From an uncultured Pelagibacteraceae bacterium (GTDB taxonomy: Bacteria > Pseudomonadota > Alphaproteobacteria > Pelagibacterales > Pelagibacteraceae), in assembly GCA_902572515.1 (NCBI GenBank), contig CACGGJ010000008.1, forward strand, positions 1 through 46,190: 46,190 bases of DNA. Reading direction: 5' to 3'. The notes below the pieces were generated by a model. The model saw only the letters and a list, made by a program, of their open reading frames with translations. It was not told the DNA's origin and made no database searches. Both the position numbers and the translations under genes were made by a program. Below are positions 1 to 46,190 of the stretch, piece by piece; position 1 is the first letter of the stretch; every line of letters begins with the position of its first letter.

Positions 1-764
1 AATTCTAAAACTTTGTCTCTCATTTCAAATGCTTTTTCAATCATAATCATATGGCCACAACCCTCGATTATGTGTGTAGATGAGTTGTTAATTAGACTAG
101 AAAATTTTTTTCCAGCTTCTAGATTTACCATTTTATCTAGAGAGCCAAAAATAAACATTGACGGAAATTCAATTAATTTAGCAGCTTCAGAACCATTTTT
201 GTAATTGTTACATGCAACAAGGTCCACCGCCAGTATGTCTCTTATGTCTCGAGGTGATTGTATTATTTTTTCTACTGGGTTACCTCCAATAAATCTTTTT
301 GAACCTTCATAACCCCACTTCATCATTAATTTAACAGCATCAGAGTCCCCATTTTTTGCTAGATCAATTAAATCTGGATGAACTGGCATCTTATTTGACC
401 CTCCGATAAAAACTAACTTTTTTAATCTATTTTTATATTTATGAGCATATTCAAGTATCTCCAAGCAACCTTGAGAATGACCAATTAAAATTAAATTATT
501 TAAATTAAGTTTATTAAAAACCTTCTCCAACCAATCAGCTATTTTTTCAATACTATCTAAGCAAGGGCCATCAGAATTACCATGCCCAGGTAAATCAATA
601 GATAATACGTTAAAATTATTATTTGAAAAAAACTGTTCAGTTAGAGACCAAACAATATGCGAAAGACCACTTCCATGAAGAAATACTATTGTTTCTTTAT
701 TTTGATCAATACCCTGTCCTGCATCAGACGCATAAACATTTTTATTTTCCAATTGAAAATTCAA
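1..764 (-). CDS. Alpha/beta hydrolase, 3' end cut by window edge
   Basis: About 254 residues of an alpha/beta-hydrolase-fold protein are visible; the C-terminus lies beyond base 1. The oxyanion-hole motif HGSG is at residues 30-33, the nucleophile elbow GHSQG puts Ser at about 97, the acid is Asp210 (FGSLD) and the catalytic His is His238 (GCGHM). This is a complete catalytic triad. No ATG begins the frame: an in-frame stop lies just upstream and the first usable codon is TTG at 764, six bases after AGG in the tail of the upstream ligase gene. TTG at 752 is a second choice. The gene sits 7 bases behind the dmdB-like fragment and probably shares its transcript. The substrate cannot be read from sequence; esterase, thioesterase or C-C hydrolase activity are all possible. 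Confidence 0.85.
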   Translation of the reverse strand, partial: MNFQLENKNVYASDAGQGIDQNKETIVFLHGSGLSHIVWSLTEQFFSNNNFNVLSIDLPGHGNSDGPCLDSIEKIADWLEKVFNKLNLNNLILIGHSQGCLEILEYAHKYKNRLKKLVFIGGSNKMPVHPDLIDLAKNGDSDAVKLMMKWGYEGSKRFIGGNPVEKIIQSPRDIRDILAVDLVACNNYKNGSEAAKLIEFPSMFIFGSLDKMVNLEAGKKFSSLINNSSTHIIEGCGHMIMIEKAFEMRDKVLE

Positions 765-771
765 AAATTAC

Positions 772-1776
772 CTAAACTTGTTTTCTTAATTCAAACTTTT
801 GTATTTTTCCTGTCGAAGTTTTTGGCAAATCACAGAACACAACCTTTTTAGGAACTTTAAATCCCGCTAAAGTTTCTTTACAAAAATCAATTAATTCTTT
901 TTCTGATACCGGCTTATCTTTAACCATTTCAATAAATGCACAAGGAACTTCTCCCCATTTTTCATCTGGTTTTGCAACAACTGCAGCAATAGAAACTGAT
1001 GGATGTTTAGAAAGTGTATTTTCTATTTCAATTGAAGAAATATTTTCTCCTCCAGAAATAATTATATCTTTTGATCTATCTTGTATTTTTACATACCCAT
1101 CAGGATGCATTACAGCTAAATCACCACTATGAAACCATCCATCTTTCATGGCTTTATCAGTAGCATCTTTGTCTTTAAAGTAACCTTTCATTACGACATT
1201 CCCTCTAATCATAATTTCACCAATTGTTTTTCCATCTTTAGGAACTTCTTTCATTGTTTCTGGATCCAAAACAACGACACCTTCAGTATTTGGATATCTC
1301 ACACCTTGCCTAGCCTTAATTTCATTTTGTTTTTCCTCATCGAACTTGTTCCATTCATCATTCCACGCACACTGAGTAACATGTCCATAAGTTTCCGTTA
1401 AACCGTATACATGCATAACTTCAAAACCTAATGCTCTCATTTTTTTAAAAATTATACTTGGTGGTGGCGCTCCAGCAGTCAAAACATAAACTTTTTGTTT
1501 TAATTTTTTTTTGTCACTTTCAGGAGCTCCTGTAATCATATTTAATACTATTGGGGCACCGCCAAAATGAGTTACTTCATATTTATCGATTAATTCAAAA
1601 ATTTTTTTTATGTCAATATTTCTTAAACAAATTGTCCTTCCGTTTAACATTGGAACCGTCCATGGATAACACCAACCATTACAATGAAACATTGGAACCA
1701 CTGTTAAAAAATTTAATCTATTTGGCATGTTCCAAGCTACCGAACTTCCTGTAGACATTAAATATGCACCTCTATG
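772..1776 (-). pseudogene. dmdB: Acyl-CoA ligase, DmdB-like, 5'-truncated
   Basis: This is the C-terminal portion of an AMP-forming acyl-CoA synthetase. Recognisable motifs are VYGLTETYG (A5), GWFHSGDLA (A7), RSKDIIISGGENIS (A8) and the A10 lysine in KTSTGKIQK. Family members are about 540 residues; only about 334 remain. Homology runs past the first ATG (1758) as HRGAYLM up to about 1776 and then stops abruptly. The missing N-terminal part includes the ATP-binding TSGTTGxPKG loop, so the product should be inactive. No frameshift or stop interrupts the retained part. The truncated dmdA lying head-to-head suggests methylmercaptopropionate-CoA ligase (DmdB), but the substrate is inferred. The truncation could be a real deletion or an assembly or amplification chimera. 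Confidence 0.85.
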
Positions 1777-2588
1777 ATGATAATGCTGGATTAATTAATG
1801 ATCCAGTTGTTTTAAGAATTAATGAAAATAAATGGTGGATTTCAATTGCAGATACGGACGTAATATTATTTGCAAAAGGATTAGCAATTGGAAATAAATT
1901 TGATGTTAAAATCATAGAGCCAAAAGTTGATATCATGGCTGTACAAGGTCCAAAATCATTTCAATTGATGGAAAAAGTATTTGGAGAACAGATCACAAAA
2001 TTAAAATTTTTTGGTTTTGATTATTTTGAATTTGGAGGTGCAAAACACCTTATCGCACAATCTGGATGGTCTAAACAAGGAGGTTATGAAGTATATGTTC
2101 AAAATACTGAAGCAGGCTTAAAACTATATGATCATTTATTTGAAATTGGAAAAGAATTTAATATTAAACCAGGGTGTCCTAATTTAATAGAACGAATCGA
2201 AAGTGGACTGTTATCTCATGGCAATGATATGGATAACGGAGATAATCCTTATGAATGTGGGTTTGATAAATATGTCAACCTAGATAGTGATGTTATTTTT
2301 TTAGGAAAAGAAAAATTAAAGAAAATAAAATCTGAAGGTATAAAAAGAAAATTAATGGGTGTGAAGTTAGATTTGGATAAAATAAGTTTAACAGGATCTT
2401 TAGATCTGGCTGATGATAATAACAAAATCATTGGGGAATTAAGGTCAGCCTGTTATTCGCCTCATTTTAAAAAAGTAATTGGTATTGCTATGATGAAAAA
2501 ATCGCATTGGAATATAGACCAGAACGTAAAAGCAAGCATAAATGGTGATATTTGTAGTGGTAAAGTTTGCGATTTACCTTTTATTTAG
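1764..2588 (+). pseudogene. dmdA: DMSP demethylase DmdA, 5'-truncated
   Basis: The translated part matches the body of the SAR11 dimethylsulfoniopropionate demethylase as I know it: [71 protein letters not shown], ending in VCDLPFI. DmdA belongs to the GcvT fold and transfers a methyl group from DMSP to tetrahydrofolate. The family length is about 370 residues; this frame gives 274, so about 95-100 N-terminal residues are missing. The first codons (ATG CAC CTC) are antisense to the dmdB fragment and have no ribosome-binding site, so the ATG at 1764 is not a genuine start. The intact frame up to the join implies a very recent deletion or an artefact. It is followed 15 bases later by asd. Confidence 0.88.
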
Positions 2589-2603
2589 TATAACAACTTT
2601 AAA

Positions 2604-3599
2604 ATGAACATAGCTATAGTAGGTGCAACAGGAAATGTTGGGAGAAAAACTCTTGAAGTATTTGATAAAAAAAACTTTAAGTTTGATAATCTATATTTAG
2701 TTGCCTCAGAAAAAAGTGCAGGAAAAAAAATCTCTTTTAGAGATAATGAGTATGTTGTTGAAAATTTAGAGACATATGATTTTTCAAAAGCAGATATAAC
2801 TTTTTTTGCAGCAGGAGGAAAAATTGCTGAAAAATTTGCAGAAAAGGCTGCCAAGCACACAATTGTAATAGATAATTCAAGTTTTTTTAGGATGGATCCT
2901 GATGTTCCATTGATCGTTCCACAAGTGAATGCAGCCGAAATTAAAAATATGAAAAAAAATATTATTGCCAATCCAAATTGTTCTACAGCACAACTTGTTA
3001 TAGCACTTAAACCACTACATAATTTATTCAAAATTAAAAGAGTTGTAGTTTCAACTTACCAATCTGTTTCAGGTGGTGGTAAAAGTCCAATGGACGAATT
3101 AATTGATCAAACTAAACAATATTTAGATGGAAAAAAAATACAGTCAAAAAATTTTACTAAACAAATCGCTTTTAATGTTATTCCACATATCGATGTTTTT
3201 GCTGATGATGGATATACAAAAGAAGAATTAAAAATGACAAATGAAACAAAAAAAATCTTAGATGAGTCAATTGAACTTACAGCTACATGTGTAAGAATTC
3301 CTGTTTTAGTATCTCATTCGGAGTCTGTAAATATAGAATTTGAAAAACCATATACTTTAGAAAAAGTGAGAGATGTTTTAAGTAAAGCAGATGGTTGTGA
3401 GGTTATTGATAAAAGAGAAAATGGAGGTTATAGCACACCATTTGAAGCAGCTGGGAGTGATGAGACATATATATCTAGAATTAGGGAAGACAAAACTAAA
3501 AAGAATTCGTTAAATTTGTGGATTGTATCAGACAACCTATTGAGAGGTGCTGCACTTAATTCTGTTGAAATTGCTGAAACAATTATTAATTCAAAATAA
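2604..3599 (+). CDS. asd: Aspartate-semialdehyde dehydrogenase
   Basis: This enzyme makes L-aspartate-4-semialdehyde from aspartyl phosphate with NADPH, the branch point to lysine/diaminopimelate, threonine and methionine. The N-terminal nucleotide-binding motif is GATGNVG (residues 7-13). The catalytic cysteine is Cys126 in NPNCSTAQ. The C-terminal half has the substrate-binding RIPVLVSHSE segment. The length of 331 residues is normal for the family. It starts 15 bases after dmdA and ends 3 bases before sdhC, so it probably shares transcription with its neighbours. Its product leads to homoserine, the substrate of the metX product encoded further along this window. Confidence 0.96.
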   Translation: MNIAIVGATGNVGRKTLEVFDKKNFKFDNLYLVASEKSAGKKISFRDNEYVVENLETYDFSKADITFFAAGGKIAEKFAEKAAKHTIVIDNSSFFRMDPDVPLIVPQVNAAEIKNMKKNIIANPNCSTAQLVIALKPLHNLFKIKRVVVSTYQSVSGGGKSPMDELIDQTKQYLDGKKIQSKNFTKQIAFNVIPHIDVFADDGYTKEELKMTNETKKILDESIELTATCVRIPVLVSHSESVNIEFEKPYTLEKVRDVLSKADGCEVIDKRENGGYSTPFEAAGSDETYISRIREDKTKKNSLNLWIVSDNLLRGAALNSVEIAETIINSK

Positions 3600-3602
3600 A
3601 AT

Positions 3603-3983
3603 ATGGAAAACAGACCTTTATCACCACACATACAGATTTATAAATGGCATATTTCTTCATTAGTATCTATTTCACACAGAATTACAGGAATAATTAATTT
3701 TTTTGCAATCACATTAATTTGTATTTGGTTTGCATTAATGCTTCTAGGAGAAAGTAATTATCAAATTATTAAAAATTTTTTAGAAACTTTTTTAGGTAAA
3801 TTTATTTTAATTGGAATAACCTGGTCATTTAGTTTTCAAATGTTAAGTGAAGTAAGACACTTGATTATGGATTTAGGTTATGGATTTGAATTACAAACAA
3901 CAAAAATTACAGGTTTGTTAGTTATTTTTGGTTCGATTGTTTTAACTATCTTAATTTATTTAATTGGCAGAGGATTAATATAA
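3603..3983 (+). CDS. sdhC: Succinate dehydrogenase cytochrome b556 subunit
   Basis: A 126-residue membrane anchor of respiratory complex II. The N-terminus has the family signature RPLSPHIQIYKW followed by SISHRITG. Three hydrophobic segments follow, and RHLIMDLG near residue 83 carries the expected haem-ligand histidine. It holds the catalytic subunits on the inner membrane and helps form the haem b and quinone site. Its stop codon overlaps the sdhD start by one base (TAATG), which points to translational coupling. The sdhC-sdhD-sdhA-sdhB order is standard for alphaproteobacteria. Confidence 0.95.
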   Translation: MENRPLSPHIQIYKWHISSLVSISHRITGIINFFAITLICIWFALMLLGESNYQIIKNFLETFLGKFILIGITWSFSFQMLSEVRHLIMDLGYGFELQTTKITGLLVIFGSIVLTILIYLIGRGLI

Positions 3984-4312
3984 TGCTTCCAGTAACAAAA
4001 AAATGGTTATTCTTAAAAATTAGTTCCGCAATCTTATTACCTTTAATGCTTTGGTTTATTGTAAATTTAGTAAATATCTATGACAAAAGTTACTTTGAAA
4101 TAGTGAATTTTTTAACAACACAACCATCTAAATTCCTAATTGGATTATTTTTAGTTATTGCTTATTTTTTTTCAGCTTTGACTATAAGTGAGGTTTTTGA
4201 AGACTATATTAACGATAAAAAAACCAAAAATGCCGCAAACAAAGTCCTAAATTTTTTTGCTATAACAATTCCGGTAATTACAATAATTGTAATTTTTAAC
4301 TTAAATACATGA
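3983..4312 (+). CDS. sdhD: Succinate dehydrogenase membrane anchor subunit
   Basis: A 109-residue hydrophobic protein with three predicted transmembrane stretches, lying between sdhC and sdhA. Sequence similarity within this family is weak, so the assignment leans on position, size and topology. The EVFEDYI segment near residue 71 resembles the conserved Asp-Tyr pair of SdhD quinone sites. I do not see the canonical haem-ligand His of the second helix with certainty. The gene overlaps sdhC by one base and sdhA by four (ATGA), typical of a tightly coupled four-gene operon. Confidence 0.88.
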
Positions 4313-6084
4313 AAGCATATAATATTATAGACCATGAGTACGATGTTGTTGTACTTGGTGCAGGTGGATCAGGTTTACGAGCGGCAGTAGGGCTCAGCGA
4401 AGCTGGCTTAAAAACAGCTTGTATCTCAAAAGTATTTCCTACCAGAAGTCATACATCAGCTGCACAAGGCGGAATATCAGCAGCACTAGGAAACATGGGA
4501 GAAGATGATTGGAGATGGCACATGTATGACACTGTAAAAGGTGCAGATTGGTTAGGTGATCAAGATAGTATTGAATATCTTTGTAAAGAAGCACCTAAAG
4601 CAGTTTTAGAGTTAGAGAAATATGGAGTTCCATTTAGCAGAACTGAAGAAGGAAAAATTTATCAAAGACCATTTGGTGGAATGACAAAAAATTATGGAAA
4701 TGGAATAGTTCAAAGAACTTGTGCAGCAGCCGATAGAACAGGACATGCAATTTTACACACATTATATGGACAAGCGTTAAAGCATAATACAGAATTTTTT
4801 ATAGAATATTTTGCATTAGATTTGTTGATGAAGAATGGAGAATGCAAAGGTCTAATTGCTTGGAATTTGAATGATGGCACAATTCATAGATTTAGAGCGC
4901 ACACAGTAATTATTGCTACTGGTGGTTATGGAAAAGTTTATTATTCAGCAACATCAGCACATACTTGCACTGGTGATGGTAATGCAATGGTTTTAAGAGC
5001 TGGATTACCGCTTCAGGATATGGAGTTTGTTCAATTTCACCCAACAGGAATTTATGGCCACGGTACCTTAATAACAGAAGGTGCGCGAGGAGAAGGGGGT
5101 TATCTTACAAATTCTAAAGGTGAAAGATTTATGGAAAGGTATGCTCCAAATGCAAAAGATTTAGCATCAAGAGATGTTGTTAGCAGATCTATGTCTATTG
5201 AGATTAATGAGGGTAGAGGTGTTGGAAAAGATCAAGATCATGTTCATTTGAACCTAAGTCACTTAGATAAAGATATTATTGAAAGCAGGCTTCCTGGAAT
5301 TACTGATGCAGCAAGATTATTTGCAAATGTAGATGTAACTAAAGAACCAATTCCTGTTGTACCAACAGTTCATTATAATATGGGTGGTATTCCGACAAAC
5401 TATAAAGCAGAAGTATTAACTGTAAATGGCTCAGAAAAAACTGTTCCAGGTTTAATGGCTATAGGAGAAGCGGCATGTGTCTCTGTTCACGGAGCAAATA
5501 GACTTGGTTCTAATTCTTTAATTGATCTAGTAGTATTTGGAAGAGCAGCAGCAAAAAGAGCAGCTGAATTAGTTAAGCCAGGAACACCTCATGAGGAAAT
5601 TCCTGAGTCAGAAACACAAAAATGTTTAGATAGATTTGATAAACTTAGAAATGCACAAGGAAATAATAGTACTGCTGAACTTAGACTTTCAATGCAAAAA
5701 ACGATGCAGTCGAAATGTGCAGTTTTTAGAACAGAAAAAAATCTTAAAGAAGGCGTTAATGAGATTAAAAAAACCTATGATGGTATGGACTCAATTTCAG
5801 TTAAAGATAGGTCTTTAGTATTTAATACTGATTTAGTTGAAACATTAGAATTTGATAATTTAATAAGACAAGCAGTAACTACTGTAGAATCTGCATATCA
5901 TAGAAAAGAGAGCAGAGGAGCTCACGCGAGAGATGACTATCCAAAAAGAGATGACGAAAAGTTTATGCAACATACTCTTGCTTGGTGTGATGGAAAAAAT
6001 ACAAAAATTAGTTACAGAGCAGTACACAAATCAACTTTAACAAATGAAGTTCAATATTTTCCACCACAAGAGCGAGTATATTAA
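4309..6084 (+). CDS. sdhA: Succinate dehydrogenase flavoprotein subunit
   Basis: The catalytic subunit of complex II, oxidising succinate to fumarate and passing electrons to SdhB. The FAD-binding GAGGSG is at residues 17-22, and His48 in [12 protein letters not shown] is the expected covalent FAD attachment site. [20 protein letters not shown] and [11 protein letters not shown] supply the substrate and flavin contacts of the family. The length of 591 residues is usual. It begins inside the sdhD stop (ATGA) and its TAA overlaps the sdhB ATG by one base. Confidence 0.98.
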
Positions 6085-6863
6085 TGGTTCAGCTAAGCTT
6101 ACCTAAAAATTCAAAGGTTAAAAAAGGCAAATATTTTAAAGACAAAACTGGATCTAAAAATTTAAGAAAAATAAATATTTATAGATGGGATCCATCGACA
6201 GAAGAAAATCCTAGGATTGATACATACGAAGTTGATATGGATAATTGTCCATCTAAGGTGCTGGATATTTTAAATAAAATTAAAAACGAAATTGATCCTA
6301 CATTGGCCTATAGAAGGTCTTGTGCTCATGGTGTTTGTGGTTCTTGTGCTATGAATATGGGAGGAAAAAACGGACTAGCCTGCACAACTCCTCATGCAGA
6401 GATAGACGGTGACATCGATATTTATCCTCTACCTCATTTAAAAGTTAAAAGAGATTTGATTGGTGATTTAGATGGCTTATATAAACAATATCAATCTATT
6501 GAACCTTGGTTAAAAAATAACTCAACAAAACAGACAACAGAAATTTATCAGTCTAAAGAAGATAGAGCAAAACTTGATGGTGCTTACGAATGCATTATGT
6601 GTGCTTGCTGTTCTACATCTTGCCCAAGTTATTGGTGGAATGGAGATAAATATTTAGGTCCAGCAGTCCTGCTACAGGCTTATAGATGGATTATTGATAG
6701 TAGAGATGAAGAGAGAAAAGCTAGATTAAAAAAAGTTTCTGATGAATTAAAATTATATAGATGCCACACAATATTAAATTGTACAAATGCATGTCCAAAG
6801 GGCTTGAATCCAGCAAAAGCTATAGCTGAAATAAAAAAAATGTTAGCAACAGCTAATGTTTAA
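6084..6863 (+). CDS. sdhB: Succinate dehydrogenase iron-sulfur subunit
   Basis: This subunit carries electrons from SdhA to the membrane quinone site. All cluster ligands are present: 2Fe-2S at Cys80, Cys85, Cys88 and Cys100; 4Fe-4S at Cys170, Cys173, Cys176 and Cys180; and 3Fe-4S from Cys180, Cys227 and Cys233, with Cys237 completing the last motif ([12 protein letters not shown]). At 259 residues it is a standard length. It is the last gene of sdhCDAB. The following 39 bases to mmsA hold no terminator that I can see. Confidence 0.98.
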
Positions 6864-6902
6864 ATAGACTATTCGATATTTTTGATCTAAAACACCGTAT
6901 TC

Positions 6903-8396
6903 ATGAAATTAATAGAACACTTCGTAAACGGTAAAATAATTCCGGGATCTTCAGATAAAAAAGGAAAAGTTTTTAATCCAGCAACTGGTGAGCAAGAGTC
7001 AGAGGTAAGACTTGCCTCAAGATCTGACTTAGATAGTGCTGTTGAGGAAGCAAAAAAAGCATTTGAAACTTGGTCTTTAAAACCTGCTCTTCAAAGAGCT
7101 AGAATAATATTTAAATTTAAAGAATTAATTGAAAAAAATTCTGATGAATTAACGAAGTTAATAGTTTCAGAACATGGAAAAGTTTATGAAGATGCAAGAG
7201 GATCTTTAACCAGAGGACTTGAGGTGGTAGAATTTGCTTGTGGAATACCACATTTATTAAAAGGTGAGTTTTCAGAAAATGTTGGTACCAATGTTGATAG
7301 TTGGTCAATCAGACAACCATTAGGAGTTGTTGCAGGTATCACACCTTTTAATTTTCCTGCTATGGTACCAATGTGGATGTTTCCAATAGCAATAGCTTGT
7401 GGAAATACTTTTATTCTTAAACCATCAGAAAAAGACCCTTCTTGTTCAATAAGATTGGCAGAACTACTTTCTGAAGCGGGTCTTCCAGAAGGAGTATTTA
7501 ACGTAATAAATGGAGATAAAGAAGCTGTTGATGCAATTTTAGAAAACAAAGATATCAAAGCAGTTAGTTTCGTAGGATCTACTCCTATTGCAAAATATAT
7601 TTATGAAAATTCAGCTAAAAATGAAAAAAGAGTTCAAGCTTTGGGTGGAGCAAAAAACCATTTAGTTGTTATGCCAGATTGTGATTTAGATGGTGCAGTA
7701 AATGGTTTAATGGGTGCTGCTTATGGTTCAGCTGGAGAAAGATGTATGGCTCAATCAGTTGCGGTTGCGGTTGGAGATATCGGTGATGAACTTGTATCAA
7801 GATTATCAAAAAAAGCTGAAGCTTTAAAAGTTGGTCCTGGAATGGATAAAGCATCAGAAATGGGACCTTTAGTTACAAAAGAACATTTAGAAAAAGTTAC
7901 AAGTTACGTTGATTTAGGTGTCAAGGAAGGCGCAAAGCTAGTGGTTGATGGAAGAGGTTTAAAACTTCAAGGTTATGAAAATGGTTTCTATATAGGTGGA
8001 TGTTTATTTGATCATGTAAATAAAGATATGAGAATTTACCAAGAAGAAATATTCGGTCCAGTCTTATCAGTTGTTCGAGTAAAAACTTTTGAAGAAGCTG
8101 CAAAATTAATCAACGACCATGAGTACGGAAATGGAGTTAGTATTTATACAAGAGACGGTGATGCAGGCAGAACTTTTGCAAGTAAAATTCAAGTAGGTAT
8201 GGTTGGTATTAACGTGCCGATCCCAGTTCCAATGGCATTTCATAGTTTTGGTGGTTGGAAAAGATCATTATTTGGAGATAGCGGAATGCATGGTATGGAA
8301 GGAATAAAATTTTATACTAAACTTAAAACTGTAACATCTAGATGGCCTTCAGGTGTCCGATCAAATGCGGAATTTGTTATGCCAACAATGAAATAA
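6903..8396 (+). CDS. mmsA: Methylmalonate-semialdehyde dehydrogenase (CoA-acylating)
   Basis: A 497-residue member of the aldehyde dehydrogenase superfamily with the MmsA signature: ITPFNFPAMVPMWMFP around residues 146-161, GGAKNH at 249-254 and the catalytic Cys281 in GSAGERCMAQ. MmsA enzymes convert methylmalonate semialdehyde or malonate semialdehyde to propionyl-CoA or acetyl-CoA, in catabolism of valine, beta-alanine, inositol or acrylate-type carbon. The sequence does not tell which substrate is used. Its position between sdhB and mdh places it in the TCA-cycle block, which would suit a route feeding acyl-CoA into the cycle. The start ATG has no obvious ribosome-binding site. Confidence 0.92.
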   Translation: MKLIEHFVNGKIIPGSSDKKGKVFNPATGEQESEVRLASRSDLDSAVEEAKKAFETWSLKPALQRARIIFKFKELIEKNSDELTKLIVSEHGKVYEDARGSLTRGLEVVEFACGIPHLLKGEFSENVGTNVDSWSIRQPLGVVAGITPFNFPAMVPMWMFPIAIACGNTFILKPSEKDPSCSIRLAELLSEAGLPEGVFNVINGDKEAVDAILENKDIKAVSFVGSTPIAKYIYENSAKNEKRVQALGGAKNHLVVMPDCDLDGAVNGLMGAAYGSAGERCMAQSVAVAVGDIGDELVSRLSKKAEALKVGPGMDKASEMGPLVTKEHLEKVTSYVDLGVKEGAKLVVDGRGLKLQGYENGFYIGGCLFDHVNKDMRIYQEEIFGPVLSVVRVKTFEEAAKLINDHEYGNGVSIYTRDGDAGRTFASKIQVGMVGINVPIPVPMAFHSFGGWKRSLFGDSGMHGMEGIKFYTKLKTVTSRWPSGVRSNAEFVMPTMK

Positions 8397-8405
8397 AGGA
8401 AATAA

Positions 8406-9368
8406 ATGACAAAGATATCTTTAATTGGTGCAGGCCAAATAGGTGGAACTCTTGCACATTTAATAGGAACAAAAGAACTAGTTAATGAAGTGGTTTTATT
8501 TGACGTAGCTAGTGGTATTGCAAAAGGAAAGGCATTAGATATTGCTCAATCTTCTTCAGTAGATGGATTTAATGTTAGGTTTTCAGGAACTGATGACTAT
8601 GAGGACATAAAAGATTCAGATGTAATAATAATTACAGCAGGTGTTCCAAGAAAACCTGGAATGAGCCGAGACGATCTTCTTGGAATTAATTTAAAAATTA
8701 TTAAACAAGTTGCTGAGGGGGTAAAGAAAAATGCTCCTAACGCTTTTGTGATCTGTATCACCAATCCTTTAGATGTTATGGTTATGGCATTTCAAAAATT
8801 TTCAGGTTTGCCATCAAATAAAGTTGTTGGTATGGCTGGTATTTTAGATAGTTCGAGATTTAAATTATTTTTATCATTAGAACTAAATGTGCCAGTAAGA
8901 GAAATTGAGGCAATGGTTATGGGTGGTCATGGTGACACCATGGTTCCTATGCCAAGATTTACAAAAATTTCAGGTAAACCATTGCTGGATCTTGTAAAAG
9001 ATGGAAAGATTTCTTTAGAAAGAGTTGAGGAAATTAATCAAAGAACGCGAGATGGTGGTGCGGAAATAGTTAAATATTTAGAAAAAGGATCAGCCTTTTA
9101 TGCACCAGCAGCTTCAGGTGTTCAAATGGCAGAAGCATATTTAAATGATCAGAAAAAATTATTACCCTGCGCTGTACAATTAAATGGAGAATATGGTGTG
9201 AAAAATGTTTATGCGGGTGTTCCCGTTGTCATTGGAAAAGATGGTGTAGAAAAAATTGAAGAGATTGATTTAGATGAAAAAGAAAAAAAAGAATTTATGC
9301 ATTCAATAGATGCTGTAAAAGCTTTATGGGAAGCTGCATCTAAAATAGATCCTGATTTATCTAAATAA
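8406..9368 (+). CDS. mdh: Malate dehydrogenase
   Basis: NAD-dependent malate dehydrogenase of the LDH-like family typical of alphaproteobacteria, 320 residues. The Rossmann motif GAGQIGG is at residues 8-14. The active-site loop [13 protein letters not shown] (about residues 78-90) carries the arginines that select dicarboxylates over lactate. The catalytic His175 lies in [18 protein letters not shown]-type sequence just before the ATG is a plausible ribosome-binding site. It sits between mmsA and sucC, consistent with the common alphaproteobacterial mdh-sucCDAB arrangement. Confidence 0.97.
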
Positions 9369-9370
9369 TA

Positions 9371-10531
9371 ATGAATATTCACGAGCATCAAGCTAAACAA
9401 ATATTAAAAAAATATGGAGCTGTAGTTCCCGAAGGAGTATTTGCACTTAATGTTGATGAACTTATTCAAAAAGTAAAAGCACTCAAAACTGAGAAATATG
9501 TGCTTAAAGCACAAATCCATGCTGGAGGAAGAGGAAAAGCTGGTGGTGTAAAAATTTTAAACTCTATCGAGGAACTAACAGTAGCAGCTAAAGAATTACT
9601 AGGAAAAACACTAGTTACTCATCAAACTGGCCCTGAAGGTAGAGAGGTAAAAAGATTATATGTAGAAGAATCATCAAATATAGATAAAGAATTTTACTTA
9701 TCGTGCCTGGTTGATAGGGCAAGTTCTAAAATTGCATTTATATCAAGTGACCAAGGAGGGATGGACATTGAAGAAGTTGCAAGCAGTTCACCTGATAAAA
9801 TTATTACTACAAAAGTTGATATGACTGATAAAATTTCTGAGTCAGATTGTGAAAAAATAATTAATATTTTTAATTTAAATGAAGACGCAAAAAAACAAGC
9901 AATAACATTAATTAAATCAATATATAAAATGTTTGTGAGTACCGATGCTAACATGGTTGAAGTAAATCCATTAATTTTGACAAAAGAGGAAAAAATTGTT
10001 TGTTTAGATGCAAAAGTTAATTTCGACTCTAATGCTTTATTCAGGCATCCAGAAATTGTTGAATTAAGAGATTTAAATGAGGAAGATCCTACCGAGATAG
10101 AAGCTAGCAAGCATGATCTTGCATATATCAAGCTAGATGGAAGTATTGGCTGTATGGTGAATGGAGCAGGATTGGCGATGGCAACAATGGATATAATTAA
10201 ATTGTATGGTAAAGAGCCAGCAAATTTTTTAGATGTAGGTGGTGGCGCATCCAAAGAAAAAGTATCTGCCGCATTAAAGATAATTCTTTCAGATAAAAAT
10301 GTTAAAGGTATTTTAATTAATATTTTTGGAGGAATAATGAGATGTGATGTCCTTGCTCAAGGAGTAGTTGATGCAGCTAAAGAAATTAATATTAGTGTAC
10401 CTTTAGTTGTTCGATTAGCAGGCACAAATTTCAAAGAAGGGAAGGAAATTCTTGATAATTCTGGATTAAAATTAATTTCTGCAGAAAATTTAGATGATGC
10501 TGCTAAGAAAATTGTTGAGGCTATAAAATAA
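9371..10531 (+). CDS. sucC: Succinyl-CoA synthetase beta subunit
   Basis: An ATP-grasp subunit of the enzyme that converts succinyl-CoA to succinate while making ATP or GTP. The N-terminus [16 protein letters not shown] is the family signature. [10 protein letters not shown] (about residues 53-62) is the nucleotide-binding glycine-rich segment, EVNPLIL near 200 supplies Mg-binding residues, and [10 protein letters not shown] lies in the CoA-ligase domain. The length of 386 residues is standard. It starts 2 bases after mdh and ends 1 base before sucD. Confidence 0.98.
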
Positions 10532-10532
10532 A

Positions 10533-11408
10533 ATGTCGGTTTTGGTAAATAAAAATACTAAAGTAATTTGTCAGGGATTTACTGGCTCACACGGAACATT
10601 TCATTCAGAGCAAGCTATAAAATATGGAACCAATCTTGTTGGTGGAGTTACGCCAAAGAAAGGTGGACAAAAACATTTAGATAGACCGGTTTTTAATAGT
10701 GTTTTAGAGGCAAAAAATGAAGTAGGAGCAGATGCAACTATGATTTATGTACCTGCTAAATTTGCAGCAGCAGCAATCATTGAAGCTATTGATGCATCAA
10801 TTGAACTTATTGTTTGTATAACAGAGGGAATTCCAATTCAGGATATGCTTAAGGTCAGACAAAAATTAAGTGGATCTAGTAGCAGATTAATTGGACCTAA
10901 TTGTCCAGGAATAATCACACCAGATGAATGTAAAATTGGCATTATGCCGGGAAGTATTCACAAAAGAGGAAGTGTTGGAATTGTATCGAGGTCAGGTACA
11001 TTGACATACGAAGCTGTAGCACAAACAACTGAAAATGGACTTGGTCAATCAACTTGTATTGGTATAGGTGGTGATCCTATTAATGGAACAAATTTTATAG
11101 ATTGCTTAGATTTATTTTTAAATGATGATGAAACAGAATCTATTTTAATGATAGGTGAAATTGGAGGAACAGCCGAAGAAGAAGCAGCTGACTTTATAAA
11201 AAATCATAAGATTAAAAAACCAATAGTTGGATTTATAGCTGGAATTACTGCTCCTCCAGGAAGGAGAATGGGGCATGCTGGTGCTATTATATCAGGTGGC
11301 AAGGGTGGAGCAGAAGATAAAATAAAAAAAATGCAAGAATGTGGTATTACAGTTGCTAAATCACCATCAATTATTGGAAAAACTTTATTTGATAAACTGT
11401 CTAATTGA
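10533..11408 (+). CDS. sucD: Succinyl-CoA synthetase alpha subunit
   Basis: This subunit binds CoA and carries the phosphorylated histidine. His248 lies in [10 protein letters not shown], the family active-site motif. [12 protein letters not shown] near residues 15-26 is the CoA-binding loop, and GPNCPG is at 121-126. The length of 291 residues is normal. It pairs with sucC one base upstream. Thirty-five bases separate it from sucA; that gap holds GAGGGATATATTAAAT, which is too far from the sucA ATG for an ideal Shine-Dalgarno and might instead contain a weak promoter -10. Confidence 0.98.
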
Positions 11409-11443
11409 AAAAAAATATTAGAGGGATATATTAAATAAAAAAG

Positions 11444-14362
11444 ATGTCTTCATCAAAAAATCTTGATTTCGAAAAAACTTCATTTTTAAACAAATCTAAT
11501 AGTGCATTTATAGAGGAAATGTATTTAAAGTTTGTTAATAAAGATGCTGATCTTCCAGAAAGTTGGGCAAATTATTTTGAGGGAATTGGTGAAGAATTAA
11601 ATGTTATAGCAAAAGAAATTAATGGCCCATCATGGGGACCTACTAGAAAAAAGATTGATATTGATGAATTACAAAAAAAAATAGAAGAACAAGATAAAAA
11701 TGATTTTGATAATGTCAAATTAGACACTTCAGAAAAATTTAATTTTCAATTACTTGCTGACTCAAATAAAGACTCTATTAGTGCTGTAGCATTAATTAGA
11801 GCATATAGACTAAGAGGACATTTATTAGCAGATCTTGATCCTTTAGAAATGAGAGAGTCAGAATATTTAGATGAGCTTCACCCAGATTTTTATGGTTTTA
11901 AAAAAGAAAACTACGATAAGAAAATTTTTCTAAACGGTATAATTAATCGTAAATATGCAAATATAAGAGAAATACTTAAGTTTATGAAGAAGACCTATTG
12001 TGGAAAAATAGGTTATGAGTTCATGCATATCTCAAACCCAGATGAAAGAAAGTGGTTTAGAGACAGGATAGAGCAAGATAAAAATGCACTCCAATTTACA
12101 AAAAATGGTAAAGAGGCAATTTTAAATAAATTAGTACAGGCAGAAGGATTTGAAAAATTTTTAGCTACAAAGTATGTGGGAACAAAAAGATTTGGTTTAG
12201 ATGGTGGTGAAAGTTTAATACCTGCTCTTGAACAAATAATCAAAATTGGTGGCCAAAATAATATAAAAGAAGTTAAAATAGGCATGTCTCATAGAGGCAG
12301 ACTTAACGTTTTGGCAAACGTTTTACAAAAATCTTATAAAAAAATTTTTAATGAGTTTGCTGGTGAGTTTAGTACTAATTCTGAAGATAGTGCTGGAGAT
12401 GTAAAGTATCATCTTGGAGCGTCGTCTGATAGAGAATTTGATGGAAACTCAGTACACGTCAGTTTAACAGATAATCCTTCTCATTTAGAAGCTGTTAACC
12501 CAGTTGTTTTGGGACAAACAAGAGCCAAACAATTTTTTCACAAAGACCGTGAAAGAAATAAAGTTATACCAATTCTCATTCATGGGGATGCAGCTTTTGC
12601 TGGACAAGGAGTTGTAGCAGAATGTTTTGCAATGTCTGGATTACCAGGACACAACACTGGAGGAACAATTCATATTATTGTTAATAATCAGATAGGATTT
12701 ACTACTAGTCCAAGATTTGCAAGGTCTTCACCTTATCCATCTGATGTTGCAAAAATGGTAGAGGCACCGATCCTTCATGTTAATGGTGATGATCCAGAAG
12801 CAGTTGTTTATGCAACCAGAATAGCAACAGAATTTCGATTAAAATTTAATAGAGACGTTGTAGTAGATTTAATTTGTTATAGAAGATTTGGACACAATGA
12901 GGGAGATGAGCCTTCATTTACTCAACCTTTAATGTATAAAAAAATTAGATCTCATCCCAGTGTTTACAAAATTTATGGAAATAAATTAGTAAACGAAAAA
13001 TCTATTACTGAAGAATTATTAAATCAAAATGTTAAATCGTTTAAAGATTTACTTGATGAACAATATAAAAGTGCAAAAGATTATAAACCTAAAATAGAAT
13101 GGTTTGAAGGAACATGGTCAAGATATAAACCTGAAAGGGGTAAAGATAAAAGGGGCATAACAGGTTTTGAAGAAAATAAATTAAAAATAATTTCAGATAA
13201 AATAAATAGTATTCCTGAGGAAAAAAATATTCATAAGACTATCTCTAAAATATTTAATGCTAGAAAAGAAAGTATCGAAAAAGGTACTGGTATTGATTGG
13301 TCTTCAGCTGAATCTTTAGCGTTTGGATCTTTGCTGGAAGAGGGATATCCAGTCAGACTTGTAGGACAAGACTCTGGAAGAGGAACATTTAGTCAACGAC
13401 ATTCTGTTTTAAGAAATCAAATAGATAATTCTAGGTACGTTCCTCTTAATAATATTTCTAAAAATCAAAAGCAATTTGAGGTAGTAGATAGTTTTTTATC
13501 TGAACTTGCAGTTTTAGGTTTTGAATATGGTTATAGTTTAGTAGAGCCAAACACTCTTACTCTTTGGGAAGCACAATTCGGTGACTTTGCTAATGGAGCC
13601 CAAGTAGTAATTGATCAATTTATTGCATCTGGTGAGAGAAAATGGAATAGAGCATCTGGTATAGTAATGTTGTTGCCTCATGGATATGAAGGACAAGGAC
13701 CAGAACATTCTTCAGCAAGATTAGAAAGATTTTTACAACTATGCTCAAACGATAATATGCAAGTAATGAACTGCACAACTCCAGCAAATTATTTTCATGC
13801 TTTAAGAAGACAAATGCATAGGAGTTTTAGAAAGCCACTAATCATAATGACACCAAAATCATTATTAAGAAATAAGTATTGTGTTTCAAATTTAGAGGAT
13901 TTTAACAAAAAAAATACTTTCCATAGAGTATTGTGGGATCATGCCATCGATCCTAAGTCTAAAGGATTTATTAAACTAAAAGAAAGTTCTAAAATAAGAA
14001 AAGTAATTCTTTGTTCTGGAAAAGTATATTTTGATTTGTTAGATGCCAGAGAAAAGCTCAAAAGAGATGATGTAGTGATGTATAGAATTGAACAATTATA
14101 TCCATTTCCAGCAAAAGCTTTGGTTAAGGAGTTAAAACCATATGCTGAAAATGCTGAATTCTTTTGGTGCCAAGAAGAACCAAAAAATATGGGTGCTTGG
14201 TTTTCAGTTAGAGATTATATCCAATGGACATTAGACACTTTAAAGGCTAATAATAATAAAATTTCTTATATAGGAAGAAGCCCAGACGCAACTCCTGCAA
14301 CAGGATATGCCAAAAGGCACAATTCTCAACAACAAGAAATAATTAACAAGGTATTTGATTAA
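11444..14362 (+). CDS. sucA: 2-oxoglutarate dehydrogenase E1 component
   Basis: A 972-residue thiamine-diphosphate enzyme that decarboxylates 2-oxoglutarate and passes the succinyl group to the lipoyl arm of SucB. The N-terminal segment [12 protein letters not shown] with SWANYFEG is the short E2-interacting region. [29 protein letters not shown] and [20 protein letters not shown] are the TPP and substrate-binding core. The C-terminal domain has [20 protein letters not shown] and [12 protein letters not shown]. Length and motif order match the family. It is followed 5 bases later by sucB. Confidence 0.98.
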
Positions 14363-14367
14363 TTTTA

Positions 14368-15657
14368 ATGAGTGAAAAAATAGTAGTCCCAGTTCTAGGT
14401 GAAAGTATAACAGAAGCGACTGTTGCAAAATGGTTGAAAAACGCAGGTGATACAGTCGAAGCAGATGAACCAATTGTAGAACTTGAGACAGACAAAGTAA
14501 ATTTAGAAGTGCCATCCCCAATTTCTGGTGTGTTAACAGAGATAAATTCACAAGATGGATCAGTCGTTGAAGTAGGAGCATTATTAGGTTCTGTATCAGC
14601 CGAAGGTGGAACAGCGGTTAAATCTGCACCGAAAATCAGTGAAGAAACAAAGAAAGAGGAAATTATTCCTGGAGAGAGCAATGTAATAAAATTAGATGCA
14701 AATAAAAAAGAACCAAAAGTATTTGAAGAAAAACCCAAAGAGAAACCTTTGGTTTTAACTGAGGAAGTTAAACCAGATGTTGCTCCAAAAAGAGATGTTA
14801 ATCCAACTTTATCTCCAGCAGTGAGAAAAATTGTAACTGAAAATAATATCGATATTAATTCAATTCAAGGTTCAGGAAAAGGTGGGAGAGTTTTAAAAGG
14901 AGATTTAATAAGTTTGATGGGTGCAAATCCAAAACCATCTGAAAGAAAAATTCAATATGGTGAAGAAGAACGAATTAAAATGACTAGGTTGAGACAGACT
15001 ATTGCAAAAAGATTAAAGCAAGCTCAAGAGAATGCTGCTCTTTTAACAACATTTAACGAAGTTGATATGAGTAGTGTAATGGAAATGAGGAAAGAAAATC
15101 AAGAGGATTTCCAATCTCGTTATAGAATAAAATTAGGATTTATGTCTTTCTTTGTAAAAGCATGTGTAGTTGCTTTAAAAAATTTCCCTGCAGTTAATGC
15201 TGAAATTGATGGTGATGAGATAATATATAAAAATTATTACAATATTAGTTTTGCTGTTGGAACAGATAAAGGCTTGGTTGTTCCAGTTTTAAAAAATGCA
15301 GATGAATTATCCTTTGCTGATATTGAAAAAAATATTAAAGAAATTTCAGAAAAAGCGCGAGATGGAAAGCTAACGATTGAAGATCTCCAGGGAGGAACAT
15401 TTACAATAAGTAATGGAGGTGTGTATGGGTCCATGCTTTCAACACCAATACTAAATTTACCTCAGTCTGGTGTGTTGGGAATGCATAATATAGTAGAAAG
15501 ACCTATTGTTGTAGATGGTGAAATCAAAATAAGACCAATTATGTATTTAGCATTATCATATGATCATAGAATTATTGATGGAAAAGAGTCTGTATCTTTC
15601 CTTAAAATGATTAAAGAAAATTTAGAAGACCCTAGAAGGTTGTTTTTAGATATTTAA
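14368..15657 (+). CDS. sucB: Dihydrolipoyl succinyltransferase, E2 of 2-OGDH
   Basis: Three-part E2 chain of 429 residues. A single lipoyl domain covers residues 1-78 with the lipoylated Lys43 in [12 protein letters not shown] lysine/proline/glutamate-rich linker follows, then a peripheral subunit-binding domain at about 145-185 (LSPAVRKIV...[11 protein letters not shown]). The catalytic domain runs to the end, with His400 and Asp404 in SYDHRIIDG. Position after sucA and before lpdA supports the 2-oxoglutarate complex over the pyruvate complex. The sucB stop abuts the lpdA start with no gap. Confidence 0.97.
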
Positions 15658-17058
15658 ATGTCAGAAAAATTTCAAGCTGTAGTTATTGGAGGTGGACCGG
15701 GTGGTTATGTCTGTGCAATTAGACTTGCTCAATTAGGATTAAAAACTGCATGTATAGAGTCTAGAGGGTCTTTGGGAGGTACTTGTTTAAACGTTGGTTG
15801 TATCCCATCAAAAAGCTTACTTAATCTGTCTGAAGAATTTCATAAAGTAAAAAATTTAGCAAACAAAGGTATTGAAGTTGGTGAAGTAAAATTAAATTTA
15901 GACAAAATGATGAAAAGCAAAGATAAAGCTGTAACAGTTCTTACCAAAGGTGTTGAATTTCTTTTGAAAAAAAACAAAGTTAGTTACTTTAAAGGACACG
16001 GAAGTTTTAAATCAAAAAATGAAATTTTAATAAAGGATGATAAAAATAAAGAAACTGTCATCCAATCAGAAAAAACAGTTATTGCAACAGGATCAGTTCC
16101 AGTTTCATTACCAGGAATAGAAATAGATGAGAAAATAATTGTCTCATCAACAGGTGCCTTAAAGTTAGAAAAGGTACCTAAGAAAATGGTTGTAGTAGGA
16201 GGAGGTTATATAGGATTGGAGATGGGATCTGTATGGTCTAGACTTGGAGCAGAGGTGCAAGTTGTTGAATTTTTAGATCATATTACACCTGGAATGGATA
16301 AAGAAATTTCTTCAGAATTTATGAAAATTTTAAAAAAACAGGGTATGAAATTTAATATGCAAAATAAAGTTGAAACAATTAAAAAAAATGCAGCAGGTGC
16401 AGTGGTTTCAACAGTAGATAAAGATGGCAATAAAAATAATTTTGAGTGTGATGTTGTTTTAATCTCTGTTGGCAGAAAACCTAATACAGATGGTTTAAAT
16501 TTAGAATCTGTAGGAATAGATCTTGATGAAAGAAATAGAATTAAAACTGATAAAATTTTTAAGACTAACGTTGAAAACATTTATGCAATAGGCGATGTAA
16601 TTGTTGGTCCAATGCTTGCACACAAAGCGGAGGACGAAGGTATAGCAGTTGCAGAAAACATAGTTGGTCAATCTGGACATGTAAATTATGATACAATTCC
16701 AGGAGTAGTCTATACAACACCAGAAGTAGCATCAATCGGTAAAACTGAGGAACAATTAAAAGAATTAAATAAAAAATATAAAGTAGGGAAATTTTCGTTT
16801 ATGGCCAATTCAAGAGCCAAGGCCATTGATGATGCAGAAGGTTTTGTTAAAATTTTAGCTGATGAGCAAACAGATAAAGTATTAGGTGCACATATAATTG
16901 GACCTCATGCAGGAGAATTAATTGCAGAGATTGGTGTTGCAATGGAATTTGGTGCAAGTGCAGAAGATATTGCCCGAACTTGTCATGCTCATCCAACGTT
17001 TTCTGAAGCAGTTAAAGAAGCTGCTTTATCAGTAGATAAAAGAGCAATACACTCTTAA
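15658..17058 (+). CDS. lpdA: Dihydrolipoamide dehydrogenase (E3)
   Basis: FAD/NAD flavoenzyme that reoxidises the dihydrolipoyl arm of SucB and possibly of other complexes. [10 protein letters not shown] at residues 11-20 binds FAD. The redox disulfide is Cys43-Cys48 in [13 protein letters not shown] second Rossmann motif, [11 protein letters not shown], binds NAD near residue 181. His445 and Glu450 in [13 protein letters not shown] form the C-terminal catalytic dyad. The length of 466 residues is standard. It is the last gene of the TCA block; the next 22 bases hold a T-run and the inverted repeat that overlaps the priA start. Confidence 0.98.
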
Positions 17059-17063
17059 TTTTT

Positions 17064-17086
17064 TTTCATATTATAAAAATATGAAA
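17064..17086 (+). repeat. Inverted repeat over the priA start codon
   Basis: TTTCATATT (17064-17072) and AATATGAAA (17078-17086) are perfect 9-base complements with a 5-base loop. The 3' arm contains the priA ATG at 17081. In RNA this would be an all but GC-free hairpin covering the start codon, so it might damp priA translation or mark the end of the TCA transcript. In a genome this AT-rich a chance origin is also possible. Confidence 0.4.
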
Positions 17087-19036
17087 TATCCGATTCTTGT
17101 ACCAAATATTTTTAATCATCCATTTACTTATGAAAGTAATTTAACTCTTAAAGTTGGAGATTATGTAATTGTACCTTTTGGAAAATCAAAAATTACTGGT
17201 GTTGTTTGGGACGAATTTGAAAAAAATAATAATAAAAATTTTAAGACTAAAAAGGTAATCAAGAAATTAGACGTTACTCCATTAAAAAAAAATACAATTA
17301 ATTTTTTAAATTGGTTTGCAGAATATAATCTTATCCCAAAAGGTATGGCATTAAAGTTAGTGCTCTTAAGTAGTGACGCGGTAGAGAACAAAGAAACTCA
17401 ACTTTATCAAATATTTGATAGCAAAATTAAGCAAAACTTAATCAAGCTGTCTAGTGATCAAAATAAATCTCTAAAAAAAATGAATGTTTCAAATAAAAAA
17501 TTTAGAGTTCATGTTTTACAAGGCACAACCGGATCAGGAAAAACTTTAGTTTATTTTGAAGCATTAAAACCACTGATAGAGAAGGGTTTTCAAGGATTAA
17601 TTTTATTACCAGAAATAGGTTTAACTAGTCAGTTTGAACAAAAATTTTTAGAATATTTTGGTTTTAAGCCCGCAGTTTGGCACTCAGGTATTTCAAAAAA
17701 AAAGAAAGAATTAATTTGGAGTGGCGTTTCTAATGGTAAAATAAAAATAATTATTGGTGCAAGGTCATCATTATTTTTACCATTTAAAAAATTAGGTATG
17801 ATAATTGTTGATGAGGAACATGATCAATCATTTAAACAAGATGAAGGCATAACCTACAATGCTCGTGATATGGCAATTTCTAGAGCATCTTTTGAAAACA
17901 TTCCAATAAATTTGATTACTGCTGTTCCTTCAATAGAAACTTTTGAAAATATTAAAAAGGGTAAATACGAGGTTTCTAGATTAAATGAAAGATATCAAAA
18001 CGCAGCTTTACCTAATTATGAAATTATTAATTTAAATAATACCAAACTTGAAAAACAATCATGGCTATCAAATAAAATTATTGAAAAAGTTAATTTACAT
18101 TTGGAAAAAAAAGATCAAGTTTTGTTTTTTTTAAACAGAAGAGGTTTTTCTCCAAATGCTTTATGTAATAAGTGTTTTACGAGTTTTACATGTCCAAATT
18201 GTAGTATCAATTTAGTTTATCATAAAAATAAAAATAACTTATTATGTCATTATTGTGGATACAAATCCGATCTTAAAAGGGACTGTACAAAAGAAGGCAA
18301 TTGTGAATTTATTTTTAGCGGCCCTGGTGTTGAGAGAATTTCAGAAGAGGTAAAAAGAAAATTCCCTGGAAAAAAAATAGAGATTTTTTCAAGTGACACA
18401 ATGAATAAAAAAGATTCTAAAGAAAAAATAGATAAAATTATTAATAATGAAACGCATATTTTGGTTGGAACTCAATTAATTTCAAAAGGTTTTCATTTTC
18501 CAAGTTTAAATTGTATTGTAGTTGTTGATATCGATCTTTCATCTCAAGGACATGATTTAAGAGGTGCAGAAAAAAATTTGCAGCTTTATCATCAACTTTC
18601 AGGACGTGCAGGAAGAACAGGAAAGCCAGCAACAGTATATTTTCAAACTTATGAAAATAATACTAAGATGATTTCAGAAATTACAAGTAAAAATCCAGAT
18701 ATTTTTTTAGAAAGAGAACTAGAGATAAGAAAAAAAAATAAACTACCTCCATTTCAAAGGTTTATTTCTTTAATCTTAACAGGAGATAATGAAATTAAAT
18801 TAGAAAAAGAAGCTATTAATTTTAAAAATTTCATTGAAAATAAAATTGAAGGAAAAATATTAGGGCCTGTGAATGCCCCATTATTTAGATTAAAGAGAAA
18901 ATTTAGAATTAGATTTTTAATCAGAGGCTTAAAATCCATGAAACTACAAAGCTCTCTTGCAAAAATTATTCCAAAATATAAATTTTCTTCTGGAATAAAA
19001 CTTTCAGTTGATGTTGATCCAATTAACTTCAATTAA
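17081..19036 (+). CDS. priA: Primosomal helicase PriA
   Basis: A replication-restart helicase of 651 residues that reloads the replisome at stalled forks. An N-terminal DNA-binding domain is followed by Walker A GTTGSGKT at 148-155 and Walker B DEEH in IIVDEEHDQSFKQDEG. A zinc-binding module lies around residues 360-410 with paired cysteines (CNKC, CPNC, CHYC and two later cysteines). The helicase C-lobe contains GTQLISKGFHFP and QLSGRAGRTGK. At 651 residues it is somewhat shorter than E. coli PriA, but all functional modules are visible. The priA-atpHAGDC adjacency is common in alphaproteobacteria. A terminator-like hairpin follows. Confidence 0.97.
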   Translation: MKYPILVPNIFNHPFTYESNLTLKVGDYVIVPFGKSKITGVVWDEFEKNNNKNFKTKKVIKKLDVTPLKKNTINFLNWFAEYNLIPKGMALKLVLLSSDAVENKETQLYQIFDSKIKQNLIKLSSDQNKSLKKMNVSNKKFRVHVLQGTTGSGKTLVYFEALKPLIEKGFQGLILLPEIGLTSQFEQKFLEYFGFKPAVWHSGISKKKKELIWSGVSNGKIKIIIGARSSLFLPFKKLGMIIVDEEHDQSFKQDEGITYNARDMAISRASFENIPINLITAVPSIETFENIKKGKYEVSRLNERYQNAALPNYEIINLNNTKLEKQSWLSNKIIEKVNLHLEKKDQVLFFLNRRGFSPNALCNKCFTSFTCPNCSINLVYHKNKNNLLCHYCGYKSDLKRDCTKEGNCEFIFSGPGVERISEEVKRKFPGKKIEIFSSDTMNKKDSKEKIDKIINNETHILVGTQLISKGFHFPSLNCIVVVDIDLSSQGHDLRGAEKNLQLYHQLSGRAGRTGKPATVYFQTYENNTKMISEITSKNPDIFLERELEIRKKNKLPPFQRFISLILTGDNEIKLEKEAINFKNFIENKIEGKILGPVNAPLFRLKRKFRIRFLIRGLKSMKLQSSLAKIIPKYKFSSGIKLSVDVDPINFN

Positions 19037-19040
19037 CCGC

Positions 19041-19058
19041 AAAAAAGAGGCCTTTTTT
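19041..19058 (+). terminator. Rho-independent terminator after priA
   Basis: Seven-base arms AAAAAAG and CTTTTTT enclose the tetraloop AGGC, five bases after the priA stop codon. The 3' arm doubles as the U-tract. The stem is weak, with one G-C pair, but the symmetry and position are right for the end of the priA transcript, before the ATP synthase operon begins. Confidence 0.6.
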
Positions 19059-19071
19059 ACGAATCCGCTAC

Positions 19072-19100
19072 TTGAAGACATAAGGGTCATATGCTATTTA
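19072..19100 (+). promoter_or_regulatory. Candidate promoter for atpHAGDC
   Basis: TTGAAG (19072-19077) and TATTTA (19095-19100) are separated by 17 bases in the 86-base gap between the priA terminator and atpH. Each half matches the sigma-70 consensus only partly. An alternative -10, TATAAA at 19111-19116, lacks a good -35. The location supports a promoter here; the exact boxes are uncertain. Confidence 0.35.
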
Positions 19101-19144
19101 GGGCGTGATTTATAAATAATCTTCAACATTATAGAGGAACCAAG

Positions 19145-19702
19145 TTGAGTAAAGACACCGGATTTTCAATAACTTCAGCTGAAAGGTATTCTCTTGCGCT
19201 TTTTGAACTTTCAGAGGAAAACAATCTTTTAAGTCAGATCGAAGATCAGTCTTCATCTATTCTTAATTTAATTGAGCAAAGTGAAGATTTTTCTAATTTG
19301 ATTAAAGATCCAACTACAAGCCAAGAAGATTTATTAAAAGTAATCAATACAATCTCTGAAAATAATAAATTTGAGTCTTTATTTAAAAATTTTTTAAGTT
19401 TCTTAATTCAAAAAAGACGTTTCTTTTTTATTGAGCGTATCCTTAAAAGCTTTATTGAGATTTGTTCAAGAAAAAGAGGTGAACTTAAGGCAGAATTAAA
19501 ATCAGCAAAAGAATTATCTAATGAAGAAATTGCAAAAATTACAGAGGAGTTAACAAAAAATTTTAGCTCAAAAATAAAATTAAACTACAAACATGACGAA
19601 AGTTTAATAGGAGGTTTGGTAGTACAAGTAGGAAGTACTATGGTCGATACCTCAATTAAAAATAAATTACAACAAATCGAAAATAGAATGATAGAGGCAT
19701 AA
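19145..19702 (+). CDS. atpH: ATP synthase F1 delta subunit
   Basis: The stalk subunit (OSCP homologue) that links F1 to the peripheral stalk; 185 residues. The N-terminal AERYSLALFELSEE and the C-terminal DESLIGGLVVQVGSTMVDTSIK are the two family signatures. The start codon is TTG at 19145; AGAGGA a few bases upstream is a good Shine-Dalgarno and decides this start, and the product begins just before the conserved helix. It is the first gene of atpHAGDC and ends directly at the atpA ATG. The membrane F0 genes are not in this window, in keeping with the split F0/F1 operons of alphaproteobacteria. Confidence 0.95.
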   Translation: MSKDTGFSITSAERYSLALFELSEENNLLSQIEDQSSSILNLIEQSEDFSNLIKDPTTSQEDLLKVINTISENNKFESLFKNFLSFLIQKRRFFFIERILKSFIEICSRKRGELKAELKSAKELSNEEIAKITEELTKNFSSKIKLNYKHDESLIGGLVVQVGSTMVDTSIKNKLQQIENRMIEA

Positions 19703-21238
19703 ATGGAAATAAATCCTTCAGAAGTTACAAAAATATTAAAAGAACAAATTAAAAATTTTGGTGATAAAGCAGAAGTCACAGAAGTTGGTCAAGTTTTATC
19801 AGTTGGAGACGGTATTGCTAGGATTTATGGTTTGGATAATGTTCAAGCTGGTGAAATGGTAGAGTTTGCAGATGGTTCAAAAGGTATGGCTTTAAACTTA
19901 GAAAGTGAAAACGTTGGTGTCGTAATTTTTGGTGATGATAGAAATGTTAAAGAAGGGGATGTAGTAAAAAGAACGGGTAATATTGTTGATACTCCAGTTG
20001 GAAAAGAATTATTAGGAAGAGTAGTGGATGGTTTAGGAAATCCTATTGATGGAAAAGGACCATTAGATAAAGGAATTAAAAAAAGCAGGGTTGAAGTAAA
20101 AGCTCCTGGTATTATTCCACGACAATCAGTAAGTGAACCAATGCAAACTGGTCTTAAATCAATTGACAGTCTAGTTCCGATTGGAAGAGGGCAAAGGGAA
20201 TTAATTATCGGTGATAGACAAACTGGTAAAACAGCAGTTGCAGTAGATGCAATTATTAATCAAAAAAAAATCAATGAATCTGGTGATGAAAAACAAAAAC
20301 TGTATTGTATATACGTTGCAGTTGGACAAAAAAGATCAACAGTAAGACAAATTCAAAAAACATTAGAAGAAGCTGGAGCTATGGAGTACACAACAATCGT
20401 TGCTGCTACTGCATCTGACTCTGCTCCTTTACAATTTTTAGCACCATACACAGGTTGTGCTATGGGAGAGTATTTTAGAGATAATGGAATGCATGCGTTA
20501 ATAATTTATGATGATTTGTCTAAACAAGCAGTTGCTTATAGACAAATGTCATTGCTATTAAGAAGACCTCCAGGACGTGAGGCTTATCCTGGAGATGTAT
20601 TTTATCTTCATAGTAGATTACTTGAAAGAGCAGCTAAATTAAGTGACGAACATGGAGGTGGATCACTTACTGCACTGCCAATTATTGAAACACAAGGTGG
20701 AGACGTATCTGCGTTTATTCCAACTAACGTTATTTCAATTACAGACGGACAAATTTTCCTTGAAACAGAACTATTTAACCAAGGTATAAGACCTGCAATT
20801 AATGTAGGTTTATCAGTATCTAGGGTTGGTTCATCAGCTCAAACAAAAGCGATGAAAAAAGTTTCTGGTTCAATGAAACTAGAGTTAGCACAATACAGAG
20901 AAATGGCAGCTTTTGCTCAATTCGGGTCTGATTTAGATGCATCTACTCAGCAGCTTTTGAATAGAGGCTCTAAACTAACTGAACTTTTAAAACAAAAACA
21001 ATATTCACCGATGACTGTTGCAGAACAAGTTATTTCAGTATTTTGTGGAGTGAAAGGTTATCTTGATGATATTGATTTAAAAGACGTTGCTGAATTTGAG
21101 AGCAAGATTATTGAAAAATGTAAATCAGATAAGCCTGAAATTATCGAGTCAATTTTAACTTCAGGAAAACTTGAGGAAGATAAAGAAAAATTACTTGTTG
21201 AGGTAATCACTCAATTAAAAGGAAATTTTAAATCTTAA
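19703..21238 (+). CDS. atpA: ATP synthase F1 alpha subunit
   Basis: Non-catalytic nucleotide-binding subunit of the F1 hexamer, 511 residues. The Walker A motif GDRQTGKT is at 170-177. The family signature [17 protein letters not shown] carries the arginine finger that reaches into the beta-subunit active site. [35 protein letters not shown] is spread across the central domain. Length is standard. It is directly adjacent to atpH and 6 bases before atpG. Confidence 0.99.
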
Positions 21239-21244
21239 TAATTT

Positions 21245-23537
<2,293 letters not shown>

Positions 23538-23538
<1 letters not shown>

Positions 23539-23930
23539 TGAGCGAAGAGTTTAAAGTTGAAATAGTAAATCCTGAAAAATCTTTTTTAGTAAAAGATGAT
23601 GTTTCAGAAGTTGTGGTCCCTGCTTTTGAAGGAGAGATGGGAATATTGAAGGATCATATTTCTATTATTTCCTTTTTGAAACCTGGGATAATTAAGATTT
23701 TATCAAAATCAGGTGATGAAAATTACTATGTTGAAGATGGAATTGTTGAGTTCAAAAATAACAATCTATCTATTTTAACAAGTACAATTTTTAATCTTGC
23801 CGATATAGATAAATCAAAGCAACAAGATTTGCTTAAACTGGCAGAAGAAGAGGCTAATAAAACCGATATTAACGATCAATCTAAATATTTAGCAGATCAA
23901 AAAGTTGAAGTTTTAAAAACTCTAAATTAA
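23538..23930 (+). CDS. atpC: ATP synthase F1 epsilon subunit
   Basis: A 130-residue rotor and regulatory subunit. The beta-sandwich domain shows VPAFEGEMGILKDHISIISFLKPG (residues about 28-51), the hallmark of epsilon. The C-terminal helical part is short and acidic, as in many alphaproteobacteria. It is the last gene of atpHAGDC. Its 3' end overlaps the 3' end of the convergent Nudix gene by 9 bases and there is no terminator between them. Confidence 0.95.
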
Positions 23931-24395
23931 TTTTTTTACTTTTTCTTTAAGTTCTTTGTAAACATGATGTTTAAAATCAACCACAACATCAGTAATTAAA
24001 TCTAAGTCAATCCACTTCCAGTCTAAAAATTCTGGATTAGATGTATTAATATTTATTTCATTATCATTTCCAATAAATCGCATTAAAAACCATTTTTGCT
24101 TCTGACCTTTGTACTTACCTTTCCAAATAATACCTAGTAATCTATCTGGTAAATCATAGGTTAATGTACCATCTAATTCTTTTATAAGTTTTACGCTTTT
24201 GATACTAGTTTCTTCCTCTAGTTCTCTAAATGCAGCTTTTAAATTATCTTCTCCCTCATCAACACCACCCTGAGGCATTTGCCAGAAGTTTTTAGGATTA
24301 TCTATTCTTTTTGCCACGAATACTTTATTTTGGTTGTTCAATAACACTATTCCGACTCCACTTCTCAGTGGTAAATCTTTAAATTTTTTTTTCAT
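23922..24395 (-). CDS. rppH: RNA pyrophosphohydrolase (Nudix)
   Basis: A 157-residue Nudix hydrolase of the RppH/IalA type, which removes pyrophosphate from the 5' end of RNA or cleaves dinucleoside polyphosphates. The Nudix box runs from Gly43 to Ile65 (GGVDEGE...FRELEEETSI) and is preceded by the RppH-typical FWQMPQ. The glycine usually ending the box is Ser64; the catalytic RE and EE residues are intact. It is the last gene of the minus-strand run, one base after ctpA, and converges on atpC. Confidence 0.88.
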   Translation of the reverse strand: MKKKFKDLPLRSGVGIVLLNNQNKVFVAKRIDNPKNFWQMPQGGVDEGEDNLKAAFRELEEETSIKSVKLIKELDGTLTYDLPDRLLGIIWKGKYKGQKQKWFLMRFIGNDNEININTSNPEFLDWKWIDLDLITDVVVDFKHHVYKELKEKVKKLI

Positions 24396-24396
24396 A

Positions 24397-25536
24397 TTAT
24401 CCGTTGAGTAATCTAATAGCGTAATTCAGTTGATTATCAGTATCAGTTTTTATTCTAAAATCATCACCTTCCTCATTAACTTCGATATCAGGTCTAACAC
24501 CTACTTCAGAAATAGATTTTCCTGAAGGTAGATAGTATTTTGATACAGTAAGACGTATCGCACCACGATTTCTAAGAGGAATTATTGATTGAACTGAGCC
24601 TTTTCCAAAGCTATTTTCACCAACAATAATAGCTCTCTTATGATCCTTTAAAGCTCCAGCTACTATTTCGGACGCTGACGCTGATCCATAATTAATTAAA
24701 ACTAACAAAGTCTTTCCGTCTGTAATATCACCTTTTCGCGCAAACCACTTTCTATTTTCAGATTTTTTTCTGCTCTTTGTTGAAACTATTTCTCCATTTT
24801 CTAGAAAAAAATCAGAGATTTTAATAGCTTGAGATAAAAGTCCACCAGGATTGTTTCTTAGATCTAGAATAAATGAATTTAACTTTTTATTTTTTTTTAA
24901 CTCATTTATTTGTTTTTTAATTTGATCACTACTATTGTCATTAAATGATGTGAGTCTTATGTAACCAATATTTTTATTTATAATTTCAGATTTGACTGAT
25001 TGCACCTGAATAACTTCCCTTACGATATTAAATGTTAATGCTTTTTTAACACCCCTTCTTCTTACAATAAGCTCAATGGAAGTTCCTACTGGACCTCTCA
25101 TAATATCAACAGCTTCGCTTAATGACTTTCCTTGAACTTGAATATTGTCAATTTTTACAATGTAGTCTCCGGCTTTTAATCCAGCTCTAGATGCTGGAGT
25201 ACCATCTATAGGAGAAATAACCTTCACTACACCAGCTTCCATACTTACTTCTATTCCAAGTCCTCCAAACTCTCCTTTAGTCTCAGTTTGCATTTCCTCA
25301 AAAATTTTTGGAGACATGTACACAGAATAAGGGTCTAATGATTGCAACAGACCATTAATTGCAGAGTCCATGCTTTCAGACTGATCTATTTCATCGACGT
25401 ACTCTTTGTTAATTTTTTCTAGAACTTCACCGAAAAGATCAATTTTTTTATAAATATCAATTTCAGCTGAAATAACTGTTTTATTTAAACAAAAAATAGA
25501 AAAAAAAATTAGTAATAAAAATTTAATTTTTCTCAT
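24397..25536 (-). CDS. ctpA: C-terminal processing peptidase (S41)
   Basis: A periplasmic serine protease with a PDZ domain, 379 residues from the chosen start. An N-terminal hydrophobic signal (about residues 4-23, cleavage after ISA) leads to the mature protein. The PDZ domain spans about 92-165 (GGLGIEV...GDYIVKIDN). The catalytic Ser287 is in YGSASASE and the general-base Lys312 in GKGSVQ. An upstream start at 25572 is possible, but ATG at 25536 overlaps the rsfS stop (ATGA) and puts the signal peptide at the N-terminus. CtpA proteins trim periplasmic or envelope proteins. Confidence 0.94.
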   Translation of the reverse strand: MRKIKFLLLIFFSIFCLNKTVISAEIDIYKKIDLFGEVLEKINKEYVDEIDQSESMDSAINGLLQSLDPYSVYMSPKIFEEMQTETKGEFGGLGIEVSMEAGVVKVISPIDGTPASRAGLKAGDYIVKIDNIQVQGKSLSEAVDIMRGPVGTSIELIVRRRGVKKALTFNIVREVIQVQSVKSEIINKNIGYIRLTSFNDNSSDQIKKQINELKKNKKLNSFILDLRNNPGGLLSQAIKISDFFLENGEIVSTKSRKKSENRKWFARKGDITDGKTLLVLINYGSASASEIVAGALKDHKRAIIVGENSFGKGSVQSIIPLRNRGAIRLTVSKYYLPSGKSISEVGVRPDIEVNEEGDDFRIKTDTDNQLNYAIRLLNG

Positions 25537-25883
25537 ATTATCACTTTTTCTTTTGGAATTAGTTCTGACCAAATTTTCTCTAATTCGTAAAATTTTCTTT
25601 TCTCTGGGTGAAAAATATGAACAATTAAATCAATCCCATCAACAAGCTTCCATTCTCCACTTTCTTTGCCTTCAATTTTTGAGTCTTTTACACCGTTATT
25701 TTTAAGTTTTTCTAAAACTTGTTCGGATAAAGATTGGATATGTCTAGATGAAGTTCCACTTGCTATGATCATGTAATCAGCCATAGAACTTTTGTCTTTA
25801 AGATCAATAGTAACAATGTCCTGAGCTTTATTGAGATCTAGTGTGTTGATTACAATTTCTTTTAAGTCTGAAATTTTGTCCAT
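25533..25883 (-). CDS. rsfS: Ribosomal silencing factor RsfS
   Basis: A 116-residue member of the RsfS/Iojap family, which binds ribosomal protein L14 and blocks subunit joining when nutrients are short. DIVTIDLKDKSSMADYMIIASGTSSRHIQSL (residues about 22-52) is the diagnostic block, and EGKESGEWKLVDGIDLIVHIFHPEKRKFYELEKIW follows. It lies between nadD and ctpA. The rlmH gene, which often follows rsfS, is absent: the rsfS TGA overlaps the ctpA ATG. Confidence 0.94.
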   Translation of the reverse strand: MDKISDLKEIVINTLDLNKAQDIVTIDLKDKSSMADYMIIASGTSSRHIQSLSEQVLEKLKNNGVKDSKIEGKESGEWKLVDGIDLIVHIFHPEKRKFYELEKIWSELIPKEKVII

Positions 25884-25900
25884 TAATTAATTTTAGATTA

Positions 25901-26422
25901 TCAAATTTTTCTTAATTGAGAAGATGAAATGTTGACTTTATTAAACTCAATAAACTCAAGATTGTCTTTACTAAGTTGCATAAATGTCTTTGATTTTAAT
26001 GAATTTTTTTTATACCCATGTCGGTCGAAAACTAGAATATTACATTTTTGTGAAATTGATTTAGATTTATGCCATTTATGAAAATTAATAAGGTTGTCAG
26101 CACCCATTAAAAAATAAATTTCAATGCTTTTATCTTTTTTTAAATGATTGATTAAATTTATAGTTTTATTTGATTTAATAATTTTTTCATAAAATTTAAC
26201 CTTAATAAATGAATTTGTACCAATTATTTTTTTACAATATTTAATTCTGTCAGCAACAGATGTCTTGCTCTCTATTTTAAATGGATTTTTTTTTGTAATT
26301 GCCCAGATAACTTTTTTGAGTTTGAATCTTTTTTTTGCTTCTTTAGAAATTGCCAAATGTCCTTTGTGAGCAGGATCAAACGATCCACCTAATACACCAA
26401 TTTTTATTTTTGTGTTATTCAA
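25901..26422 (-). CDS. nadD: Nicotinate-nucleotide adenylyltransferase
   Basis: This enzyme makes nicotinate adenine dinucleotide in NAD synthesis. The N-terminal GGSFDPAHKGHL holds the nucleotidyltransferase HxGH motif, FLMGADNLINFHKW is the family middle motif, and ISSSQLR near the end is the ISSTxIR-like motif. At 173 residues it is a little shorter than the usual 190-215. The start is TTG at 26422, one base after the proA stop; no in-frame ATG precedes the GGSFDP motif. It is transcribed with proA upstream and rsfS downstream. Confidence 0.92.
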   Translation of the reverse strand: MNNTKIKIGVLGGSFDPAHKGHLAISKEAKKRFKLKKVIWAITKKNPFKIESKTSVADRIKYCKKIIGTNSFIKVKFYEKIIKSNKTINLINHLKKDKSIEIYFLMGADNLINFHKWHKSKSISQKCNILVFDRHGYKKNSLKSKTFMQLSKDNLEFIEFNKVNISSSQLRKI

Positions 26423-26423
26423 T

Positions 26424-27674
26424 TTAATTTCTTATTTTACCTTTACTTGTGATTTCATATTTATATGAAATCAATTGATTTAAACCTACAGGACCTCTTG
26501 GTGGTAGTATATTAGTAGAAATTCCAACTTCTCCACCAAATCCAAATTCACCGCCATCAGCAAATTGAGTTGAGGTATTATGCATTGCAATTGAGCTTTT
26601 AACATTTTTAAAGAAATAATTTGCTGTCTTTTTATTTTTTGTAATGATGGAGTCAGTGTGCATAGTTCCGTATTTGTTGATATGTTTAATTGCCTCTTCA
26701 GAATTTTTAACAACTTTAACAGACACAATTGATGCTAAATATTCAGTTGACCAATCTTTTTCTTTTGCAGGATATACTTTACCTTTGTAATAACTCTTCA
26801 AAATTTTATCGCCTATTATTTTACAACCACTATTTTCAAGTACCTCCAAAATAGGATTACTAAATTTTTTGACTATATTTTTATGAATAAGAACAGTTTC
26901 AGTCGCACCACAAATACTTGTATTTCTTAATTTAGCATTAAAGACAACTTCTTTAGCCATTTTTAATTCTGCATCTTTATCTATATAAGTATGACAAAGC
27001 CCCTCTAGGTGCCCAATTATAGGCACTTTGGATAACTCTAAAACTTTTTTAACTAAATTTTTTCCACCACGAGGTATGATGACATCGATATATTTTTTCA
27101 TCTTAGAAAGCATAATATCGACAAGTTTTCTTTGTTTTGAGTCGATAAATTGAATAAAGTTTTCATCAACTTTATTTTTTTTAAGTGCTTTTCTAAACAA
27201 CTTAGCTAAAGCTCTGTTTGAATTTATAGCCTCAGAGCCTCCTTTCAAAATCACTACATTTCCAGATTTAAAACAAAGACTAGCAACATCTGAAGTTACA
27301 TTTGGTCTACTTTCATAAATAACACCAATAACTCCAATTGGTATTGATACTCTTTTTATATTCAAACCATTTGGTCTTTTCCATTTGTCTAAAATGTTGT
27401 CTATAGGGTCTCTTAATTTAGCTATTTTTAAAATAGAATTTACAATTCCATTTAATTTATTTTCATTTAAATGAAGTCTTTTGATTAAGTTCTCTTTTAA
27501 CCCTTTTTTTCTTGCGTAATTAATATCTTTTAAATTTTGATTAATAATAAATTTTTTTTCATTCTTAATTAATTTGGCGTAATCATTTAAGACTTTATTT
27601 TTTACTTTAGTTGTAACTTTATACTCACTAGCTTTTCGAGCTTTTATTCCAATTAAATTCATATATTTAATCAT
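26424..27674 (-). CDS. proA: Glutamate-5-semialdehyde dehydrogenase
   Basis: The second enzyme of proline synthesis, reducing glutamyl-5-phosphate. It is 416 residues long. ISPIGVIGVIYESRPNVTSD-like sequence, FKSGNVVILKGGSEA and the catalytic cysteine in LRNTSICGATETVL are all family motifs. The C-terminus has ADGGEFGFGGEVGISTN. The ATG at 27674 directly follows the proB stop; a second ATG four codons later is also possible. The proB-proA pairing is the normal arrangement. Confidence 0.97.
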   Translation of the reverse strand: MIKYMNLIGIKARKASEYKVTTKVKNKVLNDYAKLIKNEKKFIINQNLKDINYARKKGLKENLIKRLHLNENKLNGIVNSILKIAKLRDPIDNILDKWKRPNGLNIKRVSIPIGVIGVIYESRPNVTSDVASLCFKSGNVVILKGGSEAINSNRALAKLFRKALKKNKVDENFIQFIDSKQRKLVDIMLSKMKKYIDVIIPRGGKNLVKKVLELSKVPIIGHLEGLCHTYIDKDAELKMAKEVVFNAKLRNTSICGATETVLIHKNIVKKFSNPILEVLENSGCKIIGDKILKSYYKGKVYPAKEKDWSTEYLASIVSVKVVKNSEEAIKHINKYGTMHTDSIITKNKKTANYFFKNVKSSIAMHNTSTQFADGGEFGFGGEVGISTNILPPRGPVGLNQLISYKYEITSKGKIRN

Positions 27675-29769
<2,095 letters not shown>

Positions 29770-29785
29770 TTAATTGGTTGTACTA

Positions 29786-30040
29786 TTAATTGGGCTTTAC
29801 AGAAACGAAAGTTCTATCTGATTTAGATTTTTTGAAAACAACTTTCCCTTTAACAACTGAAAATATTGAATGATCTTTACCCATACCAACATTTTCACCT
29901 GGAAAAATCTTAGTTCCTCTTTGTCTAACAATTATGTTTCCAGGAATTACTGTTTCACCACCATACTTTTTTACACCAAGTCTTCTACCGGCACTATCTC
30001 GTCCATTTCGTGATGATCCACCTGCTTTTTTTGTTGCCAT
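29786..30040 (-). CDS. rpmA: 50S ribosomal protein L27
   Basis: An 84-residue ribosomal protein with the signature [20 protein letters not shown] at its start and [27 protein letters not shown] in the middle. Its N-terminal tail reaches the peptidyl-transferase centre in bacterial ribosomes. It lies 14 bases after rplU and 31 bases before obgE, the standard L21-L27-Obg cluster. Confidence 0.98.
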
Positions 30041-30054
30041 AATTTACCTAATTA

Positions 30055-30453
30055 CTATTTGCTTACTGCTTCCTTAACTTCTTCCTTTTTTGAAGTTTTA
30101 GAAATTTTTTCAGCTTCTGATAACACCTTACCATCTTTTGAAAAAATTTTATTAATTCTTATCATAGAATATTCTTGTCTGTGTCCATTTTTTCTTCTTG
30201 AATTTTGTCTTCTTCTTTTTTTAAAAATTAAAATAGTTCTATTTTTGTTATTTTTAATTAAATCAGCCTCTACTTTTGCGCCCTCAACATTTGGAGTTCC
30301 AATTTCAATTGATTTATCATCACCGTATGCCAAGATTTCATTAAACTCTATTTTAGTCTCAGGTTTAGAGTCTGGTAGTTTTTCAATCTTTAGAATTTCT
30401 CCAGATTTTACTTTATACTGTTTTCCACCTGTTTTTATTACTGCGTATGACAT
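30055..30453 (-). CDS. rplU: 50S ribosomal protein L21, with C-terminal extension
   Basis: L21 starts at the ATG at 30453 (MSYAVIKTGGKQYKVKSGE). A longer frame reaching TTG at 30507 is rejected because that TTG is the -35 hexamer of the gene's own promoter. The core L21 fold ends with RRRQNSRRKNGHRQEYSMIRI at about residue 104. About 28 further lysine/glutamate-rich residues follow, longer than the usual 103-residue protein; similar charged tails occur in alphaproteobacterial L21. It heads the rplU-rpmA-obgE-proBA-nadD-rsfS-ctpA-rppH run. Confidence 0.96.
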   Translation of the reverse strand: MSYAVIKTGGKQYKVKSGEILKIEKLPDSKPETKIEFNEILAYGDDKSIEIGTPNVEGAKVEADLIKNNKNRTILIFKKRRRQNSRRKNGHRQEYSMIRINKIFSKDGKVLSEAEKISKTSKKEEVKEAVSK

Positions 30454-30479
30454 AGTATGATTTAATTTAAAGTTACCGC

Positions 30480-30507
30480 AATATAGTTGTAGACAGTCTT
30501 TAGTCAA
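30480..30507 (-). promoter_or_regulatory. Sigma-70 promoter for rplU-rpmA operon
   Basis: On the minus strand TTGACT (30507-30502) and TATATT (30485-30480) are 16 bases apart, each matching the consensus in five of six positions. The expected transcription start near 30473 leaves about 20 bases of leader before the rplU ATG at 30453. The promoter lies 10-11 bases past the gloB stop, so this run probably has its own promoter within continuous minus-strand transcription. Confidence 0.72.
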
Positions 30508-30517
30508 GCCGAATTAA

Positions 30518-31237
30518 TTAGAAATTATCCTTAAAATCTCTTAATTTTGAAAAGGTTTTAACATCTTTTGCTCTTAAAAATATATTACACTCCAATTCCT
30601 CTTTTAAAGTTGAGGGTATGGTAGGAATTCCATTTTCTCTTAATTTTTCTATTTTTTCTATTTTTTTTTGCAAATTTTTGTTTTCGGAATCATATTTTTT
30701 GCAAAATTTAGCATTGTTAAGAGTGTATTCATGACCACAATAAATTTTTGTGTCTTTTGGTAATAATTTAATTTTGTTTAAAGATTCAAACATTTCCTCA
30801 TAAGAACCTTCAAATATTCTTCCACAACCAAGTGAGAAAAGTGTATCTCCGGTAAAAACTATTTTTTCTTTGAAAAAATTAAAACAAATATGGCCTGAAG
30901 TATGTCCAGGTATATGCATAATTTTAGCCTCAAAGTTTTCAGCTTTCCATATTTGATTATCTTCTAACAATATGTCTATCTCAGGTATTCTTTTCGAGTC
31001 TCCTTTAAAACCCACAACAACTGATCCATATTTTTTTTTTAATTCTTGATTTCCTCCGATATGATCATAATGATGATGAGTATTAAGAATATATTTTAAT
31101 TTTATATTTTTATTATTTAGGAAATTTATTATTGGTTTAGACTCACTGGGATCTACAACACATGCAAAATTGTTACTTTCGTCTATTATTAAATAGCTAT
31201 AGTTATCTTGAAGGCAGGGTATAATTTCAATACGCAT
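30518..31237 (-). CDS. gloB: Hydroxyacylglutathione hydrolase (glyoxalase II)
   Basis: A metallo-beta-lactamase-fold hydrolase of 239 residues that splits S-lactoylglutathione to lactate and glutathione. The metal-binding THHHYDH is at residues 53-59; HIPGHTSGH, FTGDTLFSLGCGR and YCGHEYT supply the remaining ligands. The N-terminus MRIEIIPCLQDNYSYLI is typical of GloB. It starts one base after metW, so it is the third gene of the metX-metW-gloB run. Confidence 0.93.
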   Translation of the reverse strand: MRIEIIPCLQDNYSYLIIDESNNFACVVDPSESKPIINFLNNKNIKLKYILNTHHHYDHIGGNQELKKKYGSVVVGFKGDSKRIPEIDILLEDNQIWKAENFEAKIMHIPGHTSGHICFNFFKEKIVFTGDTLFSLGCGRIFEGSYEEMFESLNKIKLLPKDTKIYCGHEYTLNNAKFCKKYDSENKNLQKKIEKIEKLRENGIPTIPSTLKEELECNIFLRAKDVKTFSKLRDFKDNF

Positions 31238-31238
31238 T

Positions 31239-31835
31239 TTATTTTTCTATCAAAAATATACCTAGATCTGCAAACATATTTTTAACCCCTAAATTACTCT
31301 CATTTATTATTGATGAATTAAGATTATTTAAAGCAAGTGATTTAAAAATTTTAATATCTTTTGATTTTACAAAGTGAAAAAAATCTTTGATTGTGCACAT
31401 ATGTAAATTTGGTGTGTTATACCATTCATCTGGTAATGTTTTTGTAATTGGCATTGTACCTCTTAATAATAAATGAAATCTTACTTTCCAGTATCCAAAA
31501 TTAGGAATTGTAACTATTGCTTTTTTTCCAACTCTTAAAAGTTCATCTAAAACTAATTCAGGATTAAGAAAAGCTTGAAGGGTTTGACTTAAAACAACAT
31601 AATCAAATGATTTGTCTGGAAATTGCTTCAAATCTTTTTCAGCATTTCCTTCAATTACTGTTAAACCTTTTGCAATACATTCTTGCACTTTTTCTTTTGA
31701 AATCTCTAATCCTCTTATATTTATGTTTTTATTATCCTTTAAAAATTTCATCAAAGTTCCATCAGCACAACCTACATCTAAGACCTTCTTATCTTTCTCA
31801 ATTAAATCTGCTATTACCTGAAATTCATTTTTCAT
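31239..31835 (-). CDS. metW: Methionine biosynthesis protein MetW
   Basis: A 198-residue class I SAM-dependent-methyltransferase-like protein. VLDVGCADG at residues 18-26 is the cofactor-binding motif I; FDYVVLSQTLQAFLNPE and NFGYWKVRFHLLLRG are MetW-specific segments. MetW is encoded next to metX in many proteobacteria and supports MetX activity; its exact chemical role is unsettled. It follows metX by two bases. Confidence 0.95.
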   Translation of the reverse strand: MKNEFQVIADLIEKDKKVLDVGCADGTLMKFLKDNKNINIRGLEISKEKVQECIAKGLTVIEGNAEKDLKQFPDKSFDYVVLSQTLQAFLNPELVLDELLRVGKKAIVTIPNFGYWKVRFHLLLRGTMPITKTLPDEWYNTPNLHMCTIKDFFHFVKSKDIKIFKSLALNNLNSSIINESNLGVKNMFADLGIFLIEK

Positions 31836-31837
31836 AA

Positions 31838-32953
31838 TTAATTTTCTTCGTAAGATTTATCTAAAAAGTTTTTAAGTGCACTTAAGAAATCAGGAACATC
31901 TAGTAAAAAGGAGTCGTGACCTTTATCTGACTCAATTTCTACAAATCCAACATCAGCCCCTATTGAGTTTAAAGCAATTACAATATCTTTGTTTTCTTGG
32001 GTTGGATAAAGCCAATCTGAAGTAAATGAAATTATAAAAAATTTCGCTTTTGTATTTATAAATGCTTCTGAAAGATTACCTTTGAATTGTTTAGCTAAAT
32101 CAAAATAATCCATAGCTCTAGTAATATAAAGATAACTATTTGCATCAAATCTATCTACGAAAACTGAGCCCTGATATCTTAAATAACTTTCTATTTGAAA
32201 ATCAGCGTCAAATCCAAATTTAAGATCTTCTCTTTCTTGTAACTTTCTTCCAAATTTTTCCTGCAAACCTTTTTTAGATAAATAAGTAATATGAGCTGCC
32301 ATTCTAGCTACTGCCAATCCTTTTCCAGGATTAGTATCGTTTGAAGTATAATTCCCATCTTTCCAGTTACTATCAGCTGTAATAGCTTGCCTACCTAGCT
32401 CGTTAAAAGCAATATTTTGTGCTGAATGACTAGATGTGGTTGCTATCGGTATCACTGTTTTAGATTTATGAGGAAAGTTGCTAATAAACTGAAGGACTTG
32501 CATACCTCCCATTGAACCACCAGTTATAGAAAACAGTTTGTCAATACCAAAATGATCAAGTAAATTATATTGAGCATTCACCATATCATTAATTGTAATA
32601 ACGGGAAAATTTGTTCCAAAAATTTTTTGATCAGGATCTTTATGACTTGGTCCGTATGATCCCATACATCCACCAATTACGTTAGAGCAAATAACAAAAT
32701 ATTTATTCGTATCGATAGCCTTATCAGGACCTACTGCATAACTCCACCAACCTTCTTTGTTAGTTACAGGGTTTATTCCGGTTACAAATTGATCTCCTGT
32801 TAGAGCATGAAAAACTAATATTGCATTATCTTTTTTTGAATTAAGTGAACCGTAAGTTTCATAGGCTATCGGAAAATCTTTTATGGTCTTTCCACAGTCT
32901 AATTTTAGTGGTTTCTTTACAATTAAAGTTTTTATATTTTTCTCAGTATTCAT
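31838..32953 (-). CDS. metX: Homoserine O-acyltransferase MetX
   Basis: A 371-residue alpha/beta-hydrolase-fold transferase that activates homoserine for methionine synthesis. The nucleophile Ser147 is in GGSMGGMQ; the acid and base lie in SDWLYPTQ and KGHDSFLLD near the C-terminus. NVIGGCMGSYGPS (about 91-103) is the oxyanion region. The family includes O-acetyl- and O-succinyl-transferases that sequence alone separates poorly; acetyl is the default call. It is the first gene of metX-metW-gloB and lies behind a SAM-II riboswitch, which directly supports a methionine-pathway role. Confidence 0.96.
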   Translation of the reverse strand: MNTEKNIKTLIVKKPLKLDCGKTIKDFPIAYETYGSLNSKKDNAILVFHALTGDQFVTGINPVTNKEGWWSYAVGPDKAIDTNKYFVICSNVIGGCMGSYGPSHKDPDQKIFGTNFPVITINDMVNAQYNLLDHFGIDKLFSITGGSMGGMQVLQFISNFPHKSKTVIPIATTSSHSAQNIAFNELGRQAITADSNWKDGNYTSNDTNPGKGLAVARMAAHITYLSKKGLQEKFGRKLQEREDLKFGFDADFQIESYLRYQGSVFVDRFDANSYLYITRAMDYFDLAKQFKGNLSEAFINTKAKFFIISFTSDWLYPTQENKDIVIALNSIGADVGFVEIESDKGHDSFLLDVPDFLSALKNFLDKSYEEN

Positions 32954-32979
32954 AGTTTCTGACTGTTTCGAATTGTGAG

Positions 32980-33007
32980 AAAAAAAACTATTTTAGCGGT
33001 TTTTTTT
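32980..33007 (-). promoter_or_regulatory. A8C/GU8 hairpin overlapping the SAM-II 3' tail
   Basis: On the minus strand eight A and one C (33007-32999) can pair with one G and eight T (32988-32980) around a 10-base loop. The 3' arm includes the AGTT needed for the SAM-II pseudoknot, so the two structures exclude each other. The run of eight U could also act as a termination tract. This may be the expression platform; the pairing is seen, the role is inferred. Confidence 0.45.
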
Positions 33008-33038
33008 AAGCGCTCGCAATTCAGTTAAATCAGCGCAT
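32985..33038 (-). ncRNA. SAM-II riboswitch upstream of metX
   Basis: The minus strand reads GCGCTGATTTAACTGAATTG then CGAGCGC, followed downstream by GCTAAAATAGTT. This closely resembles the SAM-II (SAM_alpha) aptamer: P1 is GCGCT (33036-33032) with AGCGC (33014-33010). The invariant-looking GCTGATTTAAC and ATTGC lie in the loop and GCTAAAA lies in the 3' tail. The loop AACT (about 33026-33023) can pair with tail AGTT (32989-32986) to close the H-type pseudoknot; in the well-known environmental SAM-II example I recall AACC at this spot, so the pairing appears to covary. SAM-II represses methionine genes in alphaproteobacteria when S-adenosylmethionine is plentiful, and metX is a typical target. 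The ATG at 32953 is about 32 bases downstream. Confidence 0.85.
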
Positions 33039-33042
33039 AATT

Positions 33043-33071
33043 TTTTTACTAGAACTTATTTATTATGTCAA
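33043..33071 (-). promoter_or_regulatory. Promoter for metX operon
   Basis: A perfect TTGACA (33071-33066, minus strand) is followed after 17 bases by TAAAAA (33048-33043), a four-of-six -10 match. The predicted start falls within a few bases of the 5' end of the SAM-II aptamer near 33038, as expected for a riboswitch that begins its transcript. Confidence 0.65.
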
Positions 33072-33098
33072 TTTTTTTAAAAAATCCTCTTATTCTCT

Positions 33099-33118
33099 AT
33101 AAAATTTTGTAATTTTAT
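33099..33118 (+). repeat. Inverted repeat in hisC leader region
   Basis: ATAAAATT (33099-33106) and AATTTTAT (33111-33118) are perfect 8-base complements with a TTGT loop. CTATAAA also occurs twice as a direct repeat (33097-33103 and 33119-33125). Possible -10 elements (TATAAA at 33098 and 33120) lie on both sides. It could be an operator or a weak hairpin for hisC-tyrA, but low-complexity AT sequence makes chance likely. Confidence 0.3.
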
Positions 33119-33144
33119 CTATAAAGAGCACATAAATTAAAAAA

Positions 33145-34230
33145 ATGATAACTCCAAAATTCAAAAAATTTAAAATTGAGGCTTATAAGCCAGGTAAATC
33201 AAAAGTTAAGAAACTTAAGAACGTAATTAAGCTTTCTGCAAATGAGTCTGCTTTAGGTATGAGCCCTAAAGCAAAGAAAATAATATCAAATAAAAATCTG
33301 AATTTAGATAAATATCCAGATGGAAAATCTCAAAATTTAAGAAAAGCAATATCTAAAGTTTATAAATGTAATTCTGAGAAAATTATTTGTGGAGCCGGTT
33401 CAGATGAAGTTATTCAAATGCTCTGTCAGTTGTTTTTAAATCCAAAAGATGAGGTTGTGGTACCAGAGTACAGTTTTTTAATGTACAGAATTTACTCAAA
33501 AATTGTTGGTGCAAAAGTTGTATTTGCAAAAGAAATTAATTTTAAAGTTTCAGTAAATGAAATTTTAAAAAAAATAACAAAAAAAACTAAAATTGTGTTT
33601 ATAGCTAACCCAAACAATCCAACAGGAACTTACTTAACGAAAAAAGAAGTTTTAGAATTAAGAAAAAGATTAAATAAAAAAATTTTACTAGTTATAGATG
33701 ATGCCTATGCAGAATATATGAAAAACAAAGATTATTCATCTGGGTTAGATTTGTTTAAAAATAAAGACAATGTTTTCATCCTTAGAACTTTTTCAAAAAT
33801 GTTTGGATTAGCTTCTCTAAGAGTAGGTTGGGGATATGGATCAAAAAAAATAGTTGATGCGCTAAATGTTATAAAACCACCATTTAATGTAAATGGTATT
33901 GCTCAATTAGCTGCCACCGAGTCACTGAAGGATAAATCTTTCATAAATAAATCGATTAGACATAATTTATTATATTCTGAAAAAATTAAGAAATTTCTTG
34001 AGACATATAATATATTTTCAAATTCAGTTTCAGCTAATTTTTTGTTACTTAATTTTGAAAAATGCAGATATTCAGCAAAATTTCTGTATGAAAAACTTAA
34101 AAATAAGGGAATTATATTAAGATCAACAGAAGATGGTTATCATATAAAGAATAAATTAAGGTTAACTATTGGATCTAAAAAAGAAAACTTAAAATTTATG
34201 AGTGTTATTAAGCAAGTATTGAAAAAATGA
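33145..34230 (+). CDS. hisC: Histidinol-phosphate/aromatic aminotransferase
   Basis: A 361-residue fold-type I PLP aminotransferase of the HisC family. SANESALGMSPKA at the N-terminus, IANPNNPTGTY at about 153-163, DDAYAEY at 185-191 and the PLP lysine Lys218 in RTFSKMFGLASLRVGWG are clear. HisC-type enzymes transfer amino groups in histidine synthesis and many also make phenylalanine and tyrosine. The four-base overlap with the following tyrA (ATGA) suggests a role in tyrosine formation here; both roles are possible. Confidence 0.92.
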   Translation: MITPKFKKFKIEAYKPGKSKVKKLKNVIKLSANESALGMSPKAKKIISNKNLNLDKYPDGKSQNLRKAISKVYKCNSEKIICGAGSDEVIQMLCQLFLNPKDEVVVPEYSFLMYRIYSKIVGAKVVFAKEINFKVSVNEILKKITKKTKIVFIANPNNPTGTYLTKKEVLELRKRLNKKILLVIDDAYAEYMKNKDYSSGLDLFKNKDNVFILRTFSKMFGLASLRVGWGYGSKKIVDALNVIKPPFNVNGIAQLAATESLKDKSFINKSIRHNLLYSEKIKKFLETYNIFSNSVSANFLLLNFEKCRYSAKFLYEKLKNKGIILRSTEDGYHIKNKLRLTIGSKKENLKFMSVIKQVLKK

Positions 34231-35123
34231 AAAATATTTTAATTATTGGCTGTGGATTATTAGGTTCATCTTTATTAAGGCGTATTAGCAAAAAAAAATT
34301 AGCAAAAAAAATATTTATTTATGAAAAATCAAAATCAAATATTGTTAAGATAAAAAAATTAAAATTACCTGGAACAATTGTTAAATCATTAAAAGAAGGT
34401 GCAAGTAATTCCGATTTAATCATCTTTTGTACACCAATGAGTGAATACAAAAATATTATTTTAAAAATTAATAAATTTATATCATCCAAAACATTGATTA
34501 CAGATATTGGTTCTTCAAAAATTGAAACCTCTAAAATTATAAATAAATTTTTAAAGAAAGGTATTCATTGGATTCAAAGTCACCCAATAGCTGGATCAGA
34601 GGTCAGTGGACCAGAGCATGGTAAAGAAAATATGTTTACTGATAGATGGTGCATAATAATTAAAGAAAAAAATATTAAAAAAAATAATATAAATATTCTA
34701 ACTAAGTTTTGGAAAAAAATTGGAGCAAAAGTAGTTGTTATGAGCGCTGAAAAACATGACAAAATTTTTTCTATGACTAGTCATTTACCACACTTAATTG
34801 CATATAATCTGGTGAAATCAGCACAAGATTTTGAGAAAAAGCAAAATTATGAGCTAATCAAATATAGCGCTGGTGGATTACGAGATTTTTCTAGGATTGC
34901 AGCATCAAATGAAATCATGTGGAGAGATATTTTTTTTAACAATAAAAATAATATTTCAAAAGCGATTGATTTATTTATTAAAAATTTAAATCAATTTAAA
35001 AAAGATATTAATTCAAAAAATAATAAGTCTATCGTAAAGAAACTTATTCAGACTAAAAAAGTAAGGTCAAAAATCATCAAATTGAAACAAGATATTGATA
35101 AACCTGACTTTGGAAGAAATTAA
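34227..35123 (+). CDS. tyrA: Prephenate/arogenate dehydrogenase
   Basis: A 298-residue TyrA-family oxidoreductase for tyrosine synthesis. The Rossmann motif GCGLLGSS is at residues 8-15. FCTPMSEY, TDIGSSK and SHPIAGSEVSGPEHG form the substrate and NAD site, and MTSHLPHLIAYNLV and SAGGLRDFSRIA belong to the helical dimerisation domain. Whether it uses prephenate or arogenate cannot be read. It is coupled to hisC. Its stop shares the tetramer TTAA with the stop of the convergent NlpC/P60 gene. Confidence 0.94.
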   Translation: MKNILIIGCGLLGSSLLRRISKKKLAKKIFIYEKSKSNIVKIKKLKLPGTIVKSLKEGASNSDLIIFCTPMSEYKNIILKINKFISSKTLITDIGSSKIETSKIINKFLKKGIHWIQSHPIAGSEVSGPEHGKENMFTDRWCIIIKEKNIKKNNINILTKFWKKIGAKVVVMSAEKHDKIFSMTSHLPHLIAYNLVKSAQDFEKKQNYELIKYSAGGLRDFSRIAASNEIMWRDIFFNNKNNISKAIDLFIKNLNQFKKDINSKNNKSIVKKLIQTKKVRSKIIKLKQDIDKPDFGRN

Positions 35124-35869
35124 TATTTTATTCTAGATATTTTTTTTACCTTTAGCTTGGCAGTTTTTTCAATTCTATTAATTGTTTCTATAATTGGCAT
35201 AATAATTACTTTTCTTTCTGGACCATAAGCATGAATTAGTTGTTTAGAATTTAAACACATAGCAACATGACCTTTCCAAAAAATAACATCTCCTTTTTTA
35301 AATTGTATTTTCTTTGAATTCTTTTTTGTATATTTGATCTGATCTTTTGTGTCTCTTGGATAAAACGAATTATTATAAAAATAAAATATTTGCAATAAGG
35401 CTGAACAATCAATACCTTTAAATGTTTTTCCACCCCAAACATATTTAACATCGAGAAATTTTTTAAATATTTTTGTAAAATTATTTTCTTTATGGTTTAT
35501 TTTTTTAATATCTGCTTTTTTAATCCATTTATTTTTTTCAATTTTTACGTAATTCTTATTTTGCCCAAATACAGATAATTTGGATGCAAGTGGAAGCCAA
35601 CTGCTAGTTCCAATTCCAGGTTTTTTATAAATCTTTGCTTTTAGTGAACTGACTTTATAATTGGGGCTAAATTTTTCTATATATTTTGAATTTTTTATAA
35701 ACCCCTTATAATTATCAAATAAAGTTTTAATTTTTATCCAATTTTTATTTTTTGCTAATATTTTGAATTTTTCACCATGTATAATTTGTGAAGTTACCTC
35801 AGATCTTTTCGAAGGATTTTTGTAAATATTCGAAAAATTACCTATGAAATAAAAACTATTTTGCACCAA
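35120..35869 (-). CDS. SH3-NlpC/P60 cell-wall peptidase
   Basis: A 249-residue protein with two bacterial SH3-like domains (about 7-60 and 73-120) and a C-terminal NlpC/P60 cysteine peptidase domain. Cys155 in KGIDCSALLQ is the nucleophile; His201 (WKGHVAMCLN) and His213 (LIHAYGP) are the usual histidines. There is no signal peptide or membrane segment, so it is likely cytosolic, like the YkfC-type gamma-D-Glu-diamino-acid endopeptidases that recycle peptidoglycan stems. No ATG fits; the start is TTG at 35869 or GTG at 35866, overlapping the AmpG-like gene by up to 14 bases. That neighbour imports muropeptides, which supports the inferred role. Confidence 0.88.
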   Translation of the reverse strand: MVQNSFYFIGNFSNIYKNPSKRSEVTSQIIHGEKFKILAKNKNWIKIKTLFDNYKGFIKNSKYIEKFSPNYKVSSLKAKIYKKPGIGTSSWLPLASKLSVFGQNKNYVKIEKNKWIKKADIKKINHKENNFTKIFKKFLDVKYVWGGKTFKGIDCSALLQIFYFYNNSFYPRDTKDQIKYTKKNSKKIQFKKGDVIFWKGHVAMCLNSKQLIHAYGPERKVIIMPIIETINRIEKTAKLKVKKISRIKY

Positions 35870-37232
35870 TTTTAATTTTGTTTTTAATTAACCACAAACA
35901 AATTAATGATGGTATCACCATTATAGTCGTTAGAACAAAAAATGTCCCCCAATCTCCGTTTAACCAGTCAACTAGAGCTCCTGAGGATGAAGCTAAAGTA
36001 GTACGACCAGCAGTACCAATTGAAGCAAGCAATGCATATTGTGTGGCTGTATAAGTTCTATCAACTAGTAATGATATAAATGCAACAAATGCTACAGTTG
36101 CAAAAGCTGCTGTGATATCATCAGCTATAACCGCAATTGCAAATAAAATTTCTGATTTTCCAGTCCATGCTAAAACTGCAAATAAAAGATTGGTTATAGC
36201 CATTAACCCACCAGCAAAGAACATAGTTTTAATTGTTCCAGCTCTCATGGCCATTACTCCACCTAACAAAGTAAATACAACTGTTGTTATCCAGCCAAGT
36301 CCTTTTGAATAAATTGCAATTTGACCTTTGGAGAAACCAATTTCTTTATAAAAAACAATAGACATTCTTCCCATAAATGCCTCACCTATCTTAAACAAGA
36401 AAACAAATCCTAAAATTCCAGCTGCAATGGCAAAACCATTTTTTCTAAAAAAACTAATAATAGGTCCGCCTATAGTTCCTGTAATATAAGCGATAAAGTT
36501 TGTAATAATATTGCTAGATCCAAGTTTTCCTTCAATTAATTTGTCTGTTTCTCTTTGTTTTGCTTGTCTGTTTGTCTCTATGGGTTCATGAATAAACATT
36601 AATCCAATATTCATTAAAATTATTAAAATACCTAAAATTAAAAAAGTAGCTTGCCAGTAGTCAGTCACCCCTAGGTTTTCAAAAAATTCTGCCGTAAATA
36701 AAGCAACAACTCCACCTAATTTATAACCTGTCCACCAACCAACAACAGCCATGGCTGCACCCGCAGCCATTGATTTTCCCTCATTTTCATCTATCTGTTC
36801 AATTCTTAATGCATCCACAGTTATATCTTGGGTTGCTGACGCGATAGCAATAATTAAACCTACAGTAATTAATAAAGCCAAATTTTCAGTTGGATTAATC
36901 ACACTCCAAACAACAAGACTTAACAAAATAATTAATTGCATCAAAACTATCCAACCTCTTCTATGACCTAATTTTTTTGTTAGTATTGGAATTTGAATTC
37001 TATCTATAATGGGAGCCCACAAATAATTGAAAGCGTATACTCCAAAAATTAAACCTGCCCATCCAATTGTTGATCTACTAAGACCTTCTTCTTTAAGCCA
37101 AAGACTTAAGCTACTTGCAATTAATACCCATGGAAATCCACTTATTGCACCTAATAAAAGAATTCTTACCATTCGAATATCTTTATAAACTGCAAGAGAA
37201 TCAAGCCATGTTTGTTTCTTTGTTTCAGACAT
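35856..37232 (-). CDS. ampG: AmpG-like muropeptide permease (MFS)
   Basis: A 458-residue membrane protein with about 12 hydrophobic segments. LLLGAISGFPWVLIASSLSL near the start, the NYLWAPIIDR loop, ASATQDITVDALRIEQ and ADDITAAFATVAFVAFISLLVDR are AmpG signatures. AmpG imports anhydro-muropeptides from the periplasm for cell-wall recycling. The start is ATG at 37232: GGAG lies 10 bases upstream in the trkH tail, whereas the longer frame begins with TTG at 37247 inside trkH. It overlaps the NlpC/P60 peptidase gene downstream. Confidence 0.92.
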   Translation of the reverse strand: MSETKKQTWLDSLAVYKDIRMVRILLLGAISGFPWVLIASSLSLWLKEEGLSRSTIGWAGLIFGVYAFNYLWAPIIDRIQIPILTKKLGHRRGWIVLMQLIILLSLVVWSVINPTENLALLITVGLIIAIASATQDITVDALRIEQIDENEGKSMAAGAAMAVVGWWTGYKLGGVVALFTAEFFENLGVTDYWQATFLILGILIILMNIGLMFIHEPIETNRQAKQRETDKLIEGKLGSSNIITNFIAYITGTIGGPIISFFRKNGFAIAAGILGFVFLFKIGEAFMGRMSIVFYKEIGFSKGQIAIYSKGLGWITTVVFTLLGGVMAMRAGTIKTMFFAGGLMAITNLLFAVLAWTGKSEILFAIAVIADDITAAFATVAFVAFISLLVDRTYTATQYALLASIGTAGRTTLASSSGALVDWLNGDWGTFFVLTTIMVIPSLICLWLIKNKIKIGAK

Positions 37233-37234
37233 AA

Positions 37235-38674
37235 TTAATTTCTCCAAAAAGATGGTAAGAACAATACTAATATTGCAAACAACTCAAGTCTACCTAAAAT
37301 CATACCTACAGTTAAGATCCATTTAGAAATATCGGGCAAAGATGAAAAATCTCCATTAGGCCCAATAATAGGTCCTAAACCAGGACCAACATTTGATATT
37401 GATGTTGCCGCTCCAGAGATAGCAGTTATAAAATCAAGACCAGTTAATGATAATAATGCAGCTAAAATAAAAAAAATAACAAAGTAAAAATAAATAAATG
37501 AAATTATTGATGCAATAAATTTATCATCAACAGATCCTTGATCATATTTAATTACAAATATTCCCTTGGGATATATAATTTTTTTTAATTGATTTAATAT
37601 AAATAAATATAGAATTTGAATTCTAAAAATTTTAATACCACAAGTTGTTGACCCAGCACAGCCCCCAATAAACATTAATGCAAGAAATATTGTTATAGGA
37701 AAACTTCCCCAACCATCGAATTCAGCATTTACATAACCTGTTCCAGTCAATATTGAAATCGTATTAAAAAAAATAGATCTTAAACTAAAGTTTCCGTTAT
37801 TATTAAATAATAAATAAATTGATAATATAATAATGCTTATAATTATTATTTTAATAAATGTTCTGATTTGAATATCGTTTAAAAATATTTTTTTATTACC
37901 ACTAATAAATTTAATATATGCAATAAATGGAATACTTCCTAAAATTATAAAAATCATCGATGATATTTCTATATGAACACTGTCAAAATATCCGATAGAT
38001 TGATTATAATTAGAAAATCCACCTGTAGCTATGGTAGTCATAGAATGAGTTAAACTATCAAATTTTCCCATTCCAAATACCCAATATGATAATGCACAAA
38101 GAGCAGTTAGGCCTGAATAAATATAAATAAGTCTTAAAGCTATTTCTTTTGATTTAGGAAGAATTTTTTCAGATGAGTCGTTGTTAGAAATTTTAAATAA
38201 TTGCATACCACCAACATTCATTATAGGCATCAGGGTAATTGCCATAACAATTATACCAATACCCCCCAACCATTGAAGTATTGCTCTCCATAATAGAATG
38301 CCTTTTGGTGCATTCTCTAAGTCAGAAATAATTGTTGATCCAGTTGTTGTAATACCAGACATACTTTCAAAAAAAGCATCAGTAATTGAAAGCTCAATAG
38401 TAGAAAATATAAATGGTAAAGATCCAAAAATAGCAATGCTTAACCATGACAAGGCAGTTAATAAAAATGCTTGTTGCAAATTTAATTTTTTGTCGTGGTC
38501 TAGATTTGAAAGAAAAAATAATGATCCAAAAATTATAGTAACAATAGATGCACCAAAAAATGATGAATCTATTTCTGAATAAATAAATTGAGCAATTATA
38601 GGGATGAACATTGAGATCCCCAAAATTATTTGCAAAATTCCTAGTGTAAAAAAAACAGTTTTATAATTAGACAT
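37235..38674 (-). CDS. trkH: Trk-type potassium uptake protein TrkH
   Basis: A 479-residue membrane channel subunit of the TrkH/KtrB family. The four pore-loop selectivity segments are visible: MSGITTTGSTI, TTIATGGFSNYNQS, SILTGTGYVN and AATSISNVGPGLG. IGGCAGSTTCGIKIFR is the TrkH helix signature. It moves K+ into the cell and normally works with a cytosolic TrkA partner, which is not in this window. It is first in the minus-strand trkH-ampG-NlpC/P60 group. The 91-base gap to lysS must hold both divergent promoters. Confidence 0.95.
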   Translation of the reverse strand: MSNYKTVFFTLGILQIILGISMFIPIIAQFIYSEIDSSFFGASIVTIIFGSLFFLSNLDHDKKLNLQQAFLLTALSWLSIAIFGSLPFIFSTIELSITDAFFESMSGITTTGSTIISDLENAPKGILLWRAILQWLGGIGIIVMAITLMPIMNVGGMQLFKISNNDSSEKILPKSKEIALRLIYIYSGLTALCALSYWVFGMGKFDSLTHSMTTIATGGFSNYNQSIGYFDSVHIEISSMIFIILGSIPFIAYIKFISGNKKIFLNDIQIRTFIKIIIISIIILSIYLLFNNNGNFSLRSIFFNTISILTGTGYVNAEFDGWGSFPITIFLALMFIGGCAGSTTCGIKIFRIQILYLFILNQLKKIIYPKGIFVIKYDQGSVDDKFIASIISFIYFYFVIFFILAALLSLTGLDFITAISGAATSISNVGPGLGPIIGPNGDFSSLPDISKWILTVGMILGRLELFAILVLFLPSFWRN

Positions 38675-38765
38675 TTTGAAAGAACATTATTTTATGGTAA
38701 ATAAATTTCAACTCTATAAGAATTAATAAAATCGCCAATTTAAGATTTTTATAAAAGATATATTC

Positions 38766-40328
38766 GTGATTAAAAAAGAAATTTTAGACAAAACAAGTGC
38801 TTGGCCTTTCGTTGAAGCAAAAAAAATGCTTCGTGAGAGAAAATCATTTATTGATAAAAAAGGTAAAATTACTCTTCAAACAGGATATGGCCCAAGTGGC
38901 CTTCCTCATATTGGAACATTTGGAGAAGTTGCAAGGACCTCAATGATGGTTAATGCTTTAAAGCAACTTACAGATTTACCGGCAGAAATAATTACTTTCT
39001 CTGATGATATGGATGGTTTAAGAAAAGTTCCTGATAATGTTCCTAATCAGGAATTGCTAAATAAAAATCTTCATAAACCGTTAACACAAGTTCCAGATCC
39101 ATTTGAAAAATTTGCAAGTTTTGGAGAACATAATAATGAAATGTTAAAAGATTTTTTAAATAGTTTTAATTTTAAATACAGTTTTAAAAGCTCAACATCT
39201 TTATACAAAGGTGGTTTTTTCAACCCAACTTTAAAAATTATTTTAGAAAATTATGATGGTATAATGAATATTATACTTCCAACTTTAGGCAAAGAACGTC
39301 AACAAACTTACTGTCCTTTTTTACCTATTTGTCCAGATACAGGTCATGTTCTCGAAATTCCAGTTATAGAAATTGATAAAAAAAATTCTAAAATAATTTT
39401 TGATAATAAGGGTAAAAAATTAGAATCTAGTATTTTGGATGGAAATTGTAAATTACAATGGAAAGTTGATTGGGCAATGAGATGGTATGCTCTAGATATA
39501 GATTTTGAAATGTATGGAAAAGACCTTATTGAGAGTGCAATTTTATCAACTAAAATTATAAATTTAATCGGCAAAAAACATCCATCTGGATTTGCTTATG
39601 AATTATTTCTTGATGAAAGGGGTGAAAAAATTTCAAAATCTAAAGGAAATGGTATTACAATCGACCAGTGGTTAAAATATGCCTCACCTGAAAGCTTATC
39701 TTTATACATGTATCAAAATCCGAAAAGAGCTAAAAAACTTTATAATGAAATAGTGCCAAAAGCTGTAGATGAGTACCTTGATAATATTGAAAAATCAAAA
39801 AAACAAACAGAACAACAATTGGTAATGAATCCTGTTTGGCATGTTCATAATGGCAATATTCCAAAAGAAGAAATGATTATGTCTTTTTCTATGTTGTTGA
39901 ATTTAGTTGAGACAAGCAATGCTGATAACAAAGATTTATTATGGAAGTTTGTTAAAAAATATAAATCTAACATTCATGAAAAAAACTTTCCAATTTTTGA
40001 TGGACTAGTTGGTTATGCAATCAAGTACTTTAATGATGTTATTAAGGCTCAAAAAAAATATAAAAATCCATCTGAAAATGAAAAATTAGCTCTACAAGCT
40101 TTAGTTAAAACTTTAGAACAATGTAATGATCAGATGTCTCCTGAGGATATACAAACATTAATATATTCAACAGGTAAAGAGAATGGGTATGCAGAAAACT
40201 TAAGAGATTGGTTTAAATTAATTTATGAAGTGGTATTTGGAGATGAAAATGGACCTAGAATGGGTTTTTTTATAAGTTTTTTCGGTGTTAACGAAACAAG
40301 AGAGTTGATAATTAGTAAATTGAAATAA
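38766..40328 (+). CDS. lysS: Class I lysyl-tRNA synthetase
   Basis: A 520-residue class I LysRS, the form found in archaea, alphaproteobacteria and a few others. GYGPSGLPHIGTFGE (residues 40-54) carries the HIGH-like motif and KISKSKGN (about 288-295) the KMSKS motif. TFSDDMDGLRKVP is also characteristic. The start codon is GTG at 38766; no nearer ATG fits and the protein begins with the expected short N-terminus. Zinc-binding cysteines appear at about 183 and 189. Its TAA overlaps the pyrD ATG by one base. Confidence 0.95.
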   Translation: MIKKEILDKTSAWPFVEAKKMLRERKSFIDKKGKITLQTGYGPSGLPHIGTFGEVARTSMMVNALKQLTDLPAEIITFSDDMDGLRKVPDNVPNQELLNKNLHKPLTQVPDPFEKFASFGEHNNEMLKDFLNSFNFKYSFKSSTSLYKGGFFNPTLKIILENYDGIMNIILPTLGKERQQTYCPFLPICPDTGHVLEIPVIEIDKKNSKIIFDNKGKKLESSILDGNCKLQWKVDWAMRWYALDIDFEMYGKDLIESAILSTKIINLIGKKHPSGFAYELFLDERGEKISKSKGNGITIDQWLKYASPESLSLYMYQNPKRAKKLYNEIVPKAVDEYLDNIEKSKKQTEQQLVMNPVWHVHNGNIPKEEMIMSFSMLLNLVETSNADNKDLLWKFVKKYKSNIHEKNFPIFDGLVGYAIKYFNDVIKAQKKYKNPSENEKLALQALVKTLEQCNDQMSPEDIQTLIYSTGKENGYAENLRDWFKLIYEVVFGDENGPRMGFFISFFGVNETRELIISKLK

Positions 40329-41380
40329 TGTATTCAAATTTAAGATCATTAATATTTAAAATAGATCCTGAAAGAGCGCATTTTTTAGCAATTCAATCAC
40401 TCAAACTTAATTTAGTTTCAAATATATTTGATGAAAACAAAAATGATCCTATTTTAAAAACAAAACTATTTAATCAAAATCTTGATAATCCCATAGGTAT
40501 TGCAGCAGGTTTCGATAAGAATGCCGAGGTATACAACCCTTTATTTAAGTTGGGTTTTGGATTTGTTGAAGTAGGTACGGTTACACCATTAAAACAATAT
40601 GGGAATGAAAAACCAAGAGTATTTAGATTGGTAGAAGATCAAGCATTAATTAATAGGTTAGGTTTTAACAACCATGGATCAGATACAATATTAAACAGAA
40701 TAAAATCTAATAAAAAAATAGGTGTACTAGGTGTAAATGTAGGTCCAAACAAAGATTCTAATGATAGATTGAATGATTATCTAATTGGATTAGAAAAATT
40801 TTCTGAAGTTGCAGATTATATTACAATTAATATTTCTTCACCAAATACTGAAAATCTTAGAAATTTTCATGAAGAGAATAAATTGAAAGAGTTATTAAAA
40901 TCTGTCTCGGAGAAAAAAAAACAATTAAAATCTGAAATTCCTGTAGCTGTAAAGATTTCACCAGATATAAGTGAAAATCAAATTGACTTAATTTCAGAAA
41001 TACTTTTAGAAAATGAAATAAGCGCAATAATAATTTCAAATACTTCTGAAGCTTCTCGGGAAACACTTCAAAATATACAGAGATATCAAAAAGGTGGTTT
41101 ATCTGGAAAACCTATTGAAAAAAAATCAAATCTTTTAATAAGTAAGTTTTATAATTTAATTAAAGGTAAAATTAAAATAATTGGAGTGGGCGGCGTTGAC
41201 TCAGGCAAAGCAGCTTATGAAAAGTTTTTATTAGGAGCAGATTATGTTCAGTTGTACACCGGCATGGTATTTCAAGGACCCAATATTGCTGGCATGATTA
41301 AAAAAGACCTAAAAGAATTACTAATAAGAGATGGTGTCAAAAATTTCACAGAAATTGTTGGAAATAAAACTGTTTCTTAA
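40328..41380 (+). CDS. pyrD: Dihydroorotate dehydrogenase (quinone)
   Basis: A class 2 DHODH of 350 residues that oxidises dihydroorotate for pyrimidine synthesis and reduces membrane quinone. The N-terminal helices ([20 protein letters not shown]) are the class 2 membrane-association part. [28 protein letters not shown], the catalytic serine in [11 protein letters not shown], and [14 protein letters not shown] for FMN phosphate are present. It is coupled to lysS and followed 53 bases later by rpmB with its own promoter. Confidence 0.96.
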
Positions 41381-41391
41381 ATGTATTAAAC

Positions 41392-41420
41392 TTGACGCCT
41401 TCAATATCTCCCCTTATATA
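41392..41420 (+). promoter_or_regulatory. Promoter for rpmB
   Basis: TTGACG (41392-41397) and TATATA (41415-41420) are 17 bases apart. A start 6-7 bases downstream would leave only about 6 bases before the rpmB ATG at 41433, so the mRNA would be nearly leaderless. The promoter lies just after the pyrD stop. Confidence 0.6.
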
Positions 41421-41432
41421 GGCACTGTTATT

Positions 41433-41744
41433 ATGTCAAAAAAATGCGAACTTACCGGTAAAATTCCAATGAAAGGTCATAATGTTAGTCATGCTAATAA
41501 TAAGACTAAAAGAAGATTTTTACCTAACTTAAAAAAAGTAAAATTTACAAGTGAGCTTACTGGAAGAAGTTTAAAACTTACTGTAAGTAATTCAGGTGTA
41601 AGGTCAGTTGACAAAAAAGGTAGTTTTGATGAATTTTTAAAAACTGTAAAAAATAAAAATTTATCTCCTAGATTAAAAAAGTTAAAAAAAGTAGTTTTAA
41701 TTAAATCCCCTTTTAAAAAGAAACCTGTAGCTAAATCAGCTTAA
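41433..41744 (+). CDS. rpmB: 50S ribosomal protein L28
   Basis: A 103-residue L28. [20 protein letters not shown] followed by [11 protein letters not shown] is the signature of bacterial L28. A longer reading frame extends upstream to 41331 inside pyrD, but the extra residues match nothing and cross the promoter, so ATG at 41433 is chosen. The C-terminus is lysine-rich ([22 protein letters not shown]). Its stop overlaps the next ATG by one base. Confidence 0.97.
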
Positions 41745-42298
41745 TGAACAAATTATTTATAACCCTGTCAATAATGATGGGTGTTGTTGTACTATCTTCT
41801 AATTATTTAGTTCAGTTTCCGATCAACTATTTTGGATTAAATGAGATTTTAACTTATGGAGCTTTTAGTTACCCGATAGCTTTTTTAATAACAGATTTAG
41901 CAAATAGGTCGTATGGAAAATTATTAGCTAGGCAAATTGTATATTTGGGATTTTTAATAGGAATTATATTTACATTGTTATTCTCAACTGATTTTGCAGA
42001 TTTAATCTCGGTTAGAATTGCAATTGGATCAGGGGTTGCTTTTATTACTGCTCAATTGTTGGACATTCAAATTTTTGATCGATTAAGAAAAAAACAGTGG
42101 TTTGTTGCACCACTTACTTCATCTTTGATTGGATCAACAGTCGACACATTTTTATTTTTCTCAATATCATTTTATGCAACAGGGGTACCTTGGGTTACTT
42201 TATCTCTTGGAGATTTAGCGGTAAAAATTTTAGTTGCTATAATAATGTTGATACCATTCAGAATGTTATTGAAAATTATTAAACCAATTAAAGTTTAA
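41744..42298 (+). CDS. yhhQ: Queuosine precursor transporter (VUT family)
   Basis: A 184-residue integral membrane protein of the YhhQ/DUF165 (VUT) family with about six hydrophobic segments. ITDLANRSYGKLLARQIVYLG is the diagnostic loop, and the C-terminal GDLAVKILVAIIMLIPFR also fits. Characterised YhhQ imports preQ0/preQ1 for queuosine tRNA modification. No other queuosine gene is visible here, so the substrate is a family-based inference. It is translationally coupled to rpmB (TAATG) and converges on the agmatinase-family gene, sharing TTAA for both stops. Confidence 0.88.
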   Translation: MNKLFITLSIMMGVVVLSSNYLVQFPINYFGLNEILTYGAFSYPIAFLITDLANRSYGKLLARQIVYLGFLIGIIFTLLFSTDFADLISVRIAIGSGVAFITAQLLDIQIFDRLRKKQWFVAPLTSSLIGSTVDTFLFFSISFYATGVPWVTLSLGDLAVKILVAIIMLIPFRMLLKIIKPIKV

Positions 42299-43170
42299 TA
42301 TAAAAATTTATAAGACAAAATTTTATAAGCTAATTTTGCAACAAGAAAATTATAAGAATTAAATCCTTTAATTGGAGACAGCTCGTTAATATCTGCACCA
42401 ACAATTTTTGAGTTTTTTGCTGCAATTCTTATTATATCCAATGTTTCATCCCATAAAAGCCCTCCTGGTTCCGGTGTACCAGTTGCAGGCATAATGCTTG
42501 AATCTAGTCCGTCTACATCAAATGTAAGATAAACAGTTTTGTTTTTAATTAGTTTTTTAAATTTAGACAAATTCCATTTTTTTTTATCTTTTGCCCAAAA
42601 TATATTTATTCTTGAAGAATTCTTTTTTAAAAATGGAATTTCACTTTCTGAGATATTTCTTATCCCAAATGAAATTAAAGAAACATTTTTATAATCCAGA
42701 CATCGTCTAATTGCTGAGGCATGTGAAAATTTTTCTCCATTATAGCTTTGACGTAAATCTGCATGGGCATCAAAATGCAAGAGGCAAATATTTTTATATT
42801 TTTTAGTAAAAGGAACAATACATCCAGGTGTTATTGAATGTTCTCCACCTAAAGTCATTGGGAAAAGTTTTTTATCTAAAATCTCTTTATTAATTTTTGA
42901 GATTTTATTCAGCGCTTTTTTAATATTTTTGTCTATTTTAAATGGCTTTAAAGTTTTAATTCCTATTTTCTTATAAGGTTCGCAGTTAAGCTCTTCATCA
43001 TATAGTTCAACTTGATGAGATGCTTTTATAATTTCTTTAGGTCCATTTCTTGTTCCTCCTCCATAACTGACAGTTTTTTCTAATCCAAATGGAACAATTA
43101 CAGCTTTTTCTTTAAAGCTAAACTTATTATCAATTCCTAAAAATCCGTTTTTATTTAAGAGATATTTCAA
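42295..43170 (-). CDS. speB: Agmatinase/arginase-family ureohydrolase
   Basis: A 291-residue manganese ureohydrolase. The metal ligands are in GGEHS (His111), HFDAHAD (Asp134, His136, Asp138) and TFDVDGLD (Asp218, Asp220). MPATGTPEPGG is the substrate-loop signature. Agmatinase makes putrescine and urea from agmatine; formiminoglutamase or guanidinobutyrase activity cannot be excluded from sequence. It is the third gene of a polyamine operon with a PLP decarboxylase and a deoxyhypusine-synthase-like gene, two bases after the latter. Confidence 0.9.
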   Translation of the reverse strand: MKYLLNKNGFLGIDNKFSFKEKAVIVPFGLEKTVSYGGGTRNGPKEIIKASHQVELYDEELNCEPYKKIGIKTLKPFKIDKNIKKALNKISKINKEILDKKLFPMTLGGEHSITPGCIVPFTKKYKNICLLHFDAHADLRQSYNGEKFSHASAIRRCLDYKNVSLISFGIRNISESEIPFLKKNSSRINIFWAKDKKKWNLSKFKKLIKNKTVYLTFDVDGLDSSIMPATGTPEPGGLLWDETLDIIRIAAKNSKIVGADINELSPIKGFNSYNFLVAKLAYKILSYKFLY

Positions 43171-43172
43171 TT

Positions 43173-44216
43173 TTATTTAAAAATTTTTGTAAAGTTTTTT
43201 CTTGTTCTATTTTTCCACTCACCTTTATGATAAGCATCACTAGCAATTAATGGCAAAACACTAGTTGCCTCTGCAAAAACCATCTGTTCTTTCGTAATAT
43301 CTACTTTGCCCCATGAGCTTGCTTCTTTTAATGTAGAGCTGCTACATGCACCGTCTCTACTATCAGCAACAGTAATTTGAACAGCATATTTATGCATGTC
43401 TACATCTTTTCCTAATAGTTCAGCGCAAATAACAGTATCTTGAATAAAGTTTTTAGGCACACCACCACCAATCATAAATAATCCAGAACCTTTAGATTTG
43501 ATTTTAATTTCTGTTAGTTCTCTAAATTCTCTAACTGAGTCTATGGTCATATGTTTTTTTGGATTTTGTTCTTGATGCATAACTAACCCGAATCCTGCGC
43601 TCGAGTCGGTAAAAGCAGGGCAGAAAATAGGAACATTCTTGTCAAAGGCGGTTTCAATCAAAGAGTCTTTTTTCTTTGAGTTATTTTTTAAATATTTTCC
43701 CATTTCATAAATGAACTCTCTTGAAGTATAGCTTCTCGCCTCTAGGTTATTAGCGATTTCACATATTATTTTATCACACATTTGAAGCTCTTCTTCATCT
43801 ATGTAAGTATCGTAAATTCTGTCTATATAGTTGTCCCTCAGCTCAGTATCATCTTGAAATTGTGAACCTTGATAATGTTTAAAACCAAGAGCTTCGAAAA
43901 AATCCATATCTACTATTGAGGCGCCAGTTGCAACAATTGCATCTACCATGTTGTATTTAACTAAATCTTTATAAATATTCATACATCCAGCTGCTGAAGT
44001 AGAACCTGCTAAAGTTAGGAAAATTGTGCAATCTTTATCTTTAAGCATCTCGTTATAAATATTAGCAGCGTTTGCTGTTTCCCTAGAAACAAATGACATT
44101 TTTTCCATTGAGGATATAATTTTTCTACTATCAAAAGAAGTTATATCAATGTGCTCAATAGGATTTTTTAAGAAATCTCTTTTGCTGTTATGACCTGGAT
44201 TTTTTTGACCTGACAT
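43173..44216 (-). CDS. Deoxyhypusine-synthase-like protein
   Basis: A 347-residue member of the deoxyhypusine synthase fold. FLTLAGSTSAAGCMNIYKDLV and ATGASIVDMDFFEALG are NAD-site motifs; AFTDSSAGFG and FMIGGGVPKNFIQD continue the family pattern. Lys304 in EASSWGKVD aligns with the catalytic lysine in the SWGK motif of eukaryotic DHS. Bacteria lack eIF5A, the usual substrate, so this protein more likely moves an aminobutyl group to a small amine (homospermidine-synthase-like). It sits between the decarboxylase and the agmatinase-like gene, overlapping the former by one base, which fits polyamine synthesis. Confidence 0.9.
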   Translation of the reverse strand: MSGQKNPGHNSKRDFLKNPIEHIDITSFDSRKIISSMEKMSFVSRETANAANIYNEMLKDKDCTIFLTLAGSTSAAGCMNIYKDLVKYNMVDAIVATGASIVDMDFFEALGFKHYQGSQFQDDTELRDNYIDRIYDTYIDEEELQMCDKIICEIANNLEARSYTSREFIYEMGKYLKNNSKKKDSLIETAFDKNVPIFCPAFTDSSAGFGLVMHQEQNPKKHMTIDSVREFRELTEIKIKSKGSGLFMIGGGVPKNFIQDTVICAELLGKDVDMHKYAVQITVADSRDGACSSSTLKEASSWGKVDITKEQMVFAEATSVLPLIASDAYHKGEWKNRTRKNFTKIFK

Positions 44217-45400
44217 TAAGCTACCATGTTAGCTTTGTTAATGTCTTTATCATACATTGTCATTATTGGATTATCTTCAACTTCGTAAATTTCATTTGAG
44301 TAATAACCGTTGAACCGAGTTCTGAATGTCAATCCGTATGCCCCAAGTTGGCCAAGTTCAATATAATCATTTTCTTTAATATTATTTGGAAGCAAAAAAG
44401 GACCCTTCATATAATCCATGCTATCACATGTTGGTCCAAAGAAATCAAAGGCAGTTAATTTTTTTGAAATTATTTTATTAGAATTTTCTTTAATCATTTT
44501 TGATGGGAATACAATGTTTGGTGTACCTGCATCAAAAAGAGTACCATAGGTACCATCATTGATATAAAGCTTTTGTTTTTTTCTTAAATTAACCCTTACA
44601 ACTGTTGAACCACTTTCTGCGACAATAGCTCTGCCAGGCTCACAAATAATTTCAGGAAGTTTACTAAGCTTTAAATTTTCTAAACTTTTATTTATTTCAT
44701 TAAAATAACTACCTAAAGATTGTGGAATTAAGTCAGGATAGATTGTAGGGAAACCTCCACCTACATTAATGTAATCTGGAATAATTTTTGTTTTTTTAAT
44801 TATATTTCCAATTTCACTAATTCCTTTTGAATAAGAAATTGGATGCATACATTGTGAACCAACATGAAAACTTAAACCTATCTTTTTAGCATGTTGTTTT
44901 ATAAGTCTTAATAAACCTATTGCTTCTGATGTTAAGGCACCAAATTTTTTAGATAAATCAATTTCTGCATGTTCATTTGAAACAGCAACTCTTACAAATA
45001 ACTCTAAATCTTTAGCATTATTTGTGCTTTCAATTATTTTAATCAGTTCATCTCTAGTATCTAACGAAAAAGTTTTAACACCAAAATTGAAATATGCCTC
45101 TTTTATACTTTCTCTACTTTTGACAGTATGCATATAAGAGCATTTAGCTGTATTGCTAAAAGATCTAATATTTTTAATTTCTTCAATTGATGCAACATCA
45201 AATTGTTCAACTCCACTCTCGATGATTGTTCTGATAACTTCAGGATGTGGATTTGTTTTGACTGCATATAAAATTTTTCCTGGAAATTTGTTTGAGAAAA
45301 ATTTAACCGCAGATTTAATGGAATTTTTTCTTATACAGTATACTGGTTTTTCAGGTTTCAGCTGATTAACTAATTCCTCAACCGATTTAAATTTTTGCAT
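44216..45400 (-). CDS. Ornithine decarboxylase family (PLP, fold III)
   Basis: A 394-residue alanine-racemase-fold decarboxylase. The PLP lysine is Lys48 in YAVKTNPHP; SFHVGSQC, GGGFPTIYP, CEPGRAIVAESG and FGPTCDSMDYM line the active site. It resembles eukaryote-type ornithine or lysine/ornithine decarboxylases, giving putrescine or cadaverine. A longer frame to 45508 is rejected: GGAGG lies eight bases before ATG at 45400, a strong Shine-Dalgarno, and the extra N-terminus is low-complexity. It leads the polyamine operon. The 167-base gap upstream holds a hairpin and divergent promoters. Confidence 0.92.
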   Translation of the reverse strand: MQKFKSVEELVNQLKPEKPVYCIRKNSIKSAVKFFSNKFPGKILYAVKTNPHPEVIRTIIESGVEQFDVASIEEIKNIRSFSNTAKCSYMHTVKSRESIKEAYFNFGVKTFSLDTRDELIKIIESTNNAKDLELFVRVAVSNEHAEIDLSKKFGALTSEAIGLLRLIKQHAKKIGLSFHVGSQCMHPISYSKGISEIGNIIKKTKIIPDYINVGGGFPTIYPDLIPQSLGSYFNEINKSLENLKLSKLPEIICEPGRAIVAESGSTVVRVNLRKKQKLYINDGTYGTLFDAGTPNIVFPSKMIKENSNKIISKKLTAFDFFGPTCDSMDYMKGPFLLPNNIKENDYIELGQLGAYGLTFRTRFNGYYSNEIYEVEDNPIMTMYDKDINKANMVA

Positions 45401-45427
45401 TTTAAATGCCTCCAAAAAAAATTTAAT

Positions 45428-45455
45428 AAAAAAAAGTCTTTTTAAAAAAAACTTT
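45428..45455 (-). promoter_or_regulatory. Terminator-like hairpin in polyamine leader
   Basis: On the minus strand, from 45455, AAAGTTTTT can pair with AAAGACTTT-type sequence (nine pairs including one G-U) around a 5-base loop ending near 45433, followed by further U residues to 45428. It sits about 28 bases before the decarboxylase ATG and upstream of its GGAGG. It could be an attenuator, a 5' stabilising hairpin or an accident of A/T runs. Confidence 0.4.
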
Positions 45456-45467
45456 AATATTTTTTGG

Positions 45468-45489
45468 CATATAAAGTAAACAGCACTAA
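45468..45489 (-). promoter_or_regulatory. Candidate promoter for polyamine operon
   Basis: A minus-strand -10-like TATATG (45473-45468) lies about 16 bases after a TTTACT hexamer that extends slightly beyond the upper coordinate given here. Both are four-of-six matches. A start near 45461 would give a leader of about 60 bases containing the hairpin described at 45428-45455. Confidence 0.3.
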
Positions 45490-45533
45490 AGTAAAGCAAA
45501 TAATTCAAGCCAGAAATGCGTAAAATTCATATA

Positions 45534-45563
45534 TTGTAATATCTTGTAGAGACCCCATATAAG
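45534..45563 (+). promoter_or_regulatory. Candidate promoter/SD upstream of regA
   Basis: TTGTAA (45534-45539) and TATAAG (45558-45563) are 18 bases apart. The -10 hexamer overlaps AAGGG, a Shine-Dalgarno just before the regA ATG at 45568, so a transcript from this -10 would be leaderless and lose that site. Either the promoter lies further upstream or the mRNA is leaderless. Confidence 0.35.
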
Positions 45564-45567
45564 GGCT

Positions 45568-46131
45568 ATGAAAGATGAAGCAAAACTACAAAATCTTAGT
45601 GATTTTGAAAATAAGTCATTATTAATCGTGGATGACGATAATCCCTTTCGTGAGCGTTTAGCAAGAGCGATGGAAAAAAAAGGATTTGAGGTTTTTCAAG
45701 CTGAGAGTGTACAAAAGGGAGTTGAATCCGTAAAAACTAAAAAACCTGGTTTTGCTGTTGTAGACTTAAGGCTTGCTGACGGTAATGGACTTGAGGTTGT
45801 AAAAGAAATTCAGTCTTCAAATAGCGATAGTAGGATCATCATGTTAACTGGTTATGGAAATATTCCAACGGCAGTAGCTGCAATCAAACAAGGTGCCATA
45901 GATTATTTAGCTAAACCTGCTGATGCGGAAGATGTAGAGAAAGCATTATTGGCAGATCCTTCAAAAAAAGCAGCCCCACCAGAAAACCCGATGTCGGCTG
46001 ATAGAGTTAAGTGGGAACATATACATAGAGTTTTCGAGTTATGTAACAGGAATGTTTCAGAAACAGCCAGAAGACTTAAAATGCACAGAAGAACTCTTCA
46101 AAGAATTCTTTCTAAAAGATCACCTAGATAA
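45568..46131 (+). CDS. regA: RegA/ActR/PrrA-type response regulator
   Basis: A 187-residue two-domain response regulator. The receiver (about 15-130) has the acidic pocket VDDD at 21-24, phospho-acceptor Asp66 in VVDLRLADGNGLEVV, the conserved Thr in MLTGYG and Lys in LAKPAD. A proline-containing hinge (AAPPENPMSADRVKWEH) leads to a Fis-type helix-turn-helix, NVSETARRLKMHRRTLQRIL. This layout is that of RegA, the redox-responsive regulator of energy and carbon genes in alphaproteobacteria, normally paired with sensor kinase RegB. RegB is not in the window. AAGGG before the ATG is the ribosome-binding site. Confidence 0.95.
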   Translation: MKDEAKLQNLSDFENKSLLIVDDDNPFRERLARAMEKKGFEVFQAESVQKGVESVKTKKPGFAVVDLRLADGNGLEVVKEIQSSNSDSRIIMLTGYGNIPTAVAAIKQGAIDYLAKPADAEDVEKALLADPSKKAAPPENPMSADRVKWEHIHRVFELCNRNVSETARRLKMHRRTLQRILSKRSPR

Positions 46132-46190
46132 GTTTTTTAATTTTTATTATTTGCTTAGTCAAAAGAGCTAAAAGCATAATTTTAAAAATC
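46132..46190. other. AT-rich tail, nothing recognised
   Basis: After the regA stop the last 59 bases contain T-runs and no recognisable gene, RNA or strong hairpin. It may be the start of the next intergenic region. Confidence 0.5.

Follow-up and report, generated by a model that had tools for sequence, protein, structure and literature searches.

Broken dmdB/dmdA pair at the edge of a Pelagibacteraceae contig: very probably nearby DNA flipped by a copying artefact, not a real gene loss

The window analysed here is the whole of contig C8 (46,190 bases), part of a draft Pelagibacteraceae genome whose 41 contigs add up to 1,167,165 bases (completeness 88.97%, contamination 0.21). Close to its left end two truncated genes on opposite strands meet at an abrupt join, 1776 bases (about 1.8 kb) from the contig end. 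The features are as follows, with codons numbered as in the intact genes and native coordinates taken from L012, the corresponding locus of the close relative AG-453-A11:

Positions 1-1783, minus strand: inverted segment, corresponding to native L012:3918-5700 read backwards, holding most of the hydrolase and the 3' part of dmdB
Positions 3-764, minus strand: hydrolase gene, alpha/beta-hydrolase-like, an open reading frame with 254 of 258 codons that runs off the contig end
Positions 772-1783, minus strand: 3' part of dmdB (acyl-CoA ligase), open reading frame 772-1758, native codons 203-538 whole
Positions 1776-1783, no strand: 8-base microhomology GATGATAA, common to both sides of the join
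Positions 1776-2588, plus strand: 3' part of dmdA, open reading frame 1764-2588, native codons 100-369 and stop

The initial annotation had read the two genes as a minus-strand acyl-CoA ligase, dmdB, and a plus-strand DMSP demethylase, dmdA, both truncated at one abrupt join, and the open reading frames and structure matches bear this out, with the join at 1776-1783. The ligase remnant matches structures 1ult and 6ihk/6ijb, the latter of which we take to be DmdB, from about chain residue 222-224 onward. The plus-strand frame matches chain residues 98-369 of 3tfh, presumably Pelagibacter DmdA, whose listing name is GcvT-like aminomethyltransferase. The name alpha/beta-hydrolase-like was given by eye from sequence alone. 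By codon count, retained dmdB starts inside native codon 202 of 538, leaving about 202 codons missing, and dmdA lacks 99 of its 369 codons; the estimates had been about 205 and about 95-100. Also as described before, the first codons of the apparent dmdA frame are antisense ligase: the ATG at 1764 that opens it sits in antisense ligase sequence and is not the native start.

In close Pelagibacteraceae loci such as L012 the same genes are whole and stand in tandem on one strand, whereas in C8 they are broken. The native order is:

L012:1547-3310, acyl-CoA dehydrogenase-like gene, upstream of dmdB
L012:3313-4929, dmdB, intact
L012:4937-5713, hydrolase, intact, the homologue of the remnant in the window, between dmdB and dmdA
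L012:5710-6819, dmdA, intact

At the DNA level the two pieces retained in C8 share 96.6-98.9% identity with loci L009-L021. The remnant frames are open in the list of reading frames, in line with the earlier observation of frames without stops or frameshifts. Compared with L012, the dmdB remnant differs at 7 synonymous and 1 nonsynonymous codons (336 codons), the dmdA remnant at 14 and 4 (270 codons) and the hydrolase remnant at 13 and 5 (254 codons), together 34 synonymous and 10 nonsynonymous in 860 codons. The three remnants thus show no sign of relaxed selection, which is compatible with an artefact or with a very recent event.

The comparison set of 108 loci consisted of the best 80 of at least 217 relatives and 28 further loci (L090-L117). 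The latter stem from 61 genomes, the window's own included, were selected on a close dmdA (59-82% identical) and take in only the 3' part of dmdB in the stored stretch; some of their genomes may duplicate those among the best 80. In all 108 loci dmdB and dmdA lie in tandem on the same strand, one of them (L112) in G012, a genome in a single contig with a listed completeness of 100%. The initial annotation had pictured two genes placed head to head, each stripped of its 5' part, with the intervening DNA lost as well. A deletion between genes natively facing each other would account for the geometry of the window taken alone, but with the genes in tandem in every one of the 108 loci (best 80 of at least 217 relatives plus 28) no head-to-head parent is known, and we consider this explanation the least probable of all, to the point of being negligible.

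The hydrolase between the two genes is variable: 45 of the 108 loci (best 80 of at least 217 relatives plus 28) hold no match above 50% identity (L049, L055-L088, L092-L099, L110 and L117), with a dmdB-dmdA spacing of at most about 155 bases, and the remaining loci have it. In L034 and L035 (both 4936-5710) it is split over two frames, possibly by a frameshift or sequencing error. The dehydrogenase-like gene upstream of dmdB is likewise split over two frames in L042 (1-1654), near 1334-1341.

Nor are the left 1783 bases the other flank of a deletion, as had been supposed. In 27 of the 27 closest loci among the matches listed, window positions 1-1783 align by blastn on the minus strand with native 5700-3918, and in the same 27 loci the sequence starting at window position 1773 matches the plus strand from native 6003 onward (coordinates are shifted in L020 and L030, and one end is off by a base in L034 and L035). 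The inversion of the left segment was likewise found in all five whole genomes compared. The minus-strand match to 5700-3918 means that the left end of C8 carries, in inverted orientation, what natively lies just upstream of dmdA. Colinearity with the siblings extends over positions 1776-20000 and 26191-46190 for as long as the sibling contigs reach, and the coordinate offset in G423 is equal on either side of the intervening 20001-26190.

At the join the match to the dmdB strand extends to 1783 and that to dmdA begins at 1776, giving an exact overlap of 8 bases; the blastn stretches overlap up to 11 bases, with mismatches. In L012 the two native sites, 3918-3925 and 6007-6014, make GATGATAA a short inverted repeat, and the joined sites are about 2.1 kb apart in these coordinates. 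When inverted joins were drawn at random within L012:1-8431 (up to 400,000, dropping pairs less than 100 bases apart), the fraction sharing at least 8 bases was 0.0003 and the median was 0, and the 8-base overlap is therefore probably causal. The site itself is not special, since the same 8.4 kb hold 1382 maximal inverted repeats of at least 8 bases and 38 of at least 11. For a k-mer assembler an overlap of 8 bases is too short to create a join on its own, and hence the join was in the reads.

Short inverted repeats at both ends of a segment are also what a site-specific, switchable inversion turning DMSP demethylation on and off would present. Against it, the repeat arms are exact complements in just 26 of 45 loci (L009-L054 except L049, which lacks the hydrolase; among the matches listed) and hence not conserved, 1382 comparable repeats lie nearby, and the segment has a single orientation in 108 of 108 loci (best 80 of at least 217 relatives plus 28). 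This candidate was rejected on these three grounds as highly improbable.

When the genome's own assembly was searched with L012:1-6400, C8 gave native 3918-5700 (inverted) and 6007-6400 and contig C7 gave native 1-249 at its start, whereas native 250-3917 (3668 bases) and 5701-6006 (306 bases) were found nowhere in the assembly. The C7 end aside, C4 and C11 gave the only other matches, all short (36-54 bases). With native 1-249 at the C7 start and the other recovered stretches in C8, the two contigs are neighbours across a gap, and this gap is where the inverted piece belongs. The join thus coincides with an assembly gap, at which C7 also ends. Finding dmdA-dmdB intact somewhere in the assembly had been put forward as a sign of artefact; neither the native arrangement nor the missing 5' parts of dmdB and dmdA were found elsewhere in the assembly, the native flanks being absent altogether.

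These observations bear on the possibility that native 3918-6014, about 2.1 kb, was truly inverted in place in this cell or its lineage, an event mediated by the 8-base inverted repeat and breaking both genes. The inverted piece is exactly the inner side expected of such an event, and a native copy of the locus is found nowhere in the assembly. However, the arrangement occurs in none of the 108 loci (best 80 of at least 217 relatives plus 28), the join falls at an assembly gap and the assembly lacks the reciprocal junction, albeit along with both of its flanks. A 39-base junction pattern allowing up to 3 mismatches matched 10 of 399 genus genomes, of which only G000 exactly; the nine inexact matches all end in the native dmdB continuation, so that the join was found in none of the 398 other genus genomes by a pattern sensitive to close relatives only. 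Because C8 stops 306 bases short of the would-be second breakpoint, with both flanks of the reciprocal junction missing from the assembly, we leave the in-place inversion a small probability.

We regard it as very probable, by contrast with that inversion, that the join is an amplification chimera assembled at a coverage gap. What is observed directly is the inversion, the microhomology, the contig-end position, the missing flanks and the lack of a second example of the junction among the examined genomes; we infer the rest, namely the source of the assembly in an amplified single cell, the action of the polymerase and the condition of the genes in that cell. The closest relatives among the matches listed are AG- isolates with NODE contigs, which we take to be single amplified genomes of marine cells, some record titles being labelled MAG. 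The smallest contig of the assembly under study measures 2007 bp, compatible with the cut-off of a published single-cell pipeline. The AG- relatives and the contig size would fit the window's genome itself being a single amplified genome, while the MAG labels count against it.

The chimera could have arisen as follows. Phi29 polymerase would have amplified single-cell DNA, either by multiple displacement amplification (MDA) or in the WGA-X variant of that method. A 3' end in the course of elongation may then have been displaced and have paired, by means of 8 complementary bases (GATGATAA/TTATCATC), with another displaced strand nearby, about 2.1 kb off, and extension at the new site would have fused the 3' part of dmdA to the inverted dmdB-hydrolase piece. 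With the surrounding native copies not recovered, in a probable dropout between C7 and C8, the chimeric molecules would be the ones assembled, and the contig ends 1.8 kb past the join. The complete absence of the native flanks fits such an amplification dropout, in which only the chimeric copy would have been assembled. The cell itself most likely carried the ordinary tandem dmdB-hydrolase-dmdA.

Further inverted joins would strengthen the amplification reading, but no second chimera was found among the three other contig ends judged and the 80 sibling loci. No inverted join was seen at the far end of C8, the start of C7 or the start of C6. A scan of the 80 sibling loci (best 80 of at least 217 relatives; 970,752 bases), which detects only pieces with a native copy in those loci and in which the window served as positive control, also yielded no second inverted join. 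Both results count against a chimera.

Two other contigs deserve mention. In five sibling genomes nothing nearly identical to the start of C9 (L142:1-6000) was found; the best match, in one of them, reaches 70% over about 970 bases, and the C9 start is probably a variable genomic region. Contig C35 as a whole (L140:1-2882) has no match in the five sibling genomes, which suggests variable, mobile or foreign DNA.

The initial annotation had left the choice between a real, recent loss of DMSP demethylation and a chimera. Of the two the chimera is favoured; the loss is unsupported and should not be drawn from this contig. The broken dmdB/dmdA pair is most likely a copying artefact that flipped nearby DNA and not a real gene loss. 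This matters for surveys of gene content, in which this assembly could, through an amplification artefact, be scored as lacking DMSP demethylation or as encoding a shortened DmdA whose 5' end is false. Should a chance 8-base repeat after all have led to a true 2.1-kb inversion in one SAR11 cell, breaking dmdB and dmdA together, which we think improbable, that cell would be a natural DMSP-demethylation mutant that has lost the hallmark SAR11 sulfur route, while the examined relatives keep the genes.

Chimera formation is named as a limit of single-cell MDA in the consulted passages of Stepanauskas et al. 2017 (PMC5519541). The best point of comparison is the set of 475 MDA chimeras from one amplified E. 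coli cell described, in the consulted passages, by Lasken and Stockwell 2007 (PMC1855051). According to these passages 406 of the 475 were inverted, 337 of the 406 inverted ones joined segments less than 10 kb apart, complementary bases stood at the start in 93.5% of the inverted joins below 10 kb, and there was about one chimeric junction per 22 kb. The main type described there joins an inverted piece lying less than 10 kb off, at a short complementary site that serves for priming, and loses the bases in between. The join in C8 has each of these traits: an inverted segment, sites about 2.1 kb and thus less than 10 kb apart with loss of what lay between, and complementarity of 8 bases. As far as these passages go, the chimeras in E. 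coli are read-level events in amplified DNA with a known reference, unlike the present case of an assembled contig whose amplification we infer, and they share with it the inverted second segment from less than 10 kb away, the intervening loss and the short complementarity (8 bases here, up to 21 there).
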